NCBI GenBank assembly: GCA_017528425.1
Contig: JAFXOV010000024.1
Location: 62,001 to 126,000 of the forward strand
Length of the DNA: 64,000 bases
Reading direction: 5' to 3'
Source of the DNA: Elusimicrobiota bacterium
Lineage (GTDB): Bacteria; Elusimicrobiota; Endomicrobiia; Endomicrobiales; Endomicrobiaceae
Shown: positions 1-64,000 of the stretch, piece by piece
How positions within the stretch are numbered: the first letter of the stretch is position 1
Layout: every line of letters starts with the position of its first letter
Notes under the pieces: generated by a model
What the model was told of the DNA's origin: nothing
Databases searched by the model: none
The model's input: only the letters and a program-made list of their open reading frames with translations
Made by a program: the position numbers and the translations under genes

Positions 1-321
1 ACAGGGAATAGTCAAAATTGTGAGAAACTTAAGCATTTTTTCATATTGTTTATCTTTGTTCAAAAAAACAGTAACAAAATAAAACATACAAATTGGAATA
101 GTTAAAACGCCGACAAAACCGATCTTCGCATAGTGATAAGCCGTAATAATATTCCTAGACCAATACATTAAGGAAAAAGGAAACAACCATAAAAATACTG
201 AAAGGCAAAAAAGTAAATATACTTGATTTATAAGTTGTTTCTTGTTTTTTAAATAAACAAACAACCCCATAAACAAAAATAAAACAGATGTTATTGTTGG
301 AAATAAAGCATATAGGTTCAT
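1..321 (-). CDS. Membrane sensor protein, N-terminal part (histidine-kinase-type 7TM region), truncated by window edge
   Basis: An open frame of 107 codons begins at an ATG at 321 and runs off the left edge. AGGAAA lies upstream as ribosome site. The product starts MNLYALFPTITSVLFLF and alternates hydrophobic helices with short charged loops, giving at least three membrane segments in about 100 residues. The pattern resembles the N-terminal 7TM region of some histidine kinases and diguanylate cyclases. That assignment is an inference from the hydrophobic pattern, because no catalytic domain lies in the window. It follows the aldehyde dehydrogenase gene by 29 nt and is probably the last visible gene of the secA operon. 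Confidence 0.6.
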   Translation of the reverse strand, partial: MNLYALFPTITSVLFLFMGLFVYLKNKKQLINQVYLLFCLSVFLWLFPFSLMYWSRNIITAYHYAKIGFVGVLTIPICMFYFVTVFLNKDKQYEKMLKFLTILTIPC

Positions 322-350
322 AAAATTAATTTCCTGTTAAAATTTTAATA

Positions 351-1925
351 TCAATCTCTTGTTAAACTTATGCCTTGTAAATGGCTTGTTTTCTGCCAAA
401 TATAATTCATTTCTCCATATGGACCACCGGTTTTGCCTATTCCGCCGTGACTTGAAAGAAACAAAGATACTCCGATATGTTTAGAATTAATTCTTAATAA
501 ACCGCTTTTATCAACATGTTTCATGAATTGTCTTGTATAAAAAGCAGATTTCACCCATACGGAAGCTCTTAAACCGTATTCGTTTGTTTCTGCTAAATTC
601 ATCATTTTTTCAAATATATCCGCATCTCTTTCTTGTTTATCCTTTAAATCCGATTTGATTTTTATTATTGGAATTACCGGGAAAAAATTTTCATCTTTTA
701 TTATTTTTATATTAAATAATTCCGGATTATCCGAATCTATTTCCACAAGTGTAGGTTGAAAATATATTCCGTTTTCTGCTACTGTTCCGTTATAATTTAC
801 TCTGTTTCCTCCACACAAAAGTTTTGCTCCTTTTGATAATGCATCTTCCAATGCGGCAATACATTCCGACATTTTTATGACCGGAGTTAAACATGTTTCC
901 ATATTTGACGGTAATCCGAATTTTAAATCGTTAACTTTTTTTATCATCAATTCGGAAAAACTATTAAATGCATCCTCATGAACTATCAGAGTCTTCGGAA
1001 CCATACATATTTGTGTTGAACCGAGATATGCATCCATAGCAGAATCAACAGCACCTTCGATATTGCTTCCTTCCCAAACAAATAAATTGTCATTGCCTGA
1101 AAGTTCGAGTATTGCTTTTTTATTGTGTTCACAAGCTTTTTTCCCGATTTCCAAACCTTGTTCGCTATCTCCAAAAAAGAAAATATCATTAACCTTAGGA
1201 TTGTTCATCCACTCATCCATAAAAACTTTAGAGTTACCAACAACTATATTTACGGCAGACTCCGGTGCATTATTATCTCTCAAAGCTTTTATTACTACTT
1301 TTTTCCATAACTGAATTGTAGCAACCGGCGCTTTCAATGGTGGTTTTATTATAAGTGCATTCCCCGATAACAAAGCGAATGCCGCTATAAGAGAATTACT
1401 TGCAGCCGCATTTTTTGGAGGACATACAACAACCACACCATCCGCTTTTCTGACTAAATAAATTCTTTCATTCCCTTGTTTACCGACTTCGTCCCATAAT
1501 TCATCCTTAAATCTATCCATGGTTTCTTTACAAAAAACTTGTTCTAATCCCAAATATTCCCAACCGGCAAGCTTACATGGGTGTCCTTCTATTGCGAACA
1601 ATTTTATAAACTCATCCATATTTGCAACGAGATTATTGTATACATCATATAGAATCTTTCTCCTTTTAGCTACAGGCATATCTCTCATTATTTTTGACGC
1701 TTTATATGCGGATTCTATTGCCCTTTTATTTAGTTCGTTATCACCCACACAATATTTCGCATAAATATATTTATCGACTTCTTCGGGCCTTTCACCTTTT
1801 TTCAGTTTGGATATAATCTGATAAGTTTTTTTAAAATCCAAAATAGTCTGATCGGCATAAGGGAAATATTCATATTTCCCGGTATCAACATCTTTTCCGT
1901 CGACAAATAGAGAGAATTGTTCCAT
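351..1925 (-). CDS. Aldehyde dehydrogenase family protein
   Basis: The 524-residue product has the aldehyde dehydrogenase fold signatures: a CPPKNA stretch and IIKPP in the NAD-binding half, FFFGDSEQG in place of the usual F-x-GS turn, ELSGND containing the general-base Glu near residue 270, and the catalytic Cys in GSTQICM near residue 305. The family oxidises aldehydes with NAD(P); the substrate cannot be told from sequence. The catalytic loop is GSTQIC rather than the common GQxC, so it is a divergent member. GGAGG precedes the ATG. It sits 17 nt after prfB in a run of minus-strand genes. Confidence 0.85.
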   Translation of the reverse strand: MEQFSLFVDGKDVDTGKYEYFPYADQTILDFKKTYQIISKLKKGERPEEVDKYIYAKYCVGDNELNKRAIESAYKASKIMRDMPVAKRRKILYDVYNNLVANMDEFIKLFAIEGHPCKLAGWEYLGLEQVFCKETMDRFKDELWDEVGKQGNERIYLVRKADGVVVVCPPKNAAASNSLIAAFALLSGNALIIKPPLKAPVATIQLWKKVVIKALRDNNAPESAVNIVVGNSKVFMDEWMNNPKVNDIFFFGDSEQGLEIGKKACEHNKKAILELSGNDNLFVWEGSNIEGAVDSAMDAYLGSTQICMVPKTLIVHEDAFNSFSELMIKKVNDLKFGLPSNMETCLTPVIKMSECIAALEDALSKGAKLLCGGNRVNYNGTVAENGIYFQPTLVEIDSDNPELFNIKIIKDENFFPVIPIIKIKSDLKDKQERDADIFEKMMNLAETNEYGLRASVWVKSAFYTRQFMKHVDKSGLLRINSKHIGVSLFLSSHGGIGKTGGPYGEMNYIWQKTSHLQGISLTRD

Positions 1926-1942
1926 AAAACTTTTCCTCCGCT

Positions 1943-3032
1943 TTATTTATTTTTTGTCTCTAATTTCCAAGTAAGATATGTGGTAATAAATGAATCTATA
2001 TCTCCGTCCATAACCTTATCAACCTGACTTGTTTCATATTCCGTTCTGTGATCTTTCACCAATTGATAAGGCATAAAAACATAAGATCTTATTTGACTGC
2101 CCCATGCAATGAGTCCTTTTTCATCATAATGTTTTTCATAAGACTCTCTTAATTTTTCCTGCTCGAATTCGTAAAGTTTTGCTCTCAACAATTTCATTGC
2201 AGTTGCTTTATTTTTTATTTGAGATCTTTCCGTTTGAGACTGAACTACAATATTCGTCGGTAAATGAGTGATTCTAACGGCAGAGTCGGTGGTATTTACA
2301 TGTTGACCGCCTGCTCCCGTGGAACGATAAGTATCTATTCTTAAATCTTTTTCATCGATAACAATATCTATATCGTCATCAACTTCCGGTATAACATCGA
2401 CGCTTGCAAAAGAAGTATGCCTTCTTTTGTTGGCATCGAAAGGAGAAATTCTTACCAATCTGTGAACTCCTATTTCCGATTGTAACAGTCCATAAGCATA
2501 TTCACCGCTTATAATGAATGTTATACTTTTTATACCGGCTTCATCCCCGTCCAAAATATCTATTGTAGTGAATTTAAAACCTTTATCTTCAGACCATCTG
2601 GAATACATTCTTACAAGCATCTGTGCCCAATCGCAAGATTCGGTTCCGCCTGCTCCTGCATGAATAGAAACGATTGCATTATTTTTATCGTGTTTCCCGG
2701 AAAGTTTTGTTTTGATTTCTATATTTTCAACATCTTTTATAAGTGCTAATTTGTCCTGTTCCAATTCTTTCGATAAGGACTCATCCTGTTCCTGCTGTAA
2801 AAGTTCATCTATTTCAATCAAGCCGTCTATTCTTGTTTTTAAATTATTCCAAGAATTTACGGTCTCTTTCAAGCCGTCAAGTTTAGACATTACACTTTTA
2901 GCATTATTTTGGTCGTTCCAAAAATCCGATGCCGAAATTTCTTTGTCTAATACGGATATCTCTTTGATTTTATTATCAATATCAAAGAGACCTCCTTAAA
3001 TTCATAATTTTTTCTTTTAATTCGTTAAGCAT
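1943..3032 (-). CDS. prfB: Peptide chain release factor 2, with programmed +1 frameshift
   Basis: RF2 recognises UGA and UAA stop codons. The visible main frame carries the SPF anticodon-like tripeptide (ISPFDANKRRHTS) and the GGQ peptidyl-hydrolysis motif (GAGGQHVNT). Its N-terminus is in another frame: an ATG at 3032 opens 16 codons (MLNELKEKIMNLRRSL) that end at an in-frame TGA at 2984-2982. Skipping one base there joins this to DIDNKIKEISVLDKE and gives 362 residues, the normal RF2 length. An AGGAGG motif three bases before CTT-TGA matches the known RF2 autoregulatory frameshift site. The gene lies 10 nt after lnt. Confidence 0.97.
2982..2996 (-). promoter_or_regulatory. prfB +1 programmed frameshift site
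   Basis: On the minus strand the order is AGGAGG (2996-2991), TCT, CTT, TGA (2984-2982). The internal Shine-Dalgarno-like AGGAGG is 3 nt from the slippery CTT, as in the well-studied E. coli prfB site. When RF2 is scarce, slow termination at TGA lets the ribosome slip +1 and make RF2. Confidence 0.95.
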
Positions 3033-3042
3033 AATTTTCCCT

Positions 3043-4527
3043 TTATATTATAAAAACTATAACTATTATAAACATTGTAAAAAACATACACAGATAACAA
3101 AATATATTACCGATTTTATCATAAGTTGTTATTATGGTATTTTGATATACTTGTGTCGTAAAAGCCGTATTTTCGTTTATGTTTGTATGTTGCAATACCT
3201 TTCCTGCGGAATCTATAACTGCCGATATTCCGGTATTTGCAGATACTATAACATTTTTTCTGTTCTCTATTGCTCTGAAAATATTCATTACAAAATGTTG
3301 ATACGGAGCATAAGAATCGAAGAACCATGCATCGTTGGTATGGTTAGTTAAAATTTTTGCACCGTTTGAAACATATTTTCTGGATAAGTTCGGAAAAAAA
3401 TTCTCCGAGCATATTGTGGCACCTACAATCATATTGTCATATTTTAACACGTTCATATACTTACCTTTAGAAAAATCTCCCAAAGCATTCAATATGTCAA
3501 AATATTTTGATAATATTTTTCTGAGAGGAATGTATTCTCCGAAAATAACAAGATGATTTTTATCGTGTTTTTCCAAAATCTTGTTATTGCCGGTTACCGC
3601 AAAGATCGAATTATAAATTCCGTTATCGTCGTAACTTGCCCCGCCGAACAAATTTAATTTCCCGTATTGCGAAATATCTGTTACCAAATCAATAATGTTT
3701 GGCTCGTATTGCAAATACCCCGGCAAAACAGTTTCCGGGTAAACAACCAAATCCAAATTTTTATCTTGAAAAGCAGCAACTGTTTGTTTAATTGTAGTTA
3801 AAATTTCCTCGGTATATTTGTCGTCCCATTTTTTATATTGGTCTATATTCGGTTGAACAACGCCGACCGTTAATTTGTCACCATAAGGATTTGAATAAAT
3901 GTTTATTTGAGCATATCCGTACAATCCTACAATTGCAAACAAAGACACAACGTATACAATAAAAAATTTACCTCTTGAATCTTTAAACCAGTAATAAAGC
4001 AACATATTTATAAAAACTATAAGGAAAGAAATGCCATAAACTCCGAAAATATCCGCAAATTGAATTATGTACGGAAAAGAAGTTTGGCTGTATCCTAACA
4101 AATTCCATCCGAATCCTGTAAGGAAATAAGTTCTTACATATTCCAATAAAACCCAAGAACTTGCGGCATACATAGATGAAACTAAAGGATGGAAATGCCT
4201 TCTGGAAAAGCTCAACATTCCCGTCCATAAAGAAAAATATAAAGCTAAATAAGACCACAATAAAACAGAAACAATTACGGCCTGTATTGTATTTGTATTG
4301 TACTTAAGAAAAGGAAACATCCAAAACAAAGAAATTGCATAACATGTAAAGCCGAAAACAAAACCATATACTAACGAATTTTTCACACAGTTTCTTAAAG
4401 AAGAATAAATAACAGGTATAAGTGCTACCCACATGAAGTAGAAAGCATTTATCTTTGGAAAAGATATTGCTACAAGAAAACCAGATAAAATAGAAAGTAA
4501 AAAATATTTTAATCTAAATTTTTTCAC
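3043..4527 (-). CDS. lnt: Apolipoprotein N-acyltransferase
   Basis: Lnt adds the third acyl chain to the N-terminal Cys of lipoproteins in the inner membrane, the last step of lipoprotein maturation in diderms. The 494-residue product has about six membrane segments in its first 210 residues, then a periplasmic nitrilase-like domain with the catalytic triad visible: Glu265 (VYPETVLPG), Lys323 (HDKNHLV) and Cys373 (GATICSENF). A final hydrophobic helix ends the protein. The start is GTG at 4527; no in-frame ATG is near. It lies 22 nt after secA and 10 nt before prfB. Confidence 0.95.
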   Translation of the reverse strand: MKKFRLKYFLLSILSGFLVAISFPKINAFYFMWVALIPVIYSSLRNCVKNSLVYGFVFGFTCYAISLFWMFPFLKYNTNTIQAVIVSVLLWSYLALYFSLWTGMLSFSRRHFHPLVSSMYAASSWVLLEYVRTYFLTGFGWNLLGYSQTSFPYIIQFADIFGVYGISFLIVFINMLLYYWFKDSRGKFFIVYVVSLFAIVGLYGYAQINIYSNPYGDKLTVGVVQPNIDQYKKWDDKYTEEILTTIKQTVAAFQDKNLDLVVYPETVLPGYLQYEPNIIDLVTDISQYGKLNLFGGASYDDNGIYNSIFAVTGNNKILEKHDKNHLVIFGEYIPLRKILSKYFDILNALGDFSKGKYMNVLKYDNMIVGATICSENFFPNLSRKYVSNGAKILTNHTNDAWFFDSYAPYQHFVMNIFRAIENRKNVIVSANTGISAVIDSAGKVLQHTNINENTAFTTQVYQNTIITTYDKIGNIFCYLCMFFTMFIIVIVFII

Positions 4528-4549
4528 CCAAAATCCGATTACTTATATT

Positions 4550-7180
4550 TTATTTATTTGCTCCGCAACATTTTTTATATTTTTTGCCGCTTCCGCAAGG
4601 ACAAGGATCGTTTCTTCCTATTTTCTTTATATCTTTAGCGGAAACTTGTTTCTTGCCGTTCATGTTGTTACTGTTATTGTCTGCGCTGCTTTTTGTCGGA
4701 TCAACATTTCTGTTTTCCTGACCGGAAGGCATAGGTTTCGGTCTAACATTAACTTGAACTCTGAAAACATACTCTATGGTCGTTTCTCTTATTCTTGCCA
4801 TCATATTAGCAAAAAGATTATAAGATTCTTTTTGATATTCTATTTTAGGATCTTTTTGAGCATAAGCTCTGTAACCGATACCTTTTTTCAATTGATCAAG
4901 CTCATATAAATTATCTTTCCATGCACTATCTATCATTTGTAAAAGAACCATTCTTTCAACATGACTGAGAAGTTCTTTACCTAAAGTTTCTTTTCTTTTT
5001 TCGTATGCTTCCTGTATTTTGTCGAGCAATATTGTTTTTAATGCATCTCTTGTAAGATAACTTAATTCTTCTTTATTTGCCACTTCAAAATTTATTCCGA
5101 AAGTTCTGGACATCCAAGCATGGAAATTAGGCCATTCCCATTGTTCCGGATAAGTTTTTACCGGTGCCCATTGTTCGATTTTTTCTTCTACGGATTCAAG
5201 CCACATATCCTGTATTGTCGTAGAAACATCTTCACCTTCGAGAATTTCGTTTCTTAAACGATAAACGGCTTCTCTCTGTTTATTCATAACATTATCATAA
5301 TCGATAAGTTGTTTTCTTATATCAAAATCTCTGCCTTCAACTTTTCTTTGCGCATTTTCTACGGCTTTTGATATCCAAGGATGTTCTATTGCTTCACCTT
5401 CTTTAAGTCCGAGCTTTTGCATAACAATTGCCATTCTGTCGGAACCGAAAAGTCTCATAAGTTCATCTTGCATAGATAAATAAAATCTTGATGCACCGGG
5501 ATCTCCCTGACGTCCGGCTCTACCTCTTAACTGATTATCGATTCTTCGTGATTCATGTCTTTCCGTACCTATGATATAAAGACCGCCGACCTCTCTGACA
5601 AACTTTCCGTTTTCTTCGTCACCTGCACCAAGCACGATATCTGTACCTCTACCGGCCATGTTGGTCGCAATGGTAACGGCACTTTTTGCACCTGCCTGAG
5701 CAATAATTTGAGCTTCGAGCTCATGATATTTTGCATTCAAAACATTGTGAGGTATACCTTTTTTTCTTAACATATCGGAAATAAGTTCCGATTTTTCGAT
5801 TGATCTTGTACCAACGAGAACAGGCTGTCCTTTTCTCCAACATTGTTCTATATCCTGTATAATTGCATTATATTTTTCTTTTTCCGTTCTATAAATCACA
5901 TCCGGCCAATCTTTTCTTATCATCGGATTATTTGTCGGTACTTCAACTACATCGAGTTTATATATTTCCCAGAATTCGCTTGCTTCCGTAAGCGCGGTAC
6001 CTGTCATACCTGCTATTTTGTTATACATTCTGAAAAAGTTCTGGAATGTTATTGTTGCAAGAGTTTGGTTTTCCTGCTCGATTTTTAAATTTTCTTTTGC
6101 TTCGATTGCCTGATGAAGACCGTCAGACCATCTTCTTCCCGGCATAAGTCTTCCGGTAAATTCATCAACGATAATAACTTCGCCGTCTTTTACAACGTAA
6201 GCAACATCTCTCTTATAAAGTTCGTGAGCTCTTATTGCCTGTGTTATATGATGAACCCATTCTGCCTGCATATCATCATATATATTTTTTACTCCTAAAA
6301 ATCTTTCGGATTTTTGAACGCCTTGTTCGGTTAAAACAACGGTATGATTTTTTTCATCTACGAGATAATCGTAACCTTTAGATAAATCTATACCTTCATA
6401 TTTTGCTTTTATTTCTTCGTTTTCCGTTATATGTCTACCTTTGAGCATAGGAACGATTCTGTTTGCCACATAATATTTATCGGTAGATTCTTCACCGGGA
6501 CCTGATATAATCAAAGGAGTTCTTGCTTCATCTATTAAAATTGAGTCGACCTCATCCACGATGGCATAATTCAATTCTCTTAAAACTCTTTGTTCCTTGG
6601 AAATTTTCATATTGTCTCTAAGGTAATCGAATCCCAATTCGTTGTTTGTTACATAAGTTATATCACAAGCATACGCTTGTTTTCTTTCTAAATCGGTAGT
6701 ATCGTGACAAATATTTCCAACAGTCATACCGAGTGCATTATAGACAGGTTCCATCCACTCTTTATCTCTTTTTGCAAGATAATCGTTAACGGTAACAACA
6801 TGAACGCCTTTTCCCGTTAAAGCATTTAAATACACCGGCAATGTCGCAACAAGCGTTTTACCTTCACCGGTTTTCATTTCGGCTATTTTACCCTGATGTA
6901 AAATATAACCACCTATCATTTGAACATCGAAATGTCTAAGTCCTATAGTTCTTTTCGATGCTTCTCTAACACAAGCAAATGCTTCAGGCAAAATACTATT
7001 AAGTTTTTCCCCGTTTGCAATTCTTTCTTTAAACTCTAAAGATTTTGCTTTTAGTTCTTCGTCCGTCAACTTTTGTATTTCCGGTTCCAATGCATTTATT
7101 TTATCTACAACCGGTCTTATTTTTTTAATATCTCTTTCATTTTGTGAACCGAATATTGCACCAAATATTTCTTTAATCAT
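4550..7180 (-). CDS. secA: Preprotein translocase ATPase SecA
   Basis: SecA drives unfolded preproteins through SecYEG with ATP. The 876-residue product has Walker A GEGKT at 105-109, the DEVD Walker B box (IVDEVDSILIDEARTPL), GTRSIEKSE and GRAGRQGDPG in the second motor domain, and a C-terminal zinc-binding tail CPCGSGKKYKKCC that contacts SecB or ribosomes in other species. I chose the ATG at 7180 because AAAGGA precedes it at good spacing and family members start MI-KEIFG; an upstream ATG at 7240 would add 20 residues unlike the family. It is the first gene of the leftmost operon. Confidence 0.97.
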   Translation of the reverse strand: MIKEIFGAIFGSQNERDIKKIRPVVDKINALEPEIQKLTDEELKAKSLEFKERIANGEKLNSILPEAFACVREASKRTIGLRHFDVQMIGGYILHQGKIAEMKTGEGKTLVATLPVYLNALTGKGVHVVTVNDYLAKRDKEWMEPVYNALGMTVGNICHDTTDLERKQAYACDITYVTNNELGFDYLRDNMKISKEQRVLRELNYAIVDEVDSILIDEARTPLIISGPGEESTDKYYVANRIVPMLKGRHITENEEIKAKYEGIDLSKGYDYLVDEKNHTVVLTEQGVQKSERFLGVKNIYDDMQAEWVHHITQAIRAHELYKRDVAYVVKDGEVIIVDEFTGRLMPGRRWSDGLHQAIEAKENLKIEQENQTLATITFQNFFRMYNKIAGMTGTALTEASEFWEIYKLDVVEVPTNNPMIRKDWPDVIYRTEKEKYNAIIQDIEQCWRKGQPVLVGTRSIEKSELISDMLRKKGIPHNVLNAKYHELEAQIIAQAGAKSAVTIATNMAGRGTDIVLGAGDEENGKFVREVGGLYIIGTERHESRRIDNQLRGRAGRQGDPGASRFYLSMQDELMRLFGSDRMAIVMQKLGLKEGEAIEHPWISKAVENAQRKVEGRDFDIRKQLIDYDNVMNKQREAVYRLRNEILEGEDVSTTIQDMWLESVEEKIEQWAPVKTYPEQWEWPNFHAWMSRTFGINFEVANKEELSYLTRDALKTILLDKIQEAYEKRKETLGKELLSHVERMVLLQMIDSAWKDNLYELDQLKKGIGYRAYAQKDPKIEYQKESYNLFANMMARIRETTIEYVFRVQVNVRPKPMPSGQENRNVDPTKSSADNNSNNMNGKKQVSAKDIKKIGRNDPCPCGSGKKYKKCCGANK

Positions 7181-7218
7181 TATTTTGTCCTTTATAAAAA
7201 TATAATAATATCTATTAG

Positions 7219-7247
7219 ATTTTATCTTTTTTATATACAAATTTCAA
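7219..7247 (-). promoter_or_regulatory. Promoter of the secA operon
   Basis: On the minus strand, TTGAAA (7247-7242) and TAAAAT (7224-7219) are separated by 17 nt. Predicted transcription would start near 7212, leaving a leader of about 30 nt containing the AAAGGA ribosome site. Called from consensus only. Confidence 0.55.
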
Positions 7248-7268
7248 TACAAAATACAAATCATTTTA

Positions 7269-7297
7269 TTGTATTTATTGTTACAAAAATATATTAT
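7269..7297 (+). promoter_or_regulatory. Promoter of the GNAT acetyltransferase gene, leaderless type
   Basis: TTGTAT at 7269-7274 and TATTAT at 7292-7297 are 17 nt apart. Only six bases (ATCCGT) separate the -10 box from the ATG at 7304, so the transcript should begin at or one base from the start codon. It is divergent from the secA promoter and partly interleaved with it. Confidence 0.6.
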
Positions 7298-7303
7298 ATC
7301 CGT

Positions 7304-7753
7304 ATGGAAAACAAATATATAAGAGATTGTATTAAAGAAAATATTGATACTATTTATGAAATAGATAAAACCGGCTCTTCCTATAACTGGACCAAAAGTA
7401 TGTTTTTGGAAGAACTTGAAAACAAAAATTCTTTTTTTAAAATTTTATATTTTAACGATGTTATTGTAGGATACATCATATATCATGTAGTTATAGATGA
7501 AGCCGAAATATTAAATATAGTGATTGATAATAAGGTTAAAAGACAAAATTTCGGAAAATACCTTTTGGAACAAACCTTAAATAATCTTGCAAAACAAAAC
7601 ATTAAAACCGTTTTTCTTGAAGTCGGAGAGAAAAATGTTCCGGCAATAAATTTATATTTAAAATTCGGATTTGAACAGTACGGTATAAGAAAAGAATACT
7701 ATAAGAATAAAGAACACGCATTACTTATGAAAAAGGCGATTTATAATTTATAA
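7304..7753 (+). CDS. GNAT acetyltransferase, RimI-like
   Basis: The 149-residue product fits the GNAT fold. The acetyl-CoA loop appears as VKRQNFGKYLLEQTL near residue 85, a variant of the R/Q-x-x-G-x-A/G motif, followed by VFLEVGEKNVPAINLYLKFGFEQYGIRKEYY, which matches the RimI signature (L-E-V-R-x-x-N-x-x-A-x-x-L-Y-x-x-x-G-F). RimI acetylates the N-terminal Ala of ribosomal protein S18, but the related family acetylates many substrates, so the symbol is withheld. No Shine-Dalgarno is present; the -10 box lies 6 nt upstream and translation is probably leaderless. Confidence 0.8.
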   Translation: MENKYIRDCIKENIDTIYEIDKTGSSYNWTKSMFLEELENKNSFFKILYFNDVIVGYIIYHVVIDEAEILNIVIDNKVKRQNFGKYLLEQTLNNLAKQNIKTVFLEVGEKNVPAINLYLKFGFEQYGIRKEYYKNKEHALLMKKAIYNL

Positions 7754-7776
7754 TTTCGGAATAATAATTGTTTCAT

Positions 7777-7805
7777 TTGACTTTTGGTATTAAAAATAAT
7801 AGAAT
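7777..7805 (+). promoter_or_regulatory. Promoter of tRNA-Met
   Basis: TTGACT (7777-7782), a 17-nt spacer and TAGAAT (7800-7805) form a near-consensus sigma70 promoter. Transcription would start near 7812, about 27 nt before the tRNA. The downstream reductase gene starts 25 nt after the tRNA with no clear promoter of its own, so it may be read from here. Confidence 0.65.
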
Positions 7806-7838
7806 ACTTGGACATTATTTATAGTTTGTTGATTTAAT

Positions 7839-7910
<72 letters not shown>

Positions 7911-7935
7911 ATTTTTTTATGCATAAGGAAAAATT

Positions 7936-8910
7936 ATGAAAGTTTTGCTTACGGGTGCTACGGGGTTTGTAGGAAGTCATATAGTAGAAGAACTTATTTC
8001 AAACAATCATACGATAGTTGCCACGGTAAGAAAAAGTTCCAATTTAAAATGGATTAAAGATTATCCTATTCAATATGAATATTGTTCTTTAAATGATGAA
8101 GAGCAATTATCAAAATTACTTTCAACTGTTGATGTTGTAGTTCATTGTGCCGGTGTTGTAAGAGCTTTGAATTGGGATGGTTATTACAATACCAATGTTA
8201 CAGGAACAAAAAATATTGTTCAAGCCGCAATAAAAAATAAAAGCAATATTAAAAAATTCATTTATATTTCTTCACAAGCAGCAATGGGTCCAAGTGCAAC
8301 AGAAGAACCTAAATTATTAACGGAAAAAGAAAATCCCGTTTCTTATTACGGCAAAAGCAAATTTTTGGCGGAACAAGAAGTAAAAAAATTGGAAGGAATT
8401 GTGCCTTATACTATTATAAGACCAGCTTCAGTCTACGGACCAAGAGATAAAGATATTTTTATTTTCTTTAATTTGGTTAAACATCATCTAAAGCCAAACA
8501 CTCATACTAAAAGATTTATTCAACTGGTTTTTGTAAAAGATATAGCAAAAGTTATTTCGACAGCATTAACTAACAAAGATACTAACAATAAAACTTATTA
8601 CCTTTGTGACGGTAACATTTATAGCTGGAAAGATGTTGCAACAACAATAGCAAAAGCAAACAACATAAAAACCATACCTATTATATTATTTGATTTCATT
8701 TTTAAAACTGTTGCTTGTTTTTATGAAGGTGTAGCAAAAGTTACAAAAAAGCCGCAAGTTTTAAGTAAAGAAAAAATTGTTGAAATGTTACAAACTTATT
8801 GGACTGCAGATAATTCGGATATAATAAAAGATACCGATTTTGAGTTTACAAAGCTTGAAAATGGTGCAAAAATAACATACAATTGGTACTTAAGTAATAA
8901 ATATTTTTAA
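7936..8910 (+). CDS. NAD-dependent epimerase/dehydratase family reductase, putative 3-ketosphinganine/ceramide reductase (CerR-like)
   Basis: The 324-residue product is an extended SDR. The nucleotide loop GATGFVGSHI is at residues 7-16 and the catalytic YxxxK is in SYYGKSKF near residue 140. The family reduces or epimerises carbonyl substrates with NAD(P)H. Its position 25 nt ahead of a serine palmitoyltransferase-type gene and a GNAT-type acyltransferase matches the bacterial ceramide gene set spt, bcerS, cerR known from Caulobacter; the reductase function is inferred from this context, because the SDR sequence alone would fit a sugar or steroid-type dehydrogenase equally well. AAGGA precedes the ATG. 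Confidence 0.7.
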   Translation: MKVLLTGATGFVGSHIVEELISNNHTIVATVRKSSNLKWIKDYPIQYEYCSLNDEEQLSKLLSTVDVVVHCAGVVRALNWDGYYNTNVTGTKNIVQAAIKNKSNIKKFIYISSQAAMGPSATEEPKLLTEKENPVSYYGKSKFLAEQEVKKLEGIVPYTIIRPASVYGPRDKDIFIFFNLVKHHLKPNTHTKRFIQLVFVKDIAKVISTALTNKDTNNKTYYLCDGNIYSWKDVATTIAKANNIKTIPIILFDFIFKTVACFYEGVAKVTKKPQVLSKEKIVEMLQTYWTADNSDIIKDTDFEFTKLENGAKITYNWYLSNKYF

Positions 8911-8935
8911 TACAAATTTTACTGTGGAGTGTTTT

Positions 8936-10267
8936 ATGTCTAACGATATTTTTGAAAAGTGTACTAAATTTACTGCAGCAAGAGATTTGCAAGCTGCAGG
9001 AATGTATCCATATTTTAAAAGAGTAGAAACCGTTCAAGGTCCCGTAGTTAAAATTGACGGAAAAGAAAAAATAGTTTTATGTTCTAATAACTATTTGGGA
9101 CTTGCCGATCATCCGAAAGTTATAGAAGGTGCTGTTGCTGCAGCAAAGCAATACGGAACATCTTGCACAGGTTCCAGATTCTTGAACGGCACAAACGATT
9201 TACATGAAAAAGTTGAAAGAAAATTTGCAAAGTTTGTAGGTAAAGAATCCGCGATACTTTTCACAACAGGTCACCATTCAAATTTAGGAGCGCTTTCTTC
9301 TTTGGTAGGTAAAGGTGAATTTGTTATTACGGATAAATTGGATCATGCTTCAATTATAGACGGTTGCAGACTTTCATTCGGCGGAGAAATGTTAAGATTC
9401 AGGCACAACGATATGGGTGATTTGGAAAGACAATTAGCAAAAGTTCAATCAAAAGGAACGTCCGCTTTAATAGTTGTTGACGGTATATTCAGTATGGAAG
9501 GAGATATAGCAAAGTTTCCCGAAATATCGGCACTTGCAAAAAAATACGGTGCAAGAGTTTATGTAGATGAAGCACATTCATTGGGTGTGCTTGGTAAAAA
9601 CGGAAAAGGGACAGGTGAATATTTTAATATGGAACCCGAAGTTGATGTTTTAATGGCAACAGCTTCAAAATCACTTGCTTCTATCGGTGGATTTATTGCA
9701 AGCAGAAGTGAAGTTATTAATTATATTAAACATACGGCAAGATCATTAATATTTACGGCAGCATTACCGCCTGCATGCGTAGGTGCAATAGATGTTGCTT
9801 TGGATATTTTACAAGATGAACCTGAAAGAAGAGCTAAACTTTGGGAAAACACAAACAAAATGAAAGAAGGTTTTCAATCTTTAGGATTTGATACAAGAAC
9901 ATCGGAATCTCCTATTATACCTATAACCGTAGGTGAAGATATGAAAGCTTTTCAAATGTGTGCAATGTTGTTTGAAGAAGGTATTTTTGCATCACCGGTA
10001 GTCAGTCCTGCAGTTCCGGAAGGTCAAGCTATAATAAGAACAAGTTATATGGCAACTCATACCGATGAACATTTGGAAATGATTCTTGATAAATTCGAAA
10101 AAGTTTCTAAACAACTCGGAATAATTCCGGGCGGAAACACAAGAACAAGAATGAAGAAAAAATCTTCAAGCAATATAAATAACAGAAGATGGAATTTTTC
10201 TTTTTCAAATAACAAATTTGCAGCCGCAACAAAAAGATGGTTCAAAAATTTGTGGTCTAACAAGTAA
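8936..10267 (+). CDS. spt: Serine palmitoyltransferase-type alpha-oxoamine synthase
   Basis: Alpha-oxoamine synthases are PLP enzymes that condense an acyl-CoA with an amino acid. The 443-residue product shows DHASIIDGCRLSFGG, the PLP-aspartate region DEAHSLGVLG, and the PLP-lysine motif ATASKSLASIGGF. The last matches the serine palmitoyltransferase form (SKS-ASIGGF) rather than the GTLGKA form of KBL or BioF; RTSYMATHTDEHL near the end fits too. SPT makes 3-ketosphinganine, the first step of sphingolipid synthesis. GGAG sits 6 nt before the ATG at 8936; a GTG at 8924 would overlap that site. The last 40 residues form an odd basic, Trp/Phe-rich tail that may bind membrane. Confidence 0.82.
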   Translation: MSNDIFEKCTKFTAARDLQAAGMYPYFKRVETVQGPVVKIDGKEKIVLCSNNYLGLADHPKVIEGAVAAAKQYGTSCTGSRFLNGTNDLHEKVERKFAKFVGKESAILFTTGHHSNLGALSSLVGKGEFVITDKLDHASIIDGCRLSFGGEMLRFRHNDMGDLERQLAKVQSKGTSALIVVDGIFSMEGDIAKFPEISALAKKYGARVYVDEAHSLGVLGKNGKGTGEYFNMEPEVDVLMATASKSLASIGGFIASRSEVINYIKHTARSLIFTAALPPACVGAIDVALDILQDEPERRAKLWENTNKMKEGFQSLGFDTRTSESPIIPITVGEDMKAFQMCAMLFEEGIFASPVVSPAVPEGQAIIRTSYMATHTDEHLEMILDKFEKVSKQLGIIPGGNTRTRMKKKSSSNINNRRWNFSFSNNKFAAATKRWFKNLWSNK

Positions 10268-10268
10268 A

Positions 10269-11378
10269 ATGTTTACCGTAAAGAAAATAGATTTTAAACA
10301 AATAAACGATTTTATAAAGTTACCTTATAAAATTTATAAAGGTAACCCTTATTGGATACCTCAATTAGATTCGGAAAACAAAAAGTTATTATCCGAAAAA
10401 AATCCTTATTGGAAACATGCAAAAAAGCAATTATTTTTGGCCTATGATGATAAAAACAATATCGTTGGAAGAATTGCCGGTATTATTGATTACAACTATA
10501 TAGAATTTCAAGAAACCGAAATAGGCTTTTTCGGTTTTTTTGAATGTATAGATAATGTAGAAGTTGCACAAATGTTGTTCGATGCGGTAAAACAATGGTT
10601 ATCGGAAAACAAGTTAGATAAGATGATGGGACCGATGAATCCGTCAACAAACGATGAAGTAGGCTTTTTATATGAAGGTTTCGATAGTGATCCGAAAATA
10701 TTAATGCCGTACACTCATAAATACTATTTAAATTTAGCAGAACAGTGCGGCCTTAAAAAAATAAAAGAACTTTATGCATACAATATTCCGGTTGCTTTAG
10801 ATGACAGAATGCCAAGACTTAATAAAGCATTAAGAATAGTTCAAAAAAGAAATCCTAACATAACGATAAAAACTTTCGACAAAAACAATTTCAAAAAAAC
10901 ACTTGAAGATATAATCGAAGTATATAATTCCGCCTGGGAAAAGAATTGGGGCTTCGTTCCGTGGACAAGAGAAGAATTCGAATCTATAGCGGACGACATT
11001 GTAAATTTGGCAGATCCAAATATTGTGATGCTTGCTTGTGACGGAGGTAAAACTATAGGAATGCTTATAGCTATTCCGGATTACAACTATGTATTCAAAA
11101 AAATGTACGGAAAATTGTTCCCGTTAGGTTTTTTAAAATTTTTGTATTATAAAAGAAAAGTTAAAGATTTAAGGCTTATGATAATGGGTGTAAAAAAAGA
11201 ATACAGACATAAAGGTATTGAAGCTTATATGTCTTTAGAAGCTCTTATAAATTCCGTTAAAGGCGGATACCAAGAATGTGAACTCTCCTGGATTTTGGAA
11301 GATAACGTAATGACTCAAAGAACCGCGGAAATGATGGGCGGATCAATATACAAAAAATACGCAGTATACGGAAATTAA
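10269..11378 (+). CDS. GNAT-type N-acyltransferase, putative bacterial ceramide synthase (bCerS-like)
   Basis: The 369-residue product has an N-terminal stretch with YKGNPYWIPQLDSENKKLLSEKNPY, then MMGPMNPSTNDEVGFLYEGFD, and a C-terminal GNAT-like half with IMGVKKEYRHKGIEAYM. It resembles the large GNAT-related proteins (YghO-like) that include bacterial ceramide synthase, which N-acylates the sphingoid base. It starts one base after the spt stop, so the two are translationally coupled, and rfbB follows by 4 nt. The ceramide role rests on operon context plus this resemblance; the alternative is an acyltransferase for another amine. Only weak ribosome-site sequence is present. Confidence 0.7.
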   Translation: MFTVKKIDFKQINDFIKLPYKIYKGNPYWIPQLDSENKKLLSEKNPYWKHAKKQLFLAYDDKNNIVGRIAGIIDYNYIEFQETEIGFFGFFECIDNVEVAQMLFDAVKQWLSENKLDKMMGPMNPSTNDEVGFLYEGFDSDPKILMPYTHKYYLNLAEQCGLKKIKELYAYNIPVALDDRMPRLNKALRIVQKRNPNITIKTFDKNNFKKTLEDIIEVYNSAWEKNWGFVPWTREEFESIADDIVNLADPNIVMLACDGGKTIGMLIAIPDYNYVFKKMYGKLFPLGFLKFLYYKRKVKDLRLMIMGVKKEYRHKGIEAYMSLEALINSVKGGYQECELSWILEDNVMTQRTAEMMGGSIYKKYAVYGN

Positions 11379-11382
11379 AAGC

Positions 11383-12357
11383 ATGAAAAATATTTTAGTA
11401 ACCGGCGGAGCAGGGTTTATAGGAAGCAACTTTGTAAGATACATGCTTAACAAGCATAAAGATTACAAAATAGTTAATCTTGATTTGTTAACCTATGCCG
11501 GCAACATAAAAAGTTTAGACGATGTAAAAGATAATCCTAATTATTTGTTTGCAAAAGGTGATATTGCCGACAATAAATTAGTTGATAAAATTGTTTCCGA
11601 CAACAAAATAGATGTGATAATAAATTTTGCAGCAGAATCTCATGTCGACAGAAGCATAACCAACCCCGATATATTCGTAAAAACAAATGTCTTGGGAACA
11701 CAAAACCTTTTGGAAGTAGCAAAAAAATATAAAATAGAAAAATTTTTCCAAATATCTACGGACGAAGTTTACGGATCGCTCGGGAAAACAGGTTTTTTCA
11801 CTGAAAAAACCCCCCTTTCGCCGAACAGTCCTTATTCCGCAAGTAAAGCAAGTGCCGACTTATTGGTTATGGCATACCATCATACTTTCGGCTTAAATGT
11901 TAATATTACAAGATGTTCAAATAATTACGGCCCTTATCAATTCCCGGAAAAATTAATTCCGTTATTTATTACAAATGCTCTCGATAATAAACAAGTTCCA
12001 TTATACGGTGACGGTTTAAACATTAGAGATTGGCTTTTTGTAGAAGATCATTGTTCAGCCATAGACACAGTATTACATAAAGGTAAAAACGGTGAAATTT
12101 ATAATGTCGGCGGTAACAATGAAAAAACCAACAAATATATTACAGATACAATTTTAAAATATTTGGGTAAGGACAGTTCATTAATAAAATATGTTGCCGA
12201 CAGATTAGGACACGACAGAAGATACGCTATCGATGCAACAAAAATTAAAGAAGAATTAGGTTGGCAACCTCAATACAAATTTGAACAAGCAATAGAAAAA
12301 ACAATAGAATGGTATTTGAATAATAAAGAGTGGTGGCAACCTTTGTTGGAAGATTAG
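11383..12357 (+). CDS. rfbB: dTDP-glucose 4,6-dehydratase
   Basis: RfbB converts dTDP-glucose to dTDP-4-keto-6-deoxyglucose, the entry to rhamnose and other deoxysugars. The 324-residue extended SDR has TGGAGFIGSNFV, the family mark NLDLLTYAGN, AAESHVDRSI, STDEVYG and the YxxxK in YSASKASAD. RfbA, RfbC and RfbD are not in the window, so the end sugar is unknown. It lies 4 nt after the acyltransferase gene as the last gene of the putative ceramide operon, which could mean the sugar decorates a lipid head group, or just that it feeds the polysaccharide locus downstream. Confidence 0.88.
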   Translation: MKNILVTGGAGFIGSNFVRYMLNKHKDYKIVNLDLLTYAGNIKSLDDVKDNPNYLFAKGDIADNKLVDKIVSDNKIDVIINFAAESHVDRSITNPDIFVKTNVLGTQNLLEVAKKYKIEKFFQISTDEVYGSLGKTGFFTEKTPLSPNSPYSASKASADLLVMAYHHTFGLNVNITRCSNNYGPYQFPEKLIPLFITNALDNKQVPLYGDGLNIRDWLFVEDHCSAIDTVLHKGKNGEIYNVGGNNEKTNKYITDTILKYLGKDSSLIKYVADRLGHDRRYAIDATKIKEELGWQPQYKFEQAIEKTIEWYLNNKEWWQPLLED

Positions 12358-12469
12358 AAGATTTGATGAAGTAAGTAATTAACAAAAAGATAATATATAT
12401 TCAATTTATAAACTATCGTTAGTATTAAACTCTTATTAGAAACAAAATCCTTAATGGACAAATAAAATC

Positions 12470-13657
12470 ATGCAAAATTTTTTCAATTTTAAAAGTTTTA
12501 AAATATTTATTTTAATCTCATTATTATATTTATTAATAACTCTTTCTTGTTTGGTTATTTTTCTTCCGAATTGGATTTATGAGAATTTTGGAAAAATAAC
12601 TATAGAGCAGATATTATTTACTCTATTCTTACCTCTAAAAGGCACAAGCAATGAATTAGTAAATAGCTTTGTTAAAAAGTTATTGACACCTTCTTTTATA
12701 TGTTCTTCTTCTTTAATATTAATATTTTTAATTATTTACGATATAAAATATTTAAACAAACTTATTTTAAATAAATTTTACAAATTATTAACATTTGCAT
12801 TTAAAGGTCTAATCCTTATATACAAAAAATACACAAACTCAAAAACGGCTAAAAAATTCACAAAATATTCATTAATTTCCATAGCCGTTTTTCTCTTTAT
12901 ATTATTACCTGTTATCAATTTTATTCTACCTACGAAACAAAATAAATTTTATTATTCCAACAAACAAATTATAAATGAGAATTGTTTAATAGCACATGCT
13001 TGCGGACAAATAGACGGCAAAGACTATACAAACTCTTTGGAAGCAATAACACAATCAATAGAAAAAGGATATAAGTTTATAGAAATAGATTTATGCATTA
13101 CTGACGATAAAGAAATTGTAGCAATGCATGATTTAAATCATTTTATTCATATTACCGGCAATAAAAATATCGATAATAAATTCCATGATATTATAAATCA
13201 AAAAATATATAACAAATATACACCTTTAACGACTAAAGGAATAAATCAAATATTTAACACTAACAAAAACCTGGTTCTTGTTACGGATAAAATAACAGAT
13301 TACGATATTTTACTGGATAATTTTAAATTTAAAGACAGAATGATAGTTGAAGTGTTTTCCGTAAAAAAATACAAAGAAGCTCTTAGAAAAGGAATTTTAT
13401 ATCCTGCATTATGTATCGGGAAAAAAGAAAATTTCAAAGATGTTATAAAAGAAAACATTAGAATGGTTACGACATCTATTGAGTTTCTAAAACAAAATAT
13501 AGCTATATTTAAATATTTTCATAAAAAAGGTGTAGTTATTATGGTTTACGGAACACCTGAAATAAATGATGAACAATTTTTAAAAAACAATTTAGGGGTT
13601 ACATGCAGTTTAGCTTATGTAGATAGTGTTTTACCTAAGGATAAAGAAAATGATTAA
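12470..13657 (+). CDS. Membrane-anchored glycerophosphodiester phosphodiesterase-like protein
   Basis: The 395-residue product has four or so hydrophobic segments in its first 160 residues, then a GDPD-type domain: AHACGQIDGKDYTNSLEAI, FIEIDLCITDDKEIVAMHD. GDPDs use a metal and the H-x-G...N...E-x-D...HD residues to cut glycerophosphodiesters; here the first motif is HACG in place of the usual HRG. The domain after the membrane part seems shortened, about 235 residues. The gene overlaps the next one by 8 nt, and that neighbour also handles phosphoglycerol. Activity is inferred; the HRG change could mean altered chemistry. Confidence 0.7.
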   Translation: MQNFFNFKSFKIFILISLLYLLITLSCLVIFLPNWIYENFGKITIEQILFTLFLPLKGTSNELVNSFVKKLLTPSFICSSSLILIFLIIYDIKYLNKLILNKFYKLLTFAFKGLILIYKKYTNSKTAKKFTKYSLISIAVFLFILLPVINFILPTKQNKFYYSNKQIINENCLIAHACGQIDGKDYTNSLEAITQSIEKGYKFIEIDLCITDDKEIVAMHDLNHFIHITGNKNIDNKFHDIINQKIYNKYTPLTTKGINQIFNTNKNLVLVTDKITDYDILLDNFKFKDRMIVEVFSVKKYKEALRKGILYPALCIGKKENFKDVIKENIRMVTTSIEFLKQNIAIFKYFHKKGVVIMVYGTPEINDEQFLKNNLGVTCSLAYVDSVLPKDKEND

Positions 13658-15032
13658 AAAAATAGTTTTATTATTAATCACTTTCGTAATTATGAACTTG
13701 ATAACTATCGCTTATGGTATATATAAATTGGGATTACTCAACTTAAACTTAGATATTATTACTTTCTTAAGATATAATTTCGATTCTATACAAATATTGC
13801 CATTTATAAACATAATATTTTATTTAATAATAATTTTTACTTTGTTTCTAATTATTTTTAAATTTACAAAAACAAATAACTATTATAAATCTATTTTTAT
13901 TTTTTTTAGTATTATTTTATTGTTAGGAACTATAAAACTTTGTATTACCTACAAAGTTTTTTACTATATATCCCACAAATTAGAGACTAGTGATTTCTAT
14001 GAAAAACACTATGTCGATGCAAAACAAGTTTCGATACAAGTTCCGAAACAAAAAAAGAATCTTATTCTTATTTTTATGGAAAGTATGGAATTTACTTTTG
14101 CTGATAATAAATTTTTTAAAGAAAATCTTATACCGGAATTAACAAAACTATCAAACGAAAATATTTCTTTTAACAAACATCTTCAAGGTTATTTTCAAAA
14201 TAATACACAAATGTCTTTAGTTGCAACTATGACCGGTATTCCCAGTCGTGCAATTTTCATTGGTAAAAACTTTGGCAACAATGAAATCGGAAAAGAATTA
14301 AAAGAATATTTGCCTAATATTTATTCATTGCCTGACATTTTAAAAGATAACGGATATAATACAATGTTTATTCAAAGCGGAGATGTAGACTTTGCCGGAG
14401 CAAGGACTTTTTTACAACAACATAGCTTTGATTTCATAATGGGAGAAGAAGAACTAAGCAAATGTTTTAGTAATATAACTAAGAATGAATGGGGTGTTGA
14501 AGATAAATTCACTTTCGAAACACTAAAAAAAGAATTACTTCAAAATTACAAAACAGATATTCCTTTTTTCTTTACAATATTTACAACAGATACCCATTTT
14601 AATAACAATTCATCTATAACAGAAAGTAAAAATAAAATAAAACAAACATCTATATTGATTAGTGACTTTATAAATTGGTGTAATAAACAGAATTTTATTA
14701 AAGATACAACTATAATTATAATTGGAGATCATCTTAGAATGAAAGATCAATTCATTAGTGAATATTATGATAAAAGATACATTTATAATTGTTTTATCAA
14801 TTCAGTATATACTAACAAGAATGTAAACAAAAATCGAACCTTTTCTCAAATTGATTTATTTCCTACAATATTAGAAGCTCTTGGTTTTAAAATAGAAGGT
14901 TCCAAATTGGGACTAGGAACTTCTTTATTTTCAGATAAAAAAACTTTACTTGAAGAATTTGGTGAAGGAGAGTTAAATTCACAACTTGCAAAAAGAAACA
15001 AAATATATAACAATTTATGGAAAAGCAAATAA
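13650..15032 (+). CDS. Phosphoglycerol transferase, OpgB/LtaS-type (alkaline phosphatase superfamily)
   Basis: The 460-residue product has about four membrane segments up to residue 125 and then an extracytoplasmic sulfatase-like domain. Visible motifs are LIFMESME (metal-binding Glu), NTQMSLVATMTGIPSRA with the likely nucleophile Thr, TTDTHF and IIGDHLRMKD near the end. OpgB and LtaS enzymes take glycerol phosphate from phosphatidylglycerol and put it on glycans or teichoic acid, releasing diacylglycerol. The ATG at 13650 overlaps the end of the upstream gene; a GTG at 13626 is less likely. The acceptor here is unknown: a surface glycan, or a sphingolipid, are both possible. Confidence 0.8.
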   Translation: MIKKIVLLLITFVIMNLITIAYGIYKLGLLNLNLDIITFLRYNFDSIQILPFINIIFYLIIIFTLFLIIFKFTKTNNYYKSIFIFFSIILLLGTIKLCITYKVFYYISHKLETSDFYEKHYVDAKQVSIQVPKQKKNLILIFMESMEFTFADNKFFKENLIPELTKLSNENISFNKHLQGYFQNNTQMSLVATMTGIPSRAIFIGKNFGNNEIGKELKEYLPNIYSLPDILKDNGYNTMFIQSGDVDFAGARTFLQQHSFDFIMGEEELSKCFSNITKNEWGVEDKFTFETLKKELLQNYKTDIPFFFTIFTTDTHFNNNSSITESKNKIKQTSILISDFINWCNKQNFIKDTTIIIIGDHLRMKDQFISEYYDKRYIYNCFINSVYTNKNVNKNRTFSQIDLFPTILEALGFKIEGSKLGLGTSLFSDKKTLLEEFGEGELNSQLAKRNKIYNNLWKSK

Positions 15033-15046
15033 TAGGAGAGAAGAAG

Positions 15047-15832
15047 ATGAAAAAAGATACTGGAATAATAGTAGGTCTTGCAGCAATCATAATAATAGCT
15101 TTTATAGCCCTTTCGAGTTTTTTTATAGTTGAAGTAGGTTTTGTAGGAGTAAGAATAAATGTTCTTACAGGTGAAACAAAAAGTTTTTCTCAAGGAACAT
15201 ACCCTAAATTACCTTTTGTTCATCAAGTAGTAAACTATGATGTAAAAACACAAAAGCAAGAAATAGAAGCAGATTCCGCATCTAAAGATTTACAGACCGT
15301 TAGAGCAAGAATAGTTGTAAATTTCAGACCGGTTTATGAAAAAGTTAACGACATTCATATAAAAATAGGTAAAGATTATTTTGTAAAAGTTGTTTCTCCT
15401 GCAATACAAGAAGTCTCTAAAACGGCAATTTCAAAATTGCCTGTTGAAAATATTATCGTAGAAAGAGAAAATTTAAGAGCAGCAATAGAGGAAAATTTAA
15501 GAAAGAAAATAGAAGAGTATAACATAATCATTGAAAATGTAAATATCGTTGATATACAATTTACAGCGGAATTTAACAGAGTTGTGGAAGAAAAACAGAT
15601 AGAAGAACAGAAAGTTAAAAAAATACAATATCAACGAATGCAGGCGGAAGAAGAGAAGAAAAGAGTTATTTTACTTGCAGAAGCAGAAGCTCAAAAACAA
15701 AAATTACTTAGAGATTCTTCCAACCAAACCGTTATCAATTTGAAATGGATAGAAAAATGGGACGGACATTTACCTCAATATATGCTAGGTGATAAGTCTA
15801 ATTCCATGATAATGTTAAACGATAAAAATTAA
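15047..15832 (+). CDS. SPFH/Band 7 (prohibitin-like) membrane protein
   Basis: The 261-residue product begins with one membrane helix (residues 7-29, rich in Ile and Ala), followed by a Band 7 domain (VGFVGVRINVLTGE... QGTYPKLPFVHQVVNYDVKTQKQEIEADSASKDLQTV) and a charged coiled coil (EEKQIEEQKVKKIQYQRMQAEEEKKR). Such proteins oligomerise on membranes and organise microdomains or control proteases. AGGAGAG precedes the ATG at 15047. It follows the phosphoglycerol transferase by 14 nt in the same operon, and the ceramide operon is just upstream. Confidence 0.85.
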   Translation: MKKDTGIIVGLAAIIIIAFIALSSFFIVEVGFVGVRINVLTGETKSFSQGTYPKLPFVHQVVNYDVKTQKQEIEADSASKDLQTVRARIVVNFRPVYEKVNDIHIKIGKDYFVKVVSPAIQEVSKTAISKLPVENIIVERENLRAAIEENLRKKIEEYNIIIENVNIVDIQFTAEFNRVVEEKQIEEQKVKKIQYQRMQAEEEKKRVILLAEAEAQKQKLLRDSSNQTVINLKWIEKWDGHLPQYMLGDKSNSMIMLNDKN

Positions 15833-15845
15833 TCTTTATACAGGA

Positions 15846-16820
15846 TTATCGTTTATAAAAATAAAAAAAATCATATAGCAATATCAACATTTTGTAAGAC
15901 GATATCACATATAAATAGAAATATTTTTTATAATAAAAGTAACTTATATTATACCTCTCTATTTCGAATACTTTTTTGAAAAAATTACTCTGCTTTTTAA
16001 AAGACAAGAATTTAAAATGGCTTGAAACTGTAAACATACAGTAGTTAATGTAACTTTGTTCAAACATTTTAAAAACTTTTTGTTTAATCAAATATTCCTT
16101 TATTGCTCCTAAAAAATTTTTACACAGAAAAATATACTCTTCTTCATTTATTTTCATTCTTGAAATTGAGGTCGATACCCCTCTTCTGTAGTATACAAGT
16201 TCTTTGTTTAACACATATATTCTTTTAGCAAAAATCATTGATATATGCGAAAAAAAAGAATCATTGTGTTTTTTTATATTTTGAAAAGAAATACCATTTT
16301 CTTTTATAAAAGATGTTCTATATAATTTATCCCAACACCATCCCATATGAAACTGAAAAGCATATTTAGGAATATCCGAACAAGAAAAAACTTCTTTATT
16401 AGGTAATAAACAATCTTTAATATTATTCTGCCCTTTAATATTACCATTATCAAAAATCTTTGATTTACAAACAACTATGTCCGTATTATATTTATCAGCA
16501 CAATTGTACATTTGTTCCAACATATCAAGTTCAAAAAAATCGTCAGAATCTAAAAAAGACAAATATTTACCTTGTGCAACGGACAAACCTTTATTTCTTG
16601 CAGCTCCAGCCCCTTCATGTTGTTGTTTTATAATTTTAATTCTTAAATCTTTGTTTGAATATTCATTTAAAATTGTCAAAGAAGAATCTGTTGAGCCGTC
16701 ATCGATACAAATAATTTCAATATCGGGCAATGTTTGATTAACAACACTATCCAAACATTGTCTTAAGTGTTTTTCTATGTTATATACCGGTATAATTACT
16801 GATACTTTAGGAATACTCAT
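15846..16820 (-). CDS. GT2 family glycosyltransferase
   Basis: The 324-residue product begins with the GT-A nucleotide-sugar fold: VSVIIPVYNIEKHLRQCLDSV, IDDGSTDSS and the metal-binding FLDSDDFF near residue 95. Donor and acceptor sugars cannot be read from sequence. The C-terminal 100 residues are rich in Phe, Tyr and Lys and probably lie on the membrane. It is transcribed 24 nt after glf, so it may use UDP-galactofuranose; that is inference from position only. Its end converges with the SPFH gene. Confidence 0.85.
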   Translation of the reverse strand: MSIPKVSVIIPVYNIEKHLRQCLDSVVNQTLPDIEIICIDDGSTDSSLTILNEYSNKDLRIKIIKQQHEGAGAARNKGLSVAQGKYLSFLDSDDFFELDMLEQMYNCADKYNTDIVVCKSKIFDNGNIKGQNNIKDCLLPNKEVFSCSDIPKYAFQFHMGWCWDKLYRTSFIKENGISFQNIKKHNDSFFSHISMIFAKRIYVLNKELVYYRRGVSTSISRMKINEEEYIFLCKNFLGAIKEYLIKQKVFKMFEQSYINYCMFTVSSHFKFLSFKKQSNFFKKVFEIERYNISYFYYKKYFYLYVISSYKMLILLYDFFYFYKR

Positions 16821-16844
16821 GTCTTAAATTTACTATCCAAAATT

Positions 16845-17960
16845 TTAACAAAATTCTCTGCTACAAAAATTTAATGCAGACTCTATAACTTGATCCATAT
16901 CATAATACTTATATTCTCCTAATCTTCCGCCGAAAAAAATGTTTTTTTCTTTATCAGCCAACTCTTTATATTTTAAATATAAGTTATTATTTTTCTCATC
17001 ATTAACAGGATAATAGGGCTCGTCTTCTTTTGTCCATTCCCTAGAAAACTCTTTTGAAATTACCGTTTTTGGCAAATCATTTCCTTTTTCATCTTTACCG
17101 AACATAAACCATTTATGTTCAATAATTCTTGTCCAAGGTATTTCTTTATCGGTATAATTAACCATTGCATTGCTTTGAAAATCCGGAATATTCAATATTT
17201 CATTTTCAAAATTTACCGTCCTGTATTCCAATGCCCCTAATTTATAATCAAAATATGCATCAATCGCACCGGTGTAAATAATTTTATCTGAAATCGAATT
17301 ATAATATTCTCTGTTTTTTAAATAATCTTCGTTTAATTTTACATCTATGCCAAATAACATATTTTCTATGAGTTTCGTGTATCCTTTGACAGGAATACCC
17401 TGATATAAAGCATTAAAATAATTATTATTGTAAGTAAATCTGACAGGTAATCTTTTTATAATAAATAAGGGAAGATCTTTACATTTTCTTCCCCACTGTT
17501 TTTCGGTATATCCTTTTATCAATTTTTCAAAAACGTCTCTACCTACCAAGTTGATTGCTTGTTCTTCCAAATTTTTAGGTTCACTTTTTATTTCTTTTTT
17601 CTGTTCATTTATTATTTTTTCAGCCTCTTCCGGTGTGTTTACCCCCCACATCTTATTAAATGTAAACATACTAAAAGGAAGTGAATATAATTGATCTTTA
17701 TAATTTGCTATAGGTGAAAAAATAAAATTGTTAAACGAAGAAAATTTATTTATAAAATTCCAAACAGCTTTGTTATTGGTATGGAAAATGTGAGGACCAT
17801 ACTTATGAACGTCTATACCTTCAATTTTTTCGGTATAAATATTGCCTGCAATATGGTTTCTCTTTTCTATTACTAATACTTTTTTACCTTTATCGGTTGC
17901 TTGTCTTGCAAAAACAGCGCCATATAGGCCACACCCAACAACCAAATAATCATATTTCAT
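16845..17960 (-). CDS. glf: UDP-galactopyranose mutase
   Basis: Glf is a flavoenzyme that interconverts UDP-galactopyranose and UDP-galactofuranose. The 371-residue product shows the FAD loop YDYLVVGCGLYGAVFARQA (a Cys in the usual GxGxxG), VIEKRNHIAGN, the family motif HKYGPHIFHTN, EKQWGRKCKDLP, and FGGRLGEYKYYDMD at the C-terminus. It shows that galactofuranose is part of the cell's surface glycan. AGGAAA is upstream of the ATG. It is divergent from the glycosyltransferase run that starts at 18044. Confidence 0.95.
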   Translation of the reverse strand: MKYDYLVVGCGLYGAVFARQATDKGKKVLVIEKRNHIAGNIYTEKIEGIDVHKYGPHIFHTNNKAVWNFINKFSSFNNFIFSPIANYKDQLYSLPFSMFTFNKMWGVNTPEEAEKIINEQKKEIKSEPKNLEEQAINLVGRDVFEKLIKGYTEKQWGRKCKDLPLFIIKRLPVRFTYNNNYFNALYQGIPVKGYTKLIENMLFGIDVKLNEDYLKNREYYNSISDKIIYTGAIDAYFDYKLGALEYRTVNFENEILNIPDFQSNAMVNYTDKEIPWTRIIEHKWFMFGKDEKGNDLPKTVISKEFSREWTKEDEPYYPVNDEKNNNLYLKYKELADKEKNIFFGGRLGEYKYYDMDQVIESALNFCSREFC

Positions 17961-18043
17961 ATTTTTCCTGATATTTTAAAATTTAAATCTCTTATTGTAT
18001 TTAGTATAATATACAAAATTTTTATAAATATTAGAATTCAGAT

Positions 18044-19057
18044 ATGAATATAGTTTACAAAGTATCGGTAATAATACCCATATATAATGTAGAGCCTTAC
18101 TTAAGACAATGTCTTGATAGTGTTTGTAATCAAACGTTTAAAGACATTGAAATTATTTGTATAAATGACTGTTCCACAGATAATTCCTTAAAGATATTAG
18201 AAGAATATCAAAAAAAAGATAACAGAATTGTTTTAGTCGATTTAACGGAAAACAAAGGTGTAGGTATTGCAAGAGATATAGGAATAAAATCAGCAAAAAG
18301 TAAATATGTAACTTTTATAGATCCTGATGATTGGATAAAGACTAATTATGTTGAAGTTCTTTACAATACTATAAAACGAAATGATACGGATTTTGTGGGT
18401 GCAGATTTTTACTTATATAAAGATGGTACTATAGTTGATAAAGCTACTAATATAAATCTTGTTTTCGATAAAATATTAACTAAAGAAAATATCAGAAGAA
18501 AATATTTACAACAATTAAACAATTTATCTATTTGTTTAGTATGGGCTAAAATATATAAGAAGGATTTTTTAATATCAAACAATATTTCTTTTGAAATAAG
18601 AAAGCTTGAAGATAATTTTTTTATGTGGCAAGTACTTATAAAAGCTAAAAGCTTTATGCTTATAAAAGACAAACTTCTTTATCATAGATTTGCAAGACCA
18701 GGATCTTCTGAAATTTCATACACTGTAGATAATAGATTATATTTATTTAAAAAGCTATACTCTTTAAGTCAACAAGATTACTATAGAAATTATCTTAAAG
18801 ATTTTTACACATACATATCAATATCTATTTCCTATTATATAGAGAATACAAATATTGCAGAAGCGAAATATTCTTTTTATGAATTTAAAAAATTATTTTA
18901 TAATGAAAATTTTAAATTAACTTATAAATATATAAATATACGAAACAAAATAAGACTATTCGTTTTCAATTTTTGTTTAAAACATAATTTAAATTATGTA
19001 AACATTGGAAAATTTCATCATAAATATAATCCTATTAGGCTGTTTACCGGGAAATAG
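18044..19057 (+). CDS. GT2 family glycosyltransferase, paralogue A
   Basis: The 337-residue product starts KVSVIIPIYNVEPYLRQCLDSV and carries INDCSTDNS; the metal motif is FIDPDDW, with Pro where the sister genes have Ser. A TATAAT at 18005-18010 may be its promoter. Its last 45 residues (IRNKIRLFVFNFCLKHNLNY...) are almost the same as those of the gene ending at 20940, and its first 200 bases closely match the gene at 22820, marking recent duplication or gene conversion within the locus. Confidence 0.85.
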   Translation: MNIVYKVSVIIPIYNVEPYLRQCLDSVCNQTFKDIEIICINDCSTDNSLKILEEYQKKDNRIVLVDLTENKGVGIARDIGIKSAKSKYVTFIDPDDWIKTNYVEVLYNTIKRNDTDFVGADFYLYKDGTIVDKATNINLVFDKILTKENIRRKYLQQLNNLSICLVWAKIYKKDFLISNNISFEIRKLEDNFFMWQVLIKAKSFMLIKDKLLYHRFARPGSSEISYTVDNRLYLFKKLYSLSQQDYYRNYLKDFYTYISISISYYIENTNIAEAKYSFYEFKKLFYNENFKLTYKYINIRNKIRLFVFNFCLKHNLNYVNIGKFHHKYNPIRLFTGK

Positions 19058-19082
19058 TCAAGTATATGTCGTAATAATTTAG

Positions 19083-19088
19083 TATAAT
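19083..19088 (+). promoter_or_regulatory. -10 box of a leaderless-type promoter
   Basis: TATAAT is followed by GCAACA and then the ATG at 19095. The consensus hexamer at 6 nt from the start codon predicts a transcript with no leader. No good -35 box is visible, so this could be chance in AT-rich DNA. Confidence 0.4.
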
Positions 19089-19094
19089 GCAACA

Positions 19095-19937
19095 ATGAAA
19101 ACAATAAAACAAAGAATCAAAACAAAATTTCCGATACTGGTAAAAATAATATATTTTCTTCGCGCAATAATATTAAGAAACAAACTTGAATTTATTGAAA
19201 TACATCTTGTTGACAGCTGTAATTTAAAATGTAAAGCATGTACTTCTTTTTCAAACATTACCACAAAAGCCAATTTTATTGATGCAAGATTATTAGGGAT
19301 CAGACTAAGCAAATTGACAAAACTTTTTACAATAGAACAGATACGCCTTGTAGGTGGAGAACCTCTCCTTCACCCTGATATAAACAATGTTCTAAAAATA
19401 GTCAGACAATGTTTGGGGTATTCGCAGATAGAATTGGTTACAAACGGCATTTTACTTAACAAAATGTCAAAAGATTTTTTTGAAACATGTTATAAAAACA
19501 ATATTAATATAATTATATCTCCATATCCTGTTTTAAAAAACAAAGAAGAAATTAAGCAAATTCTTTCGCCGTTTAAAATAAATTATAATTTTTTCCCAAT
19601 GATTTTTTCTTTTTCGGCAAACTTAAATCCAAAAGGAAATTCCAACAAAGAAGAAACTTTTAAAAATTGCAGATATACCCGTTACAAGACATTAAAGGAA
19701 GATAATATTTATACTTGTCCTATATGTGCGTACATTGACCAATACAACGAATATTTTAATAAAAACATACCTATAGGCAAAGGAATAAATATTTATACAA
19801 AATCAAGAAAACAAATTAAGAGTTATTTAAGTGAACCGGAAGAAACTTGTAAATACTGCACAAATTTAACAAAATATATAGATTGGGAATGTTCAAACAC
19901 TCCTAAAGAAACCGATTGGAACGGCAATTATGAATAA
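19095..19937 (+). CDS. Radical SAM protein of polysaccharide loci, copy 1
   Basis: The 280-residue product has the radical SAM CxxxCxxC cluster in CNLKCKAC near residue 43, preceded by FIEIHLVDS, and the SAM-binding GGE in RLVGGEPLLHPD. A C-terminal set of cysteines (NCRYTRY, YTCPICAY, CKYCTNL, ECSN) suggests a second, SPASM-like iron-sulfur site. It ends PKETDWNGNYE. The gene overlaps the next GT2 gene by 8 nt, and the same pairing recurs at 26657-28466. The substrate is not known; a sugar, a lipid-linked glycan or a peptide could all be modified. Confidence 0.8.
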   Translation: MKTIKQRIKTKFPILVKIIYFLRAIILRNKLEFIEIHLVDSCNLKCKACTSFSNITTKANFIDARLLGIRLSKLTKLFTIEQIRLVGGEPLLHPDINNVLKIVRQCLGYSQIELVTNGILLNKMSKDFFETCYKNNINIIISPYPVLKNKEEIKQILSPFKINYNFFPMIFSFSANLNPKGNSNKEETFKNCRYTRYKTLKEDNIYTCPICAYIDQYNEYFNKNIPIGKGINIYTKSRKQIKSYLSEPEETCKYCTNLTKYIDWECSNTPKETDWNGNYE

Positions 19938-20940
19938 TTCAAAAGTATCAATAATTATACCGGTATATAATGTAGAGAAATATTTAAGACAATGTCTTGA
20001 CAGTGTTATTAATCAAACGTTCAAAGATATTGAAATTATTTGTGTAAATGACTGTTCTCCCGACAATTCTTCACAAATAATAAAAGAATATCAACAAAAG
20101 GACAACAGAATAAATTTAATAAATTTAGAGAAAAACGGCGGACTTGCAAATGCAAGAAACGTAGGCATAAAAAATGCTAAATCCAAATATATCACTTTTG
20201 TTGATTCTGATGACTGGATGACAAGTGATTATATACAAGTTCTGTATACCAACATAGAAAAATTTAATTGCGATTTCACCGGTTCGGAATATTATCTTTA
20301 TAACGATATAACAAAAAAAATCTCCAACGGATATCCATATTGTAGTGTATACAACAGCAAAATAAATGATGAAAACATAAAAAAAACGTCTTTACTCAAA
20401 ATTACTTATGGTAGAGTATGGGCAACCATTTACAAAAAAGATTTTCTAACTTCAAACGATATTATTTTTAGAATTAATAAAATGGAAGACTTGTTGTTTA
20501 CATATGAAGCGATAATAAAAGCATCCAGTTTTTCTTTTGTAAAAAACAGACTTTATTATTACAGAATTGCGAGAAAAAATTCAAATGTATCTACATGTAC
20601 GATTTACGACAGGTTTGTTTTCCATGAACAACTTCAAAAACTGGATAATCTTGAGAGTTTTAAAAAGTATACCTCAGAATGTTACACATACATATTTGAT
20701 GATACTGCTATCCTCCTTGAACATAGTAAATTGCCATTTAGAGAACTATCAAAAATATTTTTTGATTTCAGAGAAAAAGTTTATGATAAAATATGCAAAA
20801 CAAGCTGTAAATATCTTAATTTTAGAAACAAAATAAGACTTTTTGTTTTCAATTTTTGTTTAAAACATAATTTAAATTATCTTATAATAGGTAAATTGCA
20901 TAATAAATTTAACCCTATAAGAATTTTTACTAAACGATGA
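19930..20940 (+). CDS. GT2 family glycosyltransferase, paralogue B
   Basis: The 336-residue product has VSIIIPVYNVEKYLRQCLDSVINQTF, VNDCSPDNS and the metal motif FVDSDDW. The start overlaps the radical SAM gene by 8 nt and the stop overlaps the next gene as ATGA, so all three are coupled. The C-terminal region repeats that of paralogue A nearly word for word. Donor and acceptor are unknown. Confidence 0.85.
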   Translation: MNNSKVSIIIPVYNVEKYLRQCLDSVINQTFKDIEIICVNDCSPDNSSQIIKEYQQKDNRINLINLEKNGGLANARNVGIKNAKSKYITFVDSDDWMTSDYIQVLYTNIEKFNCDFTGSEYYLYNDITKKISNGYPYCSVYNSKINDENIKKTSLLKITYGRVWATIYKKDFLTSNDIIFRINKMEDLLFTYEAIIKASSFSFVKNRLYYYRIARKNSNVSTCTIYDRFVFHEQLQKLDNLESFKKYTSECYTYIFDDTAILLEHSKLPFRELSKIFFDFREKVYDKICKTSCKYLNFRNKIRLFVFNFCLKHNLNYLIIGKLHNKFNPIRIFTKR

Positions 20941-21953
20941 ATCAAATTCTAACAAAAGTTTCAATAATTATCCCGGTATATAATGTGGAACAATATCTAA
21001 AACAATGCCTTGACAGTGTTATTAATCAAACTTTCAAAGATATTGAAATTATAGTTATTAATGATTGTTCTCCGGACAATTCATTACAAATTATAAAAGA
21101 CTATCAACAAAAAGATAACAGAATTGTTTTAATTGACTTAAAACAAAATGTTGGTATTGGTTTAGTTCGAAACGAAGGTTTAAAAATCGCAAAAGGTAAA
21201 TATGTAACTTTTATTGATTCAGATGATTGGATTGCGAATAATTATGTAGAAGTATTATATAATACAATAGAAAAATACCAATATGATGTAATAAGCCCTA
21301 ATTTCTATTCATATGATGAAACAACAAAAAAACTGTCTTTGGGAAAACAACCTCAATGTTTTTATAATATAAATATTTCAAATGTTAAATTAAAACAAAA
21401 ATTTCTATATTTTGAAAAAACTCACTATCTTAGGAAAATATTTAAATTAGACTTTTTAAGAAAAAACAATATTGTGTTTCATATAAACAAATTGGAAGAT
21501 ACTCTTTTTGTTTGGGAAGTTTTAATAAATACAAATAAATTCATGTTTATAAAGGATAAATTATATTATTACAGAACAAGTATCAATAATTCTTTTATTG
21601 ATAAAAATACAAAATGTAAAATAGAACTGCAAAACACAATAAATCTTGCTACGGAAATAAAAAAAGTTCTTGTTAAAAATTTTGATACTTATAAAAATTT
21701 TAAACCGGTATTAAATTCGTTTATTATGAACAGACTTTTCCCTTTATCCGGAAAATATCCTAATGAGTTTAAAAAATCCTATCCGGATTTTAAAAAAGAT
21801 TTTTTTGAAAATGAAAAAATAGAGTTTTATCATATAAACACAGTTGAATCTTTTGCTAAGATTTTTCTGTTTAAATTGTTATTCAAATTTAATATTAATA
21901 TCATGTTCTTATCAAAAGCTTATAACAAATTAAAAATCATGAGAAAAAAATGA
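20937..21953 (+). CDS. GT2 family glycosyltransferase, paralogue C
   Basis: The 338-residue product has VSIIIPVYNVEQYLKQCLDSVINQTF, INDCSPDNS and FIDSDDW. It shares long identical nucleotide runs with its neighbours in the first 300 bases, but its C-terminal third differs from paralogues A and B, which suggests a mosaic with a conserved catalytic half and a variable acceptor-binding half. ATGA overlaps link it to both flanking genes. Confidence 0.85.
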   Translation: MNQILTKVSIIIPVYNVEQYLKQCLDSVINQTFKDIEIIVINDCSPDNSLQIIKDYQQKDNRIVLIDLKQNVGIGLVRNEGLKIAKGKYVTFIDSDDWIANNYVEVLYNTIEKYQYDVISPNFYSYDETTKKLSLGKQPQCFYNINISNVKLKQKFLYFEKTHYLRKIFKLDFLRKNNIVFHINKLEDTLFVWEVLINTNKFMFIKDKLYYYRTSINNSFIDKNTKCKIELQNTINLATEIKKVLVKNFDTYKNFKPVLNSFIMNRLFPLSGKYPNEFKKSYPDFKKDFFENEKIEFYHINTVESFAKIFLFKLLFKFNINIMFLSKAYNKLKIMRKK

Positions 21954-22816
21954 ACAATAAAACTCTTGAAATAATTATCGTTAACTATAATTCTTCTTTT
22001 TGGCTAAAGAAAACTTTGGATTCAATATATAAATATTATATCCCCTACTCAAAACATTCAATTATTGTAACAGTTGTTGATAATGCAAGTTCCGATTCAT
22101 CAATAGAAATGTTAGAAAAAGATTATACTCAAATAAATTTAATAAAGTCGGAAAAAAATGTCGGCTTTTCCGCAGGAAACAATATTGCATTAAAGAAATC
22201 GAATGCGGATTACATAATGTTATTAAATTCCGATACGGAACTTACGGAAAAATCAAAGAATTTAGATACTCTTATTGATATTATTGAAGAAGATGACAGT
22301 ATAGGAATGATAACACCGAAATTAGTATTATCAAACGGTCAAATGGACAAAGCTTGTCACAGAGGTGAGCCATCGATATTGGATTGTTTTTTATATTATG
22401 CAGGTTTTGAAAAATTGTTTCCGAAAACAAAATTTTTCACACACTATCACCTGTTACACAAAGATTTAAATACTATTCATCAGGTAGAAGCAATAACAGG
22501 TGCTTGCATGATAACGAAATTAAAATACTTTAAAGATGTTGATTTCTTTGATGAAAGATTTTTCATGTATAGTGAAGATATGGACTTATGCAGAAAATAT
22601 AGAGAAAAAGGATACAAAATATTATTTAATCCGACTGTGGAAATTATTCATCACAAATATAAATCCGGATTAAAGAGTAAAAATAAAAAAGTTAGCAAAA
22701 ATATAAAAAGACATTTTTATAATTCTTTTTTATTATATTATGACAAATGGTATAATAACAAATTCTATTATAAAATTTTAAGACCATTTTTTGTTTTAGC
22801 AGTAAAAATTATATAA
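21950..22816 (+). CDS. GT2 family glycosyltransferase, rhamnosyltransferase-like
   Basis: The 288-residue product differs from its neighbours. It has IIIVNYNSSFWLKKTLDSI, VVDNASSDSS, GFSAGNNIAL, the metal site LNSDTEL, TGACMITK, and FFDERFFMYSEDMDLCRKYREKGYKI. This set is typical of the GT2 branch containing rhamnosyl- and galactofuranosyltransferases. With rfbB (deoxysugars) and glf (galactofuranose) in the window either donor is plausible. It starts in an ATGA overlap with the preceding gene. Confidence 0.85.
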   Translation: MNNKTLEIIIVNYNSSFWLKKTLDSIYKYYIPYSKHSIIVTVVDNASSDSSIEMLEKDYTQINLIKSEKNVGFSAGNNIALKKSNADYIMLLNSDTELTEKSKNLDTLIDIIEEDDSIGMITPKLVLSNGQMDKACHRGEPSILDCFLYYAGFEKLFPKTKFFTHYHLLHKDLNTIHQVEAITGACMITKLKYFKDVDFFDERFFMYSEDMDLCRKYREKGYKILFNPTVEIIHHKYKSGLKSKNKKVSKNIKRHFYNSFLLYYDKWYNNKFYYKILRPFFVLAVKII

Positions 22817-22819
22817 GAA

Positions 22820-23845
22820 ATGAATAATATAAAAATATCAGTAATTATCCCTGTATACAATGTAGAACAATATTTAAGACAATGTCTTGATAGTGTTATC
22901 AATCAAACGTTTAAAGATATTGAAATAATTTGTATAAATGACTGTTCTATAGATAATTCCTTAAAGATATTAGAAGAATATCAAAAAAAAGATAACAGAA
23001 TAAAGATTATAGATCTAAAAGAGAACAAAGGAGTTTCATATTCCAGAAATATTGGTTTAAAACTTGCAAAAGCAGAATATGTAACATTTGTTGATTCCGA
23101 TGATTTTGTAAGTAGTAATTATACCGAAATTCTTTATAACAATATTAAGAAATTCGACTATGATGTTTTATGTTGTGACTTCTTTTTATATTATAACGAG
23201 AACTCAGCAAAACATCTTGAACAGAAATCGTTCTGTTATAACACTGATTTTAATACGGTTCAATCAAAACAGAAATTACTTACATACAGACTTATATGGA
23301 GTTCATGGGCAAAAATATATAAAAGAGACTTTCTTGAAAAAAACAAAATCTTCTTCAAAAGAAGGACAATGGAAGATATTTTGTTTATTTATGAAATTAT
23401 TTTAGTTTCGAACAAAGTAAAATTCATAAATGAAAGCATTTATTTTTATAGGCAAGACAGAAAAAGCTCTATTATGAGCAACAAAACCGGTAGATTTTAT
23501 TCTTGTATAGAGTTGTTATACGATATAAAAAATTTATTGATACAGAAGCAACTATTTGAAACATACGAACAACAGTTCTATTCTTATGGATTTTTACTTT
23601 TGGCAGCAGAACTTGAAGTTATAAATCTGCCTAATGAAAAAACCAAACAAGCTCTAATATCTTTAAAGAAAAATTTGTTTGTAAAAAATTCCATAAAAAT
23701 AAAAACCTATGATAAATTCCCTTACAAGATAAGGCTTTTTATTTTTTATTTTTGTTTTAAACACAATATTAATTATAGCTCAATAGGTAAGACATTAAGA
23801 AAATTGTATTCCTTTGTTAAGAGGCAGGATTTTAATGCTAAATAA
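22820..23845 (+). CDS. GT2 family glycosyltransferase, paralogue D
   Basis: The 341-residue product has ISVIIPVYNVEQYLRQCLDSVINQTF, INDCSIDNS and the metal motif FVDSDDF. Over about 115 bases after position 22887 it is almost identical to paralogue A. It starts 3 nt after the rhamnosyltransferase-like gene and its end overlaps the polymerase gene by 11 nt. Confidence 0.85.
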   Translation: MNNIKISVIIPVYNVEQYLRQCLDSVINQTFKDIEIICINDCSIDNSLKILEEYQKKDNRIKIIDLKENKGVSYSRNIGLKLAKAEYVTFVDSDDFVSSNYTEILYNNIKKFDYDVLCCDFFLYYNENSAKHLEQKSFCYNTDFNTVQSKQKLLTYRLIWSSWAKIYKRDFLEKNKIFFKRRTMEDILFIYEIILVSNKVKFINESIYFYRQDRKSSIMSNKTGRFYSCIELLYDIKNLLIQKQLFETYEQQFYSYGFLLLAAELEVINLPNEKTKQALISLKKNLFVKNSIKIKTYDKFPYKIRLFIFYFCFKHNINYSSIGKTLRKLYSFVKRQDFNAK

Positions 23846-25187
23846 TAAAACTTTTAATAAAATTGTAGATATTTTATTTTTATTGATTCCGTTTATTGAC
23901 TTTACATACTCTTTTGACTTTGATTTTGCAGATATAAGACTTTCTTATTTAATATACCTGCTTTATTTTGTAGCAAATATCAATTTAATATTAAAAAAAG
24001 AGCTGATTTATGATTTACTAAAAAAATCAAAATATTTAATAATTATTTTTTCATTTATTATTGCAATCTCAATTGTAAACATTTATTTAAATAATGATAC
24101 TATCTTTCTTTTATCAAAACAAGTTATTATTATTTCTTTTGTTTTTTTCACCACATGGTTATTTTTTTATAAACACAAAAATAACATTCATGAAATATTC
24201 AACTTATATTTAAACATTTCATTTGTTGTGGCATTAATAGGTATCTTTCAGGAATTATCATATTTAATAGGTTTTTCTTATGGCTATGACTTTAGTTATT
24301 GGAAAGCAAAAAGTCAATTAAGTAATGCCGGAATATTTTTTAGAGTTTCTTCCATAGCGGGAGAACCTTCAAATTTAGTTTATGCTTTATCTTTAGCTTT
24401 TTATACGGCATTAGTATGTTTTATTACAAAGCAGGAAAAACCAATACTAAACATTTCTAAAAGCATTGTAATTATATTGTGTTTTGCATTAACTTTTTCT
24501 TTAATCGGATATATTGGTATTGTAATATCTCTTATATTTGTAGCAACAATCTATTTTAAAAGAATTAAAGTTGTTAAGCTTTTAATTGTCTTGTGCTTAT
24601 TTGCTACGTTATTTTGTTTGGGAAGTAATACATTTACGATGAGAATAGCGCAAACTTCATTGGAAATACAAAAAGTGATAAACAAACAAAATTTAAATAA
24701 TGATCAACAGCAACAATGGATTAATCCATCAAGTTATTCAATAATCCTTCAAGCTAAAATAAGTTTTACAAATTTTAAAAAACATTTTCTTTTCGGAACA
24801 GGATTAGGCTCTCATTTGGTAGCTTTTAATAAATATTATGAATTGTTTCACTACGAGAAGGAACAAAAATTATTACATAAACCGGATGCAGCATCCTTGT
24901 TTCTAAGATTATTATCAGAGTTGGGACTTTTTGGAATATTCTTAATAAGTTTCTTCTTATTACGGTTTAATATTTTCTTACCAAAATACAACTCTAATTT
25001 GGATTTTTTTGTGATTTTAAATTATGGATGTTTATTATTTATTATTCTAAGACTTATTAGATGCGGAGTTTATTATGCGGATGGTTTTTTTATTTTTGCG
25101 TTAGTATATTATTACACAAAAAAGTTTTATATAAAAAATAAAAATGGACAAAACAAACAAAATGATTTTTCCGATTCAAATACCTAA
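23835..25187 (+). CDS. O-antigen/polysaccharide polymerase-like membrane protein (Wzy type)
   Basis: The 450-residue product is almost entirely hydrophobic, with ten or more membrane helices and one large loop around residues 275-345 (HKPDAASLFLRLLSELGLFGIF follows it), the layout of the Wzy/O-antigen ligase family. In such loci Wzy joins repeat units on undecaprenyl pyrophosphate at the periplasmic face. I chose the ATG at 23835 because GAGGCAGGA precedes it; a TTG at 23814 gives no better site. The flippase gene overlaps its end by 44 nt. Family level only. Confidence 0.7.
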   Translation: MLNNKTFNKIVDILFLLIPFIDFTYSFDFDFADIRLSYLIYLLYFVANINLILKKELIYDLLKKSKYLIIIFSFIIAISIVNIYLNNDTIFLLSKQVIIISFVFFTTWLFFYKHKNNIHEIFNLYLNISFVVALIGIFQELSYLIGFSYGYDFSYWKAKSQLSNAGIFFRVSSIAGEPSNLVYALSLAFYTALVCFITKQEKPILNISKSIVIILCFALTFSLIGYIGIVISLIFVATIYFKRIKVVKLLIVLCLFATLFCLGSNTFTMRIAQTSLEIQKVINKQNLNNDQQQQWINPSSYSIILQAKISFTNFKKHFLFGTGLGSHLVAFNKYYELFHYEKEQKLLHKPDAASLFLRLLSELGLFGIFLISFFLLRFNIFLPKYNSNLDFFVILNYGCLLFIILRLIRCGVYYADGFFIFALVYYYTKKFYIKNKNGQNKQNDFSDSNT

Positions 25188-26472
25188 TCATTGGAAGGTA
25201 GCAATAAGTGCTTGGAGCTTTAGAATTGTTTCCGCACTTGTGCAGATTATAAGTATTCGGGTATTGTTTAACTATTTGGGAATTGATAGATATGCCATTT
25301 ACGTAATATTATATTCCTTATTACATTGGTGTAATTTATTTGATTGCGGTATAGGAAATTCTTTGCAAAACTATATATCTGAAGCAAGAGTTAAGAACCA
25401 AGATTATTCCAAATATATGACGATTACATTACAAATAGTTACGCTTTTATTCTTATCTTTAATTCTAATACTTTGTTTTGTATCATTGCCGTTACAAAAA
25501 GTAATATTGGCAAAATATTTATTCATTCCCGAACTACAAACTTCAAATTTGGTTTTTGTTATTTGTTCAATTTTCATAACATTAACATTTGTAAATATAA
25601 TTATTAAAGTATATTACGCACTGCAAAAAGGAACTATTCCCAATATTTTACAGTTAATAGCTATAGTTATATCAATGCTTTCAATAGTTTTGTTAAACAA
25701 GTTCTATCATAACAATTCAAGTATATTAAAAGCGTTATTATGTTTTTCTTTGCCGCAATTAATCTTGCTGGGAATACCGTTCTTTTTTACTTTTAAAAAG
25801 CATATAAAAAATATATTTTGTTTTGATTTATCGCTAATAAAAACATTTATTTACAGATCATTAAAATTTACCGGTTTTACGGTAATGTATGTCGCAATTT
25901 TACAGGTTGATTATTTAGTAATGGCACAAACAGTACCATCAAAATCTGTAACAGCTTATAATATTTTTACCAGATTTTTTTCTTTCGGCCTTTTAATATA
26001 TATTGCTTTTCTAAATGCTTTTTGGCCTACATGCTCCGAAATGTTTTACAGGAAAGAGTTAAGAGAAATAAAAAAGCTTTTAAAAAAATATTGTATATTC
26101 GGAATAAGCATTATATGGATTGACATATTTTTTATATTTATATTTCAAAACTTTCTTGTAAAAATATTGGTTTCAGACGACACTATAATTGTTGATACTA
26201 TCTTTTTTATTTTGTTTGCAATTTATGCCGTATTTAGAGTTATAACCGATACTTATAGTGTTTTTTTGGAAAGTATAACCTCTTTAAAAATTTTCTGGTT
26301 TGTTTTACCGATACAACTTATTTTATGTATATGTTTGCAGTATTTCCTTTCGATAAAATACGGAATCAACGGAATAATTCTTGGTTCTCTTCTATCTTTC
26401 ATGCTTACAACTTCTTGGATTTTACCTTATACATCATACAAGATACTAAACAAAGCAGAGGAGCAAAAATAA
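25144..26472 (+). CDS. Polysaccharide flippase (Wzx-like, MOP superfamily)
   Basis: The 442-residue product has about twelve predicted membrane helices, with RYAIYVILYSLLHWCNLFDCGIGNSLQNYISEA near the N-terminus, a pattern common in O-unit flippases. It would move undecaprenyl-linked repeat units across the inner membrane. The start at 25144 lies inside the end of the polymerase gene; an in-frame ATG at 25162 is a possible alternative, and neither has a strong ribosome site. Together with the polymerase and the sugar transferase at 34310 this makes a Wzx/Wzy-dependent pathway. Confidence 0.75.
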   Translation: MDKTNKMIFPIQIPNHWKVAISAWSFRIVSALVQIISIRVLFNYLGIDRYAIYVILYSLLHWCNLFDCGIGNSLQNYISEARVKNQDYSKYMTITLQIVTLLFLSLILILCFVSLPLQKVILAKYLFIPELQTSNLVFVICSIFITLTFVNIIIKVYYALQKGTIPNILQLIAIVISMLSIVLLNKFYHNNSSILKALLCFSLPQLILLGIPFFFTFKKHIKNIFCFDLSLIKTFIYRSLKFTGFTVMYVAILQVDYLVMAQTVPSKSVTAYNIFTRFFSFGLLIYIAFLNAFWPTCSEMFYRKELREIKKLLKKYCIFGISIIWIDIFFIFIFQNFLVKILVSDDTIIVDTIFFILFAIYAVFRVITDTYSVFLESITSLKIFWFVLPIQLILCICLQYFLSIKYGINGIILGSLLSFMLTTSWILPYTSYKILNKAEEQK

Positions 26473-26656
26473 ATTAGGCAAAAAAAATTTAATAAACCAA
26501 TATGGTATTCTTAACAATCATTAAAAAAATATTAAATGTTTGCATTTAAGTTTGAAGTATTTTCTCTTTCTAAACTCTATCAGTATTTTATATAATACAT
26601 AAAATTTATATGTGTAGATAAAACTATAACATTGTTTTATATATCGTTGAAACATT

Positions 26657-27478
26657 ATGCAAAAACTAAGAACTATTTGGGTAAAATTAAAAACCATCAT
26701 TAAAATAATAACCTTAAGACCTTATCTTCGCTATCTTGAGTTTCATATAGCAGATCATTGCAATCTGAAATGTAATGCCTGTACACATTTTTCTAATATA
26801 TCGGAACCCAATATTATAGATGCAAGATTTCTTGAGTTTCGTTTTACCAGATTAAGAGAACTCTTCGGAATTATTATGACAATCAGAATATTGGGAGGAG
26901 AGCCGTTATTACATCCGGATATAATAGAAATTTTATCAAGCAGCAGATTTAATTTTCCTTTTTCAAAAATAGAATTGGTTACAAACGGATTACTGTTAGA
27001 TAAAATGCCGAAAGAATTTTTTGAAGCTTGCCGTAGAAATAAAATTGCAGTATATATATCAAAATACCCCGTAATAGAAAACAAATTGAAAAAAATAAAC
27101 GAACTTCTTTCTTCGTTTAAAATAAAATATTATATTTCCCCAAAGATTATAAACTTTTCCGCAAATTTAAATCCGAAGGGAGATTCCGATAAAGACATAA
27201 CTTTTAAAAATTGCAGGCATAAAATTTGTACTATATTAAGAGAAGATAATATTTACTTATGCCCGATAGCCGCATATATAGACAAATATAACAAATACTT
27301 CAATAAAAATATTCCTGTACCTAAAGGAATAAATATTTATTCTAATTCCGCAAAACAAATTTTGAATTATAAAAAAAATAGCGAAGAAACTTGCAGATAT
27401 TGCACTAATGTAGCAAACTATGTAAACTGGTCATGCTCAAATAATCCCAAAGAAACAGATTGGAACGGTAAAATATAA
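26657..27478 (+). CDS. Radical SAM protein of polysaccharide loci, copy 2
   Basis: The 273-residue product is a clear paralogue of the one at 19095: FHIADHCNLKCNACTHFSNIS with CxxxCxxC, RILGGEPLLHPD, FSANLNPKGDSDKD, and the same C-terminal cysteines (NCRHKIC, YLCPIAAY, CRYCTNV, SCSN) and PKETDWNG ending. One cysteine of the third cluster motif in copy 1 (CPIC) is lost here (CPIA). Like copy 1 it is directly followed by a GT2 gene, 4 nt away. A 184-nt gap upstream shows no gene I can support. Confidence 0.8.
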   Translation: MQKLRTIWVKLKTIIKIITLRPYLRYLEFHIADHCNLKCNACTHFSNISEPNIIDARFLEFRFTRLRELFGIIMTIRILGGEPLLHPDIIEILSSSRFNFPFSKIELVTNGLLLDKMPKEFFEACRRNKIAVYISKYPVIENKLKKINELLSSFKIKYYISPKIINFSANLNPKGDSDKDITFKNCRHKICTILREDNIYLCPIAAYIDKYNKYFNKNIPVPKGINIYSNSAKQILNYKKNSEETCRYCTNVANYVNWSCSNNPKETDWNGKI

Positions 27479-27482
27479 CTTT

Positions 27483-28466
27483 ATGAATGCCAAAGTTTCA
27501 ATAATAATACCTGTCTACAATACCGAAAAATACTTAAAAAAATGTTTGGATAGTGTAATACATCAAACATATAAAAATCTTGAAATAATATTGGTTAATG
27601 ACGGTTCTACCGACGGTAGCGGGAAAGTATGTTCGGAGTATGCACTAAAAGATGACAGAATAAAACTTATCCATACAGAAAATCGTGGGCCTTCTCACGC
27701 AAGAAACAAAGGATTGGAAACCGCAACCGGAGAATATATAGGTTTTATTGACAGTGATGATTATACAGACTTAAAAATGTTCGATGTATTGTTATCTAAA
27801 CAGAAAGAATATGATGCCGATATAGTTTGTTGTAATGTTGTTCTTGTCGATAACAAATTAAATTATTTAAAGCCTAAAATTCCCAACGGTATCGTAGAAA
27901 AGGATTTAAGTGTAAGTTTAGGCGTATTTGAATTATCGTTCGGGACATTTTTATGTAATAAACTTTTTAAGAAACATTTATTTAATTCCTTTAAATTAAA
28001 AGAGGGCTATTTTTATGAAGATTATGAAGCAACTACAAGATTATTAATTGTTTCAAAAAAAACAGTATATATCGATACAAATTTATATTTTTATAGCAGA
28101 TTAAATCCGAACAGCACAACAAACCAATTCAATTTAAAACTGCAAACGGATGCTTTTGAAATAGCTAAAGAAGTTTATTTGTTATGTAAAAAAGAAAAAC
28201 TAAAAAAAAGTACATATTTATCTTTGATAAGATTTTTGAATTCAAGTATCGGTTTACTAAGGATTTTATATTTTTATAAATTGGAAGAAGAACATTTGGA
28301 AAGAATAAAAGAACTTAAAATTTCTTTTGTAAAACATTTAAAAACATTTCTGCTATCACAAATATCATTAAAAGGAAAGATACTAATTATTATTTTTTTA
28401 ATAAATCCAAATATCTTAAAACATTTGAGAAGATTTCTTATAAAACAAAAACATATACAAAATTAA
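27483..28466 (+). CDS. GT2 family glycosyltransferase
   Basis: The 327-residue product has VSIIIPVYNTEKYLKKCLDSV, VNDGSTDGS, ENRGPSHARNKGLE and the metal motif FIDSDDY. It is more like the common EpsJ/WaaB-type GT2 enzymes than the paralogue set A-D. It ends the plus-strand run of the locus and converges on the minus-strand operon at 28489 with a 22-nt gap in which no clear terminator hairpin is visible. Confidence 0.85.
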   Translation: MNAKVSIIIPVYNTEKYLKKCLDSVIHQTYKNLEIILVNDGSTDGSGKVCSEYALKDDRIKLIHTENRGPSHARNKGLETATGEYIGFIDSDDYTDLKMFDVLLSKQKEYDADIVCCNVVLVDNKLNYLKPKIPNGIVEKDLSVSLGVFELSFGTFLCNKLFKKHLFNSFKLKEGYFYEDYEATTRLLIVSKKTVYIDTNLYFYSRLNPNSTTNQFNLKLQTDAFEIAKEVYLLCKKEKLKKSTYLSLIRFLNSSIGLLRILYFYKLEEEHLERIKELKISFVKHLKTFLLSQISLKGKILIIIFLINPNILKHLRRFLIKQKHIQN

Positions 28467-28488
28467 TTATTACCAAGCACAAAACATT

Positions 28489-29148
28489 TTATTTCTTATT
28501 TAATTTGTTCCTTAGAATTGTAATATAATCTTTGTATTCTTGTTGTTTATTACTTCTACCGAAATTGTTGTTGTGCAATCTTCTGTTTGAAGTTACAACG
28601 GGTATTTTTTTTACTTTGATATTTTTTTGTTGTAATCTTATTTGAAATTCTACAATATCTCCGGCTTTTAATACTTCATCAAAAGTTCCGACTTTATCAA
28701 ACACTTCTTTTTTTATTATGGAACATCCTGCAAGTGCACCGAAATAATTATCGTTTCTTGCTTTCAATTTCCTTTTATCTTCTTCGGATAATTCAGGAGA
28801 AACAAACTCCCTGGACATACTGAAAACAGCCTCAACACCGGAATCTTTTAAAAATTCATTATATAAATTCGATATGCCATTTTCTTCCATAACATCATCG
28901 GAATCAACATACAGAATATACTCACCTTTGGCTTCTTTAAGGCCCGCATTTCTTGTTTTTCCGATATGAGAAAAATTTACTTCTATTGTTTTACAACCTA
29001 AATCTTCGGCAATTTGTTTTGTATTATCCGTACATGAATCGCAAACGACTATTAGTTCCATATCTTGTATATTTTGTTTTTTTACACTTTCTATGGCTTC
29101 CTTAATATATTTAGAAGCATTTTTTGCTGCTATTATTACCGATATCAT
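28489..29148 (-). CDS. Short GT2 family glycosyltransferase
   Basis: The 219-residue product is essentially a bare GT-A domain: MISVIIAAKNASKYIKEAIESV, CDSCTDNT, GKTRNAGLKEAKGEYILYVDSDDVM, and GDIVEFQIRLQQKNIKVKKIP where sister genes have the acceptor-side ED motif. The family length is commonly 250-340. It is the last gene of the operon that contains the PqqD-like and HprK-like genes and overlaps the preceding gene by 4 nt. Confidence 0.85.
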   Translation of the reverse strand: MISVIIAAKNASKYIKEAIESVKKQNIQDMELIVVCDSCTDNTKQIAEDLGCKTIEVNFSHIGKTRNAGLKEAKGEYILYVDSDDVMEENGISNLYNEFLKDSGVEAVFSMSREFVSPELSEEDKRKLKARNDNYFGALAGCSIIKKEVFDKVGTFDEVLKAGDIVEFQIRLQQKNIKVKKIPVVTSNRRLHNNNFGRSNKQQEYKDYITILRNKLNKK

Positions 29149-29828
29149 TTGTTTGAAATTCCTTTTCTTAATATACTCATAATATATTTTGAATATTTTG
29201 GCCTAGCCAATAAAGTTATGTTATTACCATGTAATCTTCTCATATAAAAATTCTTATCAATAAAATGATTCAGATTTTCTCCGTTTTTTTCAAATCTATA
29301 TATGAGTTCGGTATCTTCCCCTGTTTGAAAATCTTCGTCGAAATTACCATATTTTTCAAACAAAGATTTGTTTACCATGGCCGTAGGCAAATGCCTTTTT
29401 TCTAATATCTCTCGTTTTTTTTCGCTGATAGTTATTGCATCTTTTTTAATCTTATCATTATCTATAATATTTTCATATTTTGTAAAAACTATTTGGCAGT
29501 CGGAATGCTCTTTAAAATATTGTATTTGTGTGCTTAGTTTGTCAGGTAACAAATAATCATCGGAATCACAAAATGCTATATATTCCCCTTTCGAGTTTTC
29601 TAACGCTGTATTTCTTGCGAAAGGTATGCCTTTATGTTCTATATAAAAGTATTTTATATCATTATATTCTTTTACTATTTTTTGGGTATTATCTGTTGAA
29701 CCGTCGTCAACAACTATCAATTCTATGTTCTTGTAATTCTGTGCATAAACACTTTCTATTGCCTGACGAATATATTTAGCATTATTGTACGTCGGCATCA
29801 TTACGGATACTAACGGTTCTTTACTCAT
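29145..29828 (-). CDS. Short GT2 family glycosyltransferase, PqqD/HprK operon copy 2
   Basis: The 227-residue product has VSVMMPTYNNAKYIRQAIESVYAQNYKNIELIVVDDGSTDNT, FCDSDDY and GEDTELIYRFEKNG. It is a close paralogue of the gene just upstream (29834), including shared GIPFARN/GISLARN and HFIDKNFYMRRLHGNNIT-like endings, so the pair arose by tandem duplication. It overlaps the following gene by 4 nt and starts 5 nt after the previous one. Confidence 0.85.
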   Translation of the reverse strand: MSKEPLVSVMMPTYNNAKYIRQAIESVYAQNYKNIELIVVDDGSTDNTQKIVKEYNDIKYFYIEHKGIPFARNTALENSKGEYIAFCDSDDYLLPDKLSTQIQYFKEHSDCQIVFTKYENIIDNDKIKKDAITISEKKREILEKRHLPTAMVNKSLFEKYGNFDEDFQTGEDTELIYRFEKNGENLNHFIDKNFYMRRLHGNNITLLARPKYSKYIMSILRKGISNK

Positions 29829-29833
29829 AATTA

Positions 29834-30514
29834 TTATTCTACACCTTTTCTTAAAATAGCTGTAATATATTTAACGGTATCTTGATTATAATTCAAAGTT
29901 ACATTTTTCCCGTGTATTCTTCTTATATAAAATATATCCGGAATTATATGTGAAATATTTACTCCTTTTTTTAAAATCCTGTACAAAAATTCCGTATCTT
30001 CCACTCCGCTGAAATTTTCATCGAAAAGCCCATATTTTTCAAACAGTTCTTTTTTTATAACACTGCTTGGTAAATATTGTTTTAAAAAGTTTTCCATTAG
30101 CTTTTCATGCATTGCCCTTTTATTTGTTTTAAGCTTTTCATCTTCAAAAAAATTTTCATATTTCGTAAAAACTATTTGACAGTCGGGATGTTCTTTAAAA
30201 TATTGCATTTGTGTATTTAATTTTTCAGGCAACCAATAATCGTCGGAATCACAAAACGCTATATATTCTCCATTTGATTTTTCCAATGCTATATTTCTTG
30301 CTAAAGATATTCCTTTATGTTCTATATAAAAATATTTTATATCTTGATACTTTTTTATTATTTCTTTTGTGTTATCGGTTGAGCCGTCATCAATAACTAT
30401 TACTTCTATATTCTTGTAATTCTGCGCATAAATGCTCTCTATTGCCTGGCCTATATATCTGCCATTATTATACGTCGGCATCATCACGGATACTAACGGA
30501 TTATTATTTATCAT
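29834..30514 (-). CDS. Short GT2 family glycosyltransferase, PqqD/HprK operon copy 1
   Basis: The 226-residue product has VSVMMPTYNNGRYIGQAIESIYAQNY, IDDGSTDNT, FCDSDDYW and GVEDTEFLYRILKKG. I use the ATG at 30514, because the 31 residues that would precede it are unlike any GT2 start and lie inside the PqqD-like gene in another frame. With this start it overlaps the PqqD-like gene by 11 nt, which implies translational coupling. Confidence 0.83.
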   Translation of the reverse strand: MINNNPLVSVMMPTYNNGRYIGQAIESIYAQNYKNIEVIVIDDGSTDNTKEIIKKYQDIKYFYIEHKGISLARNIALEKSNGEYIAFCDSDDYWLPEKLNTQMQYFKEHPDCQIVFTKYENFFEDEKLKTNKRAMHEKLMENFLKQYLPSSVIKKELFEKYGLFDENFSGVEDTEFLYRILKKGVNISHIIPDIFYIRRIHGKNVTLNYNQDTVKYITAILRKGVE

Positions 30515-30938
30515 TATTTTCTTCTTCTTTAAAAACTGGTTGCCAACCTTCTTCTTCGTCAACATCGTGTATAGGATCGGCCAACAACATTTCCTGTGCA
30601 TCGGCATATTCGGAAACTTTCATTTCGAATTTATCTTGTTTTATAACGGTTTCATCAAATTTGGGTGTTGCCGAAGATTGGTTATCTTCAACAATTATTT
30701 CTTTTTGTAAAAGGTCACCAACAAAGGCTTTTAATTTTTGGTCTATATCAGCAGGACAACCTTCAATTTTTTTCAGATTATCAATTACAGATTGTATTGA
30801 ACAACCGTTAAGTATAGCCTGAAAAACAACACTACCGCAATTATTCATTGCATAATAAATACCGGTTTCGGAATTTATTATGATAGCAATATTATTTGTA
30901 ACATCCGCAAACATTTTTGATTCGTTCAATTTATACAT
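30504..30938 (-). CDS. PqqD-like (RRE fold) protein with acidic C-terminal tail
   Basis: Residues 1-85 of the 144-residue product look like the PqqD family: a strand-rich start (MFADVTNNIAIIINSETGIYYAMN), NCGSVVFQAILNG, then a helical part with VGDLLQKEIIVED. PqqD domains bind leader peptides of ribosomal peptides or occur beside HprK-like kinases in glycan loci. The extra residues 86-144 are acidic and contain DPIHDVDEEEGWQP at 121-134, unlike plain PqqD. AAGGAG upstream lies inside the end of the HprK-like gene, one base away. Role in this operon is unknown. Confidence 0.72.
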   Translation of the reverse strand: MYKLNESKMFADVTNNIAIIINSETGIYYAMNNCGSVVFQAILNGCSIQSVIDNLKKIEGCPADIDQKLKAFVGDLLQKEIIVEDNQSSATPKFDETVIKQDKFEMKVSEYADAQEMLLADPIHDVDEEEGWQPVFKEEENNDK

Positions 30939-30939
30939 T

Positions 30940-31992
30940 TTATAACTCCTTAATAAACTGTCTTAATATTTTAACATTTTTATCTAAATTTCGTGATAAA
31001 TTTATTTGATAACAATCCAAATCTTTAACAAGAGAAAGAAGTAATTTTACATATTCTTTGTTCAGATGTTGATCCATCTGTTTGGCAGTCGAATAAACGA
31101 ATTGAGTAATTGCTTTTGTATTATTACTTTTTTCAATTGTCGGTTCCGATATATCGGAAATTGACGGAAAAATCATAGCTTTTATCGGTAACGACTTTAC
31201 AAAATTATTATTATATGCGGATATATCAAGTGTATATTTGGTATTGTTATAATTATCGTACATAAATTTAGATTTTAAGTTTGTTAATTTATTATACATT
31301 TGCGGTGTTAATGTAACCATCGAATATATCGGATGAGAGTATAGTATGTTGTTTTCTTTATTTATGATAAGATAGTCGTCGGAAACATATTGAAAATTTT
31401 CCATTAAACAAGTTATTGCCAAAGTAGTTTTGCCGCCACCGCTACTTGCACAAATTAAAACACCTTTGTTGTCTATGCCTACCGAAGCGGCATGTGCAAG
31501 AGAAGAATGAGAAGTTAATGTTGCAGGATATATTGCATTAACAAACAAATGTCCGAATTTTGGTAATATTTTGTCCGAAAAGTCTGATGCGGAAAAATAA
31601 AAAGAATTTGAAAAAATATTTTGCGCATTTAACATATTATGTTCCAGAAAAAATCTCATAATAGTTCGCTTATTATAAACAACGGCTAAATATTTATTAT
31701 TTTGATAAGAACTCGACAAAAAACTTCTTACATCATCTTTCCATATATGTAATACACTGTCGTAGTGATCAAGATTATCTTTTATAGTGAATTTAAAATT
31801 TTGTTCTATTCTGGGAATAATTTCTTCGTTTGCAATTTCTAACTTTATTTTTTTTACTCCCAAATCTAAATATTTCGTAACAACGGAATTTGTTTTTGCC
31901 GCTTTATTGAATTGTTTATCCAAAATGGCATAGTATTTTAAGAGAATATCTTTTTTCCCGTTGAACAAATTTGATTCGTTGTTTAAATTCAT
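30940..31992 (-). CDS. HprK-related P-loop kinase-like protein
   Basis: The 350-residue product has a variable N-terminal 175 residues and then an HPr-kinase-like core: a Walker A loop CASSGGGKTTLA and the acidic site QYVSDDYLII, matching the HprK active-site order. Related proteins sit with PqqD domains in exopolysaccharide and lasso-peptide gene clusters; in the latter some phosphorylate the peptide. What is phosphorylated here is unknown. I use the ATG at 31992, with AGGGTG 8 nt upstream, rather than a TTG at 31998. A promoter is visible upstream at 32029-32057. Confidence 0.72.
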   Translation of the reverse strand: MNLNNESNLFNGKKDILLKYYAILDKQFNKAAKTNSVVTKYLDLGVKKIKLEIANEEIIPRIEQNFKFTIKDNLDHYDSVLHIWKDDVRSFLSSSYQNNKYLAVVYNKRTIMRFFLEHNMLNAQNIFSNSFYFSASDFSDKILPKFGHLFVNAIYPATLTSHSSLAHAASVGIDNKGVLICASSGGGKTTLAITCLMENFQYVSDDYLIINKENNILYSHPIYSMVTLTPQMYNKLTNLKSKFMYDNYNNTKYTLDISAYNNNFVKSLPIKAMIFPSISDISEPTIEKSNNTKAITQFVYSTAKQMDQHLNKEYVKLLLSLVKDLDCYQINLSRNLDKNVKILRQFIKEL

Positions 31993-32028
31993 ATACAAAA
32001 CACCCTATTTTTAATGTTTCATAGAGTA

Positions 32029-32057
32029 ATTTTATAATATTTGACCAAGATTGTAAA
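32029..32057 (-). promoter_or_regulatory. Promoter of the HprK-like/PqqD-like/GT2 operon
   Basis: On the minus strand TTTACA (32057-32052) and TAAAAT (32034-32029) are 17 nt apart, inside the 85-nt gap before the HprK-like gene. This is the only sizeable gap in the block from 28489 to 33058 and fits an operon start. Confidence 0.5.
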
Positions 32058-32077
32058 TTTATTACGATGTTGATTTT

Positions 32078-33058
32078 CTAACGTTTTTGCGCCGACAATT
32101 TGCTTTTTAAAAAGCTTAAAGATATATTCGGGTTGTATTTAGATACGAACATAGAAAAATCGGAAGATTCTTTGATAATTTCAAACAAAAATTTCTCCTG
32201 CTCGTTATAAATATCTCTGTTTTCATTAAATTGTTGCTCGATTTGAGTTAAATATTCTTTTACAAAATTGAATTTGTCTTTATTATCTATAATTAAAGAT
32301 TCCACAAAAAACAATTTAATTCCATTCAAATCTATATTTTGTTTTTTCAAAAATTCATATAGCAATTTAAAACTTTCAATATAATGATATCCTCTGTGTT
32401 TCTTGTGCATAGCAGAATCACCATGTTGACAATAATGATAATAAGGTCCTTTAAAAATACATATTTTTTGATTCATCAAATCACCCGCATAAGAGAAATA
32501 AATATCTTCCGCACCGCATTTTACATTCGGGAACCTTAATTTATACTGTTCAATATATGCCCTTTTATATAATCTTGTCCACACAACAGGAGGAAATAAG
32601 TTTTGAATTTTCTTGGAATCAACGATTTCGAAATCTTTTTTTAAAAAAGTAAATTTACTGTAAGCTTTTTTTGTTCTATCAGAATATTCGTTAACAAAAT
32701 TTGCATTTATTACAACATTGGAATCCGTTTGTTTTATAAGTTTTACACTTTCTTCAATATATGTTTTGTCAATCCAATCATCGGAATCTATTAAATAAAT
32801 ATACTCTCCTGTTGATAAATCCAAGCCTAAATTTCTTGCATTGGAAACACCTTTATTTTGTTTCAAATCAATAATTTTTATTCTTTCATCTTTCAAAGAG
32901 TATTCTTTTAATATTTCTAATGAATTATCCGTAGAACAATCGTTTATACAAATTATTTCAATATCTTTTAATGTTTGGCTTATAATGCTGTTTATACAAT
33001 CTTTCAAGTAGTTGGAAGCATTAAAAACCGGAATTATTACAGAAACTGTTTTTTTCAT
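32078..33058 (-). CDS. GT2 family glycosyltransferase
   Basis: The 326-residue product has VSVIIPVFNASNYLKDCINSI, INDCSTDNS, LIDSDDW and CGAEDIYFSY. It resembles the paralogue family A-D in its catalytic half but has its own C-terminal half. It starts 39 nt after the nucleotidyltransferase-like gene and ends 85 nt before the HprK-like gene. Confidence 0.85.
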   Translation of the reverse strand: MKKTVSVIIPVFNASNYLKDCINSIISQTLKDIEIICINDCSTDNSLEILKEYSLKDERIKIIDLKQNKGVSNARNLGLDLSTGEYIYLIDSDDWIDKTYIEESVKLIKQTDSNVVINANFVNEYSDRTKKAYSKFTFLKKDFEIVDSKKIQNLFPPVVWTRLYKRAYIEQYKLRFPNVKCGAEDIYFSYAGDLMNQKICIFKGPYYHYCQHGDSAMHKKHRGYHYIESFKLLYEFLKKQNIDLNGIKLFFVESLIIDNKDKFNFVKEYLTQIEQQFNENRDIYNEQEKFLFEIIKESSDFSMFVSKYNPNISLSFLKSKLSAQKR

Positions 33059-33097
33059 AAATAACTCTCTTACAAAAGCTTATATTTTTATTAAAAT

Positions 33098-34201
33098 TCA
33101 ACATTCAAACATTTTATTTGCCATTTTTTCAAAAAACAAAGTGTTTATTATAGGAACTCTTTGTATTATTTTTAAATAGAGAAATTGAGCAAACAACTTT
33201 GTTTTGCCGAAAAAATCTGATTTTTCCTTAATTCTTATTTCTTTTATTATTTCTTGTGCTCTATAAAAGCATAAATGATTTTTTGTATAAAGATTAAAGT
33301 CTTTTTGTTCCCGCTTCGATATTTGTATTGAAGAAATTAAATCATGTGGTATCGTATTAGGTAAAAAATACTCAAACAGTTCCAACATTATCTTTATTTG
33401 TGCAAGACTTCCGGTTTCTTTTGCTTTTCGTATTACATTCTCCCAATTTATATTTTTATTGTTTTTTATAATATAAAATGAGTCTAACAACCACGATATC
33501 TTTTTGTAAAAGGTCTGAGAATAAATAATATCATTATAGCCATTATTAAACAATAAAAACAAAAAATCCTCAATGTTTGCAATTAAGATATGCAACCCGT
33601 GAAATTCGTGTTTTATTGCTCTTTTGAAAATATCTTCATACACTTTATCGACATTTTTATTGGAGTTAATAAGAGTATGATAAACGGCTATTCGTTGATT
33701 ATCGTTTTTGAGTATCTCGGTTACATTTCCATATTTCCCGTTTATTTTAAATCCTAACTTTTTACTTATTTCAATAGTTTTACTAAACCGCTCTTTCGGA
33801 ACAGCACAGTCTGCAACATACATCATTCTTGTTTTGTCAGCATCGAACACTTTCATAGAAGAATTTTTTATAAACATAACCGGAATATCATTTTTATTTA
33901 GCTCCGCTACTAACTGCTTTACACTCAATAGCAAAGAAACATTATAGTATTGAAACAATCTCAAAACACCTTTCAACCTCGGTTCAATATTTTTCGGAAT
34001 TTCTATATGCGGATTATTTTGGAATAATTGTGCCAGCAAAAAATTAAACGGAAGAGTTTCTTTTTCTATACTATAATCAAAATCATATAACAAGCTATAA
34101 ACTTCGTCTTTTGTTACAGTATTTGAAGTATATAACTTTAAAAGAAAAGTCTCTTTTTTAGAAAGATTAAGACGTTTTATAAAAAAATTAACATCTAACA
34201 T
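33098..34201 (-). CDS. Nucleotidyltransferase-like protein (NTP_transf_5 type), active site probably degenerate
   Basis: The 367-residue product matches the layout of the uncharacterised nucleotidyltransferase family found with PqqD and HprK-like genes: an N-terminal helical region, LNKNDIPVMFIKNSSMKVFD, RMMYVADCAVPKERFSKTIEISKKLGF, a middle FLFLLFNNGY and SWLLDSFYIIKNNKNINWENVIRKA. In active members R-x(3)-D-x-D-x-L-V is expected where RMMYVADCAVP stands, so one of the two metal-binding Asp residues is missing. The assignment rests on pattern only; function is unknown. Confidence 0.55.
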   Translation of the reverse strand: MLDVNFFIKRLNLSKKETFLLKLYTSNTVTKDEVYSLLYDFDYSIEKETLPFNFLLAQLFQNNPHIEIPKNIEPRLKGVLRLFQYYNVSLLLSVKQLVAELNKNDIPVMFIKNSSMKVFDADKTRMMYVADCAVPKERFSKTIEISKKLGFKINGKYGNVTEILKNDNQRIAVYHTLINSNKNVDKVYEDIFKRAIKHEFHGLHILIANIEDFLFLLFNNGYNDIIYSQTFYKKISWLLDSFYIIKNNKNINWENVIRKAKETGSLAQIKIMLELFEYFLPNTIPHDLISSIQISKREQKDFNLYTKNHLCFYRAQEIIKEIRIKEKSDFFGKTKLFAQFLYLKIIQRVPIINTLFFEKMANKMFEC

Positions 34202-34309
34202 AACAAAAATTTCCTGTTTATATAAACATCATCGAAAATTTATAATATTTATTCAAAATATTGTAAAATATTAGTGTCGTTATTCTATCAAAATAACATA
34301 AAAAAATAA

Positions 34310-35680
34310 ATGTTTATAAAAAACAAAAATTTTCCATTTATATTAGCTTTACTGTTAACGGATTGCATAAGTTTTATGCTGTCTTTTTTGGTAGCTTTTT
34401 ATTTTAGATTTTACATTTTAAACACAACTGTTATTCACTCTTTCAATCAATATTTAACAATATCTGTTTTTTTGGTTCCTATATGGATATTATTCGTTAA
34501 TTTTTTCATAGGATATAAATTATTTTATATATCAAAATTTAATTTGTTTATAAAAGTCTTAAGGACATCTACGGTCTTTATTATTTTTATTCTTGCTGCG
34601 GTTTTTATTATTAAAAACGATTCCTCCAGATTATTTATGTTTTTTGTTTGGCTTAATTTAATATTATTTACATCCTGTTTCAGGTATATTCTTAAAAGAA
34701 TAATCGCATATATAATATACAAACTGAACATAAGAAACAACTTGTTGGTAATAGGTAAAAAAGTAAGAAAATATAAAAAATTTTTTAACAATATCTATAT
34801 AAACAAGGTTTTTTATTATCCGTATCAAATGGAAGCAAAAAACGTAGAGAATTTAAAATATTTATCAATCAAAAAAAACATTAAAGATATAATTATTACG
34901 AATTATTCTTTAAAAGATACAGAATTTTTATCATTATGCGATTGGGCACAAACAAATGATATTAATATAAAAATTTTACCGAATGAAGTTCAAATGACAA
35001 AGGATAAAATCGTTTTGGATGATACGTTAGGCATTCCGGTTGTATTTTTAGTATCTACCCCTGTAAAAGATTTTGATTATTTTTTAAAAAGAATATTAGA
35101 TATTATTTTCTCTTTAATTTTATTGATTCTTTTATTGCCTGTATTTATAATCATTTCTATTTGTATAAAATTGGAAAGTAAAGGTCCTATTTTGTATAAA
35201 CAAATAAGAATCGGTTATAAAAGACAAAAATTTTACTGTTATAAATTCAGAAGCATGTGTGAAAACGCAGAAGAACAGCTGGAAGAATTAAAAAAAGATA
35301 ATGACACCGTTTTTTTTAAAATGAAAAACGACCCGAGAATTACCAAAATAGGCAAATTTATTAGGAAATACAGTATAGATGAATTACCACAACTTTTCAA
35401 TGTACTAAAAGGAGAAATGTCTCTTGTAGGGCCAAGACCTATGCTTGAAGAAGAAATGATAAAAATAGAAAAAAGATATCACAATTATAATTTAAGTAAA
35501 CTATTCAAAGTTATTCCGGGTATAACAGGCTTATGGCAAGTATCGGGCAGAAGCATTCTTAATGATGAAAAAAAATTAGAACTTGAAATTTTTTATATCG
35601 ATAACTGGTCTTTAAATTTTGATATAAAAATATTGTTAAAAACCATAGTGGTTGTACTTTTCCATAGAGGAGCTTTTTAG
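34310..35680 (+). CDS. Polyprenyl-phosphate sugar phosphotransferase (WbaP/WcaJ family)
   Basis: The enzyme puts the first sugar-1-phosphate on undecaprenyl phosphate to start a repeat unit. The 456-residue product has four or five N-terminal membrane helices, a cytoplasmic nucleotide-binding-like middle, and a C-terminal bacterial sugar transferase domain: KRILDIIFSLILLILLLPVF, KFRSMC, DPRITKIGKFIRKYSIDELPQLFNV, GEMSLVGPRPM, ITGLWQVSGR. The sugar is not predictable. It stands alone on the plus strand, divergent from the nucleotidyltransferase-like gene, and is followed by a strong terminator that closes the glycan locus. Confidence 0.92.
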   Translation: MFIKNKNFPFILALLLTDCISFMLSFLVAFYFRFYILNTTVIHSFNQYLTISVFLVPIWILFVNFFIGYKLFYISKFNLFIKVLRTSTVFIIFILAAVFIIKNDSSRLFMFFVWLNLILFTSCFRYILKRIIAYIIYKLNIRNNLLVIGKKVRKYKKFFNNIYINKVFYYPYQMEAKNVENLKYLSIKKNIKDIIITNYSLKDTEFLSLCDWAQTNDINIKILPNEVQMTKDKIVLDDTLGIPVVFLVSTPVKDFDYFLKRILDIIFSLILLILLLPVFIIISICIKLESKGPILYKQIRIGYKRQKFYCYKFRSMCENAEEQLEELKKDNDTVFFKMKNDPRITKIGKFIRKYSIDELPQLFNVLKGEMSLVGPRPMLEEEMIKIEKRYHNYNLSKLFKVIPGITGLWQVSGRSILNDEKKLELEIFYIDNWSLNFDIKILLKTIVVVLFHRGAF

Positions 35681-35698
35681 ATTATAGTTTGTAATCAA

Positions 35699-35738
35699 CA
35701 AAAAAGGCTCGAAATTTTTTCTCGAGCCTTTTTTTTTA
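35699..35738. terminator. Bidirectional intrinsic terminator
   Basis: Arms GGCTCGA (35706-35712) and TCGAGCC (35722-35728) are flanked by an A run on the left and a T run on the right, which also pair. It serves the sugar transferase gene (plus) and dapB (minus), whose ends converge here. Confidence 0.9.
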
Positions 35739-35751
35739 TTTAATTTATATT

Positions 35752-36528
35752 TTATTTCAAATCTAAAACATCTCGCATATCATAAAATCCTGCAGGTTTA
35801 TCGTTAATCCATTTTGCAGCTCTCAGTGCTCCAGCTACAAGGCATGCTCTTGATGTTGCTTTATGAGAGATTTCTATTACTTCCCCTTCACTTGCAAAAT
35901 ATACTTTATGATCTCCGCAAACATCACCGCATCTTACTGCATGAACTCCGATTTCACCGGGTTTTCTTAATGCTTGTGTTCCGTACCTTCCGTATACTCC
36001 AACATCTTTTAAGCTTTTGTTATGTCCTGCAGCAACCGCCTCAGCCAATCTTAATGCCGTTCCCGAAGGAGAATCTTTTTTCTTATTATGGTGAATTTCA
36101 ACTATTTCAACATCATAGTTGGGAATTTTCTTTGAAATATTTTCAACTATATCAAGTAAAAGATTTATTCCCGTTGACATATTAGGAGCAAAAACTATTG
36201 ATATTTTTTCACCTGTTTTTTTTAATACTTCTTTGTTTTCATCGGTTAAACCTGTTGTTCCTATAACTATCTTTGCATTTTTTTTAAGAGCTATTTCCAC
36301 ATTTCTCATTGTATTTGACGCAATTGTAAAATCTATTATAATATCCCCTGCATTTACTACAGATTCCATATCGCTCGATTTAACTATTAAAGGATCTTTG
36401 TTGCCTATTGCGGGGCTTGAGTCTATTTCGGTTCCTGCAACTATATTAAAATCTTTATCTTGTTTTGCCATATTTATTATAGCACTGCCCATTCTGCCGC
36501 ATGCACCACAAACTATTATGTTTGCCAT
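35752..36528 (-). CDS. dapB: 4-hydroxy-tetrahydrodipicolinate reductase
   Basis: DapB reduces hydroxytetrahydrodipicolinate with NAD(P)H in the diaminopimelate/lysine pathway. The 258-residue product has the Rossmann motif VCGACGRMGSA, GTTGLTDEN, NMSTGINLLL and the substrate motif EIHHNKKKDSPSGTALRLAE, close to the usual E-x-HH-xxK-xDxPSGTA. AGGAG precedes the ATG. It is the third gene of lysA-dapA-dapB; a 64-nt gap with an imperfect inverted repeat separates it from dapA. Confidence 0.96.
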   Translation of the reverse strand: MANIIVCGACGRMGSAIINMAKQDKDFNIVAGTEIDSSPAIGNKDPLIVKSSDMESVVNAGDIIIDFTIASNTMRNVEIALKKNAKIVIGTTGLTDENKEVLKKTGEKISIVFAPNMSTGINLLLDIVENISKKIPNYDVEIVEIHHNKKKDSPSGTALRLAEAVAAGHNKSLKDVGVYGRYGTQALRKPGEIGVHAVRCGDVCGDHKVYFASEGEVIEISHKATSRACLVAGALRAAKWINDKPAGFYDMRDVLDLK

Positions 36529-36544
36529 ATTTTTCTCCTAAAAA

Positions 36545-36583
36545 AGCCATAGACTCAGCTTAAAGCTTATAGTTTATGGCTTA
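36545..36583. repeat. Imperfect inverted repeat between dapA and dapB
   Basis: AAGCCATA (36545-36552) and TATGGCTT (36576-36583) pair, with further partial pairing inside (ACT/AGT, AGCTT/AAGCT). The sequence is made of AGCTTATAG-type words that recur at 62296-62355. No T run follows on the minus strand, so it is not a normal terminator; it may weaken read-through or stabilise mRNA ends in the operon. Confidence 0.4.
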
Positions 36584-36592
36584 TAGTTTAAA

Positions 36593-37465
36593 TTATATCA
36601 AGTTATAACTTTTTAATGTTTTTCTTAAACTTTCTTTATGTTCATCGGACAATGAGCACATAGGAAGTCTCATTTCGTCGGAACAAATTCCCATCATTGC
36701 CATTGCAGCTTTTACCGGGATAGGATTTGTTTCTATAAACATTGCTTTTACCAACGGTAACCACTTAAAAGCTATTTCGTTTGCTTTATCCAAATCTTTT
36801 TTCAACATTGCATTAACTAAATCCGCAACAACTTTAGGGCAAATGTTTGATAATACAGAAATTACTCCTGTTCCGCCGATAGCCATTATAGGAACTGTTA
36901 GTGCATCATCTCCGGAAATCAAATCCATTTCAGGAGCTAACATTCTTATATGAGACATTTGGTCGAGAGAACCTGAAGCTTCTTTTACTGCGACTATATT
37001 TTTACAATCTTTTGCAAGTTGTGCTATTGTTTTAGGCTCAATATTTACTGCAGATCTTCCCTGAATATTATATAAAACAACCGGAATATCTATTGCATTT
37101 GCAACTTCTTTATAATGAAGATACAAACCTTTTTGCGTAGGTTTGTTGTAATAAGGAGCAACAAGTAATACTCCGTCACAACCTACTTCTTGAGCATGTT
37201 TTGATAATCTTATTGCTTCTGCCGTAGAGTTTGAACCTGTTCCTGCGATAACCTTCAATTTACCGTTAGAAAATTCTACTGCTTTTTGTATAACTTCATC
37301 ATGTTCTGCATGAGATAATGTTGCAGACTCTCCCGTAGATCCGCATGGAACTATACCCGTAATTCCCGCTTCAATCTGCATATCAATTATCTTTTTGTAT
37401 GCATCAAAATCAACCTTGTTGTTCTTTAACGGTGTGACAACTGCTGTAAAACTACCTGAAAACAT
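36593..37465 (-). CDS. dapA: 4-hydroxy-tetrahydrodipicolinate synthase
   Basis: DapA condenses pyruvate with aspartate semialdehyde through a Lys Schiff base, the first step specific to diaminopimelate and lysine. The 290-residue product has GSTGESATLS, the Tyr of VLYNIQGRSAVNI near residue 135, and the Schiff-base Lys in IVAVKEASGSLDQM near residue 160. AAAGGGG lies ahead of the ATG. The gene is 35 nt after lysA. Confidence 0.97.
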   Translation of the reverse strand: MFSGSFTAVVTPLKNNKVDFDAYKKIIDMQIEAGITGIVPCGSTGESATLSHAEHDEVIQKAVEFSNGKLKVIAGTGSNSTAEAIRLSKHAQEVGCDGVLLVAPYYNKPTQKGLYLHYKEVANAIDIPVVLYNIQGRSAVNIEPKTIAQLAKDCKNIVAVKEASGSLDQMSHIRMLAPEMDLISGDDALTVPIMAIGGTGVISVLSNICPKVVADLVNAMLKKDLDKANEIAFKWLPLVKAMFIETNPIPVKAAMAMMGICSDEMRLPMCSLSDEHKESLRKTLKSYNLI

Positions 37466-37500
37466 AAAAACCCCTTTGTTACAATTTATATTTATAATTT

Positions 37501-38742
37501 TTATTTTACTTCTTTCGACATCAAATCTTCTATTGTTTCTGCTTTCCTTATTACTTTTACTTTAGAACCTTTAACTAAAACTTCTGCTCCTCTCGGTCTT
37601 GAATTATATTGGAATGCCATGGCTCTGCCGTAAGCACCTGCGCATTCTACGGCTATAAAATCACCTTGTTCAAATACAGGAAGTTTTCTGTCTTTTGCTA
37701 TAAAATCTCCCGACTCACATACAGGACCTACAACATCGACAACCTGTTGTCTTTTAGAAGATTTTTTTACAGGTATAATATTGTGATAAGATTCGTACAA
37801 TGCCGGTCTTATCAAATCGTTCATCGCCAAGTTAGTGATAACGAAATTTTTTGCACCTGAAGTTTTTCTGTACAAAACTTCACCTACCAATATTCCCGCA
37901 TCACCTACAATGGCTCTTCCCGGTTCAACAATTATTGTTTTACCTTTGTATTTTGAATATACAGGCATTATTGTTTTTCTTAAATCTATCGGCTTTTGCG
38001 GTTTATCCGTAGCCATATATTTTATTCCAAGGCCCCCGCCGATATCAATATATTTTATTTTTATACCGTTAGATTCCAATTTGTCTATCAATTTCGACAT
38101 TTTTTCCGCTGCCAATTTAAATGCCGAAACATCCAAAATTTGTGAACCTATATGACTGTCTACGCCTACAACTTCTATGCTTTTCATTTTGTGAGCTTTC
38201 ATATAAATATCAAAAGCTTCTTCGTATCTTATACCGAATTTGTTTCCTTCTTTACCTGTGGTTATATATTTATGTGTATGAGCATCAACATTAGGATTTA
38301 CTCTGAAAGAAATTCTCGCTTTCTTTTTGAGTTTTTCTGCTATCTTATTCATTTTTTCCAATTCTTCAAATGATTCTACATTAAACATTAAAATGTTACT
38401 TTTTAATGCAAACTCTATTTCTTGTGCTGTTTTTCCTACACCTGAATAAACTATTTTCTGAGGTTTTATTCCGGCTTTTAACGCTCTGTAAAGTTCCCCG
38501 CCGGAAACAATATCTATTCCTGCACCAAGTTTTGCTAAAAGTTTCAATATAATATGATTTGAATTTGCTTTCATTGCATAACAAATTATAGTATCAACAC
38601 CTTTAAAACCTATTTTATATGCATTAAAGTTAGATTCCAACTTATCTTGAGAATAAATATAAACCGGTGTACCAAACTTCTTTGCTAATTTTGATACAGA
38701 AACTTTTTCAACAAACAACTCATTTCTTACATACTTTAACAT
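37501..38742 (-). CDS. lysA: Diaminopimelate decarboxylase
   Basis: LysA removes CO2 from meso-diaminopimelate to give lysine. The 413-residue product has the PLP-Lys in CYAMKANSNH near residue 50, SGGELYRALKAG, HIGSQI, DIGGGLGI, EPGRAIVGDAG and VGPVCESGDF near the C-terminus, the signatures of the fold-III PLP decarboxylases. The ATG at 38742 is chosen because GGAG lies 12 nt upstream and the product then starts MLKYVRNELFVE as in the family; an ATG at 38754 directly abuts that site and is unlikely. First gene of lysA-dapA-dapB. Confidence 0.93.
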   Translation of the reverse strand: MLKYVRNELFVEKVSVSKLAKKFGTPVYIYSQDKLESNFNAYKIGFKGVDTIICYAMKANSNHIILKLLAKLGAGIDIVSGGELYRALKAGIKPQKIVYSGVGKTAQEIEFALKSNILMFNVESFEELEKMNKIAEKLKKKARISFRVNPNVDAHTHKYITTGKEGNKFGIRYEEAFDIYMKAHKMKSIEVVGVDSHIGSQILDVSAFKLAAEKMSKLIDKLESNGIKIKYIDIGGGLGIKYMATDKPQKPIDLRKTIMPVYSKYKGKTIIVEPGRAIVGDAGILVGEVLYRKTSGAKNFVITNLAMNDLIRPALYESYHNIIPVKKSSKRQQVVDVVGPVCESGDFIAKDRKLPVFEQGDFIAVECAGAYGRAMAFQYNSRPRGAEVLVKGSKVKVIRKAETIEDLMSKEVK

Positions 38743-38785
38743 CTTTTTGACCATCTCCGTTTATACTCTAATATTTCAACTTAAG

Positions 38786-38814
38786 ATGATACCAAAATAG
38801 AAGACAAAAGGCAA
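38786..38814 (-). promoter_or_regulatory. Promoter of lysA-dapA-dapB
   Basis: On the minus strand TTGCCT (38814-38809), a 17-nt spacer and TATCAT (38791-38786) match the sigma70 consensus moderately well. Transcription would start near 38779, some 37 nt before lysA. Confidence 0.55.
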
Positions 38815-38870
38815 CAAAAGGATAATTTATAATTTACAATGTATAATTAAAGGTAACGCCAAACGACGAA

Positions 38871-38895
38871 ATCCCGCATCGAGTGCGTGATGACA
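38871..38895 (+). repeat. Small palindromic element (stem 8, loop 5, then GACA), copy 1
   Basis: Arms ATCCCGCA and TGCGTGAT flank loop TCGAG, followed by GACA. One arm mismatch is present. The same sequence with a perfect stem is at 62391-62415, and both copies continue with a similar tail (GACTAAACGACAA here, AACTAACGACAA there). Confidence 0.8.
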
Positions 38896-39145
38896 GACTA
38901 AACGACAATTTATAATTAATAATCTAACAACAAAACTACAAGAAATTAAATCGTTAAAGGCCTTAAGATTTTGTGTTTCCTTATTCTTGGCTTTCAAAGG
39001 ATTTTAAGATTTTAAATTATAACGAAGTATTTGGCGAATGAAGTGTACGTACAGAAAGCGAAGCGATTGGTACTCGATTGAGGCAAATACGAAGTTAGAA
39101 TTTAAAAGATAAATCCGTTTCGCTCAAAATGGAAAAAAGAAAAAA

Positions 39146-39218
<73 letters not shown>

Positions 39219-39235
39219 ATTTTTATATTTATATT

Positions 39236-40447
39236 TTACTTATTTTCGTTCAATACTACAATAGATTCTCTGGCTATCATCAATTCTTCGTTTGTAGGTA
39301 TAACCATAACTTTTATTTTAGAATCCGCAGCAGAAATAAATCTTTCTTTGCTGCTTCTCGGTTCATTCAATGCTTTATCTATTTTGATGCCCAGGTTATC
39401 TAAACCTTCGCACATTTTTTCTCTTGTTAAAGGAGAATTTTCTCCTATACCTGCAGTAAATACTATACCATCAATACCGTTCAATATTCCGTAATATGCA
39501 CATAAATATTTCTTTCCGCTGTAGCATAACATATTAAATGCAAGTTCTGCTTTTTTATCTCCTGCAATCATTGCATCTTCAACTTCTCTCATATCTCCGC
39601 CGGAAATTCCTGAAACTGCGGCAACACCGCTTTGTTTATTCAAAAGGTTATTTAATTCATCGGATGTCATTTTAGGATATTTTGCTAATATATGAACTAT
39701 AACAGCAGGATCTATATCTCCGCATCTTGTTCCCATAACAAGACCCGCCAAAGGTGTAAAACCCATTGATGTATCTATAACTTTACCGTTTTTAATTGCG
39801 GTAATAGAACTTCCGTTACCTAAATGGCATGTGATAAGATTTACTTTATCTACGGGAATGTTTAACATAGCCGCAGCTTTTTGTGTTACATATTTGTGTG
39901 ATGTTCCGTGCATACCGTATCTTCTTACATGATCTTGTTCATAATATTCACTCGGAATTGCATATCTGTATGCATAATCCGGCATTGTTTGATGAAATGC
40001 CGTATCGAATACCAAAACGGAAGGAATTCCCGGCAACATTTTTTCAACAGCTTCTATACCCGCATAATGGTGAGGCGTATGTAGCGGAGCTATGGAATAA
40101 CATTCTTTCAAATCTTTTTTTACCTGCTCGTTTACCAAAACAGGTTTTGAGAATTTGTACCCGCCGTGAACCACTCTGTGACCTACAACCGCAATTTCTT
40201 TTATATCTTTAATACTGCCTGTTTTTTCGTCTAACAAATCTTTTATTATTATTTGAACAGCTTCGAAATGGTTTGCAACTTTGCAAGCTGTTTTTACCTG
40301 TGGAGCTGTTATTGTTTGTCTTTTATAAAAAGCTTCTTCAAGACCTATACATTCCACAAGTCCCCAAGCAACTTTTTGTTCTTTTTCCATATCAAACAAA
40401 GAATATTTTACCGACGATGAACCGCAATTTACTACTAAAACTTTCAT
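39236..40447 (-). CDS. ackA: Acetate kinase
   Basis: AckA makes ATP and acetate from acetyl phosphate, pointing to fermentative energy gain. The 403-residue product has [55 protein letters not shown] and FTAGIGENS, in the order of the acetokinase family. The ATG at 40447 follows AGGGGAAAG; a GTG-type start at 40462 would put that site inside the gene. No pta gene is next to it. Confidence 0.97.
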
Positions 40448-40509
40448 TTTCTTTCCCCTCAAAATTGATTATAAATAATGTTTTATTATACAAAATTAAA
40501 AGATTTATA

Positions 40510-40548
40510 CAAAAAGCAGAGAGAACAAAATTGATCTCTCTGCTTTTT
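40510..40548 (-). terminator. Intrinsic terminator after the isocitrate dehydrogenase gene
   Basis: On the minus strand AAAAGCAGAGAGA pairs with TCTCTCTGCTTTTT across an 11-nt loop, ending in a T run. It lies in the gap between the dehydrogenase stop and the ackA start. Confidence 0.85.
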
Positions 40549-40565
40549 GTTTTTTCTGTTTATTA

Positions 40566-41624
40566 TTAAGAATTTTTTATTTTATCGATTATGGCTTGTC
40601 CCATTTCTTTTGTTCCTGCCGTTCCGCCCAAATCGTAAGTAACAAATTTTTTCTCTGCAACAACTTCGGCTACAGCTTTATCAAGCCTTTTTGCTGCATC
40701 AAATTCACCTAAATAGTCAAGCATCATTTTCCCCGACAATATAAGTGCCATAGGATTAACTTTGTTTAATCCTTTATATTTGGGTGCAGAACCGTGAACA
40801 GCTTCAAACACCGCACAATCTTTACCTAAATTTGCTCCGGGAGCAACACCGAGTCCGCCAACCAAGCCTGCACACAAATCCGACAAAATGTCTCCGTACA
40901 AGTTAGGAAGAACGATAACATCATAAAGTTCAGGCTTTTGAACAAGTTGCATACACATATTATCTATCAATCTTTCTTCGTATTCGATTTTACCTTCATA
41001 ATCTTTTGCAACTTCTCTTGCTACTCTGTAAAACATACCGTCGGTACATTTCATTATGTTAGCTTTTGCAACCGCAGTAACTTTTTTTCTGTTATTTTTT
41101 ACCGCATAATCAAAAGCAAATCTTACAATTCTTTCGCAACCGAATTCCGAGAAAGATTTTATCGATATTGAAGATTCCGGTCTTATTTTACCTTTGGAAA
41201 GTTCTATGATTTTGTTTGCTTCATCCGTTCTTTCGGCAAATTCCACACCCGCATACAAATCTTCGGTATTTTCTCTTACCACAACCAAATCTATATCGGA
41301 AAATCTTGATTTTACACCGACATAACTTTTGCAAGGTCTTAAACATGTGAAAAGATCTAACTCTTTTCTTATAGCAACATTTACGGAACGGAAACCTGTT
41401 CCGATAGGTGTTGTTATAGGACCTTTTAATGCTATTTTATTTTTTGCTATTGACTGCAAAGTTTTGTCCGGCAAAGGAGTTCCTTCCTTTTCCATAATAT
41501 CTATTCCGGCTTCAACGACATCCCAATCGATTTTTACACCGGTTGATTCTATAACTTTTGCCGTAACTTCCGTAAGTTCCGGACCTGTTCCGTCTCCTCT
41601 GACTAAAGTAATTTTGTAAGCCAT
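40566..41624 (-). CDS. Isocitrate dehydrogenase, NAD-type (isocitrate/isopropylmalate dehydrogenase family)
   Basis: The 352-residue product has the family layout: [14 protein letters not shown], the substrate loop [35 protein letters not shown] and the metal site [10 protein letters not shown]. Ser and Asn in RSVNVAIR, with the spaced Arg residues, are the isocitrate-type pattern and not the isopropylmalate type. It should oxidise isocitrate to 2-oxoglutarate, supplying glutamate. The short, homodimer-type length and the family branch suggest NAD as cofactor, which is inferred. Other genes of the pathway are not in the window. Confidence 0.87.
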
Positions 41625-41625
41625 T

Positions 41626-42384
41626 TTACTTCTCCTTTTTTATTTCAAATTGTTTATATTTTACAATATTCCATTTATGTAATATATATTTAACCAATAT
41701 CCACAATATTCCAAGACCATACTCCACACTTCTTTTAAAGTTTATCGACGAAGCTTCAGCAAAATATTTTGTAGGAACGGGAATATCCCCTATTCTAAAA
41801 CCTGCCAAAGCCATTTGAACTACAATGTGTTGATCAAAAACGAAATCATCGGAATTTGCTTCAAAGTTTATCGTTTCCAAAACTTTTCTCGAATATGCTC
41901 TGTAACCCGTATGATATTCACCGAGATTAAGACCCAACACAACATTTTCAAGTATTGTTAAACATCTGTTAAAAAAATATTTATAGAAAGGCATACCGCC
42001 TTTTAAAGCTTCTTTTCTCGTTCTTATTCTGTTTGCAAACATAACATCGCAAATATCTTGTTCTATAAGTCCTACCAAAAAAGGAACAAGTCGAGGATCG
42101 TACTGATAATCGGGATGAACCATAACAACAATATCCGCTCCCATTTCAAGTGCGGTTTTATAACATGTTTTTTGGTTTGCGCCGTAACCCATATTTTTGT
42201 CGTGTTTTATGACTTTTAAGCCTAACTCTTTTGCAATCTGAACGGTGTCATCTCTCGAGTTATCATCAACAACCAACACTTCATCGCAAGAACCTTTCGG
42301 TATAGCATCCAAAGTTTGTTTTAACGTTTGTGCGGCATTGTATGCCGGCATTACAACAACAACTTTACTTTTTTTATTTTCCAT
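41626..42384 (-). CDS. GT2 family polyprenyl-phosphate glycosyltransferase (DPM1-like)
   Basis: The 252-residue product has [47 protein letters not shown] and VHPDYQYDP in place of the usual DxD, a set seen in dolichol-phosphate mannose synthase relatives. It probably loads a sugar on a polyprenyl carrier. It overlaps the UPF0104 membrane protein gene by 11 nt, a pairing often seen, so the two may act together on a lipid-linked sugar. Confidence 0.82.
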
Positions 42385-43360
42385 CTTGTTCCTCTGTTTC
42401 CGGATGTTCTTTTAATGCAAAACTAAACAAATCCGAAAAGGATATTCTTTCTTTTATCATACCGGTTATACCTAAAGCATAAACAGCCATCATTTCCACA
42501 AAATGCGTTGCAGCCATCGCCGTAAATGCCATCGTTTCTTCCACTCCGAATATTCCCAATGTTACCATACCCACACTTTCTATTGCTCCGATAAAACCCG
42601 GAGCGGTAGGCAACATTGTTGCAATACCGGTTGTTACTATAACGAACAAACATTGTATTGCCGTAACATTCAAACCGAAAGCGGCAAATAAAGTTTTATA
42701 TGCATAAGCTTCAATTATCCAAACGATAATTGATGTAAGAAAAACAACAAAAAATAATTTTTTGTTCTGAAAAAATTTTAAACCGCTTGCAAACTTTATA
42801 AAAAGAGATTTTATAATTTCGTTAATTTTCGACGGCAAATGGAATTTAGATAACAATTTCAAAAATTTGTCTTCGTCTTTCGACATAAAAAACAATACAA
42901 TAAACATTAACCCGAAAATTATGGCACAAGCAATAAAAGATTTTTGTAACCAAGCAGGAATATTCGGAACAAACATAGCTATCAAGAAAAACGATATTAT
43001 AAAAATTATAATATCCATCAATCTTTCGACAACTATTGTTGCAAAAACTCCGCTTCTGGATATTTCCAACTTTTTACCGGCAACAATTGCTCTTACAAAT
43101 TCCCCCAATCTTAACGGCAAAATATTGTTCATAAAAAATCCGAACACCAAATAAAAGAAACTTTGGAACATTTTCATTTTCTTTAACGGCATAAGGATAT
43201 AATCCCATCTGAAACCTCTTACAAGATAAGAAAATGCATAGATAATAACACCCAACGCTATTAAAGAGAGATCGGCATTTTTCAGCAAAGAAACAGACTG
43301 TTTAAAATCGATATTTCTTACACAAAGGTATATCAATATCAAACTTACCAAGCAGCCCAA
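42374..43360 (-). CDS. UPF0104 / lysylphosphatidylglycerol synthase-type membrane protein
   Basis: The 328-residue product has eight or so membrane helices with the family marks FRWDYILMPLKKMK, NNILPLRLGEFVRA and TAPGFIGAIESVG. Members are the transmembrane part of MprF or stand alone as possible lipid or glycolipid flippases. The start is uncertain. TTG at 43360 is the first usual start codon in frame, but the frame stays open to an ATT at 43390 that lies 4 nt after a clear AGGAG, and starting there gives a better N-terminus (IIKKHVFKIILGCLVSLILIYLCV). The ATG at 43377 is out of frame. Confidence 0.85.
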   Translation of the reverse strand: MGCLVSLILIYLCVRNIDFKQSVSLLKNADLSLIALGVIIYAFSYLVRGFRWDYILMPLKKMKMFQSFFYLVFGFFMNNILPLRLGEFVRAIVAGKKLEISRSGVFATIVVERLMDIIIFIISFFLIAMFVPNIPAWLQKSFIACAIIFGLMFIVLFFMSKDEDKFLKLLSKFHLPSKINEIIKSLFIKFASGLKFFQNKKLFFVVFLTSIIVWIIEAYAYKTLFAAFGLNVTAIQCLFVIVTTGIATMLPTAPGFIGAIESVGMVTLGIFGVEETMAFTAMAATHFVEMMAVYALGITGMIKERISFSDLFSFALKEHPETEEQDGK

Positions 43361-43397
43361 GATAATTTTAAAAACATGTTTTTTTATAATTATTCTC

Positions 43398-44990
43398 CTA
43401 AGAATTTTTTAATTGATAATAATATGCCTCGTAATCGGGATCATGTTTATCGTATTTCATAGCTTCTTGTATAGTTTCCAATGCTTCTTCTTTTTTCCCG
43501 TTATTCCAATAAACAGCAGCCAAAGATGCTTTCAATTGTGCCGCATATTTATTTAATTTTATGGCATGTTGTAAATATTCAATCGCTTTATCTGCATATA
43601 TTTGTCCCTTTTCGTCCCTTTCTTTATCGTAAAGAGCAAAATATGCTCGTGATACCTGTGCATAATATTCGGGATTATTTTTATCAAAATTTATTGCTTT
43701 ATTAAATTCTTCTATTGCTACCTTATAATGTCCGGAAACATAAAAGTTTATTCCTTTTTTATAATAATTATTTGCTATAACAGGCCTTGCAAATAAAATA
43801 ACAAACACAACATAAGCAGCCAAACAGGCATAGAAATTAATTTTTATTTTTTGCCTTTCTTCACTTTCAACATAAAACATCGAAGAAAAAACTATAAAAA
43901 ACATAATCATATTTGCCGGAACAAAAAAGTTGTAATCGACCAAATTAATTGCAATAAAAGATGTTATGCTAATCGCAATATAAATATAAAAACTTTTATC
44001 TTTTCCCTTTAGTATATTTTCTATAAACTTTTTATAAAATGAAAATAACAATACAACAAAACTTAACAAGCCGACTATTCCGATTTCAGCCAGAAGTTCA
44101 AGAAAAATATTATGTGCATACAAAGTTCCTATAACGAGTTCAGGTCTGAAAGCTTTAAAAAGAGTCATATAGTTACCTAAACCGCAACCGAAAAATATAT
44201 TTTCTTTAAATATTAAATATGCCGTTTTCCACCATACAATTCTATCGGCAACACTGTTTGAAGATATTTTCAAAAATGAAATATATCCTATACCTGATAT
44301 CAGTAATATAATTGATAGAACTATTAGTACTTTGATAAATTTATTTTTGCGATACTCAAATAAAAATATAATCGTGGAAATTGTAGATAAAAGGACAACT
44401 ATTCTGCATTTTGTAAGGAATATTGCAAACAATACAAAAAGCATCATGGCAATGAAAACTTTTGTATTTTTTTGCTCTTTGATAAATATAAAAAATAAAG
44501 GATAAATTAAAGCTAAGAATCCGGCAATAATATTTATATTTAAAGCCATACTTTCATAGAAATCATCACCATAAAAAAAACCTTGAGGATTTGTAATAAA
44601 CCTCGTAAACAAAATCATTGCAAGCCACAATGAAATAAATAAAGGAACAAACAATACTTTCTTTTTCCATTCTACAGATAAAAATGAAAAACAAAAGCCT
44701 GCCATCATTGCAGAACTTAAAATTATAATATAATCTCTAACGTTTACTTTAAAATCCGCATTTATGTAAGATAAGCAGCATGTTACCAAAAAAAACATCA
44801 ACGATAAAATATAAAAATTCGGTTTGAACTTGTTTGTATTTACCAGATAGATAAACAATAACAAGACAAATAAAAAAATAGCAACCTGAATAGGAAAAAT
44901 GAAAGAGAATTTTGAGAGTATGGAAATAATCATTACTGCAGATAAGACAAAAGCTATTATGATAGAGTTACTTTTTTTTATTTGCAACAT
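43398..44990 (-). CDS. O-antigen ligase/polymerase-like membrane protein with C-terminal TPR repeats
   Basis: The 530-residue product has about eleven membrane helices, a periplasmic loop with CGLGNYMTLFKAFRPELVIGTLYAHNIFLELLAEIGIVGLL, the Wzy_C/WaaL signature, and then tetratricopeptide-like repeats from about residue 420 (YYKKGINFYVSGHYKVAIEEFNKAINFDKNNPEYYAQVSRAYFAL and two more). This ligase-plus-TPR layout is common in low-GC diderms and may ligate O-antigen to lipid A-core or glycosylate proteins such as pilins. Position just upstream of the polyprenyl GT2 and close to the pilus genes is compatible with both. Confidence 0.8.
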   Translation of the reverse strand: MLQIKKSNSIIIAFVLSAVMIISILSKFSFIFPIQVAIFLFVLLLFIYLVNTNKFKPNFYILSLMFFLVTCCLSYINADFKVNVRDYIIILSSAMMAGFCFSFLSVEWKKKVLFVPLFISLWLAMILFTRFITNPQGFFYGDDFYESMALNINIIAGFLALIYPLFFIFIKEQKNTKVFIAMMLFVLFAIFLTKCRIVVLLSTISTIIFLFEYRKNKFIKVLIVLSIILLISGIGYISFLKISSNSVADRIVWWKTAYLIFKENIFFGCGLGNYMTLFKAFRPELVIGTLYAHNIFLELLAEIGIVGLLSFVVLLFSFYKKFIENILKGKDKSFYIYIAISITSFIAINLVDYNFFVPANMIMFFIVFSSMFYVESEERQKIKINFYACLAAYVVFVILFARPVIANNYYKKGINFYVSGHYKVAIEEFNKAINFDKNNPEYYAQVSRAYFALYDKERDEKGQIYADKAIEYLQHAIKLNKYAAQLKASLAAVYWNNGKKEEALETIQEAMKYDKHDPDYEAYYYQLKNS

Positions 44991-45011
44991 ATATATACAC
45001 TACCTGAATTT

Positions 45012-45830
45012 TTATATATTAGTAAAAATATATTTTACTAAAAAATTTTCTTCCAACATCATTAAATAATTTAGAACAACATTCGGAGCCGGCAAGAACA
45101 AAACAATATAAGAGCCCAATGCCAAATACGGTCCGAAAGCAATTTCTTGTTTTTTTATGATTTTTTTTAACAAAATTAAAAATATTCCTACTATACTCCC
45201 AAATAACGAACCGAGAAAAATCGCAAACAAAACTTTTTCCCATCCGATAAAAGCACCTACACCTGCCATAAGTTTTATATCTCCGCCACCCATGGCATCT
45301 TTCTTAAACAACCATTTACCGATAACAGCTATAACAAATAAAGAGCCGCCTCCGGCAAAAAAGCCAATAAAAGAATTTAATATTCTTTGAAAAACAGTAT
45401 CTCCAAGCATAAAATTAAAAAAGCTTGTAAGAATACCAACTATCATCAACATAAAAGAAAACTCATCCGGAATAATTTGAAATTCAAAATCTATTGCGGT
45501 TATAACGAGTAAAGAAAACATCAACAAACAAAAAGGAAACAACATATATGAAAAGCCAAACAAAAAAAACATAGATAAAAACAATAACCCGCAAAGCAGT
45601 TCTATAGAAGGATATATAAGAGATATTTTAGAACCGCAGTTGCGGCATTTACCTCTAAGAAATATATAACTTAAGATGGGAATATTGTCATACCATTTAA
45701 TAGAATTGTTGCAACCCGTACAGTGTGAAGCAGGTTTTACTACAGACATATTTCTTGGCATTCTATATATGCATACATTTGCAAAACTACCGAAAATTAA
45801 ACCTAACACAAAAACAAGAATACCTTCCAT
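45012..45830 (-). CDS. pilD: Prepilin peptidase / N-methyltransferase
   Basis: PilD cuts the leader from type IV prepilins and methylates the new N-terminus. The 272-residue membrane protein has the zinc-site cysteines CTGC and CRNC in the first cytoplasmic loop, the two catalytic Asp residues in AIDFEFQIIPDE and GGGDIKLM, and eight membrane helices. It follows the pilin-like gene by 9 nt. Confidence 0.93.
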   Translation of the reverse strand: MEGILVFVLGLIFGSFANVCIYRMPRNMSVVKPASHCTGCNNSIKWYDNIPILSYIFLRGKCRNCGSKISLIYPSIELLCGLLFLSMFFLFGFSYMLFPFCLLMFSLLVITAIDFEFQIIPDEFSFMLMIVGILTSFFNFMLGDTVFQRILNSFIGFFAGGGSLFVIAVIGKWLFKKDAMGGGDIKLMAGVGAFIGWEKVLFAIFLGSLFGSIVGIFLILLKKIIKKQEIAFGPYLALGSYIVLFLPAPNVVLNYLMMLEENFLVKYIFTNI

Positions 45831-45839
45831 AAACTTTCC

Positions 45840-46268
45840 TTAATATGTGTTCCAAATTACGCCTTTAGAATCTTTTTGATCGCAATCTATCCAAATTTCC
45901 CCGGCTTGTCTTTTGTCTGTGTCCTCAACTTGATATGCCCATTTGCCGGAATCACCTGTAGGTTTGGTTGTTATTTCATTACTTGGATTGTGATATGGCG
46001 GACAGTAAACTTCCGGAATATATTTGATATATTTCCCGTCATCACTAAGCAGTTCTTCAACAATATTTTCACTCGGAAAATGACCTTCGTTTTCCCCGTA
46101 ATAAACAGCTATAGCATTTCTCAAAGCCATAAGATTTGCCCTGCTTGCTGCTTCATTTGATTTACGAATTATATCTAAAAACTTAGGATAAACAACCAAA
46201 GTAACCAACAAAATAATCAGTATGGCAATAATTATTTCAACAAAATTAATTTTATTTTTGCCGGACAT
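45840..46268 (-). CDS. Type IV pilin-like protein with unusual cleavage site
   Basis: The 142-residue product starts MSGKNKINFVEIIIAILIILLVTLVVYPKF, which has the pilin hydrophobic helix and the Glu that aligns with Glu+5. The leader residue just before the cut, normally Gly (GFTLIE), would be Lys here (KINFVE). The rest has ASRANLMALRNAIAVYYGENEGHFP, as in many minor or type II pseudopilins. The ATG at 46268 follows GGGGG at 8 nt; the longer reading from a GTG at 46283 would bury that site. It sits between pilT and pilD and so is probably a substrate of PilD despite the changed site. Confidence 0.78.
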   Translation of the reverse strand: MSGKNKINFVEIIIAILIILLVTLVVYPKFLDIIRKSNEAASRANLMALRNAIAVYYGENEGHFPSENIVEELLSDDGKYIKYIPEVYCPPYHNPSNEITTKPTGDSGKWAYQVEDTDKRQAGEIWIDCDQKDSKGVIWNTY

Positions 46269-46287
46269 TAATCTTTCCCCCACAAAA

Positions 46288-47355
46288 CTACCTCATTGTT
46301 CTTTGTAACAATCCCAGCAATTCTTCTTTTTTAGCTGAATATTCCAATGCAATCTGAGGAGAAACGTTACCGTTCATAACATTATCAAACAAAGATTGGT
46401 TCATTGTTTGCATGCCCAGTTGTCTGCTTGTTTGTATAACAGAATACAACTGTTCCGTTTTCATTTCTCTTATAATATTTTTTATACTGTCGTTTACCAT
46501 CATTATTTCGGTTGCCAAAGCCATTCCTGTTCCGGAAGCATGCGGCAACAACTGTTGAGACATAACGGCTTTTAATACCAACGATAACTGAGACCTTATT
46601 TGAGCCTGCTGATGTCCCGGGAAAACATCGACCATTCTGTTTATGGAAGACGCAGCATCCATAGTATGAAGTGTTGCAAAAACCAAATGACCGGTTTCGG
46701 CAAGAGTTATAGCCGCGGATATAGTTTCCAAGTCTCTCATTTCTCCTACCAATATTACATCCGGATCTTGTCTCAAAACATATTTTAATGCATTTGCAAA
46801 AGAATCCGTATCGGAACCGACTTCTCTCTGATTAACTATACAATTTTTGTGTTGATGTATATATTCTATAGGATCTTCTATCGTTACTATATGTCCGCGT
46901 CTTTTTTCGTTAATGTAGTTTATCATGGATGCGATTGTAGTGGTTTTTCCGGAACCCGTTACACCGGTAACAAGAACCAAGCCTTTCTGCAAATTAACAA
47001 TTTCATAAACGACATTGGACAAATGTAATTGCTCAAAAGTAAATATTGCCTGAGGAATAAATCTTAATGCTGCCGAGACAGAACCTCTCTGTCTGAAAAC
47101 ATTAAGTCTTACTCTTCCTTTACCTTGAACAGGGAATGAAGCATCCAATTCGTTTCTTTCTTCAAATCTTTTTATTTGTTTTTCACTTAAAACGGAATAA
47201 ACTAAATTTTGGGTATCTTCGGGAGAAAGAATCTCGCTACCCAAAGGTCTCATAATTGTATCTTTTCTCATCATCGGAGGAACACCCGCAACAATATGTA
47301 AGTCGGATGCATTACTGTTTGCAACATTTAAAAGTAAATTCATTAAATTATACAT
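46288..47355 (-). CDS. pilT: Type IV pilus retraction ATPase
   Basis: PilT powers pilus retraction and twitching. The 355-residue product has the Walker A GVTGSGKTTT near residue 130, the Asp box VTIEDPIEYIH, VLRQDPDVILVGEMRD (Walker B) and LVFATLHTMDA (His box). SIKNIIREMKTEQLYSVIQT near the C-terminus fits the PilT AIRNLIRE element, separating it from PilB. AGAGGA precedes the ATG; the start lies in the end of coaD (8-nt overlap). Confidence 0.95.
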   Translation of the reverse strand: MYNLMNLLLNVANSNASDLHIVAGVPPMMRKDTIMRPLGSEILSPEDTQNLVYSVLSEKQIKRFEERNELDASFPVQGKGRVRLNVFRQRGSVSAALRFIPQAIFTFEQLHLSNVVYEIVNLQKGLVLVTGVTGSGKTTTIASMINYINEKRRGHIVTIEDPIEYIHQHKNCIVNQREVGSDTDSFANALKYVLRQDPDVILVGEMRDLETISAAITLAETGHLVFATLHTMDAASSINRMVDVFPGHQQAQIRSQLSLVLKAVMSQQLLPHASGTGMALATEIMMVNDSIKNIIREMKTEQLYSVIQTSRQLGMQTMNQSLFDNVMNGNVSPQIALEYSAKKEELLGLLQRTMR

Positions 47356-47845
47356 TTAGTTTCCTCTTATCTTTTATTTTTTTATATACAATACTAGGAA
47401 CAAAATTTTTGAAATTACCTCCCAAAGATGCAATTTCTCTAACCATGCTTGAAGATAAAAACGTATATTCCTGATCCGGCATTAAAAAAACGGTTTCAAC
47501 GTCTTGTTTTAATTTCCTGTTCATTAAAGCCATTTGAAATTCGTATTCGAAATCAGATAAAGCTCTTAAACCTCTTACAATACAAAAACTATTTATTTTA
47601 TTGAGATAATCCACTAACAATCCGGAAAAAGAAGTCACTTTTACATTTTTTACGGATTTAACAGATTCTTTCATCATAAAAAGTCTTTCTTCTAATGTGA
47701 ACATGTGATTTTTGTTATAGTTGTGAGTAATTGCTACAACTACTTCCGGGAAAAGCTTAGCAGCCCTGCCAATGATATCTATATGGCCATTGGTAGGAGG
47801 ATCAAAACTTCCCGGATAGACCGCTATTATTTTTTTGTTTTTCAT
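47348..47845 (-). CDS. coaD: Phosphopantetheine adenylyltransferase
   Basis: CoaD adenylylates 4'-phosphopantetheine in coenzyme A synthesis. The 165-residue product has the nucleotidyltransferase motif YPGSFDPPTNGHIDII at residues 9-24, FCIVRGLRALSDFEYEFQMALMNR and the SSSMVREIASLGG end motif. It has the normal family length. The final basic residues run into the pilT start. Confidence 0.97.
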   Translation of the reverse strand: MKNKKIIAVYPGSFDPPTNGHIDIIGRAAKLFPEVVVAITHNYNKNHMFTLEERLFMMKESVKSVKNVKVTSFSGLLVDYLNKINSFCIVRGLRALSDFEYEFQMALMNRKLKQDVETVFLMPDQEYTFLSSSMVREIASLGGNFKNFVPSIVYKKIKDKRKLNV

Positions 47846-47885
47846 ATATAATATTCTATATTATTACAATGTTTTTATCAATTTT

Positions 47886-48440
47886 TTAATCTTGAACTTT
47901 TCTTTCGGATATTCCGCCGGCATTACCGAAACCTTTTACTGTTCTTTTAACTATATCTCTTGAAAGTTTTTCCCAAATATATTCTCTTGCTTCTTCTTCC
48001 GTCATTCCGCCGAAACCACCTTTTACACTATCTGCATATATTTGTATCCCTTCCATATTCGGTTCTGCCCATAAAGTTACATTTTCATGTTTATCAATAA
48101 AATAAACATTTATTAATACCCATAATTTATATTGTTCGGTAACCATATTTGCATCGTAAGTTAAAGGTTGCAATACATATCTTTTTATCTCGGAAACAAC
48201 AACACCGTCAGCTTCTTCTTCGGAAGTTACTACTGACAGTCTGCCGTCTCTCATAAATTCGTCTATTATCGCTTTTGTAAATTTGTCTTCCAAACCGTAC
48301 TGATTTGTATTATTTACAACAGGTCTTACATAAACATTTTTCACATAAGAAGGCAATAACTGCGGAGCAGGATCATATGGTGAAGCACAAGCACATAATA
48401 GTGCAAACAACGAAGCGATAAACAAATATACTTTTTTCAT
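47886..48440 (-). CDS. lptE: LPS-assembly lipoprotein LptE
   Basis: LptE sits with LptD in the outer membrane and delivers LPS to the surface. The 184-residue product has a lipoprotein signal peptide (MKKVYLFIASLFALLCAC) with lipobox LCAC near residues 15-18, then SYVKNVYVRPVVNNTNQYGLEDKFTKAIIDEFMRDGRLSVV, the LptE/lipoprotein B pattern. The ATG at 48440 is preceded by GAGGGG; a TTG at 48452 would bury that site. It follows leuS, as in many Gram-negatives. Confidence 0.85.
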   Translation of the reverse strand: MKKVYLFIASLFALLCACASPYDPAPQLLPSYVKNVYVRPVVNNTNQYGLEDKFTKAIIDEFMRDGRLSVVTSEEEADGVVVSEIKRYVLQPLTYDANMVTEQYKLWVLINVYFIDKHENVTLWAEPNMEGIQIYADSVKGGFGGMTEEEAREYIWEKLSRDIVKRTVKGFGNAGGISERKVQD

Positions 48441-48452
48441 AAAACCCCTCAA

Positions 48453-48473
48453 AAAAATCGCTTTGCGATTTTT
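48453..48473 (-). terminator. 9-3-9 hairpin between leuS and lptE
   Basis: On the minus strand AAAAATCGC and GCGATTTTT pair around AAA, and the T run continues to seven before GAGGGG, the ribosome site of lptE. The left arm includes part of the leuS stop codon. It may be a partial terminator lowering lptE expression relative to leuS. It belongs to a set of 21-nt hairpins (also 55904-55924 and 62314-62334). Confidence 0.55.
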
Positions 48474-50910
48474 ATTTTACAACTACATTTATAATTTTAT
48501 TTTTTACATATATAAATTTTACAATATTTTTACCTTCAAATATTGCTTTTAATTTTTCGTCATTTAATACAATATTTTTTACAGTCTGTTCGTCTGCAGT
48601 AACATCAATACTTACTTTACCTTTCAATTTTCCGTTAACTTGAACAGGAATTTCTATTGTATCTTGTTTAATATATTTTTCGTCATATTTCGGCCATTGT
48701 GCAACAGATACACAATCTTTATGGCCTAAAATATTCCAAATTTCTTCGCACAAATGCGGTGTGAACGGTGAAAGCAACAATACTATTGTTTCATAAACCT
48801 GTTTTGATAATCCGTCATCGTTTGAATGATGTTTATACGTATACATTGCATTTACGAGTTCCATTACTGCAGATATTGCGGTATTGAACTGATGTTTTAC
48901 CGATATATCTTCACCGACTTTTTTAATACAAACATGCATTGCCCTTAACAAATCTTGTTTTGCTTTATCCGTTGCAGGAACGGAAGATTTTGTGTTTACA
49001 AGTTCCTGCAATCTCCAAACTCTGTTAATAAATCTCCAACAACCTTCAACTCCGTCGCTGGACCAATCAAGTTGTTTTTCCGGAGGTGCTGCAAAAAGTA
49101 TAAATAATCTTGCGGTATCCGCGCCGTATTTAGAAACTATTTCATCCGGACTTACAATATTTCCTTTTGACTTAGACATTGCGCTTCCGCCCAATGTAAC
49201 CATACCTTGTGTTAAAAGATTCATGAACGGTTCATCACTCTTTATAAGTCCCATATCTCTTAAAACTTTGTGCCAGAATCTCGAATATATTAAATGCATA
49301 CAAGCATGTTCTATTCCTCCGACATATTGGTCAACAGGCATCCAATAATTTGCTTCTTCTTTATCGAAACATGCTTTATCATTATGAGCATCGGTATATC
49401 TTATAAAATACCAGGAAGAATCTACGAATGTATCCATAGTATCGGTTTCTCTTCTTGCGGGACCGCCGCACTTAGGACAAGTGGTATTAACAAATTTTTC
49501 ATCCGACTGTAACGGAGATTTTCCGTCATTTGTAAACTTAACATCGGTAGGAAGAATAACAGGCAAATCTTTTTCATCTACGGGAACTATACCGCATTTA
49601 TCGCAATGAACCATAGGTATAGGAGTTCCCCAACATCTTTGTCTTGATATCAACCATTCTCTTAATTTATAGTTAGTTGTTCTTTTTCCCCAACCTTGTT
49701 CTTCCACCCATTCCGGCATTTTTACTCTTGCATCTTGTGAAGAAATTCCGTTGAACTGTCCGGAATTTACCATTGTACCTTCACCTTCATAAGCGGATTT
49801 TGTTATATCTTCATCTTTACTTGTTATTACGGGAATTATCTCTACACCGTATTTTTTTGCAAATTCCCAGTCTCTTTGATCGTGTGCGGGAACAGCCATA
49901 ATTGCACCGGTTCCGTAACCCATTAAAACATAGTCGGCAACAAATAAAGGAACATTTTTACCTGTTGCGGGATTAATAATAGAAACTCCGTCGAGTTTTA
50001 CACCCGTTTTTTCTTTGGAAGAAGATCTTTCTATATTTGATTTTAATGAACTTGCATTTATATATTTTTCTACTTCGTCCCAATTCTTAATTTGAGATTT
50101 GAATTCTTTTAACATAGGATGTTCCGGTGAAACCACCATAAATGTTACGCCGAAAATTGTGTCCGGTCTTGTTGTAAAAATTTCCAATTTTTTATCGGAA
50201 CCCGCTATATCAAATTTCATTTGTGCACCGTGAGATTTTCCTATCCAGTTTTTCTGCATGGATAAAACCTGTTCAGGCCAACCCGATAGTAATTTGTGTC
50301 CTTCCAACAATTCATCTGCATATTGGGTAATTTTTATAAACCATTGTTCCAACTCTTTTTGTTCTACATTGCTGTGGCATCTCCAACATTGTCCTTCACT
50401 TACCTGCTCGTTTGCCAAAACTGTTTTACAAGACGGGCACCAATTAACATTTGATTTTTTTCTAAAGACAAGACCTTTCTTGTACATTTCCAAAAATATC
50501 CATTGGTTCCATCTGTAATATTCAACATCACAAGTTGCAAGTTCTCTGTCCCAATCATAAGATATACCGAGCATTTTTAATTGTTCTCTCATTCTTGCAA
50601 TATTTTGTTTTGTCCATTTTTCAGGAGGTATATTATGTTTTATTGCGGCATTTTCCGCAGGAAGGCCGAATGCATCCCATCCCATAGGATGAATAACATT
50701 TTTACCTATCATTCTGTTATATCTGGCAAAAACATCACCTATACTGTAATTTCTTACATGTCCCATATGCAAATTGCCGGAAGGATACGGTAACATTACC
50801 AAAATATAATATTTTTCTTTTGATAAATCCTTTTGTGCTTTAAAAACTTTTTTATCTGCCCAAATTTTTTGCCATTTCTTTTCAACTTCACTAACATTGT
50901 ACTCTTGCAT
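48472..50910 (-). CDS. leuS: Leucyl-tRNA synthetase
   Basis: LeuRS charges tRNA-Leu in the cytoplasm. The 812-residue class I enzyme has the HIGH-type motif in PYPSGNLHMGHVRNY near residue 45, the CP1 editing domain with the GTGAIMAVPAHDQRDWEFA motif, the leucine-specific and KMSKS region AMSKSKGN near residue 575, and the C-terminal anticodon and tRNA-binding part. Length is normal for the bacterial family. Confidence 0.97.
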   Translation of the reverse strand: MQEYNVSEVEKKWQKIWADKKVFKAQKDLSKEKYYILVMLPYPSGNLHMGHVRNYSIGDVFARYNRMIGKNVIHPMGWDAFGLPAENAAIKHNIPPEKWTKQNIARMREQLKMLGISYDWDRELATCDVEYYRWNQWIFLEMYKKGLVFRKKSNVNWCPSCKTVLANEQVSEGQCWRCHSNVEQKELEQWFIKITQYADELLEGHKLLSGWPEQVLSMQKNWIGKSHGAQMKFDIAGSDKKLEIFTTRPDTIFGVTFMVVSPEHPMLKEFKSQIKNWDEVEKYINASSLKSNIERSSSKEKTGVKLDGVSIINPATGKNVPLFVADYVLMGYGTGAIMAVPAHDQRDWEFAKKYGVEIIPVITSKDEDITKSAYEGEGTMVNSGQFNGISSQDARVKMPEWVEEQGWGKRTTNYKLREWLISRQRCWGTPIPMVHCDKCGIVPVDEKDLPVILPTDVKFTNDGKSPLQSDEKFVNTTCPKCGGPARRETDTMDTFVDSSWYFIRYTDAHNDKACFDKEEANYWMPVDQYVGGIEHACMHLIYSRFWHKVLRDMGLIKSDEPFMNLLTQGMVTLGGSAMSKSKGNIVSPDEIVSKYGADTARLFILFAAPPEKQLDWSSDGVEGCWRFINRVWRLQELVNTKSSVPATDKAKQDLLRAMHVCIKKVGEDISVKHQFNTAISAVMELVNAMYTYKHHSNDDGLSKQVYETIVLLLSPFTPHLCEEIWNILGHKDCVSVAQWPKYDEKYIKQDTIEIPVQVNGKLKGKVSIDVTADEQTVKNIVLNDEKLKAIFEGKNIVKFIYVKNKIINVVVK

Positions 50911-50934
50911 TTGTTTTGTCCTCTATATAATTAA

Positions 50935-51657
50935 TTATTTTTTTAATAATATAAAATGTTCCAAATTCCCTTTAGGACCTTTTACACCGGAATCCTGTTC
51001 CTTTAATATTTCAAGTCCCAAACTTTCGGCACAATTTTTAATTTTATCTATTGCCTTTTGTCTTAAGCTTTCATCTCTGACAACACCTTTTTTTACTTCG
51101 TTAGGTTCAAGCTCAAATTGCGGTTTTATCATCGCTATTATGTTTCCGCCGACCGAAATTATTTCGCTTGCCAAAGGCAATATTTTGTCCAACGAAATAA
51201 ACGATACATCTATCGTTATTATATCTATATCATCTTTTAGTAAACTTTTGTCAAAATATCTGAAATTAACATTTTCAATGTTAACTACCCGCGGATCATT
51301 TCTTAATTTGTAATGAAGTTGCGCTGTTCCCACATCAACGGCATAAACTTTTTTTGCACCATGCTGTAACATACAATCGGTAAAACCGCCGGTAGATGCA
51401 CCTATATCAATACAAATTTTGTCGGTAAAATCTATTTTAAACAAATTTAAAACAGATTCCAACTTAAGACCGCCCCTTGATACATAAGGGTTTTGTTTTT
51501 CTATCTCTATCAAATCTTCATCGCTGACCTGTGTTCCGGCTTTTGTTATTTTTTCTCCGTTAACCAAAACAGTTCCCGCCATAACAAGAGCTTGTGCCTT
51601 TGAACGACTTTCAGCTAAACCTTTTTCAAAAATCAAAACATCCAATCTTTTTTTCAT
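50935..51657 (-). CDS. tlyA: TlyA-type rRNA 2'-O-methyltransferase
   Basis: The 240-residue product has an N-terminal S4 RNA-binding domain (RLDVLIFEKGLAESRSKAQALVMAGTVLVNG) and an FtsJ-like methyltransferase with the SAM motif DIGASTGGFTDCML near residue 85, the catalytic K-D-K-E set being hinted at by KVYAVDVG, TIDVSFISL and MIKPQFE. TlyA methylates ribosomal RNA in subunit interfaces. It is 2 nt after dxs, as in several bacteria. Confidence 0.92.
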   Translation of the reverse strand: MKKRLDVLIFEKGLAESRSKAQALVMAGTVLVNGEKITKAGTQVSDEDLIEIEKQNPYVSRGGLKLESVLNLFKIDFTDKICIDIGASTGGFTDCMLQHGAKKVYAVDVGTAQLHYKLRNDPRVVNIENVNFRYFDKSLLKDDIDIITIDVSFISLDKILPLASEIISVGGNIIAMIKPQFELEPNEVKKGVVRDESLRQKAIDKIKNCAESLGLEILKEQDSGVKGPKGNLEHFILLKK

Positions 51658-51659
51658 TG

Positions 51660-53513
51660 TTATTTATTCAACAATTTTAAAATTTGTGTTTCTATATTTT
51701 CTACGGAAAAACCGTATTTTTCTCTTATTAAACTTTGTTTACCGTGCTCTATGAATTTGTCCGGTAAACCTATCGAATATATTTTTGCATCCGTTCCGGA
51801 CAAAATTGATTTTACCGTTTCTCCCATACCGCCTATCAACGAACCTTCTTCAACGGTAACAATTTTATTTGTATATTTTAAAATATCTTTTATTGCCTGT
51901 TCGTCAAACGGCTTTAAAAATCTCATATTTAATACAGATACCGACACACCTTTACTTTCAAGATCTTTTGCAGCATCCAAACAAACCTGCCAAACATTTC
52001 CCAAACAAACTATGCAAGCATCTTTACCTTCCTTTTCCGATTTTGCTTTACCTACTTCCAACACGTCGAAATCTCTATGGAAAGATGCGATTCTTGTTCC
52101 GCTGCCTCTAGGATATCTTATTACAGAAGGATTCTTTAACGTTAATGCGGTATTAAGCATATCCTGCAACTCGGTTTCATTTGCAGGTGCCATAATTGTT
52201 AAATTCGGTATATATTTTAAATAAGCTAAATCGAATGCTCCGTGATGTGTTGCTCCGTCTTCACCGACAAGTCCCGCTCTGTCGAGCATCATAATAACGG
52301 GAAGATTTTGTAATGCAACATCGTGAATAATGCTGTCCAAAGATCTTTGCATAAACGTGGAATATATAGCAACCACCGGTTTTAAACCGCCTGCTGCAAG
52401 CGCGGCTGCAAACGTTACCGCATGAGCTTCGTCTATACCGACATCAAAAAATCTGTCGGGATACTTTTTTGAAAATTCTTTTAAACCTGTACCGTCCGGC
52501 ATGGCTGCAGTTATTGCAACAATTTTATCGTCTTGTTGTGCAAGTTTAACTATAGCTTTTGAAAAAACTTCGGTATATGTAACTTTTTTTAAAGAAAGAG
52601 TTTTTCCTGTTTCTTTGTCGAAGGGTCCTATACCGTGAAACTTTGTAGGATCTTGTTCCGCAGGTTTGTATCCTTTACCTTTTTTTGTTACTATGTGTAA
52701 CAAAACAGGGCCTTTAAAATCTTTAACTTTTGTTAACATCTCAATTAATTGATTTATGTTATGCCCGTCTATAGGCCCGACATAAGTAAATCCCATTTCT
52801 TCAAACATAAGTCCCGGAAAAAGAATCGTTTTAAATCTTTTAACCAACTTTTTTATTGAATTGAAACTTAAAAATTTTAATTTAGAAACTATTTTTAAAA
52901 CACTTTCTTCAATTCTCTTAACACCTGCGGCAGTTAAAATTTTGGCAAAATATCCTGCCAAAACTCCGACTTTTTGGGAAATGAACATTTGGTTATCATT
53001 CAAAATAACAAGCATATCTTTTCCGAGTGTTCCCGCATTTTGTAACCCCTCAAATGCAAGACCGCCCGTCATGGAGCCGTCACCTATTATGGATACAACT
53101 TTATAATTTTCTTTTTGTATATCTCTTGCGACCGCAAAGCCAAGTCCTGCCGAAATTGAAGTTGATGCATGTCCCGCGCCGAACGAATCGTATTTCGATT
53201 CGGAAATTTTTGGAAATCCGCTGATACCTTGATACTGTCTTAAAGTATTAAATTTTTCTCTTCTGTCTGTAAGAATTTTGTGTGCGTATGCCTGATGACC
53301 GACATCCCAAATGAATTTATCTTTTTCAACATCAAAGACATAATGAAGTGCTATTGTTAATTCAACAACACCTAAACTCGACGCAATATGACCGCCTGTT
53401 TTTGATACGGTTTCTATTATCTCCTGTCTTACCTCTTGTGCAAGGTTAGGTAAAAGATCTTTTTTTACTATTTTTATTGCGTTAGGTGATGATATATTAT
53501 CCAATATAGACAT
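51660..53513 (-). CDS. dxs: 1-deoxy-D-xylulose-5-phosphate synthase
   Basis: Dxs makes the first intermediate of the MEP isoprenoid pathway from pyruvate and glyceraldehyde 3-phosphate, using thiamine diphosphate. The 617-residue product has GHQAYAHKILTDRR, the thiamine site GDGSMTGGLAFEGLQNAG...NDN near residue 150, YVGPIDGHN and DRAGLVGEDGATHHG, all standard for the family. Its gene is followed 2 nt later by tlyA. Confidence 0.97.
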   Translation of the reverse strand: MSILDNISSPNAIKIVKKDLLPNLAQEVRQEIIETVSKTGGHIASSLGVVELTIALHYVFDVEKDKFIWDVGHQAYAHKILTDRREKFNTLRQYQGISGFPKISESKYDSFGAGHASTSISAGLGFAVARDIQKENYKVVSIIGDGSMTGGLAFEGLQNAGTLGKDMLVILNDNQMFISQKVGVLAGYFAKILTAAGVKRIEESVLKIVSKLKFLSFNSIKKLVKRFKTILFPGLMFEEMGFTYVGPIDGHNINQLIEMLTKVKDFKGPVLLHIVTKKGKGYKPAEQDPTKFHGIGPFDKETGKTLSLKKVTYTEVFSKAIVKLAQQDDKIVAITAAMPDGTGLKEFSKKYPDRFFDVGIDEAHAVTFAAALAAGGLKPVVAIYSTFMQRSLDSIIHDVALQNLPVIMMLDRAGLVGEDGATHHGAFDLAYLKYIPNLTIMAPANETELQDMLNTALTLKNPSVIRYPRGSGTRIASFHRDFDVLEVGKAKSEKEGKDACIVCLGNVWQVCLDAAKDLESKGVSVSVLNMRFLKPFDEQAIKDILKYTNKIVTVEEGSLIGGMGETVKSILSGTDAKIYSIGLPDKFIEHGKQSLIREKYGFSVENIETQILKLLNK

Positions 53514-53526
53514 TTACACTAATTTC

Positions 53527-54426
53527 CTAAAACTTTCTGTTTATCATGTAATCGGCCAAACTTTCAAAAACTTCTTTATTTACTTTAAATTTTGAAATTG
53601 CTTTCTTAGCTTCGTTAATTAATTTTATCGCATTTTTTTCCGACTGTTCTTTTCCGTAAAGTCTTAAATATGTCAACTTATCGTTATCGGCATCACTGCC
53701 GTTTTTGCCTAACAACTTTTTATCGGCATAAACATCTAAAATATCGTCTGCTATTTGAAAAGCTATACCGATATTGTGTCCGTACTTTTCAAGAGCTTTT
53801 AAATCTTTATCTTTTGCTCCGGCAAGGGTTGCGCCCATCAACAAACTTGCTTTTATTAAGTCGGATGTTTTATGTATATGAATATATTCCAGTTTCTTTT
53901 TACAGAAAGAAATGTTTTGTTTATTCCATTTTCCCGCTTCGATTGTATCTTCGGCCTGTCCCGCTATCATACCTTTATATCCGGAATAGTCTGCAAACAA
54001 TCTTATCGCTTTTACAATTCTGTCTGCAGGGACATTTGCTTTTGCTATTAAATTAAAAGATTCCGTAAGTAAAGCATCTCCCGCAAGTATCGCGGCACTT
54101 TCACCGAACTTTTTGTGACTTGTAGGTTTTCCTCTTCTTAAATCATCGTTATCCATTGCAGGTAAATCGTCGTGGATTAAAGAATAAGTATGTAAAAATT
54201 CAACGGCACAAATTGCAGATTCTATTTTCTTAATATCAAGTTTAAAACTTTCCGCACCGAGCATAACAAATATAGGTCTTAACCTTTTACCGCCGGCAAG
54301 AACGGAATATCTCATTGCCTGAGATATTATGGAATTATCTTTAGGCAAATATTTTTTTAATAATCTGTCTACCGATTTTCCTTTTTCTTTTAAATATTTT
54401 TTTAAGTCAAATACTTTATTTTTCAT
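53527..54426 (-). CDS. ispA: Geranylgeranyl/farnesyl diphosphate synthase
   Basis: A trans-prenyltransferase that chains isopentenyl diphosphate to C15 or C20 products. The 299-residue product has LAGGKRLRP, the first Asp motif HDDLPAMDNDDLRRGKPT (DDxxxxD) and the second QIADDILDV (DDxxD). The ATG at 54426 is preceded by GAAGG inside the end of xseB; longer readings up to 54483 are unlike the family. The gene follows xseB with an 11-nt overlap and dxs follows it by 13 nt, so isoprenoid genes cluster here. Confidence 0.93.
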   Translation of the reverse strand: MKNKVFDLKKYLKEKGKSVDRLLKKYLPKDNSIISQAMRYSVLAGGKRLRPIFVMLGAESFKLDIKKIESAICAVEFLHTYSLIHDDLPAMDNDDLRRGKPTSHKKFGESAAILAGDALLTESFNLIAKANVPADRIVKAIRLFADYSGYKGMIAGQAEDTIEAGKWNKQNISFCKKKLEYIHIHKTSDLIKASLLMGATLAGAKDKDLKALEKYGHNIGIAFQIADDILDVYADKKLLGKNGSDADNDKLTYLRLYGKEQSEKNAIKLINEAKKAISKFKVNKEVFESLADYMINRKF

Positions 54427-54658
54427 TGGTGCCTTCTTTCTGTGTAAATTTTTCTTTTTCAAATTTACCGTTTTTTTCGACAAGAATTTCTATTTTTTTC
54501 TTTGTTTCGTCGAGTTTTGCCGAACATTGATTTACCAAAGAAACTCCCTCTTCAAAAAGTTTCATTGCTTTATCTATATCAAGTTGAGAATTTTCCATTT
54601 CGTCTACAATAGTTTCCAATCTTTTTAAAGAAGCTTCAAAACTTGTGTTTTTTTTCAT
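54416..54658 (-). CDS. xseB: Exodeoxyribonuclease VII small subunit
   Basis: The 80-residue product matches XseB: SFEASLKRLETIVDEMENSQLDIDKAMKLFEEGVSLVNQC is the typical helix-turn-helix hairpin. With XseA it degrades single-stranded DNA. It starts 8 nt after xseA and overlaps ispA. Confidence 0.95.
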   Translation of the reverse strand: MKKNTSFEASLKRLETIVDEMENSQLDIDKAMKLFEEGVSLVNQCSAKLDETKKKIEILVEKNGKFEKEKFTQKEGTNEK

Positions 54659-54666
54659 TTTCCCTC

Positions 54667-55902
54667 TTATAAAACCTTTGTTTTTATGTTACCGTCGGAC
54701 AAATTAACATCCAAAATATCGTCTTTAACAACTTGTTCCGTACTTTTCACGATTTTTCCGTCTTTAAAACAAACGGAATAACCTCTGTTCAATGTTTTTA
54801 ACGGCGACAACAAATCCAACTTCTGTGCATTTAATTTTAAATTTTGTTGCTTATTTAAAACCAAATTATTTATATTAAAAATTAACTTTTCATTCAATTC
54901 GTCAATATACTGAATTTTTTCTTCATATATTTCGTAAGGTTTCGATAATGCTCTGCAATTTTTAAAGAACTTAATTTTTTCATCATACAATTCGACGATA
55001 TTCCTTATACTGTTAACCATACTGTTTTTTATCATCGAAAGTTTTTCTTCCAAATCGGTTCTGCTTTTAGCAACGATTTCTGCCGCTACCGACGGTGTCG
55101 GCGCTCTTAAATCGGCAACAAAATCCGCTATTGTAAAATCCACTTCATGACCTACGCAAGAAATTACAGGTATGTTGCTGTTATATATTGCTCTTGCAAC
55201 AACTTCTTCGTTAAAAGCCCACAAATCTTCCAAAGAGCCGCCACCTCTGCCTACAAGCAAAACATCGAGTTCTTTATGGTTTTCATTCAAATATTTTATT
55301 GCATCCGCTATTTCAAACTTTGCGGTTTCTCCCTGAACTCTTACGGGATATATTAAAACTTCTACATTAGAAAATCTTCTGTCTAAAACCGACAATATAT
55401 CGTGTAATGCGGCACCGTCTTTTGATGTCACCACACCGATTTTGTTCACTAAGTACGGTATTTCTTTTTTATGAGAACTGTCGAATAATCCTTCTTCCGC
55501 CAACTTCTTTTTTAACTTTTCAAACGCTTCCTGTAAAGAACCCACACCTTTTTCTTCAACGTGATAAACTTGTATTTGGTATGTTCCTCTGTTTATATAA
55601 GCAGTTATTTTACCGTAGACCAAAACCTGCATACCGTCTTTCAAAGAAAACTTCAACTTCTGATTATAGCCGGAAAACATCACTGCCGAAATCTGCGAAT
55701 TTTCATCTTTAAGGTTAAAATACATGTGCCCCGAAGAATATTGTTTAAATCCGGATATTTCACCGCAAATCCAAACTGTACGATAAGAGTCCTCAAGAAT
55801 AGTTTTTATTTCACTATTTATTTGAGTAACAGAATAAATTAATCTGCCGTCATTATCGTTTTCCTGTTCGGCATTATTTTGAAAATCAAATAAATCAACC
55901 AT
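54667..55902 (-). CDS. xseA: Exodeoxyribonuclease VII large subunit
   Basis: XseA is the catalytic subunit of exonuclease VII. The 411-residue product begins with an OB-fold (YSVTQINSEIKTILEDSYRTVWICGEISGFK...SGHMYFNLKD), then the catalytic domain with GVVTSKDGAALHDIL, GRGGGSLEDLWAFN and SCVGHEVDFTIADFVADLRAPTPSVAAE, and C-terminal coiled coil. The ribosome site AGGA is part of a 9-3-9 hairpin (55904-55924) directly before the ATG, which may limit translation. Confidence 0.96.
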   Translation of the reverse strand: MVDLFDFQNNAEQENDNDGRLIYSVTQINSEIKTILEDSYRTVWICGEISGFKQYSSGHMYFNLKDENSQISAVMFSGYNQKLKFSLKDGMQVLVYGKITAYINRGTYQIQVYHVEEKGVGSLQEAFEKLKKKLAEEGLFDSSHKKEIPYLVNKIGVVTSKDGAALHDILSVLDRRFSNVEVLIYPVRVQGETAKFEIADAIKYLNENHKELDVLLVGRGGGSLEDLWAFNEEVVARAIYNSNIPVISCVGHEVDFTIADFVADLRAPTPSVAAEIVAKSRTDLEEKLSMIKNSMVNSIRNIVELYDEKIKFFKNCRALSKPYEIYEEKIQYIDELNEKLIFNINNLVLNKQQNLKLNAQKLDLLSPLKTLNRGYSVCFKDGKIVKSTEQVVKDDILDVNLSDGNIKTKVL

Positions 55903-55903
55903 T

Positions 55904-55924
55904 AAAAAATCCTACGGATTTTTT
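55904..55924 (-). repeat. 9-3-9 hairpin in the xseA leader
   Basis: On the minus strand AAAAAATCC and GGATTTTTT pair around GTA. The GGA of the right arm belongs to the only ribosome-site-like sequence (TAGGA) for xseA, 7 nt from its ATG, so the stem would hide it. Similar hairpins are at 48453-48473 and 62314-62334. Confidence 0.55.
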
Positions 55925-56005
55925 TGAAGATTTGAAGATTGGATGATTGGAAGATTGGAAGTTTAAATGTAAAATTTGCTTTACAAATTTTGTTATTATT
56001 TATAG

Positions 56006-56030
56006 ATTCTGAATCAAGTTCAGAATGACA
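56006..56030 (+). repeat. Small palindromic element, copy 2
   Basis: Arms ATTCTGAA and TTCAGAAT enclose TCAAG and are followed by GACA. Layout and loop equal those at 38871 and 62391 although the arm sequence differs at several positions on both sides. Confidence 0.75.
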
Positions 56031-56041
56031 ACCTATTTTTC

Positions 56042-56067
56042 TGTCATTGCGGACTACGATCCGCAAT
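56042..56067 (-). repeat. Small palindromic element, copy 3 (inverted)
   Basis: On the minus strand arms ATTGCGGA and TCCGCAAT enclose TCGTAG (six bases) and are followed by GACA. It faces copy 2 with 11 nt between the GACA ends. Confidence 0.7.
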
Positions 56068-56153
56068 CTATCTAAATATTTCTTCCTTTTTTCCTCTAAT
56101 CTTCTATTCTTCTAATCTTCTATTCTTCAAGAGTTTTTGCCAAGCAAAAATTT

Positions 56154-57707
56154 TTATTTTGCTATATCTTGTGCTCTTACTTCTCTGATAACCGTAACTT
56201 TAATTTGTCCCGGGTATTCCAACTCATTTTCAATCTTTTTAGCTATATCATGAGCCAAAACTTGAGATTGTGCATCGTCTATATTTTCAGGTTCAACCAA
56301 TATTCTGACTTCTCTTCCCGCTTGAATTGCATAAGCACTTGATACACCTTTAAACTCTTTTGCAACAGTTTCAAGTTTTTCAAGTCTCTTCAAATAATTT
56401 TCTATAGTTTCTCTTCTTGCACCCGGTCTTGCTGCGGAAATTGCATCAGCAGCAATAATAACAAAAGCTTCAGGGCTTTGCGGTTCAGCAAAGCCTTCAT
56501 GGTGAGCAAGTATAGCATTTACCATCTTAGGAGATTCTCCGTACTTCTTTGCAAGTTCTGCCGAAATCTGATGATGTGTTCCTTCAACTTCATGGTCTAC
56601 AGCTTTACCTATATCGTGCATAAGACCTGCTTTTTTACAGAATGTTACATCAAGTCCGAGCTCACCGGCTATTGCACCTGCAAGCCATGTAACTTCAAGT
56701 GTATGTTGCAACTGGTTTTGACCGTAAGATGTTCTGAATTTAAGTCTACCGAGCAACTTAATAATTTCGGGATGAAGTCCCGGAACGCCGGAATCTATTG
56801 CGGCTTGTTCACCGGTTTCTTTTATCATATCTTCAACTTCTTTTTGCATTTTCTGAACAACTTCCTCTATTCTTGCAGGATGAATTCTTCCGTCGGCAAT
56901 AAGTTTTTCCAACGCTTTTTTGGCAACGAATCTTCTTACTCCGTCAAATGCGGAAATTGTAATTGCTTCAGGAGTATCATCTATAATCAAATCCACGCCT
57001 GTTGCCTGTTCAAAAGCTTTAATATTTCTTCCTTCTCTACCGATAATTCTTCCTTTTATTTCATCGTTAGGAATTTGTACCGTGGATGTTGTAGTATCAA
57101 CCGTATGATCGGCAGCAACTTTTTGAATAGCAATAGAGAGAATTTCTTTTGCCTTTTTGTTGGCATTTTCTCTCGTCTCCTGCTCTATCCTTTGCCCTAA
57201 AATAGCAGCATCTCTTTTTGCTTCGTCAACCATTTCTTTTACTAATCTTTCTTTTGCTTCCTCTCTTGTTAATCCCGAAAGCTTTTCCAAAATGGTTTTC
57301 TGTTCATTTTTTATTTGTTCAACTTCGGAAAGTTTCTGCTCCACATTTTTTTCTTTATTTTCTACATTTTTCTCTTTTTGTTGCAAATCTTTTTCTTTTT
57401 TATCAAGAGAATCCATTTTTCTGTCGAGATTATCTTCTCTTTGATTTAATCTTTTTTCGGTATTTTGTATTTCTACTTTTCTTTCTTTTATTTCTTTTTC
57501 GGCTTCTTTTCTTTCTCTATCGGCATTGTCTCTTGCAGCCATAATTATTTCTTTCGCCTTTGCATCACCCTTAATCTTTGCTTCGTTAATTATATTGTCC
57601 GCTCTCTGTTCTACCGAGTTTGCATCAAATTTTGCAAACACATACCTTAAAATAAAACCTACTATAAAACCTATTGCTATACAACCTGATATAAGAATTA
57701 TATCCAT
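56154..57707 (-). CDS. rny: Ribonuclease Y
   Basis: RNase Y starts mRNA decay at the membrane in bacteria that often lack RNase E. The 517-residue product has an N-terminal membrane helix (residues 3-24), a long coiled coil to about residue 195 ([21 protein letters not shown]...), a KH domain with [15 protein letters not shown], and an HD domain with [20 protein letters not shown] and ILAHHEG. Length and order equal the family. Confidence 0.97.
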
Positions 57708-57735
57708 AATCTAAGCTCCCCTTTTATATATAAAA

Positions 57736-58338
57736 TTATTTTTTATAAAGATTTGAAACATCTATCATTCTTTTTTCAGTCAATATTCTGCCTACAGGTA
57801 AATCATATTTGCCGTTAGGTATTTTATCTATCAACTGTATTTCAAATGCAAGACCTATTCTTTTTGTAATGTCTGTTCCTTCAAGCCATCTGTCATAATA
57901 TCCTTTCCCGTAACCGACTCTGTATCCATAAGTATCAAAGACTATACCCGGAACAAAAATCAAATCGATATCTTCTTTGGCTACTACTTCATCTTCGTTG
58001 AATTCCGGTTGTCTTATTCCATAAACTTTATCAAAGCAATCTTCAAGTTTATTGATTTTAACTGCTGTCATTATACCGTCACCCGGATTTTGTATTACCG
58101 GAACCGCAACTTCTTTACCATCCAACAAAAACTCGTTTATCATTGCGTCGGTAACAACTTCCGAACCATAAGACAAATAAAACATAACTATCTGAGAATC
58201 TTGATACTCTTTCAATTTTTTTATTCTTGATAAGATAATATTGCTATAAGCAAACCTTAAAGTCGGTTCTAACCTATCTCTGATTTTCAGATAATCGTAT
58301 CTTATTTTACTTTTTTCTGAATTTTGTAATTCTTTCAT
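57736..58338 (-). CDS. fthC: 5-formyltetrahydrofolate cyclo-ligase
   Basis: The enzyme turns 5-formyl-THF to methenyl-THF with ATP. The 200-residue product has MFYLSYGSEVVTDAMI, LIFVPGIVFDTYGYRVGYGKGYYDRWL, the family signature (G-Y-R-x-G-x-G-K-G-Y-Y-D-R), and AFEIQLID. It lies directly downstream of the 6S RNA gene, the same neighbour (ygfA/fau) as in E. coli. Confidence 0.95.
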   Translation of the reverse strand: MKELQNSEKSKIRYDYLKIRDRLEPTLRFAYSNIILSRIKKLKEYQDSQIVMFYLSYGSEVVTDAMINEFLLDGKEVAVPVIQNPGDGIMTAVKINKLEDCFDKVYGIRQPEFNEDEVVAKEDIDLIFVPGIVFDTYGYRVGYGKGYYDRWLEGTDITKRIGLAFEIQLIDKIPNGKYDLPVGRILTEKRMIDVSNLYKK

Positions 58339-58410
58339 TAATTTTTACCTCGTAATATTTATACGAAAAAATATACTGCCTTTTTATCTCAAAAAACTTA
58401 TAAAAAAAAG

Positions 58411-58568
58411 AAAACCCCCGCAATTGCCGTGTCTGTTAGGTATTTAAAGCCCTTTTTTACAAGTGAGAAACATGGTTTATGCTAATTTGCATAACTCGCA
58501 TGTATTTTCTCCTAAAGAACTTCATCGGAATAAATACTCTAACTAAGAATCACCAACAATGCAGGGTA
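58411..58568 (-). ncRNA. ssrS: 6S RNA
   Basis: About 158 nt fold as 6S RNA. The 5' CCCTGCATTG pairs with the 3' CAATTGCGGGG as closing stem; an unpaired central part follows (GATTCTTAGTTAGAGT opposite TAAATACCTAACAGAC), and a long apical hairpin is formed by GGAGAAA...ACATG with CATG...TTTCTC, capped by TTATGC/GCATAA. A T-rich run follows the 3' end. 6S RNA mimics an open promoter and binds sigma70 polymerase in stationary phase. The order zapA - 6S - fthC equals that in gammaproteobacteria and supports the call. Ends are approximate. Confidence 0.8.
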
Positions 58569-58600
58569 TATAGTTTTTATATATATTAGACTTATATATA

Positions 58601-58891
58601 TTAAATTGGTAAATCCATGGAATCTACCAACTTTATCAACTCATTCATCCTTTTAGTATTTGTATCTAAAAATACTTCTTGTTTACCCTTAATTGTTTGC
58701 AATTCCAACACAATTTTGAAAATAGCTATAGCTCTTAATATCGATGTATCCATAATGTCGCTATGCTCTTTTCTAACCTGCTCATATATTTTATTTGCCA
58801 ACTCAACAGCACAATTCGCATCGAATTCTGTTGTTTCATTGTCAATGATATTAACGGGAATACCCATTATTTTTGAGTTTATGTTTACCAT
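58601..58891 (-). CDS. zapA: Cell division protein ZapA
   Basis: The 96-residue product fits ZapA, which crosslinks FtsZ filaments: VNINSKIMGIPVNIIDNE at the start, a central AVELANKIYEQVRKEHSDIMDTSILRAIAIFKIVLEL helix, and a coiled-coil end. Its ATG overlaps the stop of the preceding coiled-coil gene by one base (TAATG), so the two are coupled. 6S RNA follows 33 nt downstream. Confidence 0.85.
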   Translation of the reverse strand: MVNINSKIMGIPVNIIDNETTEFDANCAVELANKIYEQVRKEHSDIMDTSILRAIAIFKIVLELQTIKGKQEVFLDTNTKRMNELIKLVDSMDLPI

Positions 58892-59133
58892 TATAAACTT
58901 ATACTCTCTATTTTATTTAAAACTTTTTTTATTTTATGGGCAATCTTTTTCTGCTTGTCCTGAAAAGACAATAAATCTAAATTTTTTTCTTTTAACTTCT
59001 TTATTTCTCTGTTAAGAAAATCTTTTTCAACTTCCAACTTAGAATTTTTTTCTTTTAAATCGTTATAATCTTTTTTTAATTTAGCTAACTTTTTTTTTAT
59101 TACATCATATAAAGATTCATCAATTTTTTCCAT
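58891..59133 (-). CDS. Small coiled-coil protein coupled to zapA (ZapB-like?)
   Basis: The 80-residue product is nearly all heptad-patterned coiled coil (LAKLKKDYNDLKEKNSKLEVEKDFLNREIKKLKEKNLDLL). No other Met occurs, so the ATG at 59133 is the start. Because it is coupled to zapA it is probably a cell-division partner, similar in size and build to ZapB, but sequence homology cannot be judged from a low-complexity coiled coil. Its promoter is near consensus with the -10 box 5 nt before the ATG, hence no leader and no ribosome site. Confidence 0.75.
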   Translation of the reverse strand: MEKIDESLYDVIKKKLAKLKKDYNDLKEKNSKLEVEKDFLNREIKKLKEKNLDLLSFQDKQKKIAHKIKKVLNKIESISL

Positions 59134-59138
59134 AATTT

Positions 59139-59167
59139 ATAATATAAAAAGTTGTTAACATTGTCAA
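59139..59167 (-). promoter_or_regulatory. Near-consensus promoter of the coiled-coil/zapA operon, leaderless type
   Basis: On the minus strand a perfect TTGACA (59167-59162), a 17-nt spacer and TATTAT (59144-59139) are followed by AAATT and then the ATG at 59133. Transcription should begin at or next to the A of the start codon. This is the strongest promoter match in the window. Confidence 0.8.
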
Positions 59168-59206
59168 GCTAAAAAATATTTAATTTATCAATAAATTATT
59201 GATTTT

Positions 59207-60145
59207 TTACAAAAGTAAACTTCCAACCTTAATTTGTGCCCCGTTTACAAAATCAAAAGCAGCCATTTGAGCCTTACTTTCCGGTTGCACTTTTGTTACA
59301 AACAAAGCATCTTTACCGCACTTTACGGTAAAGCCTAAACCTTTATTTATTTCAAGTATAGTTCCAACCTGTTTATTTGACAAGTCTTTTACTACACTAC
59401 ATTCCAAAATTTTTAACATTTTACCGGACATTCTTCCATCACCGACGGTACAAAAAATTTTCGGCCATAAACAAAGACCTCTGTATAAATTGTATATTTC
59501 TTCAGCGGATTTATTCCAATCTATTTTCCCGTTTTCTTTCGTAAATACGGAACAAAAAGAAGGTTCTCCTTCCTGTTTTTTAGCTGAACAGTTACCGCTA
59601 TCCAACAAATTCAATGCATCGTTCATTACTTTTACACCTAAAACATTTAGTTTATCAAATAAAGTTTCCGATGTGTCTTTAATATCTATGTCTAATTCTT
59701 TCTGTAACAAAATGTTTCCGGTATCTAAACCTTTTTCGATATAAAAAGCGGTAACACCCGTTTTTGTGCAACCGTCTATTAATGCTTGTTGAACAGGAGA
59801 TGCTCCTCTGTATTTGGGAAGCAATGAAAAATGTATATTAAAACAACCGTATTTAGGTAACGTAAAAACTTTTTCCGGAATAATTTTGCCGAAAGAAACA
59901 ACTACGCCGACATCCGCATTACAATTCTTTATTTTTTCTGCGATTTCATCATTGAACTTATCGACTTGTATGTAAGGTATATTTTTTTCTACGGCAAACT
60001 CTTTTACCGCAGGCGCTTTTATTTTGTTTGATCTGCCTACGGGTTTATCACACATGGTAACAACAGATACTACTTCATGTTTAGCATCTATATTTTCCAA
60101 AAAATATTTAGAAATATTTGCTGTTCCGAAAAATATTATTTTCAC
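59207..60145 (-). CDS. fmt: Methionyl-tRNA formyltransferase
   Basis: Fmt formylates initiator Met-tRNA. The 312-residue product has KIIFFGTANISKYFLENI, VVVSFGKIIPEKVF, NIHFSLLPKYRGASPVQQALIDG (HxSLLPxxRG-PxxxAI) and FYIEKGLDTGNIL. The start is a GTG at 60145 that overlaps the def stop as GTGA, with AAGGA upstream; the longer reading would translate basic sequence from inside def. Operon def-fmt. Confidence 0.96.
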   Translation of the reverse strand: MKIIFFGTANISKYFLENIDAKHEVVSVVTMCDKPVGRSNKIKAPAVKEFAVEKNIPYIQVDKFNDEIAEKIKNCNADVGVVVSFGKIIPEKVFTLPKYGCFNIHFSLLPKYRGASPVQQALIDGCTKTGVTAFYIEKGLDTGNILLQKELDIDIKDTSETLFDKLNVLGVKVMNDALNLLDSGNCSAKKQEGEPSFCSVFTKENGKIDWNKSAEEIYNLYRGLCLWPKIFCTVGDGRMSGKMLKILECSVVKDLSNKQVGTILEINKGLGFTVKCGKDALFVTKVQPESKAQMAAFDFVNGAQIKVGSLLL

Positions 60146-60651
60146 CAGTTTTTTCCTTTTTTTCTTCTTCTTATTTCTTTTTCGACGAGTTTTCTTTTCC
60201 AATCCGGAAGATAATCTATAAATACTTTACCGTTAAGATGATCTATTTCATGCTGAAACGCTTTGGCTAAAAAACCTTCAACTTCAACTTCTTTTAAATT
60301 ACCTTTTAAGTCAACGTATTCTACACGAACTTTATTCCATCTTTTTACTTTTTCATAAATTTTCGGAAAAGACAAACAACCTTCTTCCAATTCAACTTTA
60401 TCTTCTCCCGATAAAACTTTTGGGTTTATTAATACTATGGGATTTCTTTTCCCTTCCGGAACAACATCTATAACACAAATTTGCAAAGAAACACCAACCT
60501 GCGGACCTGCAAGTCCTACACCGGGTGCAGCATACATTGTTTCCAACATATCTTCAGCCAATTGTATAATATCGTCGGTAATTTCCGTTACAGGTGCTGT
60601 TTTTTTTCTTAGTACAGGATCACCGTATTTTACTATTTTCAAAATTGCCAT
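60142..60651 (-). CDS. def: Peptide deformylase
   Basis: Def removes the formyl group from new proteins, using a metal. The 169-residue product has the three motifs GVGLAGPQVG (residues 46-55), EEGCLSFP and QHEIDHLNG (metal Cys and two His). The C-terminus is a Lys/Arg-rich tail (RKLVEKEIRRRKKGKNW). It is coupled to fmt. Confidence 0.97.
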   Translation of the reverse strand: MAILKIVKYGDPVLRKKTAPVTEITDDIIQLAEDMLETMYAAPGVGLAGPQVGVSLQICVIDVVPEGKRNPIVLINPKVLSGEDKVELEEGCLSFPKIYEKVKRWNKVRVEYVDLKGNLKEVEVEGFLAKAFQHEIDHLNGKVFIDYLPDWKRKLVEKEIRRRKKGKNW

Positions 60652-60740
60652 ATATACCTCTAAAATAACATTTTTCTTATTATATTAAATTGAAGAAAAA
60701 AAATACAACGCGACAACGATAATTAACAATTAGTAATTTC

Positions 60741-60768
60741 GTAACAAAAACAAAAAAAATGATATAAT
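60741..60768 (+). promoter_or_regulatory. Promoter of the FAD-linked oxidase gene, leaderless type
   Basis: TATAAT at 60763-60768 is followed by ACGGGC and the ATG at 60775. A weak GTAACA (60741-60746) lies 16 nt upstream as possible -35 box. The predicted start point is within a base of the ATG. Confidence 0.6.
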
Positions 60769-60774
60769 ACGGGC

Positions 60775-62265
60775 ATGATTATTAAAACAGATAAAGATAC
60801 ATTTAATCACTATTTGGAAGATGCTTCGGGAATGATAGGAGCAAATGCAGACAAACTTTTTATTCCGGAAACAAGAGAAGATGTTTCCAGTTTATTAAAA
60901 GAATGCTCCGATAAAAAAATCCCCGTAACAGTAGCTGCGGGATGTACGGGTGTGACAGGCGGATGTCTTGCTTACGGCGGAGTAATTTTATCTACGGAAA
61001 AGTTTAATTCTATAGGAAAAATTCAAGAAATATCTAAAGATAAAGCATTGATAACCGTCGGTAGCGGTGCAATAGTAAATCAAATAAAAAGTTATGTTTT
61101 AGAAAACGGTTGGATGTATGCACCGGATCCTACGGAAAAAAATGCAACTATCGGCGGGAACATTTCAACGGATGCGTCCGGAGGCAGAGGGTTTAAGTAC
61201 GGAACAACAAGAAAATATATAAACGCAATAGAAATAGTTTTTTGTGACGGATCTTTTGCAAAAATCAAAAGAGGCGAAACTTTTGCCGATGATAACGGAA
61301 CCGTCATATTAAAAACAAATTTAGGAACGAAAAAATTGCAATTACCGAAATATAATTTGCCGCACATAAAAAATGCCGCAGGGTATTACAATTATAAAAA
61401 TGCGGATTTGATTGATGTTTTTATAGGACATGAAGGTACACTCGGAGTAATAATTTCTGCGGAACTCATTCTAATAAGACCTTTTGAAATGTTGTTCGGC
61501 GGAATAATATTTTTTGATAAGAAAGAAACATCGTGGGATTTTGTAAAAGAAGTGAGAGAATTGTCGGAAAAGAATAAAAAAACAGGGGCATTAGATATAA
61601 ATGCAATGTCTATAGAATATTTCGATAAAAATGCACTTAATTTAATAAAACCTTATTATCCCATTATTCCGAATAATGTAGATGCCGGAATTTTATTTGA
61701 ACAAGATTGTACAAAAGATACCTACGATACTTTAATGGAAAAATGGATAAATATAATTGAAAAATACGGAATAAATACCGATGATGTTTGGTTTGCATCA
61801 AATGCTAAAGAGCAGGAAGAATTTAGAATATTCAGACACAAAATTCCGGAAGTTGTAAACGAAATAGTAAAAAAGAATAAAATTCCGAAAGTCGGAACGG
61901 ATGTTGCCGTTCCGCACGATAAGTTACACGAAATGATTTATTTTTGCGAACAAAAATTTAATGAAAATAAACTTTTCAATTTAACTTTCGGACATATAGG
62001 CGAAAGCCATTTACATGCAAACATTATTGCTTCAACAAAAGAAGAATATGAAAAGTGCAGAAAAATTTATCTCGAAATAGCACAGAAAGCCGTAAGTTTG
62101 GGCGGAACTGTTACCGCCGAACACGGTATAGGTAAAGTAAAGCATCCTTTTTTACTTGCAATGTTGGGTAAAGAAGGTATAGAAGAAATGAGAAAATTTA
62201 AGTTATCTCTTGACCCGTCAAATATTTTGGGAAAAGATAATATGTTCAGAGCAACGGAAGATTAG
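60775..62265 (+). CDS. FAD-linked oxidase, GlcD/D-lactate dehydrogenase family
   Basis: The 496-residue product has the FAD-binding PCMH domain (FIPETREDVSSLLKECSDKKIPVTVAAGCTGVTGGCLAYGGVI, DPTEKNATIGGNISTDASGGRGFKYGTTRKYI, FIGHEGTLGVI) and the C-terminal oxidase domain with LTFGHIGESHLHANI and TAEHGIGKVK. Family members oxidise glycolate, D-lactate or related 2-hydroxyacids and pass electrons to the membrane. It starts at an ATG with TATAAT 6 nt upstream and no ribosome site; no GlcE/GlcF partner is present. Confidence 0.88.
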   Translation: MIIKTDKDTFNHYLEDASGMIGANADKLFIPETREDVSSLLKECSDKKIPVTVAAGCTGVTGGCLAYGGVILSTEKFNSIGKIQEISKDKALITVGSGAIVNQIKSYVLENGWMYAPDPTEKNATIGGNISTDASGGRGFKYGTTRKYINAIEIVFCDGSFAKIKRGETFADDNGTVILKTNLGTKKLQLPKYNLPHIKNAAGYYNYKNADLIDVFIGHEGTLGVIISAELILIRPFEMLFGGIIFFDKKETSWDFVKEVRELSEKNKKTGALDINAMSIEYFDKNALNLIKPYYPIIPNNVDAGILFEQDCTKDTYDTLMEKWINIIEKYGINTDDVWFASNAKEQEEFRIFRHKIPEVVNEIVKKNKIPKVGTDVAVPHDKLHEMIYFCEQKFNENKLFNLTFGHIGESHLHANIIASTKEEYEKCRKIYLEIAQKAVSLGGTVTAEHGIGKVKHPFLLAMLGKEGIEEMRKFKLSLDPSNILGKDNMFRATED

Positions 62266-62313
62266 AAGATTGGAAGATTGGCAACAGCAAAAAGACAAGC
62301 TTAGAGCTTATTA

Positions 62314-62334
62314 AAAAATTGCAGAGCAATTTTT
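62314..62334. repeat. 9-3-9 hairpin, third copy
   Basis: AAAAATTGC and GCAATTTTT pair around AGA. Same design as the hairpins at 48453 and 55904, with different inner bases on both arms. Confidence 0.55.
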
Positions 62335-62390
62335 AGCTTATAGCTTAAAGTTTAACGACAAACAACAAACTACAAACAAAAAATAGCGAG

Positions 62391-62415
62391 ATCCCGCATC
62401 GAGTGCGGGATGACA
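62391..62415 (+). repeat. Small palindromic element, copy 4 (perfect stem)
   Basis: Arms ATCCCGCA and TGCGGGAT enclose TCGAG and are followed by GACA. Differs from copy 1 by one arm base. Confidence 0.8.
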
Positions 62416-62430
62416 AACTAACGACAATAA

Positions 62431-62465
62431 AAAAAAGCGAGAAGAAAAACTTCTCGCTTTTTATT
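62431..62465. terminator. Bidirectional intrinsic terminator
   Basis: Arms GCGAGAAG (62437-62444) and CTTCTCGC (62450-62457), extended by A and T runs, lie between the oxidase gene (plus) and the outer-membrane protein gene (minus). Confidence 0.88.
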
Positions 62466-62499
62466 ATTTTTACAGATTGTTTAGCTTTGCTCGCAATAA

Positions 62500-63126
62500 C
62501 TATAATGAGAATTTAAAACCTACATTTAATTTTATTGATGTATATGTCGTATCAGCTTTACTATTAACAAAAGGAGGCATATACATTTTAGTTTTGCCAT
62601 AATCAAAAGAATATATTAATTCTATTATTAAATGTTCTTTTATTGTTGTTCCTACACCTATTGCCCAATACAAGCCATCCTCAACTTCAATATTCGTATT
62701 AGGAGGATATACTGCATAATCAAAATCATAACTTGTTATGCCATAACCAACTTGAACTACCGGACAAATATTGTTAACAATATCGTTATTTAAAATAAAA
62801 TCATATTTTGCCTGTAAATAAATATTTGTAATTCCAACCTTATCATTAGGACCATAACTACCGCCATATTTTATTTTGGTTTTAAAAATATGGTCTATTC
62901 CAGCACCTACCGCAATGTTGGAATCAATATAATAGAAAAAATCTGCACCCAGTGAAAAAGTCGTATCTAAATCATAATTAATGTTAGTATTATCACCTTT
63001 CACTTTTAATTCTTGATTAACAGGCATACCTGCTTTTACATCTAACTGCATCGTACCTTTATCGGTTGCAAATACAGGAGATACAAGTACTACTGCCAAC
63101 AAAACTGCAAACAATGACTTTTTCAT
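62500..63126 (-). CDS. Outer-membrane beta-barrel protein
   Basis: The 208-residue product has a signal peptide (MKKSLFAVLLAVVLVSPVFA) and then about eight amphipathic strands with polar turns, ending in Phe-Ser-Leu (LNVGFKFSL) in place of a terminal aromatic. Repeating patterns such as FSLGADFFYYIDSNIAVGAGIDHIF and YWAIGVGTTIKEHLIIELIYSFDYG are typical of small OmpA/OmpW-like barrels. No specific function can be assigned. It lies 36 nt after argJ. Confidence 0.8.
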   Translation of the reverse strand: MKKSLFAVLLAVVLVSPVFATDKGTMQLDVKAGMPVNQELKVKGDNTNINYDLDTTFSLGADFFYYIDSNIAVGAGIDHIFKTKIKYGGSYGPNDKVGITNIYLQAKYDFILNNDIVNNICPVVQVGYGITSYDFDYAVYPPNTNIEVEDGLYWAIGVGTTIKEHLIIELIYSFDYGKTKMYMPPFVNSKADTTYTSIKLNVGFKFSL

Positions 63127-63162
63127 TTAAATTCTCCTCTATAAAAATCCACTAATTATTTT

Positions 63163-64000
63163 TTAACTTCTGTAAGATCCGTTAATTTTAACATAATCAT
63201 AAGAAAAGTCGCAAGTATAATATCTTGCCCACTGTTTCCCGCCGGATTTCACATCTATGGTAATTTTACATTCTTTTTGTTGCAATATTTTTTTAGCTTT
63301 TTTTTCATCAAACTTTACTGCCATACCGTCTTTAGCAGTCATAATATCACCGATATAAATATCTACTTTATCGGGATTTACTTTTACACCTGCTCTACCG
63401 AGCGCGGCAAGTATTCTTCCCCAATTTGCATCGGAACCGAACAATGCCGTTTTTACCAAAGGCGATGTTGCAACGGTTGCAGCAATTTTTTCGGCATCTT
63501 CATGTTTTTTAGTATTTTTAACAAAAATTTCTATCATTCTTGTTGCACCTTCACCGTCACTTGCCATCATTTTTGCCAACTTTAAAGTAACTTCATTTAA
63601 TGCTTCCTGGAATATTTCCAAATCTTTAGCATCAAGTTTTCCGGTATTACTCTGTCCGTTTGCAAAAACCAAAACGGTATCGTTTGTAGATGTATCGCCG
63701 TCAACAGAAATACAATTATAAGATTGTTTAACCGCAATTTCGGTAACTTTTTGTAATTGTTTTTGATATAACTGAGCATCTGTTAAAATAAAAGATAACA
63801 TCGTTGCATGAAGCCCCTGTAAATCTGGATGTATCATACCGGAGCCTTTTGTACATGCCCATATTTTTATTTCGCCCTTAGAAACTTTAATTTTTTTAGA
63901 TATATATTTTGGATAAGTATCCGTAGTCATTATAGACTTTACGGCAGCAAGTTCATCTCTTTTTTTTATATTTTCAACAAGTTGAGGAACTGCTTTAACC
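63163..64000 (-). CDS. argJ: Glutamate N-acetyltransferase/amino-acid acetyltransferase, C-terminal part
   Basis: ArgJ makes and recycles N-acetyl groups in arginine synthesis. The visible 278 residues contain AAVKSIMTTDTYPK, the region next to the self-cleavage site (HATML with the Thr nucleophile, in GMIHPDLQGLHATML), LTDAQLYQKQL, and FGSDANWGRILAALGRAGVKVNPDKVDIYIG; the end is KINGSYRS. The usual form there is MIHPNMATML, so this protein has a small insertion before the cleaved Thr. The frame is open to the right edge and about 130 N-terminal residues are missing. Confidence 0.92.
   Translation of the reverse strand, partial: VKAVPQLVENIKKRDELAAVKSIMTTDTYPKYISKKIKVSKGEIKIWACTKGSGMIHPDLQGLHATMLSFILTDAQLYQKQLQKVTEIAVKQSYNCISVDGDTSTNDTVLVFANGQSNTGKLDAKDLEIFQEALNEVTLKLAKMMASDGEGATRMIEIFVKNTKKHEDAEKIAATVATSPLVKTALFGSDANWGRILAALGRAGVKVNPDKVDIYIGDIMTAKDGMAVKFDEKKAKKILQQKECKITIDVKSGGKQWARYYTCDFSYDYVKINGSYRS

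What the first reader, a model, noticed from the sequence alone, without database searches (positions are those of the whole stretch)
7936..11378. Putative bacterial ceramide synthesis operon with rfbB
Three genes packed 25 nt and 1 nt apart encode a CerR-like SDR, an alpha-oxoamine synthase with the serine palmitoyltransferase form SKS-ASIGGF around the PLP Lys, and a large GNAT-type protein. This is the gene set that makes ceramide in Caulobacter, where the reductase acts on the sphingoid product. A fourth coupled gene, rfbB, suggests deoxysugar use, for example in a glycosphingolipid. Sphingolipids in a low-GC diderm of this kind would be unexpected. The function is established for the family, while its assignment here is inference.
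Basis: partly seen in the sequence, partly recalled or inferred. Interest (0 to 1): 0.82.

Follow-up and report, generated by a model that had tools for sequence, protein, structure and literature searches.

The report
Ceramide-making gene operon in Elusimicrobiota
A rumen bacterium of the phylum Elusimicrobiota carries three adjacent genes that most likely make ceramide, the core of sphingolipids, and the same genes recur across most of its phylum, even in endosymbionts with very small genomes, so sphingolipids are probably an old and ordinary membrane part of these bacteria.

Summary
At 7936-11378 lie an SDR, an alpha-oxoamine synthase and a tandem-GNAT acyltransferase, separated by 25 and 1 nt, with rfbB 4 nt further on. 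The synthase groups with bacterial serine palmitoyltransferases (Sphingomonas, Sphingobacterium, Parabacteroides) and apart from KBL/BioF; a clade with KBL/BioF is rejected (p-AU 0.0048). The GNAT matches, over its full length, the bCerS-position proteins of SPT clusters in Sphingomonas, Roseomonas, Klebsiella and E. coli. The SDR falls in one clade (99/98) with the SDRs of such clusters. The gene set is that of Caulobacter ceramide synthesis minus its ACP/acyl-ACP-synthetase genes.

The organism is an Endomicrobiaceae MAG (Elusimicrobiota). The GNAT occurs in 161 of 199 Elusimicrobiota genomes. SPT and GNAT are present or absent together (77 both, 10 neither, 3 discordant of 90) and are adjacent nearly everywhere, including the cultured Endomicrobium proavitum and endosymbionts of 0.5-0.8 Mb. 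LpxC is retained, so sphingolipid does not replace LPS.

The rfbB part is not supported: it is the genome's only rmlB, rmlA and rmlC lie elsewhere, and it is linked only in the rumen-side lineage. No lipid data exist; function is inference. No held paper reports this for Elusimicrobiota.

The parts
7936..8910 (+). cerR-like extended SDR (324 aa), predicted 3-keto-(di)hydroceramide / 3-ketosphinganine reductase; Rossmann GATGFVG at residue 7, YxxxK at 138, no room for a signal peptide
8936..10267 (+). spt: alpha-oxoamine synthase (443 aa), predicted serine palmitoyltransferase; PLP lysine K245; basic C-terminal tail (residues 397-443, net charge +12)
10269..11378 (+). bcerS-like tandem-GNAT N-acyltransferase (369 aa), predicted ceramide synthase
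11383..12357 (+). rfbB/rmlB, dTDP-glucose 4,6-dehydratase; the only copy in the genome; probably co-transcribed but not part of the ceramide pathway
7838..7911 (+). tRNA-Met (CAT) directly upstream of the operon; boundary marker, not part of the pathway

Best explanation
The three genes 7936-11378 are a ceramide-synthesis operon. The PLP-dependent synthase condenses L-serine with a long-chain acyl thioester to 3-ketosphinganine; the tandem-GNAT protein adds the second acyl chain to the amino group; the SDR reduces the 3-keto group, giving dihydroceramide for the envelope (probably outer membrane) beside LPS. Shown here: gene presence, family placement of the three proteins, conserved order, and co-occurrence across the phylum. 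Inferred: substrates, order of the last two steps, acyl donor (acyl-CoA or housekeeping acyl-ACP, since no dedicated ACP/ACS gene is linked), head group and location. rfbB is a passenger that serves dTDP-rhamnose synthesis for the cell.
For: Synthase: best PDB relatives are Sphingobacterium SPT (8guh/3a2b, 400 bits) ahead of KBL/BioF (314) and cysteate acyltransferase (257); NCBIfam SPT NF047600 516 bits against KBL 399 and BioF 389; tree puts it with the SPTs and apart from 8 KBL/BioF (96/81, 98/93), AU test p 0.0048 against joining KBL/BioF; GSRFLNGT and SKSLAS motifs as in SPT, 0 of 4 KBL/BioF-diagnostic residues. GNAT: full-length matches to proteins in SPT clusters of Sphingomonas parapaucimobilis, Roseomonas, Klebsiella, E. 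coli (E 1e-56 to 1e-58). SDR: the top plasmid hits are overwhelmingly in records or strains that also carry the SPT and GNAT; one clade 99/98 with their SDRs. Order conserved in Endomicrobiaceae. Across 90 Elusimicrobiota genomes SPT-like and GNAT: 77 both, 10 neither, 3 discordant (Fisher p 1e-10, relatedness not corrected).
Against: No lipid analysis. The synthase scores below NCBIfam's equivalog cut-off (516 against 640), so the model's authors would not name it SPT on score alone. Serine specificity cannot be read from sequence; alanine or other amino acids are possible. No solved structure was found for the GNAT family; its fold is a generic tandem GNAT. Two reduced endosymbionts keep the GNAT (one shown also to keep the SDR) without an SPT, so the genes can outlive the pathway. 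Several outer lineages lack the SDR beside the pair.
Confidence: 0.86

Rival explanations
1. The operon makes a ceramide analogue, not ceramide itself: the synthase uses alanine, cysteate or another amino acid, giving 1-deoxysphingolipids or sulfonolipids.
For: Alpha-oxoamine synthases differ by amino acid with little sequence change; 1-deoxy and unusual sphingolipids were found in anaerobic waters and Spt was proposed to take other amino acids (PMC11334938). The synthase is only about 50% identical to proven SPTs.
Against: SPT structures score 400 bits against 257 for cysteate-C-fatty acyltransferase; it sits among SPTs in the tree.
Confidence: 0.1
2. The synthase is a KBL- or BioF-type enzyme and the neighbours are an unrelated SDR and GNAT.
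For: Same superfamily; NCBIfam KBL and BioF models also match.
Against: Tree, AU test, residue comparison and PDB ranking all favour SPT. Where a second, lower-scoring synthase exists in the same genome it lies apart from the SPT-GNAT pair. The GNAT and SDR track SPT in distant phyla.
Confidence: 0.03
3. A four-gene glycosphingolipid operon in which rfbB supplies a deoxysugar for the ceramide head group.
For: rfbB follows by 4 nt and is adjacent in most rumen-clade relatives; glycosyltransferases lie from 16 kb on.
Against: rfbB is the sole rmlB of the genome, rmlA (contig C58) and rmlC (C34:43766) are elsewhere; inserts part the genes in L014, L018 and L020; rfbB is absent beside the operon in termite Endomicrobium and other classes.
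Confidence: 0.05

Closest known systems
Ceramide synthesis genes of Caulobacter crescentus: spt, cerR, bcerS plus acpR and aasR (CC_1162, CC_1164, CC_1154, CC_1163, CC_1165; PMC9386255, PMC11087976)
   Same: Same three core protein families; full-length similarity of all three to alphaproteobacterial cluster members (Sphingomonas parapaucimobilis L080, Roseomonas L081).
   Different: No dedicated ACP or acyl-ACP synthetase gene with it; all three genes are contiguous, whereas the bcerS gene lies apart in Caulobacter, Sphingomonas and Roseomonas. The Caulobacter proteins themselves were not on hand and were not compared directly.
Bacteroidota-type SPT (Sphingobacterium multivorum, PDB 3a2b/8guh; NCBIfam NF047600)
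   Same: Closest proven enzyme to the synthase; no linked ACP gene.
   Different: About 50% identity, 516 bits against the cut-off 640; the Endomicrobiaceae sequences form their own clade (100/100), not a branch within Bacteroidota.
Spt-like/bCerS/CerR clusters of about 40 phyla in Black Sea MAGs (PMC11334938)
   Same: Same gene set and co-localisation; our loci from Ignavibacteriota, Zixiibacteriota, Verrucomicrobiota, Planctomycetota, Calditrichota show it too.
   Different: Elusimicrobiota is not named in that paper's main text; its supplements could not be read here.

Membership tests
Serine palmitoyltransferase | Groups with proven SPTs and not with KBL/BioF in a tree | tested here: met
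   96/81 and 98/93 branches; AU p 0.0048
Serine palmitoyltransferase | PLP lysine and SPT-type motifs (GSR-LNGT, SKS-AS-GGF) | tested here: met
   K245
Serine palmitoyltransferase | Score above the NCBIfam equivalog cut-off (NF047600, 640); a naming rule of that model, not a property of the enzyme | tested here: not met
   515.7 bits; still the best of all alpha-oxoamine synthase models; the model's name (CFB) points to Bacteroidota sequences. For this reason the gene is called SPT-like by homology, not a certified equivalog.
Serine palmitoyltransferase | Makes 3-ketosphinganine from L-serine | not testable with these tools
   needs enzyme assay
Bacterial ceramide synthase (bCerS) | Full-length homology to the acyltransferase of alphaproteobacterial SPT clusters | tested here: met
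   E 6e-58 to Sphingomonas, 8e-57 to Roseomonas; shared W-L-N motif near the C-terminus
Bacterial ceramide synthase (bCerS) | Co-occurs with SPT | tested here: met
   87 of 90 genomes concordant
Ceramide reductase (CerR) | Same clade as SDRs of SPT clusters, apart from other epimerase-type SDRs | tested here: met
   99/98 branch, with long branches among the outside rows; top hits lie in SPT-bearing records
Ceramide reductase (CerR) | Periplasmic location as in Caulobacter | tested here: inconclusive
   Rossmann motif starts at residue 7, no signal peptide visible, but the same holds for Sphingomonas, Klebsiella and E. coli cluster SDRs
Caulobacter-type five-gene set | Linked acyl carrier protein and acyl-ACP synthetase | tested here: not met
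   none among the annotated neighbours; AMP-binding proteins occur elsewhere in the genome
dTDP-glucose 4,6-dehydratase (RmlB) | Above equivalog cut-off TIGR01181 | tested here: met
   518 bits, cut-off 365

The most novel reading that the evidence does not exclude
Sphingolipids are an ancestral, near-universal envelope component of Elusimicrobiota, made beside LPS and kept under strong selection even in flagellate endosymbionts whose genomes shrank to 0.5-0.8 Mb, some of which then lost only SPT and may depend on sphingoid bases from their protist host.
Probability: 0.45. Interest if true: 0.68.

Novelty: new member of a known kind. Interest (0 to 1): 0.5.

Why it matters
It adds, on genomic evidence, a phylum to the likely sphingolipid makers, and one with cultured members, so a lipid extract could settle it. 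Endomicrobiaceae live in the rumen and inside termite-gut protists; bacterial sphingolipids are known to shape host interactions in Bacteroidota, and retention in strongly reduced endosymbiont genomes points to a role worth testing. It also shows that the ceramide gene set is compact and contiguous outside Proteobacteria and stands without a linked dedicated ACP.

Tried and rejected
KBL/BioF identity of the synthase: rejected by tree, AU test and residues. Recent transfer from Bacteroidota: the Endomicrobiaceae synthases form their own 100/100 clade, and the SDR tree branches class > order > family > genus as vertical descent would. Replacement of LPS: rejected, LpxC found in 187 of 199 genomes including this one. 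rfbB as part of the pathway: not supported. Head-group genes: the GDPD-like (12470-13657) and phosphoglycerol-transferase-like (13644-15032) genes downstream looked tempting, but L010, L012 and L020 have band-7 there instead, so no claim is made. PDB search with the GNAT profile gave only generic GNATs; Foldseek confirms a tandem GNAT but names no function. Calling the Bacteroides SDR in L139 an orthologue of BT_0972 was considered and dropped: the proven enzyme is about 31 kDa (PMC9278070) and was not compared.

Full report
What is there. The window is 30% G+C. The nearest public genomes are Endomicrobiaceae from the rumen, e.g. Candidatus Ruminimicrobiellum ovillum and R. bubulum, with 96-97% identical GNAT proteins, so this is a MAG of the phylum Elusimicrobiota. 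LpxC in the genome and Lnt in the window agree with a diderm that makes lipid A.

The synthase is an SPT by homology. Against the PDB its best hits are Sphingobacterium SPT (400 bits), then KBL/BioF enzymes (314 and below), Sphingomonas SPT (about 274), cysteate acyltransferase (257). Among NCBIfam models the Bacteroidota SPT model is clearly first (516 bits), though below its equivalog cut-off of 640. A maximum-likelihood tree of 59 sequences places all Endomicrobiaceae sequences (100/100) with Sphingomonas, Roseomonas, Klebsiella, Sphingobacterium and Parabacteroides SPTs and apart from eight KBL/BioF sequences (96/81; inner branch 98/93). Holding the Endomicrobiaceae together with KBL/BioF is rejected (p-AU 0.0048). 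The window has 5 of 8 residues diagnostic for the SPT references and 0 of 4 diagnostic for KBL/BioF. By the kind of criterion used in the Black Sea study (clustering with known Spt; PMC11334938) it would count as Spt-like.

The GNAT is bCerS-like. In 72,556 plasmid records only 45 have a match to it, 44 over at least 80% of its length, and the better ones lie in SPT clusters: Rubrobacter, Streptomyces, Aureispira, Sphingomonas parapaucimobilis, Roseomonas, Klebsiella michiganensis and E. coli. Similarity to the alpha- and gammaproteobacterial proteins is full length (E 1e-56 to 1e-58). The Sphingomonas cluster, with SDR, ACP and SPT side by side and the GNAT 6 kb on, corresponds to the Caulobacter genes CC_1164, CC_1163, CC_1162 and CC_1154 described in PMC9386255. 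AlphaFold2 gives a confident model (mean pLDDT 92.5, pTM 0.89) whose nearest solved folds are tandem GNATs.

The SDR is CerR-like. SDRs are common, so a match alone says little; but of the highest-scoring plasmid matches most are in records or strains that carry the SPT and GNAT, and in a tree the SDRs of SPT clusters from many phyla, the window's included, form one clade (99/98) apart from the other epimerase-type SDRs tested. Long branches among those outside rows make the boundary less sure than the support suggests. In Caulobacter CerR is periplasmic and proposed to act after bCerS (PMC11087976); no signal peptide is visible in the window protein, but neither is one in the proteobacterial cluster SDRs, so the order of steps stays open.

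Distribution. The order SDR-SPT-GNAT is kept in 13 of the 14 Elusimicrobiota loci (the contig of L017 begins at SPT), in other families and classes of the phylum, and as an SPT-GNAT pair in further lineages. The GNAT is found in 161 of 199 Elusimicrobiota genomes. In 90 of these searched for the SPT, scores fall into two classes: about 350 bits or more (usually beside the GNAT) and at most about 315 bits as best hit in genomes of this set without it. Counting the upper class as SPT-like: 77 genomes have both, 10 neither, 2 only the GNAT (G001, G017), 1 only the SPT (G046, which sits at a contig end); Fisher p 1.2e-10 (the genomes are related, so the p value overstates). In 48 of 49 genomes whose coordinates I compared by eye, the two are neighbours (exception G008). 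G023 is Endomicrobium proavitum Rsa215: its contig is 1,588,979 bp, the published chromosome length (PMC4505116); it has the intact operon at L105. G034 (1,643,562 bp, one contig) is probably Elusimicrobium minutum (length from memory). Reduced genomes of 0.5-0.8 Mb (G132, G106, G114) keep all three genes.

rfbB. It is a genuine rmlB and the only one above cut-off in the genome (518 bits, next 192). rmlA is on another contig and rmlC about 26 kb upstream of the operon, outside the window. In relatives it is missing beside the operon (termite Endomicrobium) or separated by radical-SAM or small genes (L014, L018, L020). A role in a glycosphingolipid is therefore not indicated.

Mechanism, with status. 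SPT makes 3-ketosphinganine from serine and an acyl thioester (inferred from family); bCerS N-acylates (inferred); CerR reduces the ketone (inferred). Which acyl carrier is used is unknown: the linked ACP and acyl-ACP synthetase of Rhodobacteria (PMC9386255) are absent, AMP-binding enzymes exist elsewhere. Head group unknown.

Novelty. Known enzymes and a known kind of cluster, in a phylum for which I found no report: no held paper combines Elusimicrobi* with serine palmitoyltransferase, none of those with Endomicrobia or Elusimicrobiota and sphingolipid is about it by title and abstract, and the Endomicrobia genome study does not mention sphingolipids (PMC11257099). The Black Sea study counts 38 phyla and may include Elusimicrobiota in supplements I could not read. 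Hence: new member of a known kind, interest moderate.

Noticed in passing
L101 (G017) about 7895-8137: A 1.1-Mb relative of the endosymbiont genus keeps an intact SDR and GNAT, but between them only a short piece resembling the SPT N-terminus remains; G001 of the same genus also has the GNAT but no SPT-like gene. Possible host-lipid dependence or early decay of the pathway.
   Followed up: partly
8936-10267, residues 397-443 of the synthase: Basic C-terminal tail of about 46 residues (net +12) in the rumen clade and in other orders and families of the class, absent in termite Endomicrobium; perhaps a membrane anchor.
   Followed up: partly
L015 6997-8034: The SDR is only 54% identical to the window's while the neighbouring SPT is 93% identical: possible replacement of the reductase gene alone.
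   Followed up: no
12470-15032: GDPD-like membrane protein followed by a phosphoglycerol-transferase-like (OpgB-type) protein; L011 has the first after rfbB, L010, L012 and L020 lack both. An LTA-synthase-family gene also follows the SPT-GNAT-SDR cluster of Rubrobacter radiotolerans (L082).
   Followed up: partly
L083 (Klebsiella michiganensis IncFIB plasmid) and L140 (E. coli yghO region): Complete SPT-ACP-SDR-acyl-AMP ligase-GNAT clusters next to lptF/lptG-like genes in Enterobacteriaceae, the first on a plasmid typed as conjugative.
   Followed up: no
15846-30607: Large cluster of family-2 glycosyltransferases with UDP-galactopyranose mutase, O-antigen ligase-like and flippase-like genes and two radical-SAM genes, not kept in order in relatives L010, L012 and L020.
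   Followed up: no
L021 11281-12192; L105 12935-13843: In termite Endomicrobium a lipid A acyltransferase family gene follows the operon directly (L021, by Pfam); in E. proavitum a similar-looking gene (not searched) lies further down, after an SMC-like gene.
   Followed up: no

Follow-up and report, generated by a model that had tools for sequence, protein, structure and literature searches.

The described systems closest to the locus studied here are the LPP RiPPs, represented by the lpp cluster of Paenibacillus alginolyticus (PMC13381572, 2026), and the paeninodin/pseudomycoidin-type lasso clusters (PMC9266682, PMC8498205). The lpp genes lie in a capsule locus, LppK phosphorylates Ser3 of the precursor LppA, and the RRE is LppB (PMC13381572), whereas PsmN adds hexoses to phosphoserine (PMC9266682). 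The RRE-associated HprK-like kinases studied so far act on peptides (PMC13381572, PMC9266682), lasso RREs bind a [Y/W]xxPx[L/V/I/F/A] motif, and kinase/RRE/NTP-transferase sets occur in the capsule loci of many Bacilli, where their biological role is stated to be unknown (PMC13381572). GT2 genes and kinases are also found near rumen lasso clusters (PMC7533575).

The 64,000-nucleotide stretch of Elusimicrobiota DNA analysed here (the window) contains a locus with features of both. It shares a discrete RRE, an HprK-like kinase, an NTP transferase and a capsule-locus setting with the lpp cluster, but LppA, the SpI-like peptidase LppS and the MsbA-like exporter have no counterparts found in the window operon, which instead has a conserved RRE tail and two dedicated short GT2s (PMC13381572). 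With the lasso clusters it shares a PqqD-like B1 protein, an HprK-like kinase with a His-Lys-Asp-Asp motif and a nucleotidyltransferase (PMC9266682, PMC8498205), whereas a cyclase, a B2 peptidase and a precursor were not found. The initial annotation of the window had linked such sets to peptide phosphorylation, in agreement with the published systems (PMC13381572, PMC9266682); it had also called the group unexplained, a description overtaken by the LPP RiPPs (2026) and pseudomycoidin, which now supply a biochemical frame.

Organization of the locus

The features considered are as follows.

33098–34201, minus strand: NTP5, NTP_transf_5 protein, first gene of the operon (PF14907, 66.9 bits; cut-off 31.2)
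32078–33058, minus strand: GT2d, GT2 between NTP5 and the kinase (PF00535)
30940–31998, minus strand: HprK-like kinase (TTG start; ATG at 31989)
30504–30938, minus strand: PqqD-like RRE protein, 144 aa (PF05402, 25.7 bits)
30525–30635, minus strand: codons of the PqqD tail, residues 102–138, DKFEMKVSEYADAQEMLLADPIHDVDEEEGWQPVFKE
29834–30514, minus strand: GT2c, short GT2, assigned to the cassette core (PF00535, 127.3 bits)
29145–29828, minus strand: GT2b, short GT2, paralogous to GT2c (63%)
28489–29148, minus strand: GT2a, short GT2, assigned to the cassette core
34310–35680, plus strand: initiating bacterial sugar transferase (PF02397), transcribed divergently relative to the operon
26657–27478, plus strand: small radical SAM protein (PF04055, 31.5 bits), convergent with GT2a
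25144–26472: Wzx
23814–25187: Wzy_C protein

The tight packing of the kinase, the PqqD-like gene and three GT2 genes noted initially was reproduced: the kinase is separated from the PqqD-like gene by 1 nt and GT2c from GT2b by 5 nt, whereas GT2c overlaps the PqqD-like gene by 11 nt and GT2b overlaps GT2a by 4 nt. The Wzx/Wzy setting was likewise borne out by the Wzx, the Wzy_C protein and the initiating sugar transferase, which adjoins the operon in all four of the assembled cassette loci that include this flank. The operon starts with NTP5, upstream of the stretch to which it had first been confined, and the nucleotidyltransferase-like partner mentioned in the initial annotation is present, with GT2d between it and the kinase. 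A longer GT2c ORF (to 30607) was rejected as the true start because its upstream frame differs in genome G013. Candidate promoter and terminator sites were no commoner than in shuffled sequence. Outside the scope of the initial annotation were a conserved tail on the PqqD-like protein, the lack of catalytic residues in the window NTP5 and the absence of a detected precursor gene in the locus.

Conservation in Elusimicrobiota and on a cyanobacterial plasmid

The core NTP5–HprK–PqqD–GT2c–GT2a was common to five rumen Endomicrobiaceae species in two genera, and, out of 99 genomes, the kinase, PqqD and GT2a were found together in this set of five. Within the genus, the cassette was found in 4 of 11 genomes, compared with 8 of 11 for the sugar transferase. 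The core order recurred in sister loci while the remaining glycan locus was reshuffled, so the arrangement is not due to chance. The expected conservation of the GT2 genes beside the kinase and PqqD held for GT2c (73–85% identity in G001, G003 and G006) and GT2a (68–92% among five genomes) but not for GT2b, which was missing from G001, G003 and G006. GT2d occupied the position between NTP5 and the kinase in the window genome only and was missing there in the sister loci; a relative (70%) in G001 lies elsewhere, 3' of GT2a. The GT2s scored 88–127 bits against PF00535. GT2c and GT2a are the core GT2s; GT2b is paralogous to GT2c, and GT2d represents an insertion. PqqD and GT2a are under purifying selection (dN 0.04–0.20, dS 0.7–1.5).

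A search for homologous clusters showed that the kinase, PqqD and GT2 genes, whose co-occurrence the initial annotation had anticipated, keep company elsewhere in Elusimicrobiota and also on plasmid pCRI9333.04 of the cyanobacterium Crinalium epipsammum (NC_019735, 5896–17248). Among 72,556 plasmids, this was the top record for the kinase (best of four records matched), PqqD (the only record matched), GT2a (124 bits, next 81; best of 74) and GT2c (171 bits, best of 930, with runners-up at 164 bits summed over two pieces and at 141 for the best other single piece), and all four matches lay within approximately 6 kb. The Crinalium cluster shares the tailed PqqD, NTP5, the HprK-like kinase and two GT2s of 235–237 aa. 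Its gene order differs from that of the window, with NTP5 between PqqD and the kinase, and it adds an FkbM methyltransferase, an oxidoreductase, an SMP-30 protein, a TPR protein, a second, intact NTP5 and an ABC transporter; Wzx, Wzy and radical SAM proteins were absent from its annotated genes. We found no published description of this cluster. Because this plasmid, a single record, carries the same gene set and a PqqD with the same tail motif, the kinase, the tailed PqqD and two short GT2s are, as judged from gene content and motif, a cross-phylum module of Elusimicrobiota and a cyanobacterial plasmid. The annotated stretches with GT2c matches in Oscillatoria, Nostoc and Gloeothece lacked PqqD, the kinase and NTP5, and a Butyrivibrio match was rejected as a cassette because it is a lasso cluster with a cyclase and B2; the PqqD of the one Butyrivibrio cluster viewed is approximately 82 aa and has no room for a tail.

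The kinase and NTP5

The kinase carries the His, the P-loop Lys and the Asp-Asp motif. This set, which marks HprK-like peptide kinases according to PMC9266682, was present in all six cassette kinases compared, and the window kinase could be aligned to the solved HPr(Ser) kinase 3tqf. It scored 23.8 bits (E 3.7e-5) against PF07475 (HPr kinase C), short of the gathering score of 33.3, and is likely, on this sequence similarity, to be homologous to that C-terminal family. Its best NCBIfam match was TIGR04352 (HprK-related kinase A; 36.2 bits, E 3.3e-9), far under the cut-off of 200, and it fell under every curated Pfam and NCBIfam cut-off; the membership in HprK-related kinase A that had been suggested initially is therefore not upheld. 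The predicted structure was poor (pLDDT 53.6) and insufficient for a fold search. The window kinase was the most divergent copy, with 51 private changes compared with 4–12 in the others, and relative-rate tests on it were significant. Faster evolution was not accepted as an explanation, however, because it is inseparable from exchange: kinship predicts a lower identity between the kinases of G001 and G013 than the 78% observed.

Although NTP5 passed the NTP_transf_5 gathering score, the window copy does not retain the Gly and DxD that are catalytic in the nucleotidyltransferase fold: Gly113 is replaced by Asn (codon 33863–33865) and the first Asp of DxD, Asp129, by Val (codon 33815–33817). All 21 of the other aligned homologues kept Gly, Arg, Asp and Asp at the corresponding positions. 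The window NTP5 is therefore probably without catalysis in this genome. Since Crinalium NTP1 also lacks the catalytic residues, the sugar-to-phosphate step may not occur.

The PqqD-like protein and its conserved tail

Residues 1–84 of the PqqD-like protein were modelled by AlphaFold2 as an RRE fold, and the protein scored above the cut-off of 23.4 bits for PF05402. In a fold search with residues 1–118, the best matches were the lasso B1 proteins TbiB1 (Z 11.0, rmsd 2.8 over 83 residues) and TfuB1 (Z 10.2). The NCBIfam families listed at E ≤ 1 were NF033530, NF033536 and TIGR04248, each under its cut-off; the HPr-rel-A PqqD family named in the initial annotation was absent from these. The whole protein, searched against genome contigs, retrieved close relatives only.

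The RRE is followed by a tail (residues 102–138) that reads ...LLxDPIHDVDxxxGWQP... in Elusimicrobiota. Among the five Elusimicrobiota proteins, 33 of 37 tail columns were invariant compared with 50 of 84 in the RRE (p 0.0012), and when Crinalium was added the counts were 16 of 37 and 11 of 84 (p 0.0006). An origin of this conservation in the overlap with GT2c was rejected, because synonymous tail codons vary (16 of 30 invariant degenerate codons in the tail and 29 of 48 in the RRE showed synonymous change) and the overlapping frame is unjoined to GT2c in G013. The tail was also rejected as a conserved Ser phosphoacceptor because it has no invariant Ser or Thr. Tail and GT2s occurred together in all six cassettes, whereas none of four tail-less kinase–PqqD pairs examined had GT2c or GT2a beside it. 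No library model matched the tail. Outside the cassette PqqDs, the motif matched only two antisense frames without PqqD in 340 genomes of the phylum, two unrelated records at E 10 in a phage collection and nothing in viral contigs. A PqqD protein ending in LLxDPIH[DE]VD...GW.P is a handle for finding further loci of this kind.

Search for a precursor

Neither the operon nor the Crinalium cluster yielded a precursor gene, and none emerged from the intergenic spaces of three loci. The locus contained no conserved small ORF to supply a precursor with an LPP-type leader (YxxPxVLxHQ-type). In the window locus, the short ORFs that carry [FYW]xxPx[LVIFA] were antisense to called genes. Some small-ORF pairs were matched among the three loci, but the cassette itself held no conserved candidate among them; the best-matching pair (near 39.1 kb in the window) is presumably a translated tRNA. 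Neither an SpI-like peptidase nor an MsbA-like exporter was seen among the neighbours scanned, and Pfam scans of the neighbours revealed no macrolactam cyclase (asparagine-synthase-like) or B2 peptidase.

A proposed phospho-glycosylation module

We propose, with a probability of roughly 0.4, that the operon encodes an adaptor-centred phospho-glycosylation module whose acceptor is made elsewhere. The PqqD-like RRE would bind this peptide or protein, the HprK-like kinase would phosphorylate a Ser on it, and the conserved tail would gather GT2c and GT2a, which, with putative specificity, may build or extend sugars on the acceptor or on the phosphate. An intact NTP5 would add the first sugar, the window NTP5 being a possible non-catalytic or vestigial partner, and one locus would thus make both this product and the Wzx/Wzy glycan. 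The analysis establishes the cassette and its conservation, the RRE fold, the kinase motif, the tail and the association of the tail with the GT2s. We infer phosphorylation and glycosylation, linked as in the initial annotation, together with their action on one substrate and a docking role for the tail.

It is unlikely that the cassette is instead a degenerate or horizontally acquired lasso or LPP remnant, carried as a passenger of the capsule locus, with a decaying kinase and NTP5 and ordinary capsule GT2s. The lost catalytic residues of NTP5, the divergence of the window kinase, the patchier occurrence of the cassette relative to the sugar transferase and the failure to find a precursor, cyclase or peptidase would fit decay, but PqqD and GT2a are under purifying selection, the kinase motif is kept in every copy compared, and junk would not have preserved this gene set, tail included, in a second phylum.

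Somewhat more doubtful is a PqqD in which the RRE carries its own precursor peptide as a fusion partner, with a leader-like stretch (FEMKVS... in the window, FEKPML... in Crinalium) beginning the tail and a core, DPIH[DE]VD...GW.P, that is modified and maybe released. The tail is the sole peptide-like conserved segment in the window and Crinalium clusters, its motif is nearly confined to cassette PqqDs in the phylum, AlphaFold2 placed a low-confidence strand at residues 106–110, and the Crinalium F-x-x-P-x-L resembles the lasso RRE motif. On the other hand, it is not unusual for FxxPxL to arise by chance in a stretch of about 40 residues, and none of the five Elusimicrobiota proteins has the leader-motif Pro. 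As a rule the cores of RiPPs vary, whereas this one is nearly invariant; it also offers the kinase no invariant Ser or Thr. No library model matches the tail, and no peptidase was seen in the window operon. An extended form, in which the tailed PqqD is a self-presenting RiPP modified in cis by the HprK-like enzyme and two GT2s, possibly on residues other than Ser or Thr, and in Elusimicrobiota and cyanobacteria primes or anchors surface glycan, is distinctly improbable.

The adjoining initiating sugar transferase, Wzx and Wzy_C and the lack of a detected precursor could also mean that the substrate of the kinase and NTP5 is not a peptide but a sugar or lipid carrier, that the PqqD fold is reused as a subunit binder and that the cassette equips the Wzx/Wzy polysaccharide with a phosphosugar branch. 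This is very improbable, given that those RRE-associated HprK-like kinases that have been studied act on peptides, that the PqqD model best matches leader-bound RRE structures and that the Crinalium cassette is annotated with an ABC transporter and without Wzx or Wzy.

The least probable reading has PqqD serving the radical SAM protein next door in the manner of PQQ and SynChlorMet-type systems: a convergent radical SAM gene lies beside GT2a in G003, G006 (both 65–68% to the window protein) and G013 and, separated by a GT2, near it in the window, and HprK-like, PqqD and radical SAM genes are paired in other Elusimicrobiota, but the G013 protein belongs to another family, none is annotated in Crinalium, and a relative of the window protein occurs in the G026 glycan locus without the cassette. 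The small radical SAM protein is a possible accessory partner of the cassette.

The proposed module, as a tailed variant, joins the kinase/RRE/NTP-transferase set to two specific short GT2s across two phyla, and so opens the link suspected between phosphorylation of peptides and the building of glycans to direct testing. The cassette suggests an undescribed route by which a phosphorylated peptide or protein would acquire sugars.

Gene row and core cassette

The initial annotation had described an HprK-like kinase, a PqqD-like protein, and three short GT2 enzymes as coupled within a Wzx/Wzy locus, and all five genes were found again in a minus-strand row of seven: NTP5 (an NTP_transf_5 protein, PF14907), GT2d, the HprK-like kinase, the PqqD-like protein, GT2c, GT2b, and GT2a. 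A PF02397 initiating sugar transferase lies divergent from this row, and the same locus also encodes Wzx, a Wzy_C protein, UDP-galactopyranose mutase, and numerous GT2s. DxDD motifs are present in the short GT2s of the cassette. The closest named relatives of the window genome are Candidatus Ruminimicrobiellum (genus description in the available text of PMC11257099) and other rumen Elusimicrobia. Two related small radical SAM proteins (58%; window 19095–19937 and 26657–27478) are encoded in the same glycan locus, and a related protein is encoded in a glycan locus of genome G026, which lacks the cassette.

GT2d is an insert in the window row and occupies a different place in G001, and GT2b is a paralogue of GT2c (63%) that is missing in G001, G003, and G006; the partial GT2 gene of G013 is equally close to both. 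The core therefore consists of NTP5, HprK, PqqD, GT2c, and GT2a. Identities to the window copies were 70–91% for GT2a, 74–83% for PqqD, 73–85% for GT2c, 56–64% for NTP5, and 50–54% for HprK. The kinase of G001 is more similar to that of G013, from another genus (78%), than to that of the same-genus G006 (71%) (L013:623–1672, L014:6895–7947), which points to a probable exchange of cassette genes between species.

Distribution in Elusimicrobiota

Strong relatives of the kinase (E ≤ 1e-110) were found in 5 of 99 genomes, including the window genome, with weak matches in three more. PqqD was strong in the identical five, with two weak matches; among 284 genomes with completeness of at least 80%, it gave nine matches (five strong, four weak). 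GT2a occurred in the same five genomes; G026, in which no kinase was found, has a 52% relative as well, encoded on a contig of 3.2 kb. Within the taxonomic order, a profile search placed the kinase in 5 of 83 genomes. The gene order (sugar transferase, then in the other direction NTP5, HprK, PqqD, GT2c, and GT2a) is complete in G003 and G006, and contig ends interrupt it in G001 (start of NTP5 and the sugar transferase side missing) and G013 (PqqD and GT2a on separate contigs). In G003, a 3312-aa open reading frame (L010:8063–18001) lies approximately 8 kb past the glycan locus.

The cassette is accessory within the genus: it was present in 4 of 11 genomes, whereas 8 of 11 carry the sugar transferase. 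It adjoins other genes, without the cassette, in G005 and G004; the corresponding view in G002 is limited by contig ends.

The PqqD tail and its association with GT2s

Residues 1–84 of PqqD adopt an RRE fold in a model with a mean pLDDT of 62.8, the top structural matches being TbiB1 (Z 11.0) and TfuB1 (Z 10.2). Invariant columns numbered 50 of 84 in the RRE, 3 of 17 in the variable linker, and 33 of 37 in the C-terminal tail (residues 102–138), the conservation of which acts at the protein level. The tail contains no invariant Ser or Thr and matched no Pfam or NCBIfam model. No paper containing the strings DPIHEV or DPIHDV was found in a literature search covering few subscription papers and no bioRxiv preprints; the available parts of the RRE surveys PMC12710340 and PMC7470986 were looked through for mentions of the kinase or tail.

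Tail-less PqqD proteins adjoin HprK-like genes in other contexts in G070, G077 (where the kinase-like gene was assigned by position and a P-loop-type match only), G199 (where the contig ends at the pair), and G243. Three of these pairs are accompanied by a radical SAM gene, two of the three also by a signal-peptidase-like gene, and none by GT2c or GT2a; the GT2 in G243 is of another type and convergent with the kinase. This distribution suggests that the tail may serve the GT2s.

In the class-level relatives G070 (L087:5681–8353) and G077 (L038:1–2638), an HprK-like kinase, PqqD (87–89 aa, tail absent), a radical SAM/SPASM protein, and a short S24/S26-like peptidase stand in a row near dapA. 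For the peptidase in L087, the match to signal peptidase I (TIGR02228) reached 26.0 bits, below the cut-off of 51.85. This row resembles the LPP set, with the radical SAM enzyme as an addition. In G243 (L089:4501–8186), a radical SAM protein, PqqD (92 aa), a FabD-like protein, and the kinase share a strand; in G199 (L088:5863–6983), the kinase overlaps the PqqD gene immediately downstream of pilin-like genes at the contig end. Weak HprK-like relatives in L015 (G060), L016 (G064), and L017 (G018) are arranged differently: the first two lie beside a GT2-like gene near similar proteins of ~510 aa, and that of G018 adjoins a different gene.

A related cluster on a cyanobacterial plasmid

When the kinase, PqqD, GT2a, and GT2c were searched with tblastn against 72,556 plasmid records, the Crinalium epipsammum plasmid NC_019735 ranked first for each. 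It was the best of 4 records for the kinase (19% identity over 95%, E 4e-4), the sole match for PqqD (E 8e-7), and first of 74 for GT2a (124 bits; runner-up 81). For GT2c, it was the top of 930 records at 171 bits; among the best 15 of these, a Butyrivibrio record followed with 164 bits summed over two pieces, and Oscillatoria gave 141 bits in a single piece. Plasmids are a small fraction of cyanobacterial DNA, and such counts do not measure the true spread. The NTP5 query matched no plasmid record; the Crinalium gene between PqqD and the kinase is PF14907 (66.0 bits). The Crinalium PqqD ends in CFEKPMLEKFTDMEDLLLLDPIHEVDVEAGWPNAKTA, and its addition to the alignment left 16 of 37 tail columns and 11 of 84 RRE columns invariant. 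Used as the sole query, the window tail found only this place among the plasmids (E 0.5).

Altered nucleotidyltransferase

In the catalytic motif of the window NTP5 (33815–33865), Gly is replaced by Asn and the first Asp by Val, despite a complete reading frame. Gly and both Asp residues are kept in all 21 other aligned family members of the phylum. This alignment holds 22 rows, the best of 27 recovered by a purpose-built profile, and excludes five short, distant proteins; the G001 sequence stops short of the motif. In Crinalium, Asn and His replace the two Asp residues in NTP1, the copy beside the kinase, and a second NTP5 nearby has an intact motif. These changed residues suggest that the NTP5 step may have been lost or replaced, or that the protein may be a binding partner. 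The window genome has a second NTP5 (27% identical) at a separate locus. This locus also occurs in G002, for which no cassette was recovered.

Proposed mechanism

According to the available text of PMC13381572, LppK of the LPP RiPPs phosphorylates Ser3 of a precursor held by the RRE LppB. The same authors saw no activity of LppN in the test host and attribute this to an absent partner. In pseudomycoidin, one or two hexoses on phosphoserine require PsmN (PMC9266682 and PMC8498205, available parts). By analogy with these systems, we propose that the Elusimicrobiota kinase and RRE would phosphorylate a presented acceptor, to which GT2c and GT2a would add sugars, with the tail as a putative dock. 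No precursor gene for an acceptor peptide was found in the window operon, between the genes of three loci, or in the Crinalium cluster. Counting against the proposal, the kinase scores under every curated cut-off and its structural model is poor, the cyanobacterial evidence is one example, and NTP5 looks dead from its motif. A further point against it is precedent: rumen lasso clusters are known with kinase, nucleotidyltransferase, and GT2 genes nearby (PMC7533575, available text). Given these points, the cassette is a novel version of a familiar theme and brings new parts of its own.
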